Positions 1 through 64,000 of a stretch of DNA of 64,000 nt are shown here, piece by piece. Every line of letters starts with the position of its first letter. Position 1 is the first letter of the stretch. Location of the stretch: positions 5,468,776-5,532,775 of the forward strand of contig NC_049997.1 of the NCBI RefSeq assembly GCF_000003815.2, written 5' to 3'. A program made the translations under genes and the position numbers. The notes under the pieces were generated by a model. That model was not told the origin of the DNA. It searched no databases and saw nothing but the letters and a program-made list of their open reading frames with translations. Source of the DNA: Branchiostoma floridae (lineage: Eukaryota > Chordata > Leptocardii > Amphioxiformes > Branchiostomatidae).

Positions 1-2260
1 ATGCAATATATACCCTAACCCTAGCTATAATTGCCTTGAATACCCTATTGTCCGATCCCTATCCCTAGAAGTTAGGGTTAGCGCTTAAACACTCATATCT
101 CCACAACAAAGCACGCAGTTTCAAAACGGATTTCAGATTACAAGTACCCACCGAAAGACCTTTCTAATCATACCAAGTTTGACCGCCTTGAATGCACTAT
201 ATACCCTAACCCTAGCTATAACCGCATTGAATACACAATAGTCCTAAGTAACTCCTAACCCTATCCCTATCCCTAGCAATTAGGGTTAGGGTTAGCGCTT
301 AAAAACTCATATCTCCACAACAAAGCACGCAATATCAACACGGATTTCAGATTATAAGTACCCACCGAAAGACCTTTCTAATCATACCAAGTTTGACCGC
401 CTTGAATGCAATATATACCCTAACCCTAGCTATTACCACCTTGAATACACAATAGTCCTAACCCGATCACTATCCCTAGCAATTAGGATTAGGATTAGAG
501 CTTAAACACTTATATCTCCACAACAAAGCAAGCAATTTCAAAACGGATTTCAGATTACAAGTACCCACCGAAAGACCTTTCTAATCATACCAAGTTTGAC
601 CGCCTTGAATGCACTATATACCCTAACCCTAGCTATAACCGCCTCGAATACACAATAGTCCTAACCCTAGCCCTATCCCTAGCAATTAGGGTTAGGGTTA
701 GCGCTTAAACACTCATATCTCCACAACAAAGCACGCAATTTCAAAACGGATTTCAGATTACAAGTAAACGTTAAAAGACCTTTCTAATCATACCAAGTTT
801 GACCGCCTTGAATGCACTATATACCCTAACCCTAGCTATAACCGCCTTGAATACCCTATAGTCCTAACCCTAGCCCTATCCCTAGCAATTAGGGTTAGGG
901 TTAGCGCTTAAACACTCATATCTCCACAACAAAGCACGCAATATCAACACGGATTTCAGATTACAAGTACCCACCGAAAGACCTTTCTAATCATACCAAG
1001 TTTGACCGCCTTGAATGCACTATATACCCTAACCCTAGCTATAACCGCCTTGAATACCCTATAGTCCTAACCCTAGCCCTATCCCTAGCAATTAGGGTTA
1101 GGGTTAGCGCTTAAACACTCATATCTCCACAACAAAGCACGCAATATCAACACGGATTTCAGATTACAAGTACCCACCGAAAGACCTTTCTAATCATACC
1201 AAGTTTGAAAACCTTGAATGCAATATATACCCTAACCCTAGCTATAACCGCCTTGAATACACAATAGTCCTAACCCGATCCCTATCCCTAGCAATTAGGG
1301 TTAGGGTTAGAGCTTTAACACTCATATCTCCACAACATAGCAAGCAATTTCAAAACGGATTTCAGATTACAAGTACCCACCGAAAGACCTTTCTAATCAT
1401 ACCAAGTGTGACCGCCTTGAATGCACTATATACCCTAACCCTAGCTATAACCACCTTGAATACACAATAGTCCTAACCCGATCACTATCCCTAGCAATTA
1501 GGGTTAGGGTTAGAGCTTAAACACTCATATCTCCACAACAAAGCAAGCAATTTCAAAACGGATTTCAGATTACAAGTACCCACCGAAAGACCTTTCTAAT
1601 CATACCAAGTGTGACCGCCTTGAATGCACTATATACCCTAACCCTAGCTATAACCGCCTTGAATACACAATAGTCCTAAGTAACTCCTAACCCGATCCCT
1701 ATCCCTAGCAATTAGGGTTAGGGTTAGCGCTTAAACACTCATATCTCCACAACAAAGCACGCAATTTCAAAACGGATTTCAGATTACAAGTACCCACCGA
1801 AAGACCTTTCTAATCATACCAAGTGTGACCGCCTTGAACGCACTATATACCCTAACCCTAGCTATAACCCTAACCCTAACCCTAACCCTAGCCCTAGCTA
1901 ACCCTAGAAATTAGGGTTTGGGTTAGCGCTTAAACACTCATATCTCCACAACAAAGCACGCAATTTCAAAACGGATTTCAGATTACAAGTACCCATCAAA
2001 AGACCTTTCTAATCATACCAAGTGTGACCGCCTTGAACGCACTATATACCCTAACCCTAGCTATAACCCTAACCCTAACCCTAACCCTAACCCTAGAAAT
2101 TAGGGTTAGGGTTAGCGCTTAAACACTCATATCTCCACAACAAAGCACGCAATTTCAAAACGGATTTCAGATTACAGGTACCTATCAAAAGACCTTTCTA
2201 ATCATACCAAATTTGACCACCTTGAATGCAATATATACCCTAACCCTAGCCTAAGTCGGA
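1..2260. repeat. ~203-bp satellite array with telomere-like motifs
   Basis: About eleven head-to-tail copies of a unit of roughly 203 bp. The shared phrase CCCTAACCCTAGCTATAA begins near 14, 192, 620, 823, 1029, 1233, 1436, 1637, 1853 and 2050. Each unit carries a C-strand telomere motif (CCCTAACCCTA), then about 60 bp later a G-strand motif (TTAGGGTTAGGG), then a non-telomeric part that includes CTCATATCTCCACAAC. Short pure CCCTAA runs occur near 1867-1890 and 2066-2092. Units differ by scattered substitutions and small indels. This could be subtelomeric or an interstitial satellite seeded by telomere repeats; the window alone cannot say. No gene lies inside. Confidence 0.93.
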
Positions 2261-2879
2261 AGGCACCCTAGAGCTCCGACCGCAATGTAATTTCTAGGTC
2301 GATTTGAACCCCACATGACGGGAGAGCGTTTTCCTTTATAAAACGAAAATGAAGTAATATTTGTCGCAGAAATTTTCACCACGGTAGGCTAATATGGTGA
2401 TCTATATGATCATATAGCAGTTATGATCTTCCGTTCATCTTCTTGAAGATATAAGCAATTCATCTTTGCCCAAACGATATCTGTGCAACAGGTGGCGCTT
2501 ATTGGTGTCTTTTTCGAGTTTAAGATTCTTCTATTCATCAAGGATGATTTACACAATTAGCAAGCATAGGTATGTTGATATTCCAATTGTGAAATTACCT
2601 TCAGAATGCGTTTTGATGAATATATTCATAAACAACAAAAAGAAGTATATACAATAGCGAGTTAATTGTGACTAGCGACATTTAGCGGTACTGCAAAATT
2701 TGCCCTAGCGTGGTGTATTATTGACGTATTTTGGCGAGTTTTGACACCTATTCTATTATGATGATCAGTAAAATGAGTAACAATTTTATTCATTTGTTCA
2801 AGTCTTTTCTGTGCACACATCATGTAATTTGAACAACTGAAAAGCCTTCCATTTATTGAAGTCCAGTTATCGGAAACAA
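2261..2879. other. No gene seen
   Basis: AT-rich sequence after the satellite. The only open frame is short (63 codons at 2466-2657), has no family resemblance and no splice context. I see nothing functional here. Confidence 0.5.
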
Positions 2880-3631
2880 TAGAGTTTCCTGATTTTCAAA
2901 TCAAGTCCTCATTTGCATAATATGTGTATTACTATAAAAATCTTTGCCTGAGCGACCTGCATGCCTAAAATGACGGAAATCCGTTGTTTCTTCCTTCAGT
3001 TATACTCTTTGGAATGTCTTGACAAAAACACTCCTGCATTTCCAAAATCACACGAGGAGATTCAAAACCTACCCTACCTTGTCCTGCCACCCAAACGTCA
3101 AGACCTTACCATGTTCGTTATAAGAGATGCATTGAAAAACTAATATAATGGAATATTCTCATTCATCATGCAAATGACCCCCATTTTGCATAATTAATAT
3201 TTCATTTTGTATATTTAAGCCACCTACATACAATCATTAAAATCCGTTATTTGCAACTTACACCTATCTTGAGTTATCCTTTGTGGATTTTATCTAATAC
3301 ACAAAATGTCCAAACTTACACAACTTCTTCCAGAGGTATCTAATTAACACATCGAGTCCATACCTTGTTCACAACACAAGATATATGGAAAAAAATTGAA
3401 TTTCCACGGCAGTATCAAAGGAAGATGTCGCTAGGGGGCCAAAAATCGTTCACATCCCACCAACACACTTAGTATCAAACCAATCCATTCAGCCATTCCA
3501 ACACACTTAGTATCAAACCAATCCATTCAGCCATTCTTGAATTATTTAGACAGACACACACACACACACACACACACACATAAGCGCTAGACTAAGTGAA
3601 AATATAACCTCCATGAATATATTATGGAGGT
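2880..3631 (+). mobile_element. Octamer-rich dispersed element, copy 1 (partial 5' end)
   Basis: Shares the structure of the copies at 31508, 42640 and 54541: ATTTGCATAA octamer words, a phrase reading TTGACAAAAACACTCCTGCA (compare TTGACAAAAATGCCCCTGCA elsewhere), the motif CGCTAGGGGGCC, a CA-rich stretch at 3550-3582, and a 3' terminal hairpin ACCTCCAT..ATGGAGGT at 3607-3631. The 5' limit is uncertain. A 60-codon frame at 2961 is part of the repeat, not a gene. A 38-bp direct duplication lies at about 3455-3535. Confidence 0.7.
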
Positions 3632-4940
3632 AATAATAATAATATACACAGATGTGCTAGCAAAACATTTTGTTTAATAGAAGAGATACATGTACCATAT
3701 CAAAAACAAAACTTTAAAGAAATTTGCAATGTCCTTGGATTCGGTGTCACTTGACAACATGACAACTTCAAGACTGTGCATATGGTGGATTTGTTTTCGA
3801 GTCCTTACATCACCTTGGTAAGTTAAAACAATCTGATTCATCCTTAAATAAGGAATCTTGATGACTGCTTACCTGCCCTTAAACCATTGACTCATAAAGC
3901 TAATGACTCACTGTGTTTATCAACACCACTGTTTATTTCATGATGACTTGACTGCAAAGTAAAGATTGACAAATTTAGGGGATCCAATACTTGGAAAAGA
4001 AAGGCCAACACTTTTCATACATTTGGATATAATCCTTGCATGTCTTTGCACTTACTGTATGTTTTGTATATGTAATTTGCCACGAAGGAAAATTCATACA
4101 GTTACATAATAAACTGATATGGAAAAATAGATAAATCCAAATTATTCAGATTATATTCACACAAAACAAAAGAAAAATAAAAGCTTCTTAACCATCAATT
4201 CCCTGTTCTTGTTACCCCTATCATCATGTGCTTGAGTGGCAGTATTGCTTAGCAAGACTCACACTAGTCTCAACACATACAATGTCTTACATTGACAGTG
4301 ACCTCATACATGTGTGTACAGGTTATGGTGAAAAGCACGTACTGCACTATAAACATGAAATTCTGTGATTTAAAATCTATTCACCAGGAACTGCTCATAC
4401 ACCTATTTTTGACAGAACATCTGAAACACACATCCATAAATAGTATAATGATTCTATCCTTCCCTATAGTTACCTTTAATACATTCTAAGGCTGTTCAAT
4501 ATATGGAATATATGGTAAAACACAGAACATCAGAAAGTCACTGATCCTTTTCAATCAGTCATGCTTACAATTACAGTTACTGAAAGCATATATAGTTATG
4601 GAATATATTTTTTTTGCAAGTTAAGCATATATAGTTATGGAATATATAATGCAAGTTACTGTAATTACATGCAAAATGGTTTCTCACAACATTGCATTAA
4701 TGGTGATACATTAGGTATTAGCTGCAACATTTTCTATTACATCTTCAATCCAAAGATTCCCAAAGCATCTGAATCAGATGTATCAATGGCAATGTAACAA
4801 TTACAAAAGCATCTGAATCAGATGTATCAATGGCAATGTACACTTCTACCAGTTGCTTAACTGCATATTTTTAATCTATATACACTTCTACCAGTTGCTT
4901 AACTTTTCCACAGTACAGACTGTACCTCACTGCATTTTTC
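3632..4940. other. No gene; short local duplications
   Basis: AT-rich. Two small direct duplications are visible: a phrase containing GCATATATAGTTATGGAATA near 4587 and 4626, and a ~45-bp phrase containing AAAGCATCTGAATCAGATGT near 4758 and 4806, the latter followed by a repeated TACACTTCTACCAGTTGCTT. No convincing coding exon. Confidence 0.5.
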
Positions 4941-5072
4941 TTAATTACTACCGGGACTTAGTTGGTGTTCATGGATGACTCCTCCATGCAGAAACAGGTT
5001 AATCCATTTCTGCATAATCAGCTTCTCGTCTGCTGCCATCCCATGTGTACAGATAACACACTGGTGGCCTGA
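4941..5072 (-). CDS. Possible terminal exon, unknown protein
   Basis: On the minus strand an AG at 5074-5073 precedes a 43-codon open frame ending in TAA at 4943-4941. The encoded peptide begins SGHQCVICTHGMAADEKLIM and continues KWINLFLHGG; it has a CxxC pair and no low complexity, so it reads like protein rather than chance frame. The acceptor has a weak pyrimidine tract and I cannot find the upstream exon with confidence. I do not recognise the family. It could equally be a decayed gene fragment. Confidence 0.3.
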   Translation of the reverse strand, partial: SGHQCVICTHGMAADEKLIMQKWINLFLHGGVIHEHQLSPGSN

Positions 5073-5344
5073 CTGGGTTGAGTATCATCAGCACCTATAG
5101 CAACAGCAACACAAAAATATATATCAGTTGTGATGGACATGATTCTGGTGAAGGATACGTTAACAGAGACACTGTATTGCATTGTTCTTGGTGCTTATGG
5201 TAGGCATAAAAGGGTATATGATTAGTATCTTGTGATCTATGGCAACAAAGACACTACTGAGATGTATCAATTTTCTCCTGTAGATATAACTTTTGACACA
5301 TGTCTCTGTGGCTCATCACCCATCAGAAACTGTAGAAAAGCTAA

Positions 5345-5404
5345 ATTTGTAAACACACCCACACACACATGCCCCCCCCCCACACACACACAGACACACA
5401 CGCA

Positions 5405-5443
<39 letters not shown>

Positions 5444-5670
5444 TCACACACACACACACACAGACATTCACACACACACACACACACACACACATACTCT
5501 TACACACACTCACACACAAATGCCCGAGAGAGCACACACACATACACATACACATACACACACTCACAGTCAAACACACACACAAATATGAACAGACACA
5601 AACGCGCACACACTCTTATTCACAAAAACATGCACATACACAGAGATACACACACATTCACACTCATAGA
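5345..5670. repeat. (CA)n microsatellite with variants
   Basis: About 325 bp of CACACA interrupted by GACA, TTCACA and CATACA words. It opens spurious His/Thr and Val/Cys frames on both strands, which should not be annotated as genes. Confidence 0.95.
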
Positions 5671-8600
5671 GTCATATTCATAATGTTTTGATTTGTTTGG
5701 TAATACATAATGTATTACATTAAATGTGCTCAAAATACCATCTGTATACTAATTACAAATGTGTTTGATTACTATTAGTTCTTGAAAAGGATTCTATTGG
5801 GTGTATTTTGCTATACTTCTGCACAATAAAGTATATTGGTAGTCATTGTCAAAATAACAGGGATTGGCACTAACACCCATTTCATTTTTAGAAACAAATA
5901 AGTCAACTTAGCAAAGTCCCACTTTGCAATGCTGTTCCACACAGGTGACATGATAACTCAAAATTAGTAAAAATGATGAATAAAAAAAGTTATAGCACAA
6001 GTTTTATAATTGGCTCTTATCCTGGTCTTCTTTTACAATAAAAGAGAGTACTGTTTTGGTCTATTAGTGTTTCTGTAGCTATAGAGTTCTCATGTGATGA
6101 TGAATATAATGCCTATGGTACAACAAGCTGCAGAGCTCTGCATGCTTGTAATACAATATTGCACCACACCTTAAATGGCAATACTCTATCACTCACAGGC
6201 ACATGTGCTAGAGCCAACATAAAGCAACTTTGCTAGGATCTTCAATTCAGGTCTATTATATATTTAATGTATAATCAAGTTGTGACAATTTAATCAGAGA
6301 CTCTTTCATACCACTGGATTTACCCTAAAGGCCAGGCACAGGCCCAATGATTGATCACAAGTTGCCAATCTTGATATGAACTGTCAGAATCTGGATTGGC
6401 CCTAATGTCCGTCTTCTGGTGAATTCAGCAGATTGAGTACAAACACCCCCTTGGAGCCTGATTCAGACAGTTAACGTTGATACCAGTATTCGTGAACAGG
6501 ACTGGACCATCCTGTGCCTGGGTGTCACCTATCGCACAGTATTGATTCAAAGTTGAATGATATGAAATATCAGCTCGGCTAATTATCATTAGTGCTTCAT
6601 GACAGGTGCAAAAATAATATAGAGTACACATAAATGTAAGAAGTGATGTGATCTGGCCATGAATGAACAAGTGGTGTGTTCAATGTCAAGTGTATCATGG
6701 GTTACTAACAAAATGGATTATGTTTAGCTAAAAGTTTACAGCATTTTGACTATATTGCTTACTTTTGATATTTTAAAAAGAAACTATGCTTATAGATAGG
6801 AATTATCCAATAAAGTAATATGATATTTCTCATGGAAAATGCAATTCCTAATCATAACATCTGGTATAGGATGATATTCTGCTTTCATTGACCACAACCA
6901 AAGTTTTTGTAACCTGCCTATAGATGTACATCCTATTACTACTTTCCTGGGACAATAATGACTGGTTTACTTCTCACCATAAGGTGGTGCTGACTAGTTA
7001 TTATTAAACCATGATTAAGGATGAACATGAACATATGAAAACCTTTGGGACTGCAATCGTCTACCTCAGCAGATTTAGATCCACCTAACTCGTACTGATA
7101 GTGATATGCCACCTACATGTATATGCATGTACAAGTTTGTAAAATCCTACCTAAAAGGACTTGGAGGTCAAGGGACTAGGTAGGTAGGTAGGTAAAAGGG
7201 CCCGGTAAAAGGACATACGTAGTACATGAGCAGTTTAAAAAAATGGTATCAGTCAAAAGAACTTCAGAATCTATTTCTTCGTATATATTTGGGGTGAAAC
7301 ACACAAAGCGCAAAAAATTCAGTGCGCCAATCAAAAACCTTTCACAAAAATGCCTTTATTGTGAGATTGAAGTGGTCAGAAAGGATACCAGACTAAACTT
7401 AAGTACTGTATGGTATAATTCTGAAACCAAAGTATGGTATATTGAACAACATATTCATTTCATTCAACAACATTCAACAATATATTCATTTCATACAACA
7501 TATTATTCATATTTGTTCCTAAACACCTTCTTTGACTTAATCAGTTAATGGAACTGACTTTGTTATTGTACTACATAAGTATCTGTTTCATAATATTTTG
7601 CAATTTACAACAGTTTGCTAATTTCTCAGCCACTTTGGACAGCTGAAAGTTGATGCATCGAATTCGGATGTCATCCATATAATCAAATCAACAGACATGT
7701 AGCCTGAGTGCATGTATACATACCCAGTATTTCGAGCCCAGGGATTATCTTATGATTTATCATAATAATCATATTGACCCTAACTCTGGCTTTCCACGTT
7801 TTTCTGCAAAGTTGAGTTTCAGCTGTGAAACAGTGTCAAAAGTTAATGTCCCTGCATAGACTATGGAAATTAGTGACCAGTCAGTTGGTAGTGGGGGAGT
7901 CATTTATCATAAGGGTATTTGAATGAACTAGCTAGGGATGTGTAACTACATGTAGATGTACTATCAGGTACTGGTACAGTAATCAGTTACAGAGGTTTAG
8001 GTACAAGTCCAGACCTGAACAGCATAACAGGGACAATTGAATATCAAAACAGAGTAAACTAAAGGTTTCAGGTATCTTATGCAGAGAACATGACATGGAG
8101 AGGCTTTCAAAACAAAGATGGTACTGATTTCACTGCCGAGCACCCGTACACATTCCTAGTATGTCTTGTCATGCCTGATAAATCATACCATAACAGATAC
8201 CACTGTGCTTAGTAACACCTGTGGATGGAGCAAGAATTTCTAGCGGGAACGTTAAGAATTATTGAATACAGTCAGTATTTCCAGGGGGTACGGTAACAAT
8301 TACGAGGTACTGCAAAAAATTTCTATCTGGTATATAGCAAGATCAATAACTGATACATTTGTTGTATAGGGGAAGAAAGGAGTTTCAAGGGTGTGGGCAT
8401 GGGGAACTGACATGAATATCACAACTGAGTTAGACAATAAGCATACCTCCAATGGAGTTTCTGACTTGTTCTCATTATATAGGGATTTTAGGTTTGAAAT
8501 TGCCTGATTTGGGTGACAGGTAGAAACCACCTTACACAGTGTACGAAAGCAATGAGTAAGCCAAGGAGGTAAAAAAAAAAACCTCCTTGGTGCCATCTGA

Positions 8601-8685
8601 GTGACATCATCTGTCAGGGCCTCAGCCAATTTGGCTTTACCTGCCAAACTATTAGAACTTCTGTGTTAGACTAGATTTGTGATAC
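5671..8685. other. No convincing gene
   Basis: About 3 kb of AT-rich sequence without a supported gene. Small features only: (GTAG)n near 7178-7194 and a repeated TTCATTTCATTCAACAACAT phrase near 7450-7500. A minus-strand frame at 8647-8300 starts MAGKAKLAEALTDDVTQMAP but runs into a homopolymer-derived FFF run and loses coding character; without matching splice sites I leave it unannotated. Confidence 0.45.
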
Positions 8686-8785
8686 TTTTATGTATATACA
8701 TGTTTTGACTTGTTGTGACCTGTACCTAGCTCGGTTGGGCAAAACTGTTCAATAAAGGTCTTCATTCGTTCATTCATTAAAAAGC
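8686..8785 (+). mobile_element. Likely 3' tail of a non-LTR retrotransposon
   Basis: The phrase GACCTGTACCTAGCTCGGTT, then AATAAAGG and a (TTCATTCG/TTCATTCA) run at about 8760-8780, has the form of a CR1/L2-like LINE 3' end with a short tandem tail. No coding part remains next to it. A similar ending (AATAAAGTTCATTCATTC) occurs at about 41134, just before a coding exon. Confidence 0.4.
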
Positions 8786-8999
8786 CTGGGAAGTGAAATG
8801 TCACATTTTTGGCTGATATCTCAATACTTCATATCAGTGGCCTTTTTCCCCATGGCTATAAATTCCAAGCCATCAATAATAGAGATGTGGTGAATCATAA
8901 AACACAATAGGTGATGTGGAAAATGAAGAAAGCAACTTGGTGTTGCCTATAACTGTCTCCATTTTGTATATTGTTTAAGTGAGAACAGGATTCCTATCA

Positions 9000-9404
9000 A
9001 TCATCATTTCAACAAACTTAGCATTTGAAGTAAACTATCATAATAACAGTTGAAGTAAACTATCATAATAACAGTCACAGATTTGCTCAAGGATTAAGCA
9101 GACAATTAAAGTTTAAACATCAATATTATGCAAGTAGCACATCTGTGTTTCATGATTTCATCACTTATTGAGGAGGGCATATTTTGCTTCCTGTATCGTA
9201 TATGCAAGCGAGGAGGTTATAAATTCAATGATGCAAGTATATGATATATATATATATATATATAACACCACAATCAAAGGATGTCCTGTGATGTTCACTG
9301 CATCATCCTAGGTTAACCTTCCTAATCTCAAACAAACTTAGCTTTTGATATACTGACTGGTTTGAATGCACTTTTCCACAAGGCAATATTAGTGAGCTAT
9401 TATA
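9000..9404. repeat. Short duplication and (TA)n run
   Basis: A direct duplication of CAGTTGAAGTAAACTATCAT near 9027 and 9049, and an (AT)n tract near 9241-9264. No gene. Confidence 0.6.
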
Positions 9405-9796
9405 AGGGGTGGGTACCGAGGTCCGGTTCAGGTCCAGAGGATCAGGTCCTGGTCTGGACCTGAACCTGGACCTGATTCAGTATGTCGAAACTTGTAAATG
9501 GACAATACTCAAAACAACGGTCCATATTTCGCTACAAAGAAATCTGTTTTGTGGAGTGTTTGATTCCCACTGGCTTTTTAAAATCCTACAAGGCTTAGCC
9601 TCTGTACCACTGACTGTAAAACTGACTATAGGCTCTATTCTACTTCGCTCTTGTTATTTTCATTGACCGGTAGGCCCCAAAACGTGTGAATGCCTGTTCA
9701 TTTTCGAATAGGTCCAACAACCGGTCCACCAATTTTTTTCAGGTTCGTTTTTTTCTGGACCGGTCCATTAACATTAAGAAAAACCGGTACCCACTC
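9405..9796. mobile_element. Inverted-repeat MITE, hAT-like ends
   Basis: The left end AGGGGTGGGTACCG is mirrored by the right end CGGTACCCACTCT. The 11-bp word TTAGTGAGCTA occurs just outside both ends (9389-9399 and 9797-9807), as expected of a target-site duplication, although five extra bases separate the left copy from the terminal repeat. The interior has a second foldback built from GGTTCAGGTCCAG and its complement and no transposase. The 85-codon frame at 9409 is part of the element. Confidence 0.7.
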
Positions 9797-9807
9797 TTAG
9801 TGAGCTA

Positions 9808-10319
9808 CTTAAAGAAACAGTTAGACTGTAAGTCAACTCTTTTGTGTAATGTAATTAGATGCTTTAGGTTGAACACAGATAACAGCCTGGCATTTTGGAT
9901 TCCTTCATCAAGAACTGATTACCACCGATATTCTTTTTACATCAAACATCACGCGATTGGAATGCCCTCCCGGAATATATAGTCCACGCCAAAAACTGGG
10001 AGGCATATAAGAATGCCCTCCATACCAGTCATTTACTTCAACCAAAGGCTGCAGGTTCTTGCCACCACACAGCAGAGTGCCGGTCAGGGAGTGGAGCCCC
10101 TGCCCACTGAGGAGCCAAAAGCCACCAGCCACCAACCAGCCCCACAAACCACCTGCATCTACACTGTACACCTAGAAAATTACCCCACCCTCACCCCAGT
10201 GCCTGAGCCCTCAACCTAATCAGGTATGGCACTCAAAGGAAGAAGGAGACATTATTTGTTATCCAAAATTCATTGTGCACTAGGACGCACCATCACGTGA
10301 TGATGCGAGTAGAAACAGT
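9808..10319. other. No gene seen
   Basis: Mixed sequence with opposing short frames of no family resemblance. No splice-bounded exon could be supported. Confidence 0.45.
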
Positions 10320-10400
10320 CTCCTGGCTCACTGCAGGAATAATGAACCCAGGCTGACCAACTAACGAACCAAGCACCATAACCACTAGGCTAAAAGGTTT
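10320..10400 (-). mobile_element. Decayed tRNA-derived SINE head
   Basis: On the minus strand the sequence contains TAGCCTAGTGGTTATGG, close to a pol III A box, then about 30 bp later GGGTTCATTATTCC, a B box with extra bases. Spacing and order fit a tRNA-derived SINE promoter. It is not a functional tRNA gene: no credible acceptor stem closes it. Confidence 0.4.
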
Positions 10401-10549
10401 TTTTGGACCCATTGGACTGGTTAGTTAATGGCGTTTGAATCTCACTGTTACATGAATTATAGAAATTGTTTGTATCTCAATTGCTTATATCCCTTTATCC
10501 AGCCATTCATACCTGGCCTGAGGAACTCTCTAAACTTAATTTATAACTT

Positions 10550-10905
10550 CAGGGGTCGAAATACCACCTGCATATGCAGGTTAGTGCAGGTAAAATTGTA
10601 GCTGTGCAGGTATTTCTGGTGTCTACCTGCACCAAACCTGCACTGGTCCATGCATTGGCTTTTATACATAAATGTCATTGATGTAGGTGTATGTTGATTG
10701 TTATTAGCTGCATTGAATGTTACCACCTACCTAATAAAGTATAAAAGAAGAAATAGCAATGGTTCCTCAACAATTTTAGTATGGTCCATACTTCCTAATT
10801 CAGAGTGGTGCAGGTAAAATTTGTTTGGTGCAGGTAGTTTTCAATGTTACCTGCACCAGTGCATGTATGCAGAAAAATGTATTTCGACTCGAAATTCGAG
10901 CCCTG
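10550..10905. mobile_element. hAT-like MITE
   Basis: Begins CAGGGGTCGAAATAC and ends GTATTTCGACTCGAAATTCG followed by AGCCCTG, giving terminal inverted repeats of the CAGGG..CCCTG type used by hAT elements. Flanks share AACTT. The interior is filled with GTGCAGGTA / TACCTGCAC words in both orientations, so the whole unit can fold. No transposase; non-autonomous. Confidence 0.65.
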
Positions 10906-12180
10906 AACTTACATTAAGTTAAATTACAGTATTAAACAGGTCAGGTCACCATTCTCCTCTGGTCGGCTTCGTTATAATTATGATATAATTTGACGGCCCA
11001 GTCGGCCTGCTTCTGATTAGATGTCCTATGAGACTTCGGTACCAGAGGGGTTTACCTTGGCTTTTGCGTTGTAAATAACCTAACCCCGTAAAAGTTCCCT
11101 GGCGTGCGCTGGTGAACTGGGCGGACGGGCCACTCTCTCAGCCCCGTAGAGATAGCGACCAGCTCCCGATGGCATAGTTATAATTACCAGGCTAGGCACC
11201 CGGTTGTGTCACTATTCGCAGACTAGTTTTACCACCTAAGATACAAGTAGTAGTAGTAGACAAGGAAAGTTGGGTATATAGTGACCACAACGTCAGTATA
11301 TAAACCGCTCAGGGCTTACAAAAATGATTTTTCCTGGGGCGAGATGACCGTGAGTGTTTAACCCATGAGCTACTTCGGGTTTTCAAACCATGATTTTTCC
11401 ATACTTCATTGTTGGTTATCAAAGAGAAAACTGAAGCCAGGATTATAGGACCTACCTGTTGAACGTGTTACGTAGAATGAATATGCTTGGAAAGGAGTTT
11501 CCAGGCTCATATCGCCGACCGCCACACACCTTCCGTCCGATCTGTGGGCGCCGCCATGTTGGGTCAGCATCACGGGTTGTTGACCCCGACTCCTGATTAT
11601 CCCATCGCGAACTCTTCGCTAATCATACGGCCTCAGTCCATAAGAAGGCACTGATCAACCGAACGTATTCGCAAATCATGCCCCATGATTAACAAACCTT
11701 CATGATAATAATAACAGAATGGGGTGCTCTGTGTGCCCTCTCTTTCTGGACTGACCCCGATCACTGGTGTTCCTTCTTTTTATCCCCTAGCTAATTCCTA
11801 CCACATGTACTTGGCAGGTCATTAATTAGCTGTGATCTGGACCCTTTGTTCTTCCTTATCTCATCTACTCCTCAGCAAAAATACAAGATGTTTATCAGTG
11901 ATTATCAGAATCTGTGGATTTCTAAGAACCCACCCAAGAATCATTTTAAACAGATGTTGTCAATATGTGCTCTATTACACTTAGCCGCACTTGGAATTGT
12001 TTCTCGTATCAAATCTTAATTATATTGATTTGTACATTTGCAAATGTTAAAAGGAAAGGAAAAACGTGATATGTGCAAGTACATAAATCCACAAGATTAA
12101 GACATTGTACATCTTAACTCTGTTTTGAAAGAATCTGAAAGATTTTGAAGTTATTATCTTTGTTCTCTCCCAACAAGGAC
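10906..12180. promoter_or_regulatory. Upstream region of the NXPE-like gene
   Basis: No coding exon found. A GC-richer stretch at about 11480-11600 includes GCCGCCATGTTGG, a good match to a YY1-type element, and may mark a promoter or distal regulatory region. A short (GTA)n lies near 11247. The promoter of the gene starting at 12181 is not otherwise visible: no TATA box at a convincing distance. Confidence 0.25.
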
Positions 12181-12291
12181 ATGGCGAACGGTGGAAGGAA
12201 ATTGCTTGTGGGTGGACGAATTCGCATGTGGTTTGGTACAGTACTCGCACTGGGTATTGCAACATTATTACTGTACTTCAACATATACGAG
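12181..12291 (+). CDS. NXPE-like exon 1: signal anchor
   Basis: ATG at 12181 has a purine at -3 and G at +4. It opens 37 codons, MANGGRKLL.., followed by a hydrophobic helix (residues about 17-34) preceded by Arg/Lys, typical of a type II anchor. It ends in phase 0 at a GTACAC donor. An upstream in-frame ATG at 12145 would add 12 residues; I prefer 12181 because of its context and because the shorter tail fits the family. Confidence 0.75.
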
Positions 12292-14303
12292 GTACACAAT
12301 AATCGAACTTTAAACTTCAAAATTTTTTGAGAGGTCTCTTAATATTCTAGTGAACAACAGGTGACGCCATGTCTTTTATTTTTCCCTAGGACCCCCACTG
12401 GATCAGCCAACAGAGGATGAAAATGGAATGGTTTCCGGCAAAATCTCCCAATGATATACCTTCATTTCGAAAAAGGTGGAATGATTCGGCTGTAACTGAG
12501 AACCCGGCGTGGAAAATGACTAAACCATTTTTTCCGGTGCTAAAAACGACCAGACCACTTTTATTACAAACAACCCGACGGTTTTCTTCAGTGCTAGAAA
12601 CGACCAAGCCGTTTTCTCCGGAGTTACAAACGACCAAACCGTTTTCTCCGGTGTTAAAAATGACCGATCCATTTTCTTCGGTGTTAAAAACGACCGAACC
12701 GTTTTCTGCTGAGGTTTATTTGCAACAGCTCAAGTTTTCCTTGGCTTCTGAGTCAGGCAGGCAATATTCTGTTGGAGATACGTTACATATTGTCATCTCT
12801 GCCAAAGATACAAGAAACAACATTGTTACAAACATTGGTGATTTCTTTCGTGCGTCCATTCTTACCCAAGTGAAAGGAAAGGCAGGTTCTGGTGCAGTCG
12901 GTATCATAACGGACCACCAGAACGGTACTTACACGGCGACGTTCCGACTGTTGTGGGAGGGGGAGGTCACCATCAAAATTCAATTGGTCCACCCACGGCA
13001 AGCTATCGATGTCATAGAAAGAACTATTCGAAAATATCCTTTTGACCTAGTAATGTTTCGAAAATTTAAAAACAAGATCGACACCGAGTGTAACGTAGAC
13101 CCGGCCATCTTCAAGAAGACCAGTGCAGTTTGTAACTACTCGGACCCGCATGCAGGCGCCTGGTGGTATTGTGAGAAAGCCGCCAACATTTCTTGTAACA
13201 CATCAGGCTACTATGATGAACTTTGGCAAAGAGACGTGAATGGTGGAAAACTGCATGGCAGGTATGTTGACGGACAATGGGCATATGTTTGAACAGCTGT
13301 CGGTTGAAACGTCTGTACATTAAGCCCAACACATTTACCGACAGAAATTTACTTCTTCTTTTGATTAATTTATTAGAATTCTCCATATACAATGACAATG
13401 GAAGGTATGACAGAACAGGTGTCAAAGGACACCTTTTCAAAGCCGCCATACCGAAATCATAACAATAATAATCATAATCATAATCAAATAATGATACACA
13501 TAAGTACAAGAACAAATATCATAATCAACGTAAAGCTCAAATCGGGATAAGTCAACAGAAATAGAGGTGGCACGCTGTGTTTGGTTGAAATCGCGAGTCC
13601 GGTATAGAAAGTCACATTGCACTATCATTATATGGCCAGGCGACTTTGACCAATCAGAAGGCCCCATTTCTAATTGGTTATAACACAAAGAACTTTATTA
13701 AAGTAAATAAACATTGGTGTTCAGTTAATCATCCATCACCGTTTTCCAATCAGAGGTAGAAGTCACAGAACATTGACCAATCAGAATAACACCCATCAGG
13801 GAGGAATTTTCACACCCAAAAGGGAGGAATGTTCATCGGTAGGCAAGTTTTAAAAAAGGTTTGACATGCTAAGATTGCAAATGTTACAAAAATGTTCTGT
13901 GGGAATTTGATTTCAAAATGAAATTTGTAATTTCCAATTATGTACCTCAATGACAAATCTAAATCAAACTATGCATTTCTCGGAAATTCGACACATGAAT
14001 TTACAAGTATATTGTATTAAAAGACTTTGATAATAACGTTAATGACCCGCCTATACCTCGGCCATGTTCATTTGTCGTTACACCTCGGGACGGTTAATTA
14101 ACCCTTCATTAGCTACTTGAAAAAATAATAATGCACCTACTATTTTGATTTTCAGGAATGGTAATTATGGCATGGTAGCTGAGATATCTGCTTTGGAGCT
14201 GTTCGTATTTTACATTCATTGCTACACACTCCAAATAGGGGGGGGGGGGGGTATTTGCAAGTTCGTGTCCGAGGGCTAATTGCAAGTACATGGTATAAAC
14301 GTA

Positions 14304-14340
<37 letters not shown>

Positions 14341-16245
14341 TGCCAATGAACAGTTATAAACAATATTCTACTCTAATACTATGTATGTAATGGTTATAAA
14401 GTCTTTTATAAAGAGAATGAATCCCTAATTATAATTCAAACTGGAACTTTAAACCCTTTATGATAAGACTTAAACTGATAATGTAATCTATTGCTGATAC
14501 CTCGAACATTTCATCTAGTGTAGCCTGATGTGTTAAGCCTTGTGTGATAATTCCAATCTGTACGCTGGAATTTTCACAACGTTTTGTGTTTTGACCACAG
14601 ACACGGGGGCTATAAAGCGCTGAAAAAGTCGATTTTTGGATCTCCATCTCAACTTAATGTTACAAAAGGTAAGTCACATTCCCTCCATTATTCGTTGATG
14701 GTAGGGCATATGTGAAATTATATGTTGAGGCCACACCAAGTTAATTTCTTGGTTCACGGATTTTTTTATAAAAAATATGGAGCGATGGGGCGAAAAAGAA
14801 ATAAAAATAAAAATTGTAAAATGGTTGGGGTAAAGATAAGGGCTCATCCAAAACATAAAAAATAAAAAGTTTTCAGCTTGATAAAAGTACAAAAACACTA
14901 TTACTGTACAGTAACAGCACCCATTACAAAAGTGGGGTAGCTTTTATGTTTGAATGAAAAATATAACTGCAATAATAATACCCACATTTTAAGGAGCTTA
15001 TAATATAAATGCCAATTTGCTACACCAGAAAGTTGGTGAATGGTTTCATTAATGGTGCAAATTTGCTGAGTGGTAATTTTTATTTTTATTTCATTTTCCA
15101 AAAAAATAGGAGCGGGCGAATCCGTGAACCAATCAATTAAATTGGTATGGCCTTACAGACACAAAATGTCGAGGAATGTAGGAGTAAGGGGTGTCGGTAA
15201 AAACTAGCTCTGTTCAAGACAGAGAAGGTCGTCTGCACGCCATACCGACCTGTGATGAGTGCGTGTCGTTGTGTCACGGCTGGCCAGCCAATCACATGCT
15301 TCCCCTCTATCGACCTATCATGTCGTCTTTAACTGTTAAGAGGCAGTTTGATTGGTTGGTAAGTTTCCGTCCTTGAAACAAAAGGAGGAGGAGTATCTGA
15401 TTGGCTGACGTCTTTCCAGTGCCAGCACAACGAGAGCATGGGTACTGAATATGACATGTGGCATTCTACTTTTTAACACAGGGCCAGATCCTTTGGCCAA
15501 TCGGAGCCGGTGTGTCCAGGGACTGACCACTCCACAGATATCTGGGTTCTATCGGAACGGCGTGTGGAACTCTCTCGTCTGTAAGAACAGACATTTCTCC
15601 AGCCAGGCCGGCTGGCAGCAATGCCTGAAGGGGAAAACTTTGTATTTAATGGGCGACTCTACCATACGGCAGTGGTGGGAACATTTGGTCAGAATATTGG
15701 AATTGAAAGAAACACTTATTCCAGAGGCCATACACAACACTGGACCATTGCTTGCCCGAGACCCTGTTAATAACATAACGTTAAACCATCGTACACATGG
15801 ACCGCCTCGTCGTTGTCATTTCACTCGGACGTTTCACCTCAAATACGTCGCTAACATCATCGATGAAATGGATGGAGGACCGAACGATGTTGTTTGTATC
15901 ACCATGTGGGCACATTTCACCTCGTACCCTGTGGAGGTCTACAGGAAAAGAATGGAAGCCGTCCGTGCTGCAATAGAACGTTTACTACACAGGAGTCCTG
16001 GAACTCTGGTGGTAATCAAGTCCGCAAATACGTGCAATGGCAACAATGAGCTGATCATTGGGGATTGGCTGGCACACAAGCTGGACTTAATAATGAGAGA
16101 AATGTTCCGCGGGATGAACGTTGTTCTTGTAGATGCTTGGGAAATGACCATTGCACAGCACTGGCATGGAGATATCATTCATCCAGCGCAGGACATCGTC
16201 GTACAAGAACTAGAGTTCCTTTGTTCCTTCATTTGCCCCTTGTGA
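12181..16245 (+). CDS. NXPE-family protein (gene span)
   Basis: Three coding exons are supported: 12181-12291, 12390-13261 and 15482-16245. The order is a short cytoplasmic tail, one signal-anchor helix, a Ser/Thr/Pro-rich repeat stalk, a neurexophilin-like domain, and an NXPE C-terminal PC-esterase-like domain with a GDS box and a late Asp..His. NXPE proteins are type II membrane or secreted glycoproteins; the esterase fold is that of acyl-modifying enzymes, though acceptors for animal NXPE proteins are poorly known. One problem remains: the exon 2 donor leaves two bases of a codon while the exon 3 acceptor needs one, so either a small exon of 3n+2 bases lies in the ~2.2-kb intron, a different donor is used, or the locus is damaged. 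Family assignment is firm, the complete model is not. Confidence 0.8.
12390..13261 (+). CDS. NXPE-like exon 2: stalk and neurexophilin-like domain
   Basis: Acceptor TTTTTCCCTAG at 12379-12389, phase 0 from exon 1. Residues about 80-147 of the protein are seven ten-residue units of the form TTKPFSPVLK. A neurexophilin/filamin-like domain follows, with family words GDFFRASI, DHQNGTYTATFRLLWEG and VTIKIQLVHP, then a cysteine-bearing segment (WWYCEKAANISC). The donor GTATGT at 13262 is good but leaves two bases of a codon. The minus-strand frames here are shadows. Confidence 0.85.
12516..12719 (+). repeat. Coding 30-bp repeats in NXPE stalk
   Basis: Seven tandem units, six of 30 bp and one of 24 bp, each starting ACGACC or ATGACC and encoding T-T-x-P-F-S-P-V-L-K variants. 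Every length change is a multiple of three, as expected under selection on the reading frame. The abundant Thr/Ser/Pro suggests an O-glycosylated stalk (inference). Confidence 0.85.
13262..14727. other. NXPE-like intron: simple repeats, no clear exon
   Basis: Contains (ATAATC)-like words near 13460-13490, a poly-G run at 14239-14250 and (TA)n at 14306-14338. A block at about 13630-13685 (CCAATCAGAAGGCCCC..) resembles 35521-35570 (CCAATCAGAGGCCCCC..), so it is probably a dispersed repeat. I could not find the small exon that would reconcile the splice phases. Confidence 0.45.
14728..15153. mobile_element. AGGCCACACC-type MITE, copy 1
   Basis: The left end AGGCCACACCAAGTTAATTT continues to TTGGTTCACGGATT; the right end is its inverted copy (AATCCGTGAACCAATCAATT.. 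to ..TGGTATGGCCT), about 40 bp with few mismatches. Length 426 bp, AT-rich, no transposase. A second copy is at 53797-54244. It sits in the intron of the NXPE-like gene. Confidence 0.8.
15154..15481. other. Intron end, no exon confirmed
   Basis: Contains a fairly GC-rich stretch (15200-15330) with 60-codon frames on both strands, but no splice-bounded frame matching the family. The pyrimidine-rich acceptor CTACTTTTTAACACAG ends at 15481. Confidence 0.4.
15482..16245 (+). CDS. NXPE-like exon 3: PC-esterase domain
   Basis: Terminal exon ending in TGA at 16243-16245. It encodes the NXPE C-terminal signature: ANRSRC, then PQISGFYRNGVWNSLVC, then a GDS box (YLMGDSTIRQWWEHL; GDS at 15652-15660) with the nucleophile serine, and a late Asp/His element DIIHP (His codon at 16180-16182). 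These are the expected positions of the catalytic residues of the fold, so enzymatic competence is possible. Frame before the GDS box: the first full codon is CCA at 15484. The alternative ATG at 15451 would read through the intron boundary and is not supported. Confidence 0.85.
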
Positions 16246-16262
16246 CCCTAGAATCTGCCGTT

Positions 16263-16266
16263 TGTA

Positions 16267-16332
<66 letters not shown>

Positions 16333-16333
16333 G
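16263..16333. repeat. (TA)n microsatellite
   Basis: About 70 bp of TATATA immediately 3' of the NXPE-like stop codon, so probably in the 3' untranslated region. Confidence 0.95.
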
Positions 16334-16596
16334 TAGAGTAGTTATTATATTTCAGCCATACCATAGGTATGGTGAAATATATTGTATTCGTAATGTTTCT
16401 TTCTTTCTTTCTCCTGTCAAATCTTCAGAACACGGTATCTCCGTTGTTCCTCAACCGAATGACTTGAAATTTGGCACAAGGGTAGAGTGGGCCAATACCC
16501 TCGGGCGTTTTTTTCATTTTTTTCATATCTGTCTCTTAAATGATTTTATTAAGGTTTTTTGGTCATCTTAAGACCAAAACTGTATATTTGGGCCCC

Positions 16597-17250
16597 CTGT
16601 ACCCTGGTATTATAACCGAATGAGCTGAAATTTGGCACAGATGTGCCTTGATAAGTCCCCCATATAGATTCAATATCAGTTTTGGTGTACAGTACAACAA
16701 AATGCTTATTTTTGCGATTTTTTGACCAATTTTTGACCAAAAAAGGACACTTTTGGCCCCTGTACCCTGGTATTACAACCAAATGAGCTGAAATTTGACA
16801 GAGATGTGCCTTGATAATGCCCCCATATAAATTCAATAACACTTTTGGTGTACAGTACAACAAAATGCTTATTTTTGCGATTTTTTGACCAATTTTTGAC
16901 CAAAAAAGGACACTTTTGGCTCCTGTACCTTGGTATTGCAACCGAATGAGCTGAAATTTGACACAGATGTGCCTTGATAATCCCTTCATATAAATTCAAT
17001 AACACTTTTGGTGTACAGTGCAACAAAATGCTTATTTTTGCGATTTTTGGCCAATTTTTGACCAAAAAAGGACACTTTTGGCTCCTGTACCCTGGTATTA
17101 CAATTAAATGACCTGAAATTTGGTATAGATAGGCATTAGATACTTGGTAACAAGATTCAAGTAAAATTTTTGACATAAACAACTTTAAAATGATTAATTT
17201 TGGCACTTTTCTGAGGGGAAATTTGTTTTCTTTTGGCCTCCTGACGTGAC
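16597..17250. repeat. 163-bp tandem array
   Basis: Four units with the word CTGTACC at 16597, 16760, 16923 and 17085, so a period of 162-163 bp. Each has ATGAGCTGAAATTTGRCACA-type sequence, then GGTGTACAGTACAACAAAAT, then GACCAATTTTTGACCAAAAA. The fourth unit diverges and leads into the larger duplication at 17085. Overlapping minus-strand frames (for example 17323-16706) are by-products of the repeat. A partial precursor is visible at about 16440-16480. Confidence 0.9.
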
Positions 17251-18440
17251 CTTCCGTGACCCCGCACAGAGCCACACCTGTGCGCGTCAGCCGGAGAGTT
17301 AATTGAATCAAAGACCTAGCCAATCAGCGAAGAGGAGGCCAAAGGCTAATTAATATTCATAAGCGGGGCCTCATGATCCCGTATATAGCAGTGTTCCCGC
17401 CAGGGGGAGCAAAGCCCGCCTAAGGCTCTCGCATTTTAGACTATTCAGAAGGCTTTATATTGTATCAGTTCTTAGGGGCATATCTATGATAATCGCAGCA
17501 GTCACTTAACTTCTCTTCAGGAGTTTAGCGTAACACTGTTTCAGGTCAAACCGTCAAAGGCAACTAAAAACAAACTTTAACGTTACTGAGTTCAACAGTA
17601 CTTATAACTTGTTATCCGAAGTTGAAACGCTAGCGATGGTATTTTCGCTGCGCTGTTAGCTCCGTGCGACTGTTGTTGACGGTCTTATAACGGTATATTT
17701 TGCACCCCTGTACCCTGGTATGAGTAACATTTGGTATAGATAGGCATAATATAGTTGGTAAAATGATCCAAGTAAAATTTTTGGCATAAAGTACTGTAAA
17801 AGGCTTAATTACAGCACTTTTTTTAGGGGAAATTGGTTTTCTTTCGTTCTCCATGCCGTGACCTTTCGGACGTTCACCCCACAGAGCCGACATCTGCACC
17901 TGCGTCTAGCCGGCAGGAAGAGTTAATTCAATTAATGGTTCAGCCAATCAGCGAAGAGGAAAGCGAAGGCTAATTAATATTCATAAGCGGGACCACACAA
18001 TACGTTAACTTGAAGACTCAGGCCGTACAGACTTCTCGCCAGGATTTTTTCAAAGCGTCGGACAGGGGTCCGGGGGCCGCCGAATGTCCCTGGCGGGGTC
18101 CAGGGGCAGGGCCACTGTGGGGGGGACCCAGGTGGGCGAAGCCCCCCCGGAAGCTCTTGCATTTTAGGCTATTGAGAAGGCTTCTTTTATCAGTTTTTTT
18201 AGGGCCATATCTACGATAATCGTAGCAGTCACTTATTTCTCTTCAGCAGTTTGACTTTAAAATATTTCGGGTCAAAGCTTCAAAGACAACTAAAACCTCA
18301 TAAACAACAAACTTTACTTAGCTCAACAGTATACAAAAATATTGTACGGGTTGCCATCCTTAGTTGAAGCGCTTATTTATAGCGCTAGTATCTTCGCTGC
18401 GCCGTTAGCCGCCGTGCGACTTTTGTTGACGGTCTGATAT
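17085..18440. repeat. Diverged ~0.6-0.7 kb tandem duplication
   Basis: Block 1 (17085-17690) and block 2 (17708-18440) share in order: CTGTACCCTGGTAT; GGTATAGATAGGCAT; AAGTAAAATTTTTG; a CGTGACCTT.. phrase; AGCCAATCAGCGAAGAGGA; GGCTAATTAATATTCATAAG; TTTTAGNCTATTNAGAAGGC; and GTGCGACTNTTGTTGACGGT. Block 2 has extra GC-rich sequence at about 18060-18145. The CCAAT-box-like word in both copies may be regulatory, but no gene start is visible beside it. Confidence 0.8.
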
Positions 18441-19672
18441 CCCTACGTCGCCGCCTCGCTGATATTCCCACGGACATGTTTAAAAAAAAATACCCAGCAA
18501 AAAACGCTGTTCTGCGTCAAATTCTATTCTATAAAACTCAGTGTTACAGTCTAAATATTTTGTAGAAGCACCGCTGTAGGAAAGAAGGTCCAAGCAATGT
18601 AAAACATCACGTAGCATGAAGTTCGCTGTCAACTGGCACACAGCACATGACTGTTTGAAACTCTAAGTCTAATCAACAGCCGTGTTTGATTGATAGCCGG
18701 CGGTCCTATGATGAATTCGGCGAAAGGTGCGTTAGTTAGAAAATCTGCGTTTAGTTTTGATACGTAATTATAAGTTAGACAGTGGCGAGAATGATTATTT
18801 TCTCATCAATATTTCTCTTCAGAATTATTTGAACTTAATTGTACATCTGAACAATTGGCTTACCTGTGCAATGTTTATATGATTAATGATCAGTGTACTG
18901 AAATCATGTGTAACGTATGGCTCCTAGTCAATAGATCAACATTTTCTCTATAGTGACCACCTGTCTATAGTGGCCACATTTCCTAGTGCTGTTGTTGTTT
19001 GGCATAAACTTTGAACATTTAAATTGTAAGTAACTTTAAACTGCCAGAGTTTCAGCCCAATAAAACACTCTCAGCGCCAGGGTATGAACAGACTGACCAG
19101 ACAGACGAAAATAAATCCTCGAACAAGGTTCAATCGTATCTTCCGGGTCTGGCAGGAAGTTGTTAAACTAAAATAAGAATAGGCTCGATGGTTGATTGCA
19201 TACAAAGTAAAACAGTTTAACAGTTTTACAGCTTGAAGAAAACAAACGCTCCTACAGTACCTGCACCTGCTTGATAATTATTAAATCGTATGCCCTACTT
19301 GAATAAAAAAAGTTCCTTGCAATAATAAATGTACCCACATCACAAGGAGCTTATACTTTTTTAAACTTACACCTAGTTATCGTACTGAAGATTGTTAATG
19401 ACATTACATGAAGTCATTCAACAATTTTCAGTCATGATGAAAATTTTCTGAATGGAAGGTGTGATTATTGTCATTTTCTGAAAAATAGAAGCAAGCTCTG
19501 TTTTTACCTGGAGTCAATTCACAATACCAGTCCACTTTGGGGGATAATGTACTGTTAAGAGGATGTTCCATTTTTGCGCAGGGGTGATTTGGAACAGTCC
19601 AATGTTGCGTGGGAAGGGGTATGGCTGAAATATGCTGTATTTGCTCTTAAGCAAATGTCGGCCTTCCTAGTA
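18441..19672. other. No gene seen
   Basis: AT-rich sequence with no supported exon. The 77-codon frame at 19574 overlaps the foldback element that follows and shows no family resemblance. Confidence 0.5.
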
Positions 19673-19974
19673 TATATAGTAGATTCATTCCTCAAGCTAC
19701 CGACACCTTGCACACTGCAGTCGTTCCTCAGAAAGACATCTCATCTGGAGCCGCATAATTCAAGTTTTGAACTTTTATTCAGCCTGTCGGCCTGCACAGG
19801 TATATAAGTGCAAACTTCACTGTACTTGTGTCATTTAGCCTCTAGCAACTGAAGGAGCTGTACATAGCGAAACTAGTTTGGCCAACAGGCTAGATAAAAG
19901 TTCAATACATGAGCTATGCGGCTCCCGATGTCTTTCTGAGGTAGCTTGAGAATTGAATCTACTCTACTATATAT
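19673..19974. mobile_element. Foldback (long inverted repeat) element
   Basis: The left arm (19673-19792) begins TATATAGTAGATTCATTCCT and includes CAGAAAGACATC, GGAGCCGCATA, TTGAACTTTTAT and AGCCTGTCGGCC. The right arm (19880-19974) is its inverted counterpart (GGCCAACAGGCT, ATAAAAGTTCAA, TATGCGGCTCCCGATGTCTT, AGCTTGAGAATTGAATCTAC). The left arm holds a ~28-bp insertion. It would fold into a long hairpin; no coding capacity. Confidence 0.8.
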
Positions 19975-20089
19975 TACAATTTTCCGTTTGTATTAAAACA
20001 AATAACGTTTCTTGCATTAAAGCAATCTTCCAGACCGGAAAATCTAACTACGAAATGACGTTTTCGAGATTTTTTTGAAACGGTAACAA

Positions 20090-20412
20090 GGTTGGACAAG
20101 TCCCCTGATCATTTTGTCCAGGGCAAGTGAAAGTGCTCAAAGTGCATGACCTACTCCACTTGTCCGATGGAGCAAGTGAGATTTTCCATTGAGTGAGATT
20201 TTGATGAAAACTTGTTACCTTTTACAGTCATGACATCAAGCAATGGTCAACATAGAAAAATAAAGGAAATAATAAGAATGCCATTGCTGGAGGTGAAAAT
20301 ACATATAAAAGTAACATTTGAATTTTGGGCAAGTAAAGAATTGGTTCGGGCAAGTAAGTTTTTTTATGAGCTTGCCCGATAGGACAAGGGGTTTCATCAA
20401 ACTTTTCCAACC
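20090..20412. mobile_element. Probable MITE with inverted ends
   Basis: The left end GGTTGGACAAGTCCCCTGAT..GTCCAGGGCAAG is an imperfect inverted copy of the right end CTTGCCCGATAGGACAAGGG..TTTTCCAACC. GGTAAC lies just outside both ends. Interior repeats GGGCAAGTA in several places. No transposase. Confidence 0.5.
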
Positions 20413-21202
20413 CAGGGTAACCAACCATCTATCCAAGCAAACAAACAAACAAACATCCGCCAGCGAACCAACCAAGCAGCCAACGAACGAACGAACCAAC
20501 AAACGAACCAACTTGCGAAAATGAAACTACTACCTCTTTACAGGTTACCGGTCAAAACAGTTATATTCATACTATGCATGTTTTAAATCGGGAAAACAAA
20601 GTGGAGATGAGAAAATAAATTGTCTATCTTACGGCAGTCAAGGTTGAACAATTTTGTCAGATTGTGTTTCTGCTTTTTTTAAGAACATAAACCATATGAA
20701 CACTATAACGTCGTGACATCGCGTCTAACATTTAAAAATAATTCTAAGTGCCAAAAAATACGTAAAATGTTTAAGGTTTCCTCCAATTGGCATTTTGACC
20801 TTCCATTGTTTTCTCATTTAAGAAAGAACGGGGTTATAACGAATAATATCAGTTAGGCACAAATAATTCTAAAGTTGATTTTTTGACCATATGGCATATG
20901 GATGAAGTGACTAAGTTTTATTGACCCTTTTATATTTTTTCTGAGAGAAAATATAGCACGTTGGTACAAACCATAGCAATGAAACTATGTTTTCCATGTA
21001 CATAATGATAAAAGCTACAAAAGAACGTTCACACATGTTGATATCTACCAATTATTTGTAGTTATTAGAAATAATTGTTTTTGTCAAATTTGAAAAATAA
21101 ACGATATAAACACATGTACCGAATTCCATTGCAATCGCACGTAACGTTCTGGAGATATACCACCGAAAAGCAAAAAGAAATATAATCACCCTGTAAAACA
21201 TC
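20413..21202. other. No gene; (CAAA)n and a repeat phrase
   Basis: (CAAACAAA)n near 20437-20452 and (GAAC)-rich words near 20482-20512. The minus strand near 21170-21120 reads GATATCTCC-like TATATCTCCAGAACGTTACG followed by GCGATTGCAATGGAATTCGG, a degenerate copy of a phrase shared by several repeat families in this window (see findings). Confidence 0.55.
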
Positions 21203-21221
21203 ACCTCCATTTCATGGAGGT
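21203..21221. repeat. Orphan terminal hairpin ACCTCCAT..ATGGAGGT
   Basis: The 19-bp word ACCTCCATTTCATGGAGGT is the same hairpin that closes the octamer-rich elements at 3631, 32272 and 55571, here with only a short degenerate portion of the element next to it. Confidence 0.6.
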
Positions 21222-21469
21222 AGACAGGTAGAATGTCTTTAAAGATTGTTTTCGGTACCTCTCTTTTAATATGAAACAAATAAGCAAAGAAATCAATTAC
21301 GTATCTGTATAATTGGTCTCGACTTCAAAACGTGAGCTGTGTGCCACCCACTCAATATGATTTTCTTTCATCTTTCTTCTTTAATTTCTTCATTTTTCAC
21401 ATTGTGTTTCGGACCCCGACTGAGGTAGGGCGTGTATTTTTGCTGTGCAGAAACCTGACAAGTCGCACC

Positions 21470-21509
21470 ATGGTGGGAGATCAACAGCAGTCCCAAACTG
21501 GTGACACAG
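21470..21509 (+). CDS. C-type lectin exon 1
   Basis: ATG at 21470 (context GCACCATGG) encodes MVGDQQQSQTGDT and ends in phase 1 at GTAAAT. The phase matches exons 2 and 3, which is the main reason to accept it at 4.4 kb from the next exon. Confidence 0.6.
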
Positions 21510-24500
21510 GTAAATATGTTTTTAAAAATATACTCTTCCTACACATGTCAGGGGCCAAGAGGGTTTGTTTTACCAAAATCTATGCACTGGCGGATCCAGA
21601 AATTTGCTAAGGGGGGGGGGCGCGCACCATGACGCGGCCGAAGGCCGCGGCCGCGCAGCGTAAGCTGCGCGGGGGGAGAGCACGAGAGGGGGGTTCCCCC
21701 CTCTCGTTGGGGGGGTATGGGGGGCCTCCCCCAGAAAATTTTTAAGCAATAGGGGCTCTCTGGTGCATTTTAGAGCCATCTCTGAGCAAATTTGAGAAGC
21801 AAACTAACACTGACTTTTTGTCATGTCTGTGGCTGTCTAGTTCACGTAAGGGACATTTTTTTTTACTATTTTTAGCAACTACCACTGAGGACAAACCTAA
21901 CAAACCTAACGAAGGCTAGTTCCTCCTAGTAATATTCATAAATGACGCCACGCTACACAAACAATATCGCAAAATTATTTGTAACGAGTTGCCTCGCTGC
22001 CGATTTGCCTTTCACCGCGAAGCGGCTCGCGCTCCTATAAAATCGCATAAAAATCTTGTGGGATCTGAGCGGCTTGCCGGAGACGATTTTGAAAGTGTCT
22101 TACGCATTTGAATTTGCATATATTTCGGACTCTTTTTGCGTCTGCGGTGGCAATTGATGACGATTAATCGGGGGAAAATGACAACAAAAACGTCAGCACG
22201 GTCATTTCGGCGACTGATCAGAACTGGAGTGGGGAGGGGGGTGTCGGCGCACGACGACGATTTTCCCAAGGCGGGGTCGACCGGTTGCGTCTCTCTGATG
22301 ACGGACGATAGAAATCACCAGTTTATCAAAAATAATTAAATTCCGCTGATTTTCTGGAGATCTCACAAAATTTTCACGCTTTCTCTATATTTTTGAGCGC
22401 CGATTTTGGCTTACAGCGACCCACCAGTTTCATGGGAAGAAATTGATGCGGCCGCGCCCCAGGCCTTTACCGTAAGTTTACGTGACTTGAAAGACCCAAT
22501 ATTAATTGCAATCTGCAAGTTTCTCTAAATAATTACCAGAAAATCTCATTTTAAATAAGCGAATTAGTTTTATAACCTTGTCAATATTCTTGGCATAAGT
22601 TCCGAAGACCCCTAGTAGCCTGTCCGGTTTATCTTGCTATTTTTTTTTTTTTTGCCAGCTGAAGGGGGAGGCGCGCGCCTGGCGCGCCTCCCCCTGGATC
22701 CGCGCGTGCTATGTAATGGAAAACCTAAAAAATTACACAGTGCATTGCTTTGTGTAGAACGTATGTTCGTTTTATATTTTCCAAATATCATTTTACCTAG
22801 ACATAAAGCTTTGGAAGATGTATTTTATGACGATATTTTTTTCTATCCCAGTGGGGGGGGGGGTGCAAGCTGTATGTGATTCCACTACCTCGCCATATAT
22901 AGATCAAGTGCGAACCCCGCTTGGGGCATGGTGTAATGCTGTGTTGCATCAAACATTTCGGATGGTTAAGTAAAGCCCGGTACAGAGGAGCATCGGCGTT
23001 AAGTTTGTAATACGATTGGCTGAAAACGTAACCAGTTTCGAACCCAAGATGACACGTATTTTTGAAAAAGCGGTAAAAGAAAATATTGTTACAGTTAAAT
23101 ACCGGAATACACCAGAAAACACATGTAGCAAATAAAGCAAAATACAGTGTGCGTTGGTGAGTAAATATTGCAGATGCTATAGTTTGGTAGCAAAAACCCG
23201 CACTTTTCCAGGTGCCGATGTCGGGAGCGATCACGACATGGTATTGACAACACTATCCGTACGACTTAAGTCACTACAGAAAAAGACAGATGGAAGAATA
23301 CACTATAACGTGAAAAAACTTAAGGATCCAAATACACTTGCGGCATTCCAAGCTGAAATTGAAGAAAGACTTGCACCACTTCTTGCTGACAATGCTGAAA
23401 AGGATGACCTTGCAAGCGAAGCAGAGTCAAACTTGAAAGCTGCTGCAAAGGCCATACTGGGGAAAGAAAGACTGACAAAACACCCATGGATAAATGAACA
23501 AGTTCTTCAGAAGTGCGATGAACGGAGGGAAAAGAAGAAAGTCAGATTCAAATCCCAGCGTGAAAATAGAGAATATCAAACAGTAAACAGAGAAGTTAAA
23601 CAGGCCATCAAAGATGCTAAGGAGCAGTGGATCCAACAGGAATGTAGTAAAATTGAAGCAGGCATACGAAGCAATAATACAAAGCAGGCATTCCAAACGT
23701 TGAAGACACTTACACATAGCAGCACAAACCAGATCACATGCATTGAAGATGCTGATGGGAACCTGCTAACAGCTAAAACAGACATAGTGAAACGCTGGGA
23801 AGAATACTGTCAAGAGCTGTACAACTTTCAGCTGACAGCAGAAGAAGGTGTACTACAAGACTTAAAGTCTCGCACTTGTCAGTTTCAAGAAGACGACGAA
23901 CCAGACATTCTTGAATCCGAAGTAACGGCAGCCATTAAAGCATTAAAACAAGGGAAATCACCAGGAATAGACAATGTTCCAGCAGAGCTACTGAAAGCAG
24001 GTGGTGAAACAGTTGTGAAAGTATACACCCGAATCTGCAACCACGTCTTCAAAACTGGTAAGTGGCCTGATTCCTGGACAACATCTATAGTTATTCCTCT
24101 TCCTAAGAAAGGCAACCTAAAGAAGTGCCAAAACTACCGCACCATAAGCTTGATATCACATCCAAGCAAAATCCTTCTGAAAGTCATTCTCAACCGACTC
24201 CAACCTCAAGCTGAGCAAATCCTGGCAGAAGAGCAAGCGGGTTTCAGAAAAGGCCGATCCTGTGCTGAACAAATCTTCAACCTACGCCTGATCTGCGAGA
24301 AATACAGAGAACTAGGAAAACCAGTATACCACACTTTCGTGGACTACAAAAAATGTTTTGATAGGGTGTGGCAAGATGGACTGTGGGCAGTGATGCGCCG
24401 CTTCAGAATTAGCACAAGGATTGTAAACTCCATTGAGGCACTGTACAAGGCTTCAAAGAGCACAGTCATGACAGCTGGCGAGTTCAGTGAGTGTTTCCCT

Positions 24501-27500
24501 ACTTCAGTGGGAGTGCGCCAGGGTTGTCTCTTGTCGCCTACACTGTGTAACATATTCCTAGAAAACATAATGAGAGAGGCTCTCACACCAAAGGAGTCTC
24601 CTGTCAAGCTTGCAGGACGCATCATAACTCACCTTCAGTTTGCAGATGACGTAGACTTGATAGATGGCTCAGCAGCAGACCAGCAAGAACAGTTCAGTAG
24701 CTTAGACTCCACGAGCAGGAGGTATGGCATGGAGGTGAGCCTCGACAAGACAATGTGCCTAGTATCGGGTCCACCAGGCTTTAGAACACAAGTCACAGCA
24801 AGAGGTACAGAGTTGGAGCAGGTCGGGGAGTTCACCTACCTCGGCTCCTTACAGACAGAGGACTGCAGTTCAGCCCGAGAAGTGAAGGTCAGAATTGCAA
24901 AGTCTACTCTTGCATTGTCAAAGCTCAAACACATCTGGTCTAGCAAAAATATTACCATGCCGACCAAAATTCGTCTTCTACGCTCTCTTGTCTTGTCAAT
25001 ATTTTTATATGGTGCTGAGACATGGACACTGAACGCAGACATAAAAAAGAGAATAAATGCTCTAGAGATGAACTGCTACAGGCGGTTACTAGGAGTCCAC
25101 TGGACATCCCATACTTCAAACAAAGATATCCAGGAACGCATCACCACTCTGGCAGGACCACTACCCAGCTTCCTATCTTTGGTCAAAAGAAAGAAGCTTC
25201 AGTGGTTTGGTCATGCGTGTAGGCGAAAAGGAAGCTTGACAAATACAATCTTACAAGGCAAAGTGGAAGGAACGCGGCCGAGGGGTCGCCCCCGCCGAAC
25301 ATGGATAAACGACCTAAAAGAATGGACTGGAAGGACGTCAGCCCAGCTGACGAGGATGGCAGATGATCGCCAGAGCTGGAAGTCACTAGTGAACAGCATT
25401 ACTGCCCCTACGGCCACATGAGCTACGGGACGAGTGACAGTGACAGTGATAGTTTGGTATAAATAATACATATATTGCCCTGGGAAGAAGAAACACCAGA
25501 AAATACCAACCCCACCCGGCGGCAATGTTTGTAATCATTACATATTACCATGTTTGTTAAATGGGGGTCTGAGGAGTACACAATAATAAGAGAGGTGAAA
25601 TCTATTGGAATTCATTGTGCTTGGATGTGTCGCTGGCACAAACAATGAAATATGGCCAAAGGAACAAGAAATCACTAGAAAATACTGGGCGATCCCGGCG
25701 ACCGATTAGAAGAAGGGTGTCAATTTTGCACAGATGCATGCTGTTAATTAAATTATATCATACTTAATGAATATGTGTAATTGTGAAAATATTGTGAATT
25801 ATTTATATAAAAGCTACTTTAAGCTACTGTTCTCCTAGATACATCCCCACATTTTTATTTGGTAATTTTCCACCAGGCACCACACCCATGCAGCAGCCGC
25901 AGACTGATTGGCAGGCACGAGCGGACGCCGCTGCGAGTATACCCAACCCAATGTACGCCTCCAGAGATGCCACTGTGAGTGCACCCAACGCAAGCTCCGG
26001 AGAAGGTAAAACGTTTTAAGTCCACTTATTACGGCGTTCCTTTCTGGTCTCGCCTTTTATACTGTTTATATTCCTGTATGAACTGTGTATTGGTTTGGTA
26101 ATTTTCCACCAGGCACCACACCCATGCAGCAGCCACAGACTGATTGGTGGTCCATTGCGAACGCCGCTGCGAGTATACCCAACGCTTTGTACGTCTCCAG
26201 AGCAGGTAAAACTTTGTAATCCTGCGGAGTATTTTTTTGTCCTGCTGCTGTCTTGTCCTTGTCTTGCTGGGTCTGGTCACATCCCTTGTGCGATTGCCGT
26301 GTAATCACAAACCGATTGCACTCCTGAGATAGTCGTCCAGATGTCTTACAAAATTCATTGTTATCGACAAATCTCTCTTAGATCCTTGTCAACGATTTAT
26401 TTTGTTATTTGCTGCTTAAATCTTCTACGACATCAAAATATGAAGACAAACTTTCAACCTCTCGCAATTATACCAACGCGACAGCAATGCGAGCAAAATT
26501 GCATTCCAAAGCAATCCTTTGATCCATCGACGCCATCTTGAATTATAAAACTACAAAAAGACGCTAAAGATTAAAACAGAAATCAAAACATTCTCTTCTG
26601 GCACACAGCTTTGAATTAAAAAATACATTCACCACAAAAGCGTCAAATGTGACCGGTATTGCTATTGTTTACTGTAGTACTAGTTTTAATGAAGCAAATG
26701 TGATCCTAATTTCTAACATCGACAACACCGTTAGCTATTTGTATGATAGATGATCTTGATATTGTTTCATGAAGTTTCCTGTATCAACCGTAGTGTTGAT
26801 CTTAGTAATCTAGTAGTGGGCTCCGTCACTGATGACTGATTTTTTACTATTATGTTATTTATTGCACTGTTTGTTATTCCTAATTTATATATTCTGGATC
26901 AAAGTTGAACTGTAAATTGCAACCCGAAAATTGACCTTTCCCAAAGTTCCTACTGTGCAACTCATTCAACTCATTCCTTGACAAAGACTGAAGTTGAACA
27001 GTAAAACTGTAAGTAAGATCAAATTTTGTGTTGGAAATTACAGTTTAACATTTGAAATAAATCTACCTTGTTTTAAACGTTTTTGTTTCTAACAGACCGC
27101 ACGTATCCGGGTGGAACAAACAGCCGCGGTGCCTTCTGTAGTTTCATCCGCTCTCATCGAAGCTGTATAGCCGCCGGCATTGCCGTCCTGATAAGCCTGG
27201 TCGCTGTTGGACTCGCCCCTCTGACGTTCATCAACAAAGAGGTAAACACCCCTGTACTATAAAGCCTGTTGCAAATCAATGTTTCTAACATTTCTTCTAT
27301 TTTGTGTCTTGAGTGTATCAAGCAAGAACTTTCTGCTTTTTCATCTTACTTCTTTTTTACGTTTCATATTCTGATGTATATAAATACGTTTATACAGGAG
27401 ATATATGAACTTTCTATCACGGTTGACGTCTTGAAGCGCGACCAAGACGAAATGCGCCAACTAACCACCACTATTCACGACGCCTTGAAGCGCAAACAAG

Positions 27501-29285
27501 ACGACATGCCCGCCACTATTGACGTCTTGAAATGCGACCAAGACCACATGTCCACCACTGTTGATGCCTTGAAACATGACGAAGACGACATACGCCAAAT
27601 ACCCACCACTGTTGAAGCCATCCAGCGTGACCAAGACAACATACGCCAACTATCTACCACTGGTGATGCCTTGAAGCGCGACCAAGACCACATGTCCACC
27701 ACTGTTGATGCCTTGAAACATGACGAAGACGACATACGCCAAATACCCACCACTGTTGAAGCCATCCAGCGTGACCAAGACAACATACGCCAACTATCTA
27801 CCACTGGTGATGCCTTGAAGCGCGACCATGACATGCCCACCACTATTGATGCCCTGAAGCGCGACCATGACATGCCCACCATTATTGACGCTTTAAAGAG
27901 CGTCCAAGACGACATACGCCAACTGTCCACCACTGTTGAAGACTTGAAGCGCGACCAAGACAACATGGCCACCACTTTTGACGCCTTGAAGCGCGACCAA
28001 GACATGTCTACCACTGTTGACGCCTTAAAGCGCGACCAAAACGACATACGCCAACTAACCACCGCTGTTGACGCCTTGAAGCGCGACCAAAATGACATTT
28101 CCAACACAATCGATGCTTTGAAGCGCGACCAAGACAACATGCGCCAACTAACCACCACTGTTGACGCCTCGAAGCGCAACCAAGACAGCATGCGCCAACT
28201 GACCACCATCGTTGACGCCTTGAAGCGCGACCAAGACGTCAAACGCAAACTAAGTGCCACTGTTGACACCTTGAAGCGTATTCGCGAGATGAGTAAGACG
28301 AAAGGTACGTTTCAGTTGTTACGACTTACGTGTACTATTTGTAATGGTGTATTAAACACTATGACTAGAATAAAACTGAAAATATGTGGCACTGAGTATC
28401 ATTATTCCATTGATTTATACTATTTACTTATGCAGTTTTTTTTTTTTATTGGTGAATAATGTACATCTTGTGGCATTTCCATATTAAATCCCTCATAACT
28501 AATATACTTAGATGTTTCAGTCTATCGTAACATGGTGTTTTACTGACTAGTTAGTATTGACTTGACTCGTATTGGTTAGTAGTTGTGCCGGTATTAGATA
28601 ACACTGCAAAATCTGATGGGGAGATATTTTAGTTGATGACGGAAATGTAATGATTTGTCAGTGCTGGAATTCTTAAACATTTCCGGTATTTACAATGTCC
28701 ATCTCCACGTATGTTGTTGTCTCCCTTTTTTCCAGGACCTTGTTACAGTGGTTACACAGTGTTCCGCGGAATCTGCTACAAGGTCTACAGCACACCTAAG
28801 TCCTTCGGAGATGCGGCCGCATTCTGTCGTCAACATGGCGGCACCCTCGCCATGCCCCGAGACGCTGAGACCAACACCTTCCTGCTCTCCTTGTTCAAGC
28901 CTGGTCAGTTCTGGTTCGGTCTGCGCAAGGAAGGACGATTTAAGTGGCTGGATGGTTCTGCACTTGGAACGTACAACTACTGGGCTCCGGGGCAACCAAA
29001 TAACGAGGGGGGCAACCAAGACTGGCTGCGTGTATTACAACCCCTATAAGAGAAACATGTGGGCGGACGGCTCGTGCAACCGACGGAGAGGCTTCATGTG
29101 CCAGGCTGTTCCAGGTACGTCTTCATAACCGAGCCATTTTTGGAAACCTTTCACTGGCACTGTTTATTATATATGTATATTATATATATTTTGGATCATC
29201 AAAGCTTTCGTCACAAACCATATCAAAACACATTACTCCATAACTTACCCCTGCTATCTCCTCTTTTGTATCAGGAAGTCCATAG
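21470..29285 (+). CDS. Membrane C-type lectin with coiled stalk (gene span)
   Basis: Seven coding exons join in compatible phases: 21470-21509, 25877-26005, 26113-26205, 27096-27241, 27398-28304, 28736-29114 and 29275-29285. Their sum is 1705 bases, one over a multiple of three, and the excess falls inside the lectin exon (see that entry); removing four bases there gives 566 residues. Architecture: a Gln/Pro/Ala-rich cytoplasmic part, one transmembrane helix (exon 4), a 302-residue repetitive stalk likely to form a coiled coil (exon 5), a C-type lectin-like domain (exon 6) and a three-residue tail. This is a type II membrane lectin layout resembling asialoglycoprotein-receptor or CD209-like proteins; carbohydrate or pathogen recognition is inference. 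A LINE and a second repeat element sit in intron 1. Confidence 0.8.
21587..22704. mobile_element. Hairpin-rich element bounded by inverted CGGATCCAG
   Basis: The left boundary CTGGCGGATCCAG (21587-21599) is mirrored by CTGGATCCGCG (22694-22704). The left part has two strong GC hairpins: one built on GGCCGAAGGCCGCGGCC and GCGCAGCGTAAGCTGCGC (21635-21671), and a near-perfect CGAGAGGGGGGTTCCCCCCT.. stem at 21683-21706. The right end has a palindromic GGGGGAGGCGCGC / GCGCGCCTCCCCC stem at 22664-22694. No transposase. It may be two insertions rather than one. Confidence 0.4.
22705..23149. other. Intron 1 of lectin gene, no gene
   Basis: Contains a poly-G run near 22852-22862. Searching upstream of the LINE frame gives no recognisable endonuclease sequence, consistent with a truncated insertion. 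Confidence 0.5.
23150..25460 (+). mobile_element. 5'-truncated non-LTR retrotransposon (LINE), RTE-like
   Basis: The insertion lies in intron 1 of the lectin gene, in the same orientation. It begins inside the endonuclease domain and ends after the coding region with GACAGTGACAGTGATAG (about 25437-25453), a possible short tandem tail. Target-site duplications were not identified. The clade is uncertain; the C-terminal WFGHACRR..RPRGRPRRTW region is the kind found in RTE-like endonuclease-reverse transcriptases. Confidence 0.85.
23154..25421 (+). CDS. LINE endonuclease remnant and reverse transcriptase
   Basis: An open frame of 755 codons. Residues about 20-30 (GADVGSDHDMV) are the final SDH motif of the APE-type endonuclease, whose N-terminal part is missing, so the first ATG is probably not a natural start. 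Reverse transcriptase motifs follow in order: GKSPGIDNVPAELLK, a PLPKKGN..NYRTISL block, EEQAGFRKGRSCAEQI, motif A FVDYKKCFDRVW, motif B GVRQGCLLSPTLCNIF, and motif C LQFADDVDL (FADD at 24639-24650, residues 496-499; the more usual first residue is Tyr). The C-terminus carries RPRGRPRRTWINDL. The absence of stops and frameshifts over 2.27 kb suggests a fairly recent insertion. It copies LINE RNA in the parent element; this truncated copy is unlikely to be autonomous. Confidence 0.92.
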   Translation: MVSKYCRCYSLVAKTRTFPGADVGSDHDMVLTTLSVRLKSLQKKTDGRIHYNVKKLKDPNTLAAFQAEIEERLAPLLADNAEKDDLASEAESNLKAAAKAILGKERLTKHPWINEQVLQKCDERREKKKVRFKSQRENREYQTVNREVKQAIKDAKEQWIQQECSKIEAGIRSNNTKQAFQTLKTLTHSSTNQITCIEDADGNLLTAKTDIVKRWEEYCQELYNFQLTAEEGVLQDLKSRTCQFQEDDEPDILESEVTAAIKALKQGKSPGIDNVPAELLKAGGETVVKVYTRICNHVFKTGKWPDSWTTSIVIPLPKKGNLKKCQNYRTISLISHPSKILLKVILNRLQPQAEQILAEEQAGFRKGRSCAEQIFNLRLICEKYRELGKPVYHTFVDYKKCFDRVWQDGLWAVMRRFRISTRIVNSIEALYKASKSTVMTAGEFSECFPTSVGVRQGCLLSPTLCNIFLENIMREALTPKESPVKLAGRIITHLQFADDVDLIDGSAADQQEQFSSLDSTSRRYGMEVSLDKTMCLVSGPPGFRTQVTARGTELEQVGEFTYLGSLQTEDCSSAREVKVRIAKSTLALSKLKHIWSSKNITMPTKIRLLRSLVLSIFLYGAETWTLNADIKKRINALEMNCYRRLLGVHWTSHTSNKDIQERITTLAGPLPSFLSLVKRKKLQWFGHACRRKGSLTNTILQGKVEGTRPRGRPRRTWINDLKEWTGRTSAQLTRMADDRQSWKSLVNSITAPTAT
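25461..25876. other. Remainder of lectin intron 1
   Basis: No exon seen. The last bases, TTTTATTTGGTAATTTTCCACCAG, form the acceptor of exon 2 and are nearly repeated before exon 3 (26090-26112), showing that the duplication of these exons included intron sequence. Confidence 0.6.
25877..26005 (+). CDS. C-type lectin exon 2 (cytoplasmic)
   Basis: Phase 1 to phase 1, 129 bases. Encodes GTTPMQQPQTDWQARADAAA then SIPNPMYASRDATVSAPNAS. Exon 3 is a related, shorter duplicate. A tyrosine (PMYAS) recurs in both (ALYVS); it could be a trafficking or phosphorylation site (inference). Confidence 0.75.
26113..26205 (+). CDS. C-type lectin exon 3 (duplicate of exon 2)
   Basis: Phase 1 to phase 1, 93 bases. 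Starts GTTPMQQPQTDWWSIANAAA and ends SIPNALYVSRA. It differs from exon 2 by substitutions and lacks the 3' 36 bases. Because both exons are phase-symmetric, either could be skipped without changing frame. Confidence 0.72.
26206..27095. other. Intron 3 of lectin gene
   Basis: No exon or repeat family recognised. Ends with a clean pyrimidine tract and TTTCTAACAG acceptor. Confidence 0.5.
27096..27241 (+). CDS. C-type lectin exon 4: transmembrane segment
   Basis: Enters in phase 1 and leaves in phase 0. Encodes DRTYPGGTNSRGAFCSFIRS then HRSC and the hydrophobic helix IAAGIAVLISLVAVGLAPL, followed by TFINKE. Positive residues before the helix favour a type II orientation with the stalk and lectin domain outside the cell. 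Confidence 0.82.
27398..28304 (+). CDS. C-type lectin exon 5: repetitive coiled stalk
   Basis: Acceptor TTTATACAG ends at 27397; 907 bases, phase 0 in and phase 1 out at AAAG|GTACGT. Encodes about 302 residues of degenerate 12-14 residue units around DALKRDQDDMRQLTTTV, strongly polar with leucine/valine/methionine at repeating positions, so a rod or coiled coil is likely. Acidic KRDQD words recur more than fifteen times. An identical 144-bp block occurs twice in tandem (27541-27684 and 27685-27828). The 264-codon frame on the opposite strand is a mirror of the repeat and not a gene. Confidence 0.85.
27541..27828 (+). repeat. Identical 144-bp tandem duplication in stalk exon
   Basis: 27541-27684 and 27685-27828 read the same base for base on inspection. 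The unit is 48 codons, so the frame is kept. Confidence 0.93.
28305..28735. other. Intron 5 of lectin gene
   Basis: Starts GTACGT, ends with a long pyrimidine tract CTCCCTTTTTTCCAG. No other feature. Confidence 0.7.
28736..29114 (+). CDS. C-type lectin exon 6: CTLD with reading-frame break
   Basis: Phase 1 entry. The first frame reads GPCYSGYTVFRGICYKVYST.., FCRQHGGTLAMPRD, FWFGLRKEGRFKWLDGS, then YNYWAPGQPNNEGGNQD and at once diverges to a stop (TAA 29047-29049). The expected continuation of the fold, DCVYYNPYKRNMWADGSCNR then RRGFMCQAVP, is present but in another frame from 29027. The interruption is TGGC at 29023-29026 between the Asp codon and the conserved Cys codon; taking these four bases as an insertion restores a normal CTLD with all its cysteines. 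In the long loop the sugar-specificity triplet is QPN rather than EPN or QPD, and the WND position reads WAD. This may be a pseudogenising allele, an assembly or read error, or a true variant with a truncated domain. Confidence 0.8.
29275..29285 (+). CDS. C-type lectin exon 7 (stop)
   Basis: After the good acceptor CCTCTTTTGTATCAG, the bases complete the split Gly codon and add Ser, Pro and TAG. Alternatively the gene ends in exon 6 by reading through the GTACGT donor to a TAA at 29126-29128 (..VPGTSS). I prefer the spliced form because both sites are strong. Confidence 0.5.
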
Positions 29286-31507
29286 GTGACTGTGGGAACT
29301 CTCGCCACCACTGGCAACGGCCCTCCAACCATCTGCAGTAAAACTAACCAGAAAAACGTAGGGACCTGGAATCATAGGAATAGTTCCAAACAGCACCTGC
29401 TTCTGTATCTGTGCAACGGCTCTCCACAGTAAAACTAGCCAGTACAATGTAAACCCTGGAATTATAGCACATTGTTTTTAAAACATTCTTTTGTTGTTTT
29501 TTTCTAGTAGAAAATTAATAATATAAAAGAAATAATGGATGGAATTTAACGAATAAATAATGAATGGGCTTCAATAGCAATGCAGCTCTTACTGTACAAT
29601 GGTAGTCAAGCCTCACAGTTTTCACATAGAGATAATTGTACAGATCTTTTCGCATTAGCCAGGAGTTTATTTCACATAAAGAATATTCTAGAGAGGGAAC
29701 ATTTGGTCGTATCAAATTCATTTCCTGTTTTAGGGACGTTCTAACAAAACAGACAAAATGTAAGCGTTTTAAAAATCTTCACACAAGACGTCAAGACAAC
29801 ACGTTACTTTACCTTTTATCTTAGGTTGACTTCATTTTGTTGTCATACATTTTGTCAACTATCTGGTAGCAATATCCTTTTCTTTTCACCTCGGCAAAAA
29901 AAGGGTAAATTTCGTTCGGTGCTATGGTGGATAGTTGAGGACGTATGTGTACATAACGCGAGAATTTGTTACTGGATCATCATGATACTTCATAGGTGTT
30001 ATTGAGGCAAAGGTCAAGTGTAATAGTGGGCATCGTAGCTTCTTCCTACTAGTACTGGCTGCACGTATTTTACATATTGTTGTTGTGCATGCAGTCAGAT
30101 TTGCAGGTTATATACTTCGTCTTTGTCGAGATGTTTTTAACTCTCTCACTCTCTCTCTCCTGAACGGTATTTCTATATCACTTGACTTTACTCTCTGTAT
30201 TTCTATTTGAAGTGCAAATAAATAAAATGAAATCAAATAGTCCCAATTGAGTCATATATTAATCATAAGACAATATTTGACGGAATTGCAGTGAATTTTA
30301 CTAAAACGAATTTTACATAGTATTACGTAAGAAGTTTAAAAGGGCACCCAGATCCACGCCACCCACCATAAATAGAGGTCTGGAACTGAAAAAGTTCAAT
30401 CTCCACAACACCAGTTACAGAGATTGGACTGTTATTTAATACAGCAGAATAAATGAAATCAAACCCATAATACTTAGTAGTGTTTGCCTCGAACTAAAAA
30501 TATGTCACTTAAGTAGTATAGTAGGGGACGAAAATAGCATATTTCGGGTGGCACCGTCGGGTGGCACAGGTCAGCGGTCACCAGGAGCGTCTCCTTAGCA
30601 TATTGATATGACGTATACTTAGGTAAGATATCTGTATGTATTTAGTCATATATCTGTATCTAGCCCTTATTTTGAATAGGCATGTCTACATATCTATTTA
30701 TTAGTTATCATGAATAGTTATCTATCATGCCATCTGTTCGTCAAAGAGGTATGTATAAAATGTGTGCATGTGTCCTCCTTCTCCGTCCTCCTCCAATTCG
30801 AATGGAAACATAGTTATGTAGGTAGTACGGGTATATTAAATCTATATATCAGTAGTGTGGGCTTGTATATGTCTTTCATGTGTGCATATGTCTTCCTCCT
30901 CCGTCCCTATTCCTCTTTCCTTCCCGCAACTCCCATAGCGAATGAAAGCAGGTGAACATACATATGTTGGTATTATATGCGCGTGTGGTATTTATTTAGC
31001 AGTAGTGTGTATATGTCTTTCATGCATGTATATTCTCCTCAACTCTTCCCCGGCCCTCCTTTATTGATTAAAACTATCTCGGTAAGAGGCAAGTGACACA
31101 GACACGCAAACATGCACGTAGACAGAATTGTTTATTCATTGTTTATTGACAGCAATTTTTGTCTTTAATGCTATATTGAGTTTACCATCAATGTTTCTTT
31201 GACAGGAGGTCATTTTATTTCAATGGAATACAATATATCCATGATCCTTCAGTAGCTTTTGTTCTGACACCCATTTTGTGTTGTACACGACCTTCATGCA
31301 CCGACTAGTAGTACGCCGCGGCAAATTCTACTAGATAGTATTTTCTGCCCAATCGTTTTGTCTCTCGTTCCAGCACCAAGGAAAGAAACTCAACATTGTG
31401 CAAAATCGGATAAATAGGATATAAAACAAACATTTGCAATTTAGGATTATCTCCTAAAACTTTGTTCCAGCCTAGAATAACTCACCAGATATAACAACAG
31501 CTCAGAG
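29286..31507. other. 3' region of lectin gene, gene-poor
   Basis: Overlapping AATAAA polyadenylation signals at 30217-30226 could end the lectin transcript. A diverged tandem pair lies at about 30740-31050 (both parts contain CAGTAGTGTG, TATATGTCTTTCATG and a CTCCTC/GTCC phrase). No other gene is supported. Confidence 0.4.
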
Positions 31508-32272
31508 ACCTCATACCTCCATGAAATATTCTGATTATGCAAATGACTTGCATATCTGCATAATTTATGGTTGGTTATATACACATTTGCATAACTTACA
31601 CAGTTAACAATGTTGACAATCCTATCATTTACAACATTTAGTACATGAATTAGGACACATTCACATTAATTATGCAAATTAGGGACTTATTTGCATAATT
31701 CGTATCTGCTAATCTTCCACCTGTCACAAATTACATATGTTACATGTATTTGAGTCATATAATGAAAAAATACTGGAAATATAGATTTTCCTCATTAAAG
31801 ATACAAATTAAGTCCCAATTTGCATAATTTGCACTCCATTATGTACATCTCTGTCAAACATGCCTATATGCTAAATATCATAGAAATTCATCGTTCCCAT
31901 TTTCCGTTATGCTCCTTGGAATATTTTGACAAAATTGCCCCTGCAGTTCCAGAGCAAGCCGCTAGGGGGCCAAAACCTATATACCCTTTTCCTTACGTCA
32001 CAAGCTATCTGCCACCAAGAAATCGAGACCATAGCATGTTCAGGTCAAGAGATACAAAAAAAGTTCTGCTGCAGTACCAAGGAGCCCAAAATCGACTTTG
32101 ACCTTTGTCTTCCAAACACCTACCCACATACCAAATATCATTACAATCCATTCAGAGGTTCTAAAGTTATGCTGACCACAAATATGCGGACACACACACA
32201 GACACACACACAGACACACACACAGACACACACACACACACACCAAAAACTATACCTCCATTTTTCATGGAG
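31508..32272 (+). mobile_element. Octamer-rich dispersed element, copy 2 (complete)
   Basis: Begins CCTCATACCTCCATGAAAT and ends with the hairpin ACCTCCATTTTTCATGGAGGT, so ACCTCCATGAA and TTCATGGAGGT form short terminal inverted repeats. The interior has TTATGCAAAT..ATTTGCATAA pairs at 31546, 31674 and 31796-31830, the phrase TTGCCCCTGCAGTTCC, the motif CCGCTAGGGGGCC, and (GACACACA)n at 32190-32242. Frames at 31820 and 31926 belong to the repeat. No transposase. Confidence 0.8.
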
Positions 32273-32397
32273 GTTATTAATGTCCTTTGTTATGTTACAC
32301 TTAATGATATTCGGTCCCTCAATTGTATGATCAAACTGCCTACATGTACAATGTAGATCACAGGATGGGGTTAGGGGGCGTACATTATACTGGACAC

Positions 32398-32590
32398 ATA
32401 CACACTGAAGATCATCATCATCATCATCGGTCGACTGCAGCACAGGCGACTGCAAGCTTTCTACAGTTCCTTCTATCTGCAGCGAGCTGGCGAAGCTGCC
32501 TGGGGGTGATCTGGCCGTGATGATCTCCCATTAGCCGTTGGACGTACTGCAGATAAGTAGTAGGTTGGCATCCCCGTCTACAATGAAGAT
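32398..32590 (-). pseudogene. 3' end of a LINE (minus strand)
   Basis: The minus strand encodes MGDHHGQITPRQLRQLAADR then RNCRKLAVACAAVDR and a stop, followed by a (GAT)n tail at 32410-32427. A C-terminus of this kind (Arg/Leu-rich, DRxxWRxLV-like) plus a trinucleotide tail is typical of RTE/CR1-type LINE ends. Only the last ~60 codons remain, so this is a 5'-truncated dead copy. Confidence 0.6.
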
Positions 32591-32870
32591 ACAAATTTAC
32601 AAGCACCAGTAAAATACTCCAGTTCCCTTCTTCCTTATGTATGTAGACAGTAGCTGTAATGATATACATGTATGTGATAAAGTATCATTTACCTGCAAAG
32701 GATAAGCCAGAGTTTTGAAGCCTGACCAGAAGAGTACACAGTCAGGAATACAATCATGCATTTCTTATGTTTTAGGGGCTAAAGTAGTCATGATAGTCCT
32801 AATATCCAGTGCTTAGTTTCTGACCACATTTTAAACTCTACTACAATGCAACCTTTTCAATTACATGTTG

Positions 32871-33090
32871 TAACGCTAGTTCACCTTAATCCGCGGTGTA
32901 ACCTATATTGATTTCGTTGTTTTAAAGAACTGGGTATTTAGAGATTCCAGTTCAACGACATGGGTTACAAAAGTCAACATTTTCAACATATTGCAAAGTG
33001 AAACTACCTTCCATCGACTTAACGATTCCCAAATACCCCGTTTGTATATAAAACGGAGGTTACCCTGCGGATAAAGGTGAACTAATGTTA
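32871..33090. mobile_element. TTAGTTCACCTTTATCC foldback MITE, copy 1
   Basis: Left end TAACGCTAGTTCACCTTAAT, right end GATAAAGGTGAACTAATGTTA in inverted orientation. The two halves are complementary over most of the 220 bp, including GGTAACCTATAT..GGATATAGGTTAC-type and TCGACTTGATATCC-type words. Related copies: 33684, 35213, 48996, 51596. Confidence 0.85.
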
Positions 33091-33227
33091 CATGTTTAGA
33101 ATACTATTATAGTCAGGTTACATTTTGTACCTTATACAAAAGTACTTCTTGGTTCTCCCATTGTTCAGCTCAGATAAGCAGTTCTATCTTCATTGTCCCC
33201 TCAGAAATCAGATGTACATGTTGGCGT

Positions 33228-33264
<37 letters not shown>

Positions 33265-33318
33265 CTGTGTGTGTGTCTGTGTGTGTGTGTGTGTGAGAGT
33301 GTGTGTGTGTGTGTGTGT

Positions 33319-33356
<38 letters not shown>

Positions 33357-33525
33357 TGTGTCTGTGTGTGTGCCTGCGTGTATGTGTGGTGTGTATGTGT
33401 ATGTGTGTGCACGTGTGTGTGTGTTTGGGGGCATGTGTGTGTGTGGAGGGGGCTTGTATCAGTGTCATGTGTGAATATCATTGTGTGTGTGTGTGTGTGT
33501 TGTTGTTGTGTGTGTGAGTGGGAGG
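33228..33525. repeat. (GT)n microsatellite
   Basis: About 300 bp of GTGTGT with scattered CTGT, GAGT and GTAT. Cys/Val and His/Thr frames on both strands are artefacts. Confidence 0.95.
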
Positions 33526-33683
33526 GGGGACTCTGATACTCAAACCATTGAAAAACTGGCCAATGTGATTAAGGAACAATACAATTTTGCTAACTTAACA
33601 CTACCTCTTGAATGCATAGGAATATCTTTAGAACCAAATTACATGTATATTCTGCTAACACCACAATGTAGTTCACATCTGCC

Positions 33684-33873
33684 AGGGTAACCTATATGTG
33701 GATATCAAGTCGATGGACAGTAGTTTCAAGTTCCAATGCTAACAATATAAGTCATGTAATGCAGTTTGAAACCATCATCCATTGAGTTAATATCCTTATG
33801 GCCTAAATAATCTGTTTTTAAGAACAACGGATATACATGTAATGTACTGGTTACCGGTAGATAAAGGTACATG
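33684..33873. mobile_element. Foldback MITE, copy 2 (degenerate)
   Basis: Contains GGGTAACCTATATG, GATATCAAGTCGATGGACAG, GCAGTTTGAAACC and GGTAGATAAAGGTACATGG in the family order, with both ends eroded. Confidence 0.6.
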
Positions 33874-34701
33874 GCATTTCAAAAGTATATGTACACTGCT
33901 TATGTACTACAAAGTAAATATACAAATGTAGAATACAACACGGTGTATTCCGTATCACCCAAGGTACATGTACCACAGTACAGGAACCAGCCCGACCGCG
34001 GGTTGGATCGCCCGACGGCCGAAGACATTTTTTTTTTATTTATGTCATACCCACCTGAGAAAACCATGTTCTGATGTGAAATGCGCCAGAACTTGAACAA
34101 ATTTGGTGCCCTCGAACAAAAAGTGTTACAACAGCAATGTTTCAAATTCCGTGTCAGGTATTCGAATTGCCAACCATGCCACGCTCGGCCCGTTCGAAAT
34201 GGTTCGATTTACTCGAAGGAAGCCTGTGTCATACAACTTTCGAACTTGTGTGATACGGAAGTTATCACATGGTCCACAACACCCGTATCGAACATTTTCG
34301 CGTCACAGGTATGACATTATAAAGGCCTAAATGGAGACATACAATACGTAATCAGGAAAAATGTGATATACCCTATACGATTTTTACATGTAGCTTGAAA
34401 TTCATTCAGCATCAAAAAAGGGAAGCTCTGAATCTTAAAATGCTCTACAAAGAGCAGTAAATAACGAAGATGGTTTACAAAAATACAGTACTAAAATAAT
34501 TCTAACTTCACCCTTGACACCACTGAGTACAAAGCCCTGAACACTGTTAGAATATTGACTTAGCCAACATACACTGTGTGCACAGTGGTATGCTTTGGGT
34601 TAGTTAACTTTGTGACCACATGACAGGTAAACATTAACTAACTCAAGCTGCCAACTCTACCCAGCATTCCACAGTACAGGCAAACATCACAACGAGCCAA
34701 A
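33874..34701. promoter_or_regulatory. Upstream region of the GT-like/TPR gene
   Basis: No exon found. A poly-T run lies at 34029-34037. Promoter elements are not obvious; the 5' untranslated part probably starts in the few hundred bases before 34702. Confidence 0.25.
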
Positions 34702-34747
34702 ATGGCTACTGAAGGAAGTTTGAATACCGTTACCTCCAATGTAAAAG
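34702..34747 (+). CDS. GT-like/TPR gene exon 1
   Basis: ATG at 34702 (context CAAAATGGC) encodes MATEGSLNTVTSNVK and stops at the donor G|GTAAGG in phase 1, matching exon 2. Chosen because it is the nearest upstream ATG exon of correct phase with a strong donor. Confidence 0.65.
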
Positions 34748-37700
34748 GTAAGGAATTCTTTGCTTGATTCTTAATGTTCATGACTAGTACATGCAGATTC
34801 ACAATAGTTCAGTGGGGATGAACAGGAATAATATCTTTCACCTCAAAACTATGACAAAAACTAGCAAAGTTAAAACGTTTGTGTGCAGGTCAAAGTTCAG
34901 TAGAAAACGCTGGTGTACTTTAAGTTTCAACTTCAATGTAGAGATATTGGCAAAATGCAGAAGACACAAATACAAATAGGCTATTTTACAACATTTACCT
35001 GATGAATAGCTAAACACTGCCAGACTTCGACAAATGAAATAAATCAACTGATGGAGGTAATCTTTAAAAGGACAACAGAAATACACTGTTAAGGGCGACA
35101 ACAAGAATTGGCTAGCTTGGAGGTCAAAGTCCTTCAGACAGAGTTACAATGTACTGCAGCCACATTTAAGCATCTAACAAAAATAAGCTGTTGGGACTTC
35201 ACTTTACAATAATAACATTAGTTCACATTTATCCGCAGGGTAACCTATCTTCGTTCTTTAAAAAAAAACATGGTATTTATATATGGATATCAAGTCAACG
35301 GATGGTACTTTCAAACTGCAATATCTAATATGTTTTGTGTATTGAAAATATTGTAATTTGAGGCTAACGTACAGCAATTTGATAGCTATAAACACTGTTA
35401 TCAACGGATATAGGTTACCCCTCAGATAAAGGTGAACTTACGTTAATATTTATAAGAAAAAAACATAACAATCAGGTCTGTCATATTTTAATGTCTTAAT
35501 CTAGATTATCATATAGCCAGATGAAGTTGGCCAATCAGAGGCCCCCATTTCCTATGGGTTATCAGGGCGTAACGTCAAAAGTGTGCGGTTATATTAGAAT
35601 AACCGCACACTTTTTGGACCGCACCATTATACAGGGGAAAGTCATGGAAAGTTATTGTACAGTTTTTTGTTTGCAATCCATACGTAAATGTCAAAAAAAT
35701 TATGATTGATTGGTTATGTTGATTGGGGGTTCAAATGGGGGATATAGGGATACTTGAAAAGGAATTAATGCTGTTACACATTTTCATTATGGCTTTCTAT
35801 CATGATTAAGCTGGTAACTACCTAAATCACTCCGTATATTCGTACTTTGTCGTGCCCAAGTGAAAAGGCTCTGCATGGGGGTTACCAGGACCCCATTTTC
35901 TAGTTTGTATTGCTAATAAGCCACAAGTTGATGCTGATATGCTATCTAACAATAGTTAAATTGATTAGTAATAAAATGATTAGTTAAATGATGATGATGA
36001 AATGGTTTAATGGTTTGTATATGAACACTGTATTGTACAATATAGATATATTGCAAATGTATTTTTATGTAATGTATTAAAATGTTTATTTGATTAATAT
36101 TTGTGTGAAATAACTGTCAGTTGGATAGGCTATATGATAATGCCCCGCCTTATCATCGGTATATATGGTGAGATAATCCCTGGTCAGGTGCGATAACCAC
36201 CAAATAAACCACCTTGTTCGCTACGCTCACTCCGTGGTTTTTTTGTTTTTTTTTAATCGCACCCGACCAGGGATTATCTCACCATATACACCTTGAGGCG
36301 GGCCATCAACCCTTTATTACTTGATGATTCAGAAACCTTATGTTTATACCTCTGTCTGACAACAGCTTTATAACACCATACCCATTTTCCACACAGATCA
36401 GTCTGCTGTCTTACTGGTCCATACAGAGTATGGTGCATCTAAAGTAGGAAGCTCATCCATAAACAGACAGGTAGCAGAAATAATCAGGGAACATGAACCA
36501 GACGTCCCTGTATTCAGTACTGTTTTACAAGCAAGTGAAGAGGACAAACTGGATGCACAACAAGATGGAGTGGAACTGTTACTGCCTGAACTTAACCCAG
36601 GTGATCCCAGGACTGACCCAACACCAGACTGGCTAACATTTGACCATCGCTCCAAATACCCTCACCTTCCTTCCAATGTAAGGAGCATTGTGGGCCATGC
36701 TGATGTCACAAGTAGGGCAGCACTTAACATGAGGGATGATCGTTGTCCAGAAGCAAAAGTCCTCATCATTTGTAATGACATCTTAGATAAAACACAGGGG
36801 AATGAGATGGTAGGTACTAGGAAGAAGGAACACTCTACCCTTCAAGATTTACAAGAAGCTGATGTGGTCTTCTCCATTGGAAACAAGATATTTGATCACT
36901 GTAAGAACCAGTTCAGAGCGTTACCAGATGACAAGCAGCCAAAGCACTTTGAATTTCTTCCCAGACCTTCCAAGATCTTTGAACACACAAAAGCAAGCTA
37001 CACAGACACAGAGACAATGGTGGTCCTGTCCATAGGTAGGGTGAACAGTGTTGACAACTTGAAGGGGCACGACCTTGCAGTTAAAGCCGTGGACATTGTT
37101 GCCATGATAAAACGGAATGTGGAGTGTCGTATCAGAGGAATCAATGAAGAGGATAAAAACGTTCTTCAGACACATTTAAGGACAACAAATCTGAAGCCCA
37201 CCCTTCTGCCCTATGGAACACTGAAGGAGCTTCAAACTGACATGTTGAAAGCCCATCTTGTGTTGCTACCCTCCGAGACTGAACCATTCGAACTTGTTGG
37301 ACTGGACGCCATTGCAGCAGGGATTCCTGTCCTAGTTTCTAGTAAATCGGGACTCGCAGACTTTATGTTAAAGATATCACCAGAGTTTTGTTATTCTGTT
37401 GTAGATGTTGAGGGAAATGAGGAGGACAATGTAAAGCTATGGGCCAAGCGCATTGAACAGTCACTGAGTAACTGTGAGACTGAGTTTAAAAGAGCAGCAA
37501 GATGTCGGGACGAGCTTCTGTCAGCAAAGTATTGGGAAGAGTCTCATCAGCAGTTCATTGATAGTTGTTTACAGACAGGTAAGTCTTCTATAAAGCTTCC
37601 ACATGTATGTTGTACATGTACATAATAATGCGAAAAAATGCGAGAAATCTTTATCTCAACTTCAGATCTATGCAAAATAGAAAAATAATAATTCAGGCAG

Positions 37701-40700
37701 TCTGTGTCAAATGTTCTAGCTAAGAAGAATTAACTGGAACAATACAAAAGAAAACAATTTGCATATTTCACCAGAAAAAGGGGTGGGGGTGGGAATTACA
37801 GCAATAAAACTGAAGGGTCATTATAACAATAACATTTCTGCATTCCAATGCTATGCAGTTTTAAAGCATTCTATTATATATGACTGTGATGTAACATGCA
37901 TTGGCATAATACTGGTCATAAGCCTTATAACGGGAGGTGCCCTAACACGGTACGCTTTTTCTTGCGCTCAAACTCATGGCGCTCCATCGCTAGTTGCCTG
38001 AGAGTGGTCAAATTTTGATGACTGAATTTTTTACACATAGATTTGAACAACATACTTGAATAAGAAATGCATTCATGTGGTTCATGAACCTTTCGCACTG
38101 CGTGTTACAAGCGGCAAACACTGTGAGACAATTTCGTGTATGTAACCTTCAATTTTGTGCTACGCTGGACAGTGTGCCTAACTTGGTACGCATTTTTTAC
38201 ATTTTGCTCTCTTCAGAAGTAAGTGGTAAATTTAAGTACACAGAAAAAAATTAATAGTATGATATTTTAGCTTTCTTTTGACAGTAAAATCGTGACTGTA
38301 TGTGCTTCTTGTCTCACATGAGGAACGCTGTACCTAGAACAATCCAGCTGATGTTTTTACGGGCAATGGGCTAAATGCTCTGATTATGAATGCCCGACTA
38401 AAAAAACCATTACGAAAAAACGACACCGCCAACATCAACAAAACTCTGTCTGATTATATGAAAATATCATCTACATCTCTCTATCAAGTCTTATTTTCAT
38501 AGACAGCATGAATCATTTGTTACAGTCAAATAAATCTTTGGAGCGTTCTCTAGTCTGCCACCTTCACGGCCACACTCCCCTGGGAGTACAATGGTGGCAA
38601 TGTTTATGTCGCTTCCTTTTGGTTGCTTTTCTACTCAACAAACATTTGAAGACCCATATTCATCGTGTTTTTTGGAGCTTTATTTATTTGTATCATGGCA
38701 ATTGTGTGACTGCTTGGAAGAGTTCGTATAGTTAGCGACACGAGCCGCCAATACGCAGAGGCCGGTGACCGCAGTGATTCAACACTGTCAACATTACTGT
38801 TAGAATTCTGTTTAAAAAAAAATGAAGTAAATATGTTAAAGTATACTTGGAATGCAAATTAAAGCTGTGTGCATGGACTTGGTTTATTTACCTTTGTAAT
38901 CAGCATAGTCAGTGGTAACAAACACGGTGTACTTATGGATAATAAGATCAGCAAAAAATCCGTGCCGTCTTACGACCGGAACCGTCTTAGGGCGGCCCCC
39001 GTTACCGGTCGATTAAAAATAGTGGAACTTAAAGAGATCTACACATGCAACAATAGTTATTTCTGAGGTATGCACACTTCAGACATCTAGGTGTCCAATA
39101 CATAATTTACAAAGCATCGATAACAATGCATTCGAAGACAACAAGGCCAAAAGTTTTCAGGTCATTTTCTGGCCAGGCGAGCTCGTCGTGGGACAAACAC
39201 ACTGTCACGTTCATCGCCAGATTTGTAGATAATAATCACATGTGCTCACGGCACAAGACGAGCATGATTCAACAGCAATCTTGAATTTCTTTTGGTGACC
39301 TACAACTCGTGTAAAAGTGTGAGGAACCGTTGCATTATAAATAGCCCGGATCTACGGCTGAATGGGTCAACTTGAACGTACGCCGCCATTTTCCCGCCAT
39401 TTTTAATGCTACGGCCAGCAGTAAAGTTTTACGTCATAGCGGTTGTGACGGACCAAAATTAAATGAAAATTCTTGTCAGTATACGCCCATTTTCTCATGA
39501 CTTTTTGTATGCTCATGCAGATTTTTGTTTTGTGCAACTACTAACAGGAAAGAAAGGAACAACAGAGGATGAATAAAGGTACATAGCGGCAGTTAATTGT
39601 GCCGTGTTTCGTTCGACCGGTATAGTGCAGCCCCTTCCAACCACGCGCCCGTTCTCCGTGCAATTCCGCGGTGTGTTCCAATTACGATATTATGTTTTTA
39701 GCAGGACCAGAGAGACAAAATAATTTACACAGAAGAAGTGGCAAAGGTAAGCTGTAACAGCAACATGTAAATGGAGAAAATGATGCGTTGATCATTTGCC
39801 AAATTAGCATTGCTTGAGAAATTGCAGTAAACCGACCGGTATTATGCTAATGGATGTTATGTATAGTTCAAATTAAGACTATACTACCTCTCAGTTATAT
39901 CTTATTTCTTTGCTACAGAGTTTGAAAATGAATTGCCATTGTGAACATATTTCCACATTTCTTTTTAAATACAGACTAATTTAGTTCAGAATATCAACCT
40001 TTCACTATGTATCTCTCTACTAATACTCAATACTTTAAAGCCTCTAAACATACAGGGTAAGGAAACAGGGAGAAGATTAAAAAGACTGTCTCCTATTGAA
40101 TATGTTTGTAGCAAATGTAAATTGGCTTACAAATTTCTGCTCGGCCACATTCAGCATCCATGTTTATTTTTGGCATCCAGGAGCACAATATCCTTCTGAA
40201 GTCCAGAGGCAAAGTGCAGCAGCTCCTGCGGGAGAAAACAACAACATCAGGGAACTGTTGATAACAGGTAAGATTAACTGTAGGCAAAATGACTGCACAG
40301 AATTAGATCATGAAGAACAATTTAAAGTAAGCCTAAAGATTCTGTTTTTTTACTCAAAAAAGTCAAAGAAAAAGATATTTCATGCAGTGTCTTTCATAAG
40401 TCATAATACATTTTTACATTGCATCTGAAGAGAGAAAATCATAATGCATTTGAGAAATCATTTAACATCTAGATCTACTCAGCTTCATATTAGCAGTATT
40501 CTAAATAAATCAGCATTTAATGTGATAGTAGCATAAACTCTGGATTATAAGAGCATTAAAGCTGAAAGACAAAGAATACTCTATCGTTAAAAAAATCCTG
40601 GTTTAGTTTGCACACAAAAGATCAGCAACTACATGACTGTAAATCTTTCAATAAAATGTCAAAGTCTCAGTTAAAACATGCCCAATTCAATTCATACTAC

Positions 40701-43700
40701 ATAATATTATGTACAAAAATGTATGTCCAGGTAGTGGAACACAACAGACTGGTGAGGTGCAGAGCAGGAAAAGAGGTGCAGAAGCAGGTGAGGAGAATGA
40801 TGAAAGCAGGAAAGTCTTCCGAAAAGGTAACTTGTACTTTAAATAGTCTAGTAATACTTGTCAGCAAAAATGTCAATCTCAATCTCAATTAAAGAGAAGA
40901 AAATGTGAAAGAATATAAACGAGCAATCTATTGTTTGCACTGTGTGTTATGTCATTGTTGACCACTTATATTTCATAATGAAGGCAAGTTTATTTTTGGC
41001 CAAAGTTTTTTTTTTTATTCGCAAGCTCGCATAAGTTTTGGGGTTCCCAGAGGATGTCATTATCACCCATATAATCAAATCAACATGGCCTTATCTTCTA
41101 ATTGATTTATCATAGTTTGTTGCCTGACATTGCAATAAAGTTCATTCATTCTCTTCCAGGGGCACCTCCTCCACTGCCCATTGTGGTGGAAATACTGGCA
41201 CAAGTTATACCCAGTGTTAAATCCCCAAAGCAAATGAAAAGCTACGCTTCAGCAAGAGAGACATTGGTCACTTTGGATCTCACCACAGTAACAGACGAGA
41301 CTCTTTATTTGCTTGAACAGGTAAAGCCTGAAATAAAGACCATGGAAGACTTGCTTGACACTGCAGAAGCAATAGAGCAGATAGAGAAATTCAAAGGTGT
41401 TAATGTCACTGGCATAAGGATAGGCAGTCTGGTCTTCTACCTGCAATGTACAGACTTGTCTGGGCTTGGGGAACTCTGGTTCAAGTACAAAAGTGGGAAA
41501 CTGAATGACCTGCTGGTCGGTAGTTTGATAAGTGAGGAAAGCTTACAGCAACTCTGTGCTGAGAGCATCTCTGTGAAGACAACCATCAACATAGAGGACT
41601 TCAGGAAGGCTCTGGTGTACCTACTCACTACATCTACTGCCAAAGGTAACTATATTAATTAAACCAGGTCCTTCAATTTTCTTACTAATTCATCAGTACG
41701 TCACCCAAATCATCAATATGATTTAAAAGTGAGTTTGTCTATGTAGTAAATAATATTTACACATAATGCAACAGAAACAAACTGAAAATGATGCGATTCT
41801 AAATTTATTTTATCTTGATTGATTGATTGATTGATTGATTGATCTTATAGGGTAGTCCCTTCAGTCTAGATGACTGATTTCCAAGGGAGCCCTGACACAT
41901 GTTCGCACATGTTTACACGGCGGGTTATATCGCCCCTTACGGGGTGACATACCCTTTTGCTGGTAAATCACTGTGTGGCTGATACGGTATGGAGGTTCGC
42001 CAGGCCTCCATCCGGGTGATTTGAAGTGAATCACCAACTCCAGACAGAAGGGTTTGTTCCATCTCACACCGCACCATCGCACGTGTGGGCGTTCTTTGAC
42101 GTGCATGGGGTGTGACTCTCCCCATACACGGGACCTCCATTTAACGTCCTATCCGAGGGACGGCCCTAGCCGAAGCTAGGTACTCATTTTCACCTGAGTA
42201 TAGTGAGGAAATCCGTGTAAAGTGCCTTTCCCAAGGGCACAAGATCGGTGACACGCAGTCGGATTCGAACCCGCCACCCCTCGGTCACGAGGCACAAATC
42301 CTGCTGCTGCGCCAGACGATCTCACAATTGTTGTATTTTCATAACAAATATACTTCAATCATGAAATGTATGATACTAATTATCTTCTGTACGTTATATT
42401 TAAAGGACAGCACACACCAAGACTACCTCAGGAGTACCCGCTCTACCAGCCACACATCCACACCAGGAGCAATGTGCTGGATGTACTTCATCTTGATGAC
42501 ACAAACCTGACAGGGTCTACAGTGGAACTGACAGAGGACAGACAACATTATCTCATCAGGACCAAAGTTAGCCAACTAAAAATAGCAGGTACATGTATAA
42601 AAACATAAATGTGTTACTCATTACATTTTATTTTATATGCCTGGAGTTGGTTCATAACATTTCGCCATTGCTTATGCAAATTAGATCCCTATGCAGATTA
42701 GATTTACATAATAATATTAAATTGTATCAAGCATCATTTGCATAATAAATGTGTATTGATATTTCCTTCTTTCTTAGCTAAAAATGTGACAAGTTTGAAA
42801 GTCCTATAAGGAATGCAGTTGATTTACAAACTTTTCTCATTAATTATGCAAATTAGCAGTCGATTTGCATAATTATAATTCCATCATGTAAGTCTTCCCT
42901 TTGGCTATCTACATACCAAAAACCATGACGATCCGTCAACACGTTTATATTTTCTCATTAATTATGCAAATGAGGCCGTCATTTGCATAATTAATATGCA
43001 TTGATATTTCTCTCTTCCTCATCTATATATGTGACAAGTTTGAAAGTCCTATCATGAAATGCAGTGGATTTATAAACTTTCCTCATTAATTATGCAAATT
43101 AGTTGCTGATTTGCATAATTGGTATTCCATTGTGTACATTGTTACTTGGGCTATCTACATACCAAAAACCATGACGATCCATCAACACGTTCTCGAGTTA
43201 TTCTCGTCCAAAGTTTGAAAGGAAATCGGCGACTGCAGTTCCAAACAAGCCGCTAGGGGGTCCAAACTTAAAGCACTTACTCTCTGCACCAAGGGCTATC
43301 TACCACTCAAAAATCATAACCACAGCAGGTCCAGAACACGAGATAAAAAAAATTGAGGTTTTGCTGCAGTACCTTAGCAAGCCGCTAGGGGGCCCATTAT
43401 CGAACTTGACCTTCGTTTTCCCGACCCCTACCCACCTACCAAATATTATTGGGATCCATCAAAGGCTTCTTGAGTTATACTGTTAACACACAGACAGACA
43501 GACAGACAGACAGACACACAGACTCACAAGCCTAAAACATAACCTTAGCCATTCTGGCAAAGGTAATAAGTCATTGATTATAGGACAGAGTGAAATGTTA
43601 CATGAATGTCACAATTATGGAAATCAGGGTATGCATGCTCTCTTCTGCATAAACAGTAGCAATATTTACAAAATTTAGAAAATGATCACTCATCATAACT

Positions 43701-45901
43701 GGCAAGCCTTGATCATTTCAAAATGTGGAAATTGCAGGAATAAAGCCTGACCAATACTGGAAAAGGCCCTTTTTAGTTTGGTTTGCAGTTAACGTTGTTA
43801 CCTGCATGTATGCAGGTATGGTTTTGATGCTGGTGGAAACTTTTCGGTAGCCGGGGATGTAGGGCGCTGTATCTCGTGAACGGATGGTGCGAGCACGACG
43901 ATTTTTGGTACGTGGGTTGGGGGTGGTAGCCTGACACTCAGGTATGATTTTGGGCCTCTTGGCGCTTGACCTTGACATTGAAGGTGGCATTTTTGGTGTT
44001 TTGGGGGCACTTTTGGCGCTGTGTGTCCGGAACGATACGCGCGATTGCGACGATTTTTGGTGCATGGGTGGGGGGTTGTTGCCTGTTGCCTAGGATTGAC
44101 TTTGGGCCTTGTCGCGTTTGAACTTGACCCGGCAGGTCGAATTTTGTGTCCGGGAGGGGTGTTTCCGGAGTTATATCTTCTGAACGGCTGGTGCTGGCGC
44201 GATGATATTTGGCACATGTGTCGGCGGTGGCTGAATAATGCTCAATTTTGATTTTGGCGCCCTTGGTGCTTGAACTTGACATTTTAGGTTACCTTTTGTG
44301 CGGGCACGGGGCGTGCGCTGTATCTCCGGAACGCAAGGTGCCATTGTGTTGCCATTTGGTACGTGAGTTGTTTGTGGTGTCCTGGTGGTCAGGTTTGATT
44401 TTGGGCCTCCTAGTGCTTGAACTTGATACTGTATAGGTTGACCCTGTTTTAGTGTGGTTGGGGCATCCTCCCAATATCTGCTTGGTTTTAAAAACAGATT
44501 ATGGTTGGGTGTAGAACCATCATCTGGCCTGGGCCACCTTCAATTTATCAGGTTACTTAGTGGCACTGACAGTTTGCCAGATGACGGGAGTGTGCCAGAT
44601 TATATATCTGTTGGTCAGGTATAATTGGAGTTTGCTTATTACTCTTTGTGGTGTTTCTAGAGCTGTATAGTACTGAGTTTTAAGTTCCGGTACAAGTTCC
44701 TTTACCCTGTTGGCAATCATGTTTGTACTTGAACTTAAACAGAAGAAGATGCAATTTTCTAATGTGGAGGAGAACTGTATAGAGTGTGGGCATAAGAGAA
44801 AGGTATACACTGTATGATTTGTCCTGTGTTTCTTTTTGTTTCTTTGGTAATGCCATTTCCATACTGTATACAGGTAATTTGTTGTTTTGGGCTAGTCATA
44901 TTCGCTTGGTTTTTGGGCCTGCTTAATCTATGGTACAGGCAGGGTTAAGTGGTGGAGGCTTAGCTTTGTTCTGTTTTAAATTCAGTATCGTTTGTTGCAT
45001 TTTGTCGCGGCAAATATATGATGAAATTCCCCTTCTAAGCAACTGCTCATTGGTTTGTGGGGATGTTTGCTGGGTGTTTGCTTTGACTACAACAGCTTCT
45101 GAACTTTTCAAAGCTTCCATTGCCAGCAGCTTGCCATCTATAAATGGGATTGACAAGGACATTTTTCATAGTAAATTATGCTGTTAAATTTGGCTTAGAT
45201 ACTACAGGAGATTTAGGTTTGGGTTGGATGGATTGAATGAAAATATCATACCACCCTGGGGACAAACTGTTGCTGCTGCATGGGGGCTACCACTATTCAT
45301 GTTGTCTAATGTCTATGGAACTACAGATAAAAGTATCATTGGTCAAATTATGCGAGTAACATTCCGATGTCAAGTGAATAACACCCCAGAAATAAATCTT
45401 TAATGAATATCATTGGAAGAACACAAACCAAGGAGACTTAGCAGCTGCATTAGGTCAGTACATTGAAATAGGAAGATATTAGTATATCATGTGACAGAGT
45501 AACTACATGTGCATGGGCCATCTGAGACAAAAAAAGGTAGCGTCTCAACAACTTCAAAGTACTGTGGTTGGTTACATACTTAAGAAATCCAAAATAAGTA
45601 ATGTTCATTTGGAATTTCAGAGTCAGACTTTTGCATGGTGCACAACCAACACAGTAAAAAGCTCATTTTTCCAACCACGTACCACAGACAAAAAGGCAAA
45701 AATACACAATAGGTCTACAGAAACCCAATACATTTCATGCAGGCCTGAGGTCTACGAACTCTTGTTGGTCTATTCTTCTTTCAGACTTTGAGGTTTACAT
45801 CTAACCTACAGTAACTGTTATAATTACCTTCGCCAAGAAGGTTATATTTACCTCCATTTACCTCCATGAAAAATGGAGGTATAGTTTTCAGTGTGTCTGT
45901 C

Positions 45902-45951
<50 letters not shown>

Positions 45952-48900
45952 TGTTTCCGGATATTTGTGGACATCATAACTTGAGAACCTCTTGATGGAC
46001 TACGATGATATTTGGTATGTGGGCAGGGGTTGGGAAGACGAAGGTCAAGGTCAATTTTGGGCCCCCTGGTGTGTGACCTTGGTACTGCAGCAGAACATCA
46101 ATTTTTTTGTATCTTTTCAACTGGACATGCTATGGTCTTGATTTCTTGGTGGCAGATACCTTTTGATGTAAGGAAGAAGTGGTGTTAGTTTGGGCCCCCT
46201 AGCAGCTTGTGCTGAAACTGCAGGAGCATTTTTGTCAAAATCTTCCAAGAAGCATAATGGACCATAGGAATGATATTTCGTATGCAGGTACCTGTGGCAG
46301 AGATGTACATAATGAAGTCAAAATTATGCAAATTTGGACTTAATTTGCATACTTAATGAGGAAAATCTATCTTTACAGTGTTTCCCAATATAGGACTCAA
46401 ATACATGTTACATATGTAGTTTGTGGCAGGCGGAAGTTAAGCAGATACTAATTATGCTAATAAATTCCTAATTTGCATAATTGATTTGAAAGTGTCCTAA
46501 TTCTTCTTAGTACGTGCAGTAAATGATAGGGCTGTGAACACTCTGACCTGTGTACGTTAGTGAAAGGTGTACAAGCATAAATTATGCAAATGTGAAAGTC
46601 ATTTGCATAATCAGAATATTTTTTCGGTAGTGTTTGTTTGTAGAAAAGCGCCATAACTCGAGAATGCGTGCATGGATTGTATTGATATTCGGTATGTGGG
46701 TAGGTCTTGATGAGTCCTGGGTACAATTAGCAACTTGTGACGGTACTGCAGTGGACTATCGGGTTTGATATCTCGAGTTCTGGACATGCTGTGGTTATGA
46801 TCTTTGAGTGGTAGACTATTGGGGCAGAGAATAAGTGGTATAGGTTTGGGCCCCCTAGCAGCTTGTTTTGGCAGGGGCCGGTTAACTGTCAGACTTTGAA
46901 AGGGAATAACTTCAGAAGAGGTTGACAGATCGTCATGGTTTTTGGTATGTAAATAGATTAAGTGGTGCTTAATATAATCTGATAGAAATTATACAAATCA
47001 AAATCTAATTTGCATAATTGATAAGGAAATTGTCTAAACCCACTCTCAGACTGTTCCACTGTAGGACGATTTTGCAAGATGTGATATTTGTAACTGAGAA
47101 AGAGAAGAATGATAATAGATGCATTTTATGCAAATATAGACCTAATTTGCATAATTATTGAGAAAATGCTATAACCCCACTGTGGTAAATGACAGGGATT
47201 TCTTACTTATGGCATTTGGAGTTATGTACATAATCATGCAAGTGAGGAGCTAATTTGCATAAATTATCAGAAAATGTGAATGAACTATTCTTTGTAAGGG
47301 GACGTCACTAATGGATTTTTAAATAAAGTCTCAAGTCTCTTAGCATAGATTGTGTATGTCTATCATTTGGAAGGAAGAGATGATTGAGGCAAATTGAAAG
47401 CTATAACTTGATAATCATCATTCTATGATTTTGCATTTCTGTGTTATCATTATGAAATATCCATTGCTGTATGAATTCAAAGATGACCAACAGACTCCAG
47501 ACCCACCTGATGACACAGATGTCCCACCAGATGACACAGATGTCCCACCTGATGACACAGATGTCCCACCTGATGACACAGATGTCCCACCTGATCACAC
47601 AGATGTCCCACCTGATGACACAGATGTCCCACCTGATGACACAGATATCCCACCAGATGACACAGATGTCCCACCTGATGACACAGATGTCCCACCTGAT
47701 GACACAGATGTCCCACCTGATGACACAGATGTCCCACCTGATGACACAGATGTCCCACCTGATGACACAGATGTCCCACCTGATGACACAGATGTCCCAT
47801 CTGATGACACAGATGTCCCACCAGAGATATCAGAACTGGCCTCACTGGACATCAGGGAACTGGAACAGCTGATGGAACAGCCCAGGAAGAGAACTTTCTC
47901 TGTAGTGTCATCAGGGTACCATACAGGCACTCCTGGATCAGGACCCAGCAGACCTCACTCACCTACAGGTATGGTAATGATATCTTTAAATTGGCATTCA
48001 CTATGTACTAATTTGCTACATCTAGATGGTAGTGTGGTAACATGCATTGGCATAATACCGGTAGTAAGACTTATACCGGTAGATTAGAAATACTGGAACT
48101 TAAAGAGATCTACACATGCAACAATAGTTATTTCTGAGCTGTGCACACTTCAGACATCTAGGTGTCCAATACACCATTTACAAAGCATCGATAACAATGC
48201 ATTAGAAGACAACAAGGCCAAAAGTTTTCAGTATACTTTTTTTTTAAATTTCGGGGTAGGCAGCTCGTCGTGGGACGAACACACTGTCACATTCATTGCC
48301 AAATTTATATAGATCATAATTACACATGCTCACGGCACAAGACGAACATGATTCAACAACAATCTTGAATTTCTGTTGGTGACCTACAACTCATGTAAAA
48401 GTGTGAAGAACCGTTGCATAATAGCCCGGATCTACGACTGAATGGGCAAAATTGAACGTACGCAGCCATTTTCCCGCCATTTTTATATCTACGCTAGCAG
48501 TGAAGTGTTACGTCATAGCGGTTGTGACGGACAGAAGTTAAATGAAAATTCTTGACAGTATACGTCCGTTTTCTCATGACATTTTGTATGCTCATGCAGG
48601 TTTATGTTTTATGCATTTACTGACAGAAAAGGAAGGAACATCAGAGGATGTATAATGTACATAGCGGCAGTTAATTGTGCCGTGTTTCTTCCTACCGGTA
48701 TTTTGTACCCCCTCCCAACCACGCGCCCTTTCGCCGTGTAATTCCTCGGCGTGTTACAATTACAATATTACGCTTTTAGCAGGGCAAGAGTGGCAGAAAA
48801 GTTACACAGAAGAAGTGGCAAGGGTAACCTATAACAGCAACATGTAACTGGAGAAAATGATGCGTTGACAATTTGTCAAATCAGTATGGCTAGAGAAATC

Positions 48901-51099
48901 GTCGTAAACGTACCGGTATTATGATAATAGATGTTACAAACAGTCAGCTGCATTTTCTACAATGAAAAGAAACATGTCATGTTATGATGATGACATAACG
49001 CTAGTTCACCTTTATCCGCGGGGTATCCTATATCCGTTGTTCTTCAAAACAGGGTATTTTTAATAGGCACATCAAGCCGATGGGTAGTAGTTTTAACTGC
49101 AATATACTGAAAATATTGCAATTTGAAATTACTGTCCGTTGACGTGATATCCCCAAATACCCTGTTTTTAAAAGCAAAGGATATAGGTTACCCAACGGAT
49201 AAAGGTTAACTAGCGTTACATCATTGTAGATGTAAAATGAGGTACATTTGTATCTGCACCTTTCTGTTTCCCAGGAGAACTTTTACTTGCACAAAAAAAT
49301 AATCTGTGCAAAGGAGATCAGGAAAAATGAAATGAACAATTGAAGATGGTGGGAAATAGGTCATGAACAAAATGTGTGATTAAATAGCATGGATATATAA
49401 TTATCACTTTATATCATTTTTTGACTGTGACCTAATGCATTCAGACAGACTTGTGTAAACAAGAAATAAACAAGCACTGCCAGGTTATAATACTTAAACC
49501 CTTAATCTCTACCTGTCTTTCCTACAAGGTGAGCTTCAAACACAGGGCATGTTGAGGACCCTCCTTGCTAGACTGAATGCACCTGAAGTGATGAAAGACA
49601 AGGCACAACAGTTTGACCTGTACTGTGAGATAGGAGATCTCTATAGGACTAAACTACACAACTTACAGTCAGCTCTGCAGTATTACCAGTACATGCTAAA
49701 GTGTTCTCAAGAACTGTCAGATATCACAAAACAGGCGAAGGCCTACAGCAGACTAGGTCTGACATGTGACATGTTAGGCCTGCAACAGGAAGCATACAGG
49801 AACCATGAGAGAGCTCTGGCTATCTATAAAGTAGAAACCAGTAAAGAAATTGACATTTGTATAGCTTACAAAAACCTGGCCTCATCATTAGCACTGTCAG
49901 GTCAAGTGTCAGATGCAAAAAGTAACTATGAGTCAGCCTTGGCTGTTGCCATGGAGACAGGAAACAAGACTGAACAGATGGACATTTACTGTAAGCTGGG
50001 TGATTTACACAGAGAACAGCTACATGAACCACAGGTCTCACACAAGTACTACACAGAGATGTTGGCACTAGCCAGGGACTTGGGGAGGAAGGGCAAGGAG
50101 AGACAGGCTTACAACAGACTGGGACTGGCTTGTGATGACATGCAGGATTATGAGGCAGCTCTGGAGTGGCATCAGAAGAACCTGAAGATGTGCCAAGAAA
50201 GTGGAATCAAGACTAACCAGATAACAGCATATCAAAACATAGCTGATTCCTACAAGGTACTGGGTAAACTGGACCTGGCCAGATCTCACTATCAATCAGC
50301 AATGACCATCGCCATGGAGACAGGAAACAAGACTGAACAGATGGACATTTACTGTGAGCTGGGTGATTTACACAGGAAACAGCTACATGAACCACAGGTC
50401 TCACACAAGTACTACACAGAGATGTTGGCACTAGCCAGAGACTTGGGGAGGAAGGACTGGGAGAGGCTGGCTTACAACAGACTGGGACTGGCTTGTGATG
50501 ACATGCAGGATTATGAGGCAGCTCTGGAGTGGCATCAGATGGACCTGAAGATGAGACAAGAAAGTGGAGACAAGACTCAACAGATATCAGCACATCAAAA
50601 CATAGCTGGTTCCTACAAGGCACTGGGTAAACTGGACCTGGCCAGATCTCACTATCAATCAGCAATGGACATTGCAATGGAGACAGGAAACAAGACTGAA
50701 CAGATGGACATTTACTGTAAGCTGGGTAATTTACAAAGAAAACAGCTACATGAACCACAGGTCTCACACAAGTACTACACAGAGATGTTGGCACTAGCCA
50801 GGGACTTGGGGAGGAAGGACAAGGAGAGTCAGGCTTACAACAGACTGGGACTGGCTTGTGGGGACATGCAGGATTATGAGACAGCTCTAAAGTGGCATCA
50901 GATGGACCTTAAGATGAGAATAGAAAGTGGAGACAAGACTGAACAGATGGCAGCAAATCAAAACATAGCTGCTTCCTACAAGGCTCTGGGAAAACTGGAC
51001 CTGGCCAGATCTCACTATCAATCTGCAATGGACATCGCCATGGAGACAGGAAACAAACATCACAAGGAAAACATTGCTAAAATCCTGGCTTATCTGTAG
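34702..51099 (+). CDS. GT-B-like / TPR multidomain protein (gene span)
   Basis: Eight exons join without a stop: 34702-34747, 36397-37578, 40181-40267, 40731-40826, 41160-41645, 42406-42588, 47483-47968, 49529-51099. Their sum is 4137 bases, giving 1378 residues plus TAG. Every one of the seven introns is phase 1. Layout: short N-terminus (1-15); GT-B glycosyltransferase-like domain (16-409); Gln/Lys-rich linkers (410-470); a conserved middle domain (471-632) with a continuation (633-693); an acidic PPDDTDV linker (694-855); a TPR superhelix (856-1378). No signal peptide or membrane helix is seen, so it is probably cytosolic. GT4-like domains joined to TPRs are familiar among large families in amphioxus and cnidarians; whether they transfer sugar or serve as nucleotide-sugar sensors in immune signalling is not known to me. 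I give no gene symbol. Confidence 0.85.
35213..35445. mobile_element. Foldback MITE, copy 3
   Basis: Left TAACATTAGTTCACATTTAT, right CAGATAAAGGTGAACTTACG; middle words GATATCAAGTCAACGGATGG, CAATATCTAATATG and ACGGATATAGGTTACCCC match the other copies. Confidence 0.85.
35577..35614. repeat. Perfect 16-bp inverted repeat, 6-bp loop
   Basis: AAAAGTGTGCGGTTAT and its exact reverse complement ATAACCGCACACTTTT are separated by ATTAGA. It lies in a segment related to 13630-13685. Confidence 0.9.
36142..36303. mobile_element. GCCCCGCC foldback element
   Basis: The left arm GCCCCGCCTTATCATCGGTA..GAGATAATCCCTGGTCAGGT..GCGAT is inverted on the right as ATCGCACCCGACCAGGGATT..CACCATATACACC..AGGCGGGCC. 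About 50-bp arms around a spacer with a poly-T run. No coding capacity. Confidence 0.85.
36397..37578 (+). CDS. GT-like/TPR gene exon 2: GT-B glycosyltransferase-like domain
   Basis: A single 1182-base exon, phase 1 both sides, carries the whole domain. Residues 20-39 (VLLVHTEYGASKVGSSSINR) correspond to the first strand and loop that in related proteins reads SEYGxSKGGxSTxNR; here one loop glycine is Val and another Ser. IVGHADVTS and AKVLIICNDI follow. The C-terminal Rossmann half has VVLSIGRVNSVDNLKGHDLA and the family hallmark PSETEPFELVGLDAIAAGIP at residues 307-326. The GT4 E-x7-E pair is present as E311-x7-D319, a conservative change at the second acidic position. Fold assignment is firm; catalytic activity is uncertain because of these two changes. 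The ATG at 36570 is internal and not the start. Confidence 0.88.
37579..37891. other. Intron 2 of GT-like/TPR gene, first part
   Basis: Begins GTAAGT. No feature before the transposon at 37892. Confidence 0.6.
37892..39859. mobile_element. TAACAT..ACCGGTA transposon, long form
   Basis: The left end TAACATGCATTGGCATAATA followed by CTGGT is inverted at the right end (ACCGGTATTATGCTAATGGATGTTA). The copy at 48038-48936 has the same ends and shares 39004-39859 almost throughout, but lacks about 1 kb of this copy (about 37936-39003). I see no transposase, so even the long form looks non-autonomous. Inside it, 39705-39746 has splice-like borders in phase 1 on both sides (14 codons), which could allow exonisation. 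Confidence 0.8.
40181..40267 (+). CDS. GT-like/TPR gene exon 3
   Basis: 87 bases, phase 1 both sides, acceptor TTTTGGCATCCAG, donor GTAAGA. Encodes GAQYPSEVQRQSAAAPAGEN then NNIRELLIT (residues 410-438), a polar linker of no recognised fold. Confidence 0.68.
40268..40730. other. Intron 3 of GT-like/TPR gene
   Basis: AT-rich, no feature recognised. Confidence 0.6.
40731..40826 (+). CDS. GT-like/TPR gene exon 4
   Basis: 96 bases, phase 1 both sides. Encodes GSGTQQTGEVQSRKRGAEAG then EENDESRKVFRK (residues 439-470). The KRGAE..RKVFRK stretch is a basic/acidic linker and may include a nuclear-localisation-like SRKRGAE word (weak). Confidence 0.65.
40827..41159. other. Intron 4; LINE-tail-like 3' end
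   Basis: The final ~60 bp include GCAATAAAGTTCATTCATTC, resembling the retrotransposon tail at 8750-8780, which then doubles as the pyrimidine tract of the exon 5 acceptor (CATTCTCTTCCAG). Confidence 0.45.
41160..41645 (+). CDS. GT-like/TPR gene exon 5: conserved middle domain
   Basis: 486 bases, phase 1 both sides, residues 471-632. Starts GAPPPLPIVVEILAQVIPSV, then a helical Glu/Lys-rich part (TLYLLEQVKPEIKTMEDLL). The pattern GSLVFYLQCTDLSGLGELWF then KYKSGKLNDLLVGSL..LQQLCAESISVKTTINIEDF follows. I recognise this beta/alpha pattern (GSLxFxLxCxxLxxLxxLWxxYxSGxL, later L.TTI) from invertebrate NLR, death-domain and TPR proteins, where it resembles the N-terminal domain called TRADD-N. I am not certain of the database name. 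A role in protein association is inference. Confidence 0.75.
41816..42325 (-). mobile_element. tRNA-derived SINE (~500 bp)
   Basis: On the minus strand: an A-box-like TGGCGCAGCAGCAGG at about 42310-42296, then a perfect B box GGTTCGAATCC (plus-strand bases 42271-42261). A body follows with GGGAAAGGCACTTTACACGG, TCCTCACTATACTCAGGTGA and AAATGAGTACC, a type of core found in many animal SINEs, and finally a (TCAA)n tail at 41842-41816. It lies in intron 5, opposite to the host gene. It encodes no protein; frames at 41861-42140 are spurious. Confidence 0.82.
42406..42588 (+). CDS. GT-like/TPR gene exon 6
   Basis: 183 bases, phase 1 both sides, residues 633-693. Encodes GQHTPRLPQEYPLYQPHIHT, RSNVLDVLHLDDTNLTGSTV and ELTEDRQHYLIRTKVSQLKI. 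Probably a linker with a short beta-rich segment. No recognised fold. Confidence 0.72.
42640..43564 (+). mobile_element. Octamer-rich dispersed element, copy 3 (variant hairpin)
   Basis: Contains three clean inverted pairs of the form TTATGCAAATnnn..ATTTGCATAA (42847, 42962, 43090), the CCGCTAGGGGG motif twice (43250 and 43382), (GACA)n at 43493-43515, and a terminal hairpin ACCTTAGCCA..TGGCAAAGGT at 43542-43564 instead of ACCTCCAT..ATGGAGGT. Internal segments are themselves repeated (GTGACAAGTTTGAAAGTCCT twice). Confidence 0.75.
43860..44440. repeat. Diverged ~145-150 bp tandem repeat
   Basis: Four units each begin with TGTATCTCnnGAACG-like sequence (about 43868, 44018, 44171, 44310), then GATGATTTTTGGTACGTGGG-like sequence, then GATTTTGGGCCTCnTnGnGC and TTGAACTTGAC. 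Long minus-strand frames (44217-43798, 44282-43938) follow from this pattern. Confidence 0.75.
44441..45821. other. Intron 6: no exon supported
   Basis: A minus-strand frame 45162-44923 (includes GKLLAMEALKSSEAVVVKAN) has protein-like composition but no family match or splice context; it may be a fragment of a mobile element gene. Nothing else is evident. Confidence 0.35.
45826..47290 (-). mobile_element. Octamer-rich element(s), copy 4, reversed
   Basis: On the plus strand it opens with two hairpins in a row, ACCTTCGCCAAGAAGGTT (45826-45843) and ACCTCCATGAAAAATGGAGGT (45860-45880), then (GT)n at 45906-45948, and then the family phrases in reverse order: GATGATATTTGGTATGTGGG, TTTTGGGCCCCCT, CTAGCAGCTTG and ATGCAAAT..ATTTGCAT pairs at about 46326, 46452, 46577, 47129 and 47233. 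Its length suggests two nested or adjacent copies. Confidence 0.7.
47483..47968 (+). CDS. GT-like/TPR gene exon 7: acidic PPDDTDV linker
   Basis: Phase 1 both sides, 486 bases, residues 694-855. Fifteen seven-residue units of PPDDTDV (variants PPDHTDV, PPDDTDI, PSDDTDV) run from 47504 to 47818. The tail EISELASLDIRELEQLMEQP then RKRTFSVVSSGYHTGTPG looks like a helix followed by a basic/Ser-rich patch. The acceptor TTCAAAG at 47476-47482 has a poor pyrimidine tract, so the exact 5' border is the least certain in this gene. Frames in other phases of the repeat are shadows. Confidence 0.7.
47504..47818 (+). repeat. 21-bp coding minisatellite, 15 copies
   Basis: The unit CCACCTGATGACACAGATGT + C is repeated with very few differences (CCACCA for CCACCT, GATCAC for GATGAC, ATATCC for ATGTCC). 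As 21 is a multiple of three, all six frames stay open. Confidence 0.95.
48038..48936. mobile_element. TAACAT..ACCGGTA transposon, short form
   Basis: Ends TAACATGCATTGGCATAATA + CCGGTA and, inverted, TACCGGTATTATGATAATAG + ATGTTA. Matches 39004-39859 of the long form through most of its length, including CTTAAAGAGATCTACACATG and GTGACGGACNGAANTTAAAT. Confidence 0.82.
48996..49218. mobile_element. Foldback MITE, copy 4
   Basis: Left TAACGCTAGTTCACCTTTAT, right GATAAAGGTTAACTAGCGTTA. The arms are nearly complementary across the whole unit, the best preserved copy. Confidence 0.88.
49529..51099 (+). CDS. GT-like/TPR gene exon 8: TPR array
   Basis: Terminal exon, phase 1 entry after TTTCCTACAAG, TAG at 51097-51099; residues 856-1378. 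Tetratricopeptide repeats of about 40 residues: AYSRLGLTCDMLGLQQEAYR, AYKNLASSLALSGQVSDAKS and similar words show the W/L-G-Y-A-F-A-P spacing of TPRs of the kinesin-light-chain/LGN style. From 49951 onward sets of three TPRs recur every 121 residues (METGNKTEQMDIYC.. to ..LGKLDLARSHYQSA). The superhelix presumably binds partner proteins. Minus-strand frames of up to 193 codons opposite it are shadows of the repetition. Confidence 0.9.
49951..51060 (+). repeat. 363-bp coding repeats (three copies)
   Basis: ATGGAGACAGGAAACAAGAC begins at 49951, 50314 and 50677, and ATGGAGACAGGAAACAAACA at 51040, an exact 363-bp period (121 codons). Units are nearly identical over long stretches, far more alike than the first TPRs of the exon. 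Confidence 0.93.
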
Positions 51100-51595
51100 C
51101 AAGGCCTACAGAAATCTGAATACAAACTTACAAGACTGTAAAATTAGAGGGTGTAACACTTTGCAGCATATCCTTTATCTAAACAATAGGCTAAGCAGCT
51201 AAGTAGTTTTACAACACTCAGGTCATTAGAAAGTACAGTTTTTATCACTTTTTAAACCTACAGATAAAATGAAATTAAATGAGAATTGTACATTGTATGA
51301 CCTAACATGGACCTAAGAGTAAGACATATCTTGGAAAACACATGGTAAACTTCAATCACAGTTGCTATTTGTAGCACATACGAAAATATTCATTGTCAAT
51401 AATGTAACAGCTATTGTAACTTTGTGATGTAGAAAGTGTCTACAAAGTGCAAGGTTCCTATATATTGTGTATGTACTTGTAAATATTTCCAGATTGATTC
51501 AACATAATGCAATATTTCTATCATACTATCATATAGTGTATGACTGTATGTGCTAACATATATAGTGGTTTTATGTCATGGATGTAATCAAGACA
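51100..51595. other. 3' untranslated region, no terminator signal certain
   Basis: AT-rich. No canonical AATAAA was seen close to the stop codon; the transcript may end further on or use a variant signal. Confidence 0.35.
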
Positions 51596-51818
51596 TGTTA
51601 ATGATAGTTTGCCCTTATCATGGGGTAGCCTATGTCAGTTGTTTTAAAAATGCATGGTATTTGGGGATATCAAGTCAACAGACAGGGGTTTGAAATTGCA
51701 ATATTTTCAAAATACTGCAGTTTGAAACCACTGTTTGTCAACTTGATATCCTATTGATACTCTGCTTTGAAATACAACGGATATAGGTTAACCCACAAAT
51801 AAAGGTGAACAAATGTTA
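51596..51818. mobile_element. Foldback MITE, copy 5
   Basis: Contains GTTTGCCCTTATCATGGGGT, GATATCAAGTCAACAGACAG, CAAAATACTGCAGTTTGAAA and GATATAGGTTAACCCACAAA in the family order and ends AAAGGTGAACAAATGTTA. Confidence 0.82.
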
Positions 51819-52068
51819 TATGTTACATGCATCCGTTCTCCAGTACCCCATTGAAAAGCAATGTCATGCCACTGAGATACGCTACACTGGCTAAATTAAA
51901 CAGAAAGGATAAGTATCACAGTCTTTGCAGTGAATTACTTCAATATAACTCTCTGCTGGAGTCCAGATCAGTACTCTCTCTACCAATCACTTCCTAAGCG
52001 AAATGACAACTATTACTTTGACTATGTGGGTAATCAGGAATGAAAAGCTATGTTGACCCCTGGTGACC

Positions 52069-52465
52069 TTACGTGGGACCACCCTTAGCTGATTTCGTGG
52101 CATCAACCTCCTTGGTGGCATTTTCAATCTTGAGGCCGAAATCGTTAGAGAAAGGACCATACGTATTTCTTGAGCTGATCTCATGGTTGTAAAATCAAAA
52201 TAAGGAAAATGTCTTACAAAAGCTCCTACGCCCAGTCCCTCTCTGTTTCTCGCATATGCACACTTCCGATCTTGAGCACTCCGTTTAGAAGCAGTAGATT
52301 TACCGACCCCTAAAATTAACTGATCTAAATCAAAATGAAACTGAAACACTCACAGATCTCCAGATGCCTTTTAGCAAATCAGAACACGTACTGTACCTCT
52401 TTTGCCGTAAAAACAACAGCCTGAAGGTGAAGAACGCTGGTTCTTGAGTTCGCTCTTCGCGCCAT
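52069..52465 (-). CDS. Candidate small two-exon gene, 59 residues
   Basis: Exons on the minus strand: 52465-52397 (ATG GCG.., 23 codons, phase 0, donor GTACAG) and 52179-52069 (36 codons plus TAA). The peptide is MARRANSRTSVLHLQAVVFT AKE / ISSRNTYGPFSNDFGLKIEN ATKEVDATKSAKGGPT, written here in segments. The basic, Ser/Arg-rich N-terminus could be a mitochondrial presequence (inference). ATGG context and a CpG-containing region at 52440-52500 suggest a promoter. The intron is 217 bases with a pyrimidine tract (GACATTTTCCTTATTTTGAT) before its AG. I do not recognise the protein. Other frames here (52349-51987, 52608-52330) lack this exon logic. Confidence 0.42.
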
Positions 52466-52700
52466 CCAAGATGGAAGTCAAAGGTCACTAGACGAGTCCA
52501 TCTGGAAGGGGTGGAGACGACGAGGTAAATAAAAACAGATGTCGTAAGTCTTAAAATTGAAGATGGATCCAACCAAAAAGTTGAAAGCTGTGAGATTTGA
52601 AGGTTCATTTAGATAAGAGAAGTACACACATAAGACGTGGTATCCAGATCGATCCAGAGGCTGTCGTTTTCACAATTCTGTTCTCTTAGCTTCTACTTAT
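52466..52700 (-). promoter_or_regulatory. Possible promoter of the small minus-strand gene
   Basis: The sequence before the ATG at 52465 contains GCGCGAAGAGCG-type CpG words near the start and CCATCTTGGATGG, resembling a YY1 site overlapping the start codon. No TATA box seen. Confidence 0.25.
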
Positions 52701-52704
52701 ATTT

Positions 52705-52925
52705 CGAATTCAGTAATGTTACAGTACTAAGAGTGCCGCATCACATTGGTCATTTTGCCAGACACATTATGTAAATTTGCCATCAACAGACTTGGAACAA
52801 ATGTGGAATGTAATCAGTTAATGTTAACGTTACAGTACATAGAGTGCCGCATCACATTGGTAATTTTGTTAGACATCATAATAAATTCGCCATCAACAGA
52901 CATATGTGGAACATATGTGGAATGT
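52705..52925. repeat. ~110-bp direct duplication
   Basis: GAGTGCCGCATCACATTGGT occurs near 52731 and 52840, each followed by a TTTTG..AGACA phrase, GCCATCAACAGAC and TGTGGAATGTAAT. Two tandem copies with small indels. Confidence 0.85.
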
Positions 52926-53796
52926 AATTACGTGCACTAAGTTAATTTCTTTAATTGAATAACAGGCCTAAAAGTACGAATTTTTTAATTGATGACAGTT
53001 CAGCACCAAGGACAGTGTTGGTATTTCTGAACTGAGAAAACAAAGAAGGAAGAAAAGCCTAAGAGATGGGAAATACTAGCTTAAACCTAACACAAGTATT
53101 TTGGAAATAAAGAAGAAAATAACTCCATGTCGAGCTACCTCTTTCAAATTAAACCCGGGAAATATCCCCCGATTTGCTGTCTAAACTCGAGTGAGTGTTT
53201 TTTTTTTAATTAGAAGTATAATAGCATTGAAACTACTTTAAACTCTAAATCTATTAGCCAAATGATAGAATCGTCCATTAACCGTCAATATGTTGTGTAT
53301 TCCAAATGTTATGACCATTGATAGCCGGTGAGTGACAAGGGAGACACATCAAATTACTTCACCGAGAAAACAAGATTTCACGTGGATCAAGAGCGACTTC
53401 TATCAATCCATTTCAGTACTGCAGCATTTTGTTTTACTTGCTGCAATAATATTATAGGTCGCTAGATGTCACCATTGTACCGTCCAGCACACAATGAGCA
53501 TGGTCTATTGCAACAACCAGTTATTGATAAAGATGGAAACTTTCATGCCGATGAAGAATGCCGACTAGAGAATAACAACGAAGATAATCTCCTCAAAAAC
53601 AACTACTACAGGAAATGATGCAAGTTGTCTCATTTTGTAGTACTAATAGACTAGCTTTCAAAATGATACCGTCTACCAACAGATGACTTTCTCTCCTTAT
53701 CTGTGACTCCTCAAGGCTCGTACGGAGGTACTTCTCAATATTTATAACGCCATAGACCATAGTATACAAGCTCAAAGGTGGCATTTATTTATTCTT
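52926..53796. other. No gene seen
   Basis: No supported exon or repeat family. Confidence 0.5.
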
Positions 53797-54244
53797 AGGC
53801 CACACCAGTTTAATTTGTTGCTTCTCGGATTTCCCGACCCATTTTTTTCTGATTTTGATTCCCAAGAAAAATAATTTGTAATTGTAGACCTGTAAAAAAA
53901 CCATTCCAGGGGCACATACTGCTGAAAAGTATACTAGAGGTTGACATGGCACAAAAATTACCATTATGGTAATGGTAGTACTTAAAAATAAGTAAATGCA
54001 GCACACATAATTTCAGTAAAAAATAATTCCCTTTATACAGAACAGTGGTATCAAATCAAAGGAAGAGATTCATTGGATAAATCATGCCATGAAAAGCTGA
54101 AAACGTGACTTCTAACCTTGTTTTTTTTATGTTATATAAGCCTTATATGTTCAACCCAGACTTTTTTTGCAATTTTTTTTGACCAACCGCCCAAATAGCT
54201 TTCTGAAAAAATCCGAGAAGCAACAAATTACATTGGTGTGGCCT
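53797..54244. mobile_element. AGGCCACACC-type MITE, copy 2
   Basis: Left AGGCCACACCAGTTTAATTT + GTTGCTTCTCGGATTT, right inverted AAATCCGAGAAGCAACAAAT + TACATTGGTGTGGCCT. 448 bp. Same family as 14728-15153, with different interiors. Confidence 0.85.
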
Positions 54245-54540
54245 TATGATACAATATCATGGTTCAAACTCGGACTCTATGTAATCCTTGTGATAAAACA
54301 ACGTGATATTAAAGAGTGGTTGCATCAAATTAAAGCTATACTGCCTCATTCGTACAATGTAACCTTTGACATCAAAGCTACGTTGTGGAATATACGTACC
54401 ATTTCCAAATTTTTCAAACTCAAAATTTACATCATTGTTGTGTAACTTCGAGCATAATCTTTTGAATTGCTAAATATTTACAAGAAGATAGATACGTCTC
54501 TTTGGAAACTTGTAAAGACAAATACAACTAGAGTTCGGCG
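54245..54540. other. No gene seen
   Basis: AT-rich spacer without a supported feature. Confidence 0.5.
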
Positions 54541-55571
54541 ACCTCATACCTCCATGAATATTTAGAGCTTTTGTTAATTTCATGCAAATGACTTAACATT
54601 AACATGAATTATGCATGGTGTTGTTCATCATTGAAAAACGTACAGTACACATGTCACAAGTAAAATTCCCAATTCAAATCATTAATATCAAGTTGTTTTG
54701 CAATTTTTGCATGAATTATGCAAATAAATTCCTCATTTGCATATTTGATATCTGCATATGTTCCACTGATCATTTATCGAAGTTCAGTTATTACAAACAA
54801 TGCAATTATGCAATGTCCTCATTAATTATGCAAATTAAGTCCTCATTTGCATAAAATGCCTATCATTTTGAACATCTTTGCCCAAGCTACCTGCATACCT
54901 AAAATGCAGGCAATCCGTCGTTCCTTTCTGCAGTTATCATCTTTGGAGTGTCTTGACAAAAACGCCCCTGCAGTTCCACAATTAAATGTTAGGGGACTGA
55001 AACTTGCCCCACTTTGTCATGACGCTAAAAGCTATCTACCACTTAAATGTCACGACCATATCACGTCTGGGACAAGAGATACATTGAAAAAACTGCTATG
55101 ATAGAATATTCTCATTAATTATGCAAATGTACGCTTATTTTGCATAATTAGTATTTTATCTTGTACAACATTGTCTAAGGTATCTACATACCAAAAATCA
55201 TGAAAATCCGTTGTTCCCTTCTTGAGTTATCCTCGTCAGAAGTTTTTGACAAAAATGCCCCTGCTATCTCTAGGGGGCCCAAACTTATGTCATTTCTTCC
55301 TGAGCACAAGAGCTGTCTAATACTAAAAAAATCGTGACCATAGCATGTTCAGAACACCGAGATAGCAAAACCGGAAGTTGCGCTGCAGTACCAAGGGGAG
55401 TCGCTAGGGGGTCCAAAATATAATCATTTCCAGCTTTTATCAGACACTACCAACACACAAAGTATGAAACCAATCCACCCAACCGTTCATGAGTTATTTT
55501 GTTTACACACACACACAGACAGACAGACAAACGCGGGGTAAAATATAACCTCCATGACATTTCATGGAGGT
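54541..55571 (+). mobile_element. Octamer-rich dispersed element, copy 5 (complete)
   Basis: Begins ACCTCATACCTCCATGAATA and ends ACCTCCATGACATTTCATGG + AGGT (55548-55571). Interior: TTATGCAAATAAATTCC..ATTTGCATA pairs at 54716, 54827 and 55121, the phrase ACAAAAACGCCCCTGCAGTT, TCGCTAGGGGGTCC at 55400, (CA)/(GACA)n at 55506-55530. The most complete copy, ~1.03 kb. Small frames inside are not genes. Confidence 0.82.
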
Positions 55572-56203
55572 AATAAATATCTAATCTCCTGTCGAGTTCA
55601 AGCGTTGATTTGATAATCACAGCCCGTTAAGTCGACATAAGAATATTGAATATCTTATTGAATCCATACCCAATACTTATCATCCGTGTGTATCTTTACC
55701 ACATATGATTTACATTGCTTTACAGTACAAAAGAAACAGAATCACTCTATGATCTATGTAATTTCAAAGTGTACTGTCGATGTCTCTGTACCCACTAAAT
55801 TTCGTGGGTACAGAGACTCTTTGCTGCCCAGATACTGACCAAGTACAAAAAACCGTAACGTATACATGTATACTGAGATGCAACTGTGTCCACGTCCAAT
55901 CCGCTAGGTGAAATGTCTAACAGTTAAACACCATCACGATAGCCTATACACGTAGAAAATGTGGACAAAAGTAGGCACGTCAACCAACAGTAACTAAGAA
56001 CGTTTATTATCCTTCCTTGTCCAGCAAGAGTTTAGTCTTATATTATCATATACAAGGTAATAAATGGTTCTATTTACAATGTGAATATGGCGTCAGTGAT
56101 CCGTTGTTGGAAGATAGGTGCTAAGCAAGTCGAGTGTACGTCTCTAGAAGTCTATGTGTCCTCCTGTAAACACTACACTGAGGAGAGCTTCGAGTTTCGT
56201 AGC
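55572..56203. other. No gene seen
   Basis: A short inverted pair, CTCTGTACCCAC..AAATTTCGTGGGTACAGAG, lies at about 55783-55819. Nothing else recognised. Confidence 0.5.
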
Positions 56204-56482
56204 TGGTCGTCATCAGCGATGTGGTGGTGTTTGGAGACGACTCGACCACGTTTCTTCTCGGAACGAGGATCAGCTGGTCATCATCTGCGCTGTGGTGGCG
56301 TTTGGAGACGACTCGTCCACGTTTCTTCTCGGAACGAGGATCAGCTGGTCATCATCTGCGCTGTGGTGGCGTTTGGAGACGACTCGTCCACGTTTCTTCT
56401 CGGAACGAGGATCAGCTGGTCATCATCTGCGCTGTGGTGGCGTTTGGAGACGACTCGTCCACCTTTTTTCTCGGAACGAGCG
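56204..56482. repeat. 71-bp minisatellite, ~4 copies
   Basis: GTTTGGAGACGACTCG occurs at 56229, 56300, 56371 and 56442. Units are almost identical. Because 71 leaves a remainder of two on division by three, each copy is read in a different frame, and three overlapping plus-strand frames all show the same peptides in rotation; none is a credible gene. Confidence 0.95.
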
Positions 56483-56889
56483 CTTCTTCCGGCATCTGGA
56501 ACAGAACCCGGTCAGACTAAACATGTCTTTACAGTTTTCCACTTGAAACAGACATTAACAGTACTCTTGCATTGAAGATTTATGCCACACATCAAAACTA
56601 GTACGTATACCGCACGAATTCTTGCGAAAGTTCTAGATAGACATAACATATCGCTGTTGGGCTAGTACAAGAGGTGTACAGGTAAATGAATTTTAACCTG
56701 TTCCTATTTAAGAATGTTTGATGGATAAAATACACTTTGAGGACCAGAATATACATTATAAACGGAATGTGCTAGTTTAAAAGTTATTCAGTCATTTGAG
56801 GCACACAAGAGATGCGCAGGTAAATGAACGTTAGCATTCCTTACGCCATCAAGAACGACACGAGAAAGATGTGAGGGGAGGTTTCTTTC

Positions 56890-57010
56890 TTAAGACACCA
56901 GAACCCGTGCCACGGAGGCGCTGGCGACGTTACAGGAGATGTAAGACGTGATGCTGATGAAGACGGCCAGAATCAGGTTAATGACCTGCAGGGCGTCTTC
57001 AGCTGTGTTC
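56890..57010 (-). CDS. Terminal exon of a membrane protein
   Basis: On the minus strand the acceptor TTTGTTTGTTTCTTGAATAC + TCCAG ends at 57011, giving an exon of 121 bases that enters with one leftover base and reads NTAEDALQVINLILAVFISI TSYISC NVASASVARVLVS and TAA (56892-56890). Codon use is strongly G/C at third positions, unlike the flanks. The hydrophobic run is a single transmembrane helix followed by a short tail. It resembles the last helix of four-span proteins such as the MS4A type, but one helix is not enough to name it. The pyrimidine tract of the acceptor is a (CAAA)n microsatellite read in reverse. Upstream exons were not found. Confidence 0.5.
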
Positions 57011-57280
57011 CTGGAGTATTCAAGAAACAAACAAACAAACAAACAGGCATTCATGAGGCAAATTATGATTATCTGTTACCACCCAGGTTACGTCACACAG
57101 GTACATGTATACGTTTCAGATCTACGTTTAAGGACAAATGCTGATAACGGTATGAATCATCCTCTAAACATCTGCTTGGAGATTAGCGTAAATTGAGTAC
57201 ATTGCATTGGCCTTAATCGTCAAACAGTCCGTTACGTTCGAACGTACGTTTACGTTTACGTTTACGTACGTACGAACGAC

Positions 57281-57346
57281 GTTTCAAGTCGGAAACGGAC
57301 AGCTACAGTAGAATTCTACTATAACTGTCCGTTTCCGACTTGAAAC
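57281..57346. repeat. 66-bp near-perfect palindrome
   Basis: The arms GTTTCAAGTCGGAAACGGAC + AG and CTGTCCGTTTCCGACTTGAA + AC are exact reverse complements (22 bp each). The centre, GCTACAGTAGAATTCTACTATAA, is largely palindromic around GAATTC. Directly upstream, 57235-57277, are ACGTTT/ACGTAC words repeated several times. Confidence 0.93.
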
Positions 57347-58204
57347 AGATGTAAACAAGACTGTTTGATATAGATATGGGAAGCTAGCGTCGTAAAATGA
57401 ATTTTTTTATTTAAACATTCATATTTTATGATATGCTATAAGTCTTAATCTATGCTCTCATCATCTCAATGGAGCTCCGGAGATATGTTAAAATCAGCAG
57501 TTCTTGAGTGATTTTTGTCCAAAAGTCTGATAGACAGTAAGATCTTAAAACCTGTTAACAAGGCATGCGTGTATGTGCGTATAAAGAACCATTGATTTTA
57601 ATACTCAAGTTAGCAACGTATTGCTTCACTAAAATGTGATGACTGAATGATATTTTATTTACCAAAGACTAATCGTTTCCTCTATATACACACATTATAA
57701 CGTTAAGTAAACATCTTTTTCACATATTTCGGTGTATAGCTAGGGGGCGGTGCCAATCACCATTTTATATGCATGTAGCCCTTAGGCCACACAGACAAAA
57801 AACATTGTGCGTATGGGGCTAGTCCATCTTTAGCTAAGTATGTTTAACTTCTATACTCTTTCTCATGCTGAGTGAAAGTGCTGAGAGAAAGCAGTTTGAA
57901 AGCAGTTTGAGCTATTTTCTTTCGCCTTTTGCATGACCCGGCCGAATCGGAGGTTTAAACATACGACTTTCCAATCGTAAATGCAAGGTGAGACACTGTG
58001 GGACAGGTAAGGTGATTTTTTCCCTATAGTTTTCTTTTTTTTCTAATTCTGCATAAATTCATCTACTAGTATTTTCTTGACTTGGTAAAATGTCCCAAAC
58101 TGCTTGCATTTTTCTCACGATTGTTAGTATTTTGGATATGCATGTAAATAGATTATCGCCGACTTCCTTAGATCTGAGAGGGATATCTAATTTTCTTTCT
58201 TGAT
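57347..58204. other. No gene seen
   Basis: AT-rich; no supported exon. Confidence 0.45.
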
Positions 58205-58376
58205 GTTATGGAGAACCCCCAATCAACCTTGAGGAGAAGATCCGGTGGGGGACGCCATCATCATCGCGTACTGCATCAAACGACCAGTGCAGCTTCTACG
58301 AGATCCTGCGCTTCAAATTCCTCATCAACCACACCATCGTTTCCATTTTGTTCAACTGTAGTGACGCTTCTTTAAT
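58205..58376 (+). pseudogene. Possible coding fragment with frame conflict
   Basis: A GC-rich island in AT-rich surroundings. One frame reads GEPPINLEEKIRWGTP then NDQCSFYEILRFKFLINHTI; the frame next to it reads VGDAIIIAYCIKRPVQLL-like sequence in the middle part. Both show third-position G/C bias in different portions, as if a frameshift separates them. There is no start or splice context I trust. It may be a broken exon or gene relic. Confidence 0.3.
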
Positions 58377-58701
58377 CCAGCACCAACAATCTTATATATA
58401 ATATACACACTTGTACTAAGCAAACAAAAATGATTATGACTTTATGCTAACGATATCAGCTACGGTGGCTTGGGTTGATATATAGAAAGATTATATAGCT
58501 CTTTATCTCATGTCAATACAGAGACCATGCGTATGTATATACAGAGTAAATTTGGCGCAAAAAAGTTCGGAGACATGAGTTAAGCCGACCATATCTCTAT
58601 TGTCCCTTTTAATAGTTATATAGTATTGTGTTGTGCTGTGTATCATCAGAAAGCTCCTTTTTGTTTGGGCTGAAGCTTTGTTTAGTTGTTTGGTCCCGTT
58701 C

Positions 58702-58857
58702 CCCTAGCGCCTCTTTCGCGGCCTTCTACGAGCGCTGGCGTTTATTGTTGGGCGCAGACACGAATTTCCCGGCATAAAAACCTGTTGAATATGTCGCGAA
58801 TTAGTGCTCACCAACAATAAACGCAAGCTATTGTGGAAGGCCGCGAAGAAGGCTAGG
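58702..58857. mobile_element. Short foldback element
   Basis: CTTTCGCGGCCTTCTACGAG + CGCTGGCGTTTATTGTTGG is inverted as CCAACAATAAACGCAAGCTA + TTGTGGAAGGCCGCGAAG. About 45-bp arms and a ~60-bp spacer. The 78-codon minus-strand frame is contained in it. Confidence 0.85.
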
Positions 58858-60040
58858 CTACCTTCTACTACGGAACTTACAAACAAAAGAGGATCACTTT
58901 CAAAGGCATGTCGCTCCAAATAAAAGCGAGTAGAGAACATTTACAAAACAAACACATAGACAAGTTTAGCCAAAGTAAAGTACTCGATCGGATCCTTTTA
59001 TGCTTTTCAGTGCGCCGTGCAGCGCTAGCATTATTGGCGTTATGCATCGTCAGTGTGACCAACGTGACAGTTAGACTCCCCTAGCTGTAACGCAGTGACA
59101 GTGAATAAACATTATCAGACCAACCTAGGTGGTAATACAAATCTCATACCCATACACTGAACATTATGACTAATTCAAACTAAATATTGCAAGGGAATTA
59201 AGCCGGAAAGAAACTTCCACCTTTAAGTAAAACATTTGCTGAGAATCTACCTTAGTTCACAACTTCGATGAACAAAGATCAGACAGTTCGTTAAAATGTT
59301 GAGAAGGTTTTGCTTTTCCCCGGTCCCCCCCCCCCCCCCCAGCGATTCTTTGTGGTATATCCCACGAATGGTGTCCAATAAAGAATGCCATTGTGCAGGT
59401 GTAACTGACCATGTGCAGGTGTTAAGTTTCGGGGTCTACGATTGGTGCGGCCTTGAAAATCTGCTGACTAACATTTTGAAGCTATCAAACATATCCTAAA
59501 TAAAATTATAAGTACATATACAAATACTTTCTACACTGGATGATTTAGTGCTAAACATTTTCACACAGGCAAACATCAGATAGAGGAAAACTTCCATGAG
59601 AAGATCGGCCAATGAGAAGGAGCGTAACAAGTGTCCCTTTCAATGTGCACTTTGACCTTATCCAGGGACGCTACCGTTAGCTGGTACTATCAAACTTGAA
59701 ACCATGGGAGATGACGCACTTTTTTGATGTACAACGCAGGTAACGTGGGTTATTTATTGTGACCACATAAAAGATTATGTTCTTCCATCGCTATCTACAA
59801 CAATACTTTCCAACTTTGTTAAAGTTGTAAACTTTTAGCAGCGCTATCAAGTTAAGTTTCACTTCCGGGCACAGGAAACATCCATTACTAGTGTAAAATT
59901 CGCACAAAATGTTAACATTTCGAGCACCTGCTGTAGTCTTTTTCCTCAAACCGATTTCAAAAGCATCCGAAGAATTGATTCTTCGTATTTTGTCGACCAA
60001 ACTTCGCCAAGCCTTACGTACATTTATGGAAAAAGGCGTC
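58858..60040. other. No convincing gene
   Basis: A poly-C run lies at 59325-59340. Minus-strand frame 60000-59791 (VDKIRRINSSDAFEIGLRKK..) has protein-like composition but no family or splice support. Confidence 0.4.
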
Positions 60041-60155
60041 TAACTACTGTGCATCGTGGAACCACAATACTTCCGCTTTTGTCGTCCTACTCAAACATCT
60101 CGTTTTCTCACCAGAAGCTGCGACTTCAAGACAACGTAGCAACTAACGGATAACC
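60041..60155 (+). promoter_or_regulatory. Possible promoter and 5' leader
   Basis: CpG-containing, pyrimidine-rich sequence (CTTCCGCTTTTGTCGTCCTA; TCTCGTTTTCTCACC) precedes an ATG next to a strong splice donor. This layout is common for housekeeping genes with a very short first coding exon. Confidence 0.3.
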
Positions 60156-60159
60156 ATGG
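60156..60159 (+). CDS. Possible first coding exon (ATGG|GTAAGT)
   Basis: ACCATGG followed at once by GTAAGTAAGT, a near-consensus donor. If real, only Met and the first base of the next codon lie here, and the rest of the gene lies beyond the window or within the repeats to the right. No second exon was found before 64000. Confidence 0.3.
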
Positions 60160-60289
60160 GTAAGTAAGTAACGTTACTTGTTACCAGAAAATACCCTCTG
60201 CTGCCGCCAAGCTAATCTCCAAGCAGATGTAAGGCCCGACCCAGTGCTTTGCATATGTTTTGTAGCCTTTTAGGAGCAGCGGCGTTTAT

Positions 60290-61420
60290 CATCTGTATGA
60301 GATATAGTTTTGGGTTTGTTGTTTGTTTGTCTGTGTTTCTGGATTTTTGAGGTCAGCATAACTCAAGAACCACTTGATGGATTACGATGATATCTGGTAT
60401 GTGGGTAGGGTTGGGAAGACGAAGGTCAAGGTCAATTTTGGGCCCCTGGTATGTGACCTTGGCACTGCAGCAGAAATTCCGTTTTTTCTATCTTTTGACC
60501 TGGATGTGCTATGGTCTTGATTTTTTTGGTGGAAGATAGCTTGTAACGTAAGGAATATGTGGTGTATATTTGGGCCTCCTAGTACGTTGCTTTGGAACTG
60601 CAGGGGCATTTCTGTCAAAATGTTCTAAGGAGGATACCTGAAGAAGGGAACAACAATTTAACAAGGTAACATGGTATTTGGTATGAAGGTAGCTTAGACA
60701 GAGATGCATATCATCAAGTGCAAATTATGCAAACTGGCACTTAATTTGCATATTTAAATGCATGCAATGCAATTTTTTGTCTTTTCAAATTCAATTTTTA
60801 AGTCATTTTTACACACAGTAAGCTTAAATAACACTATCTCATTACATATCAACCTCATTGAGCAAAGTTGAGACGTCGTTGGGTGGTGAGAACTCATTGA
60901 AAATCTGAGTGCTGCACGTGCCATTATATCAAATTTTCAGAACGCACGCGAACATCATCCCAAATGATTCTGGAGATATCGTCACTTCATCGAATCAGGT
61001 TTTGTTTTACAAACAGGCAAATCAGGTTCAATGAGCTCGGTGACCTCACAAAAAATTTCCGACGGGAAACCATTAATGGCTCGATCCTGTGCTGATTTAT
61101 TGAGGGACGCAATAAATCAAAGGGGGTCGTTTGCGGCATGTTTTAGCGTCCTTTAAAATGCTGAAAGTACGAAATAATGATACAAACTTAGCTTGGTGAA
61201 GTAAATGTCAATATCATACCGATTCTCTCATCCAGAATATTTCCAAGTTTAATGCACTAAAAATCGAACTAGGTGCCTTAAACCTATATTTGTAGTGTTA
61301 ACCATTCAAGGGCTCAAATACTTGTAATATTTGTAGTTTGTGGCAGGTAGAACATTAACAGATACCAATTATGCAAATAGGTCCCTAATTTGCATGATTA
61401 ATGTAAAAGTGCCATAATAC
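60290..61420 (-). mobile_element. Octamer-rich element, copy 6, reversed and interrupted
   Basis: Plus-strand phrases CATAACTCAAGAACCACTTG, GATGATATCTGGTATGTGGG, TTTTGGGCCCCTGGTATGTG, GGAACTGCAGGGGCATTTCT and TTATGCAAACTGG..ATTTGCATA match the other copies read backwards. The segment 60770-61310 is foreign to the family; the element resumes at about 61310-61410 (CTTGTAATATTTGTAGTTTG, TTATGCAAATAGG..ATTTGCATGATT), so another sequence has inserted in it. Confidence 0.65.
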
Positions 61421-61708
61421 GAGCGATCGCGATGATGTCACGGTGACGCAGTGCAAATAGCACATGTTTGGTAAAAGATTGATTTACATATTAGCCCGTA
61501 ATTTGATCTGCTAATTTAAATATGAATTTTTAATCCAATATACTGAAGTCCTGGTAGGCACCAGCCGTCGAATACCCCAGATGTAAAGAACAACAGCGAT
61601 CGCTCGTATTCTTCTAAGTGGTAAATGATTGGACAATCAACATTGCAACAGGAGTAAGTTACTGTAAATGCAGAAATATTCGCAGCGGTTTTATGTTCGT
61701 AGTTTGTA
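61421..61708. other. Spacer before minisatellite
   Basis: The word CGAGCGATCGC / GCGATCGCTCG occurs in inverted orientation at about 61419-61430 and 61595-61606, enclosing ~165 bp. No gene. Confidence 0.45.
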
Positions 61709-64000
61709 TGGGGGTACGGACACTACTGGGGGTATGGACACTATTGGGGGTACGGACACTAGTGGGGGTATAGACACTACTGGGGGTACTGATACTAACT
61801 GGGGGTACTGACACTACTGGGGGTACGGACACTACTGGGGGTACGGACACTTCTATGTGTATGAACACTATTGTGGATACTGACTATTGTGGATATGGGG
61901 GTACGGACACTACTGGGGGTATGGACACTATTGGAGGTACGGACACTACTGGGGGTATGGACACGACTGGGGGTACTGATACTACTGGGGGTACTGACAC
62001 TACTGGGGGTACTGACACTACTGGGGGTACTAACAGTACTGGGGGTACTGACACTTCTGGGGTACGGACACTACTGGGTGTATGGACACTACTGGGTGTA
62101 CTGACACTACTGGGGGTACAGACACTTCTAGGTGTACGAACACTACTGTGGGTACTGACACTACGGGGGTACAGACACTACTGGGGGTACTGACACTACT
62201 GGGGGTACGGACACTACTGGGGATACGGACACTTCTGGGGTACGGACACTACTGGGGGTACGGACACTTCTAGGTGTACGAACACTACTGTGGGTACTGA
62301 CACTACTGGGGGTACAGACACTACTAGGGGTACAGACACTACTGGGGGTACAGACACTACTGGGGGTACATACACTACTGGGGGTACAGACACTACTGGG
62401 GGTACGGACACTACTGGGGGTACGGACACTAATTGGGGTAGGACACTACTGGGGGTACGGACACTACTGGGGGTATGGACACTACTGGGGGTACGGACAC
62501 TACTGGGGGTATGGGCACTACTGGGGGTATGGACACTACTTGGGGTATGGACATTACTGGGGGTACGAACACTACTGGGGGTACGGACACTACTGGGGGT
62601 ACGAACACTTCTAGGTGTACGAACACTACTGTGGGTACTGACACTACTGGAGGTATGGACACTAATAGGGGTACAGACACTATTGGGGGTACGGACACTA
62701 CTGGGGGTACAGACACTTCTGGGGGTACTGACACTACTGGGAGTACTAACACTTAACTGGGGGCACTGACAGTACTGAGGGTACAGACACTACTGGGGGT
62801 ATAGACATTACTTGGGGTATGGACACTACTGGGGGCATAGACACTACTGGGGGTATGGACACTACGGGGGTATGGACACTACTTGGGGTACAGATACTAC
62901 TGTGGGTACGGACACAACTGGGGGTACTGACACTACTGGGGTTACGGACACTACTGGGGATATAGACACTAAGGGGGGCATGGACACGAATGGACACTAC
63001 AGTGGGAATGTACACTACTGGGGGCATGGACACTAATGGACACTACAGTGGGTATGGACATTACTGGGGTTATGGACACTACTGGGGGTACAGACACTAC
63101 TGGGGGTACTGACACTATTGGGGGTACTGACACTGCTGGGGGTACAGACACTACTGGGGGTATGGACACTACTGGGGGTACAGACATTACTTGGGGTATG
63201 GACACTACTGAGGGCATAGACACTACTGGGGGTATGGACACTACCGGGGGTATGGACACTACTTGGGGTACAGATACTACTGTGGGTACGGACACAACTG
63301 GGGGTACTGACACTACTGGGGGTACTGACACTACTGGGGGTACAGAAACTCCTGTGGGGTACTGACACTACTGGGGGTACAGACACTACTGGGGGTACTG
63401 ACACTACTGCGGGTACAGACACTACTGGGGGTACTGACAGTACTGAGGGTACAGAAACTACTGGGGGTACTGACAGTACTGAGGGTACAGACACTACTGG
63501 GGGTACGGACACTACTGGGGGTACAGACACTACTGGGGGTACAGACACTACTGGGGGTACTGACACTACTGGGGGTACTGACACTGCTGGGGGTACAGAC
63601 ACTACTGGGGGTATGGACACTACTGGGGGTATGGACACTACTGGGGGTACAGACATTACTGGGGGTACTGACACTACTGGGGGTACAGACACTACTGGGG
63701 GTACTGACAGTACTGAGGGTACAGACACTACTGGGGGTAGGGACACTACTGGGGGTACTGACACTACTGGGGGTACTGACACTACTGGGGGTACAGACAC
63801 TACTGGGGGTACAGACACTACTGGGGGTACTGACACTAATGGGGGTACAGACACTACTGGGGGTACTGACACTACTGGGGGTACAGACACTATTGGGGGT
63901 ACTGACACAACTGGGTGTATGGACACTACTGGGGGTACAGACATTACTGGGGGTACTGACACTACTGGGGTACAGACACTACTGGGGGTATGGACACTAC
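61709..64000. repeat. 18-bp minisatellite, >120 copies, runs off the window
   Basis: The unit GGGGGTACNGACACTACT varies at a few positions (TACTGAC, TACGGAC, TATGGAC, TACAGAC) and occasionally loses or gains a base. Since 18 is a multiple of three, frames such as TDTTGG (plus) and VVSVPP (minus, up to 309 codons) stay open without being genes. Higher-order order is visible: blocks around 62690-63000 resemble 63100-63340. The right edge lies outside the window. Confidence 0.97.

Follow-up and report, generated by a model that had tools for sequence, protein, structure and literature searches.

We found that one gene in a 64-kb window of the Branchiostoma floridae genome joins a GT4 head, a probable TRADD-N-like adaptor and a TPR tail. 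We read it as belonging to a modular family of intracellular proteins of conflict or immunity type that has expanded within its lineage, and give this reading a probability of roughly 0.6. Judged from exon-by-exon comparison, its paralogues seem to have swapped heads and tails one exon at a time. The window is the whole stretch of DNA that was analysed (C19:5468776-5532775), and the genome searched was the assembly of 513,431,437 bases in 431 contigs.

The gene model was re-derived from the window sequence and runs from 34702 to 51099 on the plus strand, with eight exons encoding 1378 residues and one terminal stop. Each of the seven introns is GT..AG and each is phase 1. The eight-exon join, the seven phase-1 introns and the 1378-residue frame of the first-pass annotation were thus reproduced exactly. 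The exons, and two copies of a dispersed element lying between them, are as follows.

34702..34747, plus strand: exon 1, start codon and 15 residues; a 73% identical exon with the same donor lies at C19:7.92 Mb (copy A)
36397..37578, plus strand: exon 2, GT4-conflict domain, residues 16-409 (PF20706, E 4.1e-60)
39003..39859, plus strand: intron-2 copy of the dispersed element, a direct repeat of 48074-48936 (83-95% by block)
40181..40267, plus strand: exon 3, weakly supported linker; 87 nt here and 84 nt in copy A, with frame and splice sites kept
40731..40826, plus strand: exon 4, basic linker; homologous exons in copies A, B, C, C4a and G
41160..41645, plus strand: exon 5, helical-looking segment, then probable TRADD-N-like domain; residues 471-632
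42406..42588, plus strand: exon 6, linker; identity 85% to B, 69% to C and 54% to G
47483..47968, plus strand: exon 7, (DDTDVPP)n repeat of 21 nt, then a Ser/Pro-rich end
48038..48936, plus strand: intron-7 copy of the dispersed element, roughly 0.9 kb
49529..51099, plus strand: exon 8, TPR array and stop; residues 856-1378

The weakest-supported exons of the model are 1 and 3, which were recovered in copy A only, and 7, which is mostly a 21-nt minisatellite (15.3 copies, 96% by TRF). Exon 1 was absent from the sequence searched near copies B, C and D, and outside copy A exon 3 had no match in the other paralogue regions searched. Outside the repeat, the end of exon 7 shares 85% identity with B, 81% with D and 79% with G. 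Exon 4 varies in length, with 96 nt in the window, 102 nt in A and 93 nt in B and C. The intron-7 element shares 98.7% identity with a copy near paralogue A, in the C19:7.90 Mb region, and 96% over 761 bases with another at C19:13.67 Mb.

Within the 64-kb window there was no second copy of exons 2-8 beyond weak, chance-level matches. Elsewhere in the window we noted pieces of an NXPE family gene at 12390-16245 (Neurexophilin 7e-15, NXPE4_C 4e-79), a long open reverse-transcriptase ORF at 23136-25421 (RVT_1 2.7e-35) that is probably part of a LINE-like element, and a C-type lectin domain ORF at 28654-29049 (1e-11) which overlaps a second long frame. At 61774-64000 both strands carry long repetitive frames, which resemble a large minisatellite; this runs off the window end, leaving it 0.66 kb before exon 2 of the neighbouring copy B.

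When exon 2 was used as a genome-wide query, 105 of the 106 candidates were scored and 101 of them matched, among them the window copy; 71 of these matches were counted as near full length. The PF20706 profile gave at least 57 matches genome-wide, all over the cut-off (57 of 102 candidates were scored, the window copy not among them). Three tandem neighbours, B, C and D, have their exon 2 beginning 0.66, 37.8 and 60.1 kb beyond the window end. Copy B has exons 2, 4, 5, 6, 7 and 8 in order, copy C exons 2, 4, 5, 6 and 8 in order, and copy D exons 2, 7 and 8. In copy A, which lies on the minus strand, exons 1-5 are present together with roughly half of exon 6 and some pieces of exon 8, again in order. 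Copy G (C19:13.73 Mb) has exons 2, 4, 5, 6 and 7 and the start of exon 8 in the 5.4 kb examined, within which its TPR frame is open for just 284 residues.

Exon 2 matched PF20706 (GT4-conflict; Pfam name 'Family 4 Glycosyltransferase in conflict systems') at 204.2 bits, against a cut-off of 26, with positions 1-384 of 385 of the profile covered. When an 11-row exon-2 profile was compared with PDB structures, it matched GlgA (2e-9), 2jjm (6e-8), which we take to be a BshA-type structure, and RfaG/WaaG (5e-7). By sequence profile, exon 2 is predicted to have a GT-B glycosyltransferase fold; the GT4/GT-B domain proposed at first pass stands on the full-length Pfam match and on these profile matches to GT-B structures. 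In the genome-wide PF20706 search, all 14 of the 14 control genomes from ordinary prokaryotes also gave matches over the cut-off. Therefore, the family name alone is no proof of a conflict role, and at genome scale the cut-off also admits ordinary GT4 enzymes. No relatives of exon 2 were found in phage records and viral contigs.

In GT4 enzymes, an N-terminal glycine loop (GGI) and an E-x7-E motif serve donor binding and catalysis. The loop reads KVGSSS in the window copy and in A, and is altered in all ten C19 copies. It is GGI in C13a, C13b and five of six bacterial rows, and AGI in C4a. At the second motif, three of 13 aligned paralogues (window, A and E) have E-x7-D, the window copy and A reading EPFELVGLD; the other ten and all six bacterial rows have E-x7-E. 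The C3/C5 copies keep both GGIST and E-x7-E in eight of eight cases. The GH and GR..KG residues are intact in the window copy, and A has LQG for LKG. With two donor-site motifs altered, catalysis by the window GT4 looks doubtful. The altered head is still constrained, since exon 2 has a dN/dS of 0.21 between the window copy and A.

The head could be a pseudo-glycosyltransferase, no longer catalytic and acting as a sensor of sugar nucleotides, a decoy or a structural module, an explanation whose chances we place a little short of even. It is favoured by the contrast between KVGSSS and EPFEL..D in the window copy and A and KGGIST and EPFGL..E in C3/C5, together with the constraint that persists on exon 2. 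Against it, the GH and GR..KG residues remain, aspartate for glutamate is a conservative change, and the catalytic roles of the altered residues are those assigned to GT4 enzymes in general.

Alternatively, the gene could encode a GT4 enzyme of the ordinary kind, cytosolic or secretory, with a partner-binding TPR tail and no link to immunity. The GT-B profile matches and the retained GH and GR..KG residues would agree with this, as would weak matches of exon 2 to metabolic GT4 models such as BshA, which fall far below the cut-offs of those models. However, the best Pfam family is GT4-conflict, both the glycine loop and E-x7-E are altered, the family is greatly expanded, and Death and IIGP ORFs lie beside some relatives, all of which make an ordinary enzyme unlikely. 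These neighbouring ORFs lie downstream of other GT4 exons on the same strand and form putative joins: Death on C2 (1.5e-11), interferon-inducible GTPase on C13 (7.9e-32) and, in addition, ankyrin at C19:9.96 Mb (4.9e-54). At C13:7325041-7331812 a GT4 exon, a TRADD-like_N ORF and, 4.5 kb on, an interferon-inducible GTPase ORF follow one another on one strand, and could make up a GT4-TRADD-N-IRG gene. At C2:27335630-27338339 a GT4 ORF is followed on one strand by a Death-domain ORF and a RAI1-like nuclease ORF (1.3e-9).

Exon 5 scored 18.0 bits against PF20694 (TRADD-N), under the cut-off of 23.7. All nine exon-5 relatives scanned were likewise under the Pfam cut-off, four of them without any TRADD-N match. 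The TRADD-N superfamily carries a uS motif, a small residue and a serine between strands 2 and 3, as defined in the part of Kaur et al. 2021 (PMC8195603) drawn on here. With strand positions assumed, window exon 5 has GS at this site, and across the family alignment glycine is present in 13 of 13 rows, followed by serine in 10 and cysteine in three. On C13, TRADD-like_N exons over the cut-off come after three GT4 exons (46.9, 40.6 and 42.9 bits); exon 5 occupies the matching position, which we counted in favour of a TRADD-N-like identity. Exon 5 probably encodes a divergent adaptor of TRADD-N-like type that falls under the Pfam cut-off.

Direct homology between exon 5 and human TRADD is not claimed (the Smith-Waterman score is 24, where shuffled sequences average 24.2, and the hhalign P is 0.25), and no TRADD structure was found when the exon-5 profile was compared with structures. 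Separately, 50 of 69 TRADD-like_N matches over the cut-off lie within 0.6 Mb at C17:18.30-18.90 Mb, 48 of them on one strand; this large array is distinct from the GT4 genes listed.

Exon 8 matched TPR_12 at 155.4 bits (cut-off 30.1; E 4.3e-46). The first-pass reading of the gene as GT4 plus TPR thus holds for both domains, the TPR module being well over its cut-off, and had overlooked the TRADD-N-like exon 5 between them. TRF identified a 363-nt unit within exon 8 (3.1 copies at 49948-51056, 93% match), and the three similar units are a sign of recent tandem growth of the TPR tail. We make no claim of diversifying selection on the TPR units, as their dN/dS of 0.44-1.28 did not differ clearly from wrong-frame controls. 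Among PADLOC models, none matched exons 2 or 5, and exon 8 matched TPR models only, plus two weak others.

To compare the history of the modules, dS was calculated by the Nei-Gojobori method for exons 2, 5 and 8, and synonymous differences were compared by Fisher tests, which are uncorrected and come from non-independent pairs. Given in the order exon 2/5/8, the dS values are 1.05/0.24/0.14 for window-B, 0.95/0.25/0.65 for window-C and 0.07/0.09/0.51 for B-C. For window-G, exon 2 is saturated and exons 5 and 8 are at 0.30 and 0.18 (Fisher tests against exon 2: 7e-19 and 2e-23, respectively). For window-H, dS is 2.60 in exon 2 and 0.26 in exon 5. Exon 2 differed from exon 5 with p < 1e-4 in 14 of 21 pairs, and from exon 8 likewise in 14 of 21. 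There was no difference between exons 2 and 5 for window-A (0.32 and 0.25; p 0.43) or between exons 2 and 8 for window-C (p 0.09). In trees of exon 2, the groupings window+B and window+G were rejected (AU 3e-66 and 2e-96). In the exon-8 tree, window+B was the starred grouping, B+C was rejected at 0.03 and B+C+D was not rejected (0.067), and in the exon-5 tree window+A was not rejected (p 0.12). The clades for these tests were picked after the dS table was known, and the p-values are descriptive.

The surrounding sequence was also compared. The stretch 34323-35208, which is noncoding but for exon 1 and extends into intron 1, is an 81% match to A, and near B, C and D it found dispersed-repeat matches only. 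Exon 4 is closer to A (62%) than to B and C (42%). The flanks around exons 5-8 match B at 75-90% and match A more narrowly. Similarity to B begins at 41145, but this position was dropped as a break point, since similarity to A begins at 41147 too. There is at least one switch between exon 2 and exon 5, and from these comparisons it probably lies near exon 4.

The discordant dS values of the exons therefore indicate that modules were exchanged or converted separately between loci. Head replacement and tail conversion are each possible, being compatible with the mosaic. Separate exchange or conversion of modules has likewise been reported for zebrafish NLRs (PMC4852459). Tentatively, and at distinctly less than even odds, we propose an intracellular receptor-effector family of a chordate that diversifies in the germ line by whole-exon exchange between loci, in which at least three types of GT4 head (window/A; B/C/D; G/H/H2) are combined with TRADD-N-like and TPR tail exons that are closely related to one another, some of the heads being binding-only pseudo-glycosyltransferases.

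Could the discordance instead reflect assembly error or exon-specific mutation rates? The data come from a single assembly, and five paralogue regions contain runs of N. However, window-A dS is similar in exons 2 and 5, B-C dS agrees in exons 2 and 5 but not in 8, and in B and C the divergence of exon 5 exceeds that of exon 2 when C4a is the reference but falls far below it when G is. No fixed per-exon rate explains all three comparisons. With the 5′ flank matching A and finding only dispersed repeats near B, C and D, we regard such an artefact as quite improbable.

Exon order and strand are alike in eight loci including the window. Because order and strand of the main exons are conserved among the paralogues, the eight exons very probably belong to one gene, which counters the possibility, raised at first pass, of GT-like and TPR exons in separate genes. 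The modularity that had been read from the phase-1 introns is borne out by the paralogues, where phase-1 borders are kept wherever alignable; a clean alignment was not obtained for the exon-2 acceptors of B, C and D or for the exon-8 acceptor of C. Between A and the window, indels in exons 3 and 4 come in multiples of three, with the reading frame and the splice dinucleotides preserved. Two adjoining genes (GT4 with TRADD-N, and TPR) wrongly joined are very unlikely: intron 6 is long (4.9 kb) and rich in repeats, and at locus I (C19:8.18 Mb) none of the listed GT4 matches lies close to the exon-5-type and TPR exons, but the shared order and strand, the phase-1 borders and the compact copy G, with exon 2 to the start of exon 8 in 5.4 kb, all stand against it.

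Among the 71 near full-length GT4 exons, seven are followed by an exon-5-type exon and eight by this type of TPR exon, on the same strand, at most 20 kb downstream and with no GT4 between (the TPR exon of A is a fragment); one more TPR pairing, the ninth, has another GT4 in between. In the upstream direction, again on the same strand and within 20 kb, there were three pairs for exon 5 and five for TPR, and there were no opposite-strand pairs. Therefore, most of the 71 GT4 exons are without this particular tail. Comparing the window copy with its paralogues, dN/dS is 0.21-0.34 in exon 2, 0.16-0.33 in exon 5 and 0.32-0.51 at the start of exon 8, values that indicate mostly purifying selection on the gene.

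In the conflict or immunity reading that we prefer, the TPR superhelix would bind a pathogen, danger or partner molecule, and the TRADD-N-like domain would oligomerise or recruit signalling partners. The TPR scaffold may also control the glycosyltransferase head, as proposed at first pass. The GT4 head would be the deployed part, glycosylating a target if its active site is intact; with an altered site, as in the window copy and A, it may have a sugar-nucleotide-binding or regulatory role. Germ-line diversity would arise as phase-1 exons permit replacement or conversion of heads and tails between loci, the cases here being mainly on contig C19. If modules are exchanged as units, haplotype comparison makes antibody-free diversification of intracellular receptors testable, and the altered GT4 heads offer a clean test of enzyme versus sensor.

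Several known systems resemble this gene, and the published ones are compared here on the parts of the papers used. The GT4-TRADD-N proteins of cephalochordates, hemichordates and cnidarians (PMC8195603) share the order of GT4, TRADD-N (here the probable TRADD-N-like exon 5) and repeats, a lineage-specific expansion and a conflict-type GT4. There, LRRs are named after TRADD-N, whereas in the window, A, B, C and G the order of GT4, exon 5 and repeats ends in TPRs, with exon 5 under the TRADD-N cut-off. The same source describes GT4 in bacterial conflict systems and gene links with retrotransposons. It also reports TTC28-like TPRs fused to a TRADD-N of the DEDD2 clade, the clade of the GT4-linked one. 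This fusion unites TRADD-N and TPRs as locus I does in amphioxus; GT4 is not mentioned for it in the passages used, whereas the window gene has one. Clustered and expanded coral glycosyltransferase-TPR genes (glycos_transf_1-TPR, with -LRR and -ankyrin forms; PMC12314368) also combine a glycosyltransferase with TPRs, mostly without NACHT, but are cnidarian, and TRADD-N and exon exchange are not described in the part of that paper used. Zebrafish NLR-B30.2 genes (PMC4852459) likewise have modules discordant in synonymous divergence, with most genes on one chromosome arm, and the pattern was attributed to gene conversion and exon shuffling; the modules are NACHT, LRR and B30.2 there and GT4, TRADD-N and TPR here. 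A GT4-conflict protein of Rhizobium plasmid pTiK1_93 matches PF20706 and is 28% identical to exon 2, but has its GT4 at the C-terminus of 1637 residues, with glycine loop and E-x7-E intact.

The analogy with modular immune proteins drawn at first pass fits this published GT4-conflict/TRADD-N class, and the gene would by that likeness have an immune function. The label of an under-described system fits less well than first suggested, since the class is in print (PMC8195603, PMC12314368) and Pfam already names exon 2; the exact gene or architecture may already be in the figures or source tables of PMC8195603. The proposal of a GT4 and TRADD-N module passing from bacterial to animal immunity is here tied to a concrete gene cluster, with exon-level evidence of diversification. 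The window gene joins the published GT4-TRADD-N / GT-TPR class, and the exon mosaic is what this analysis adds.
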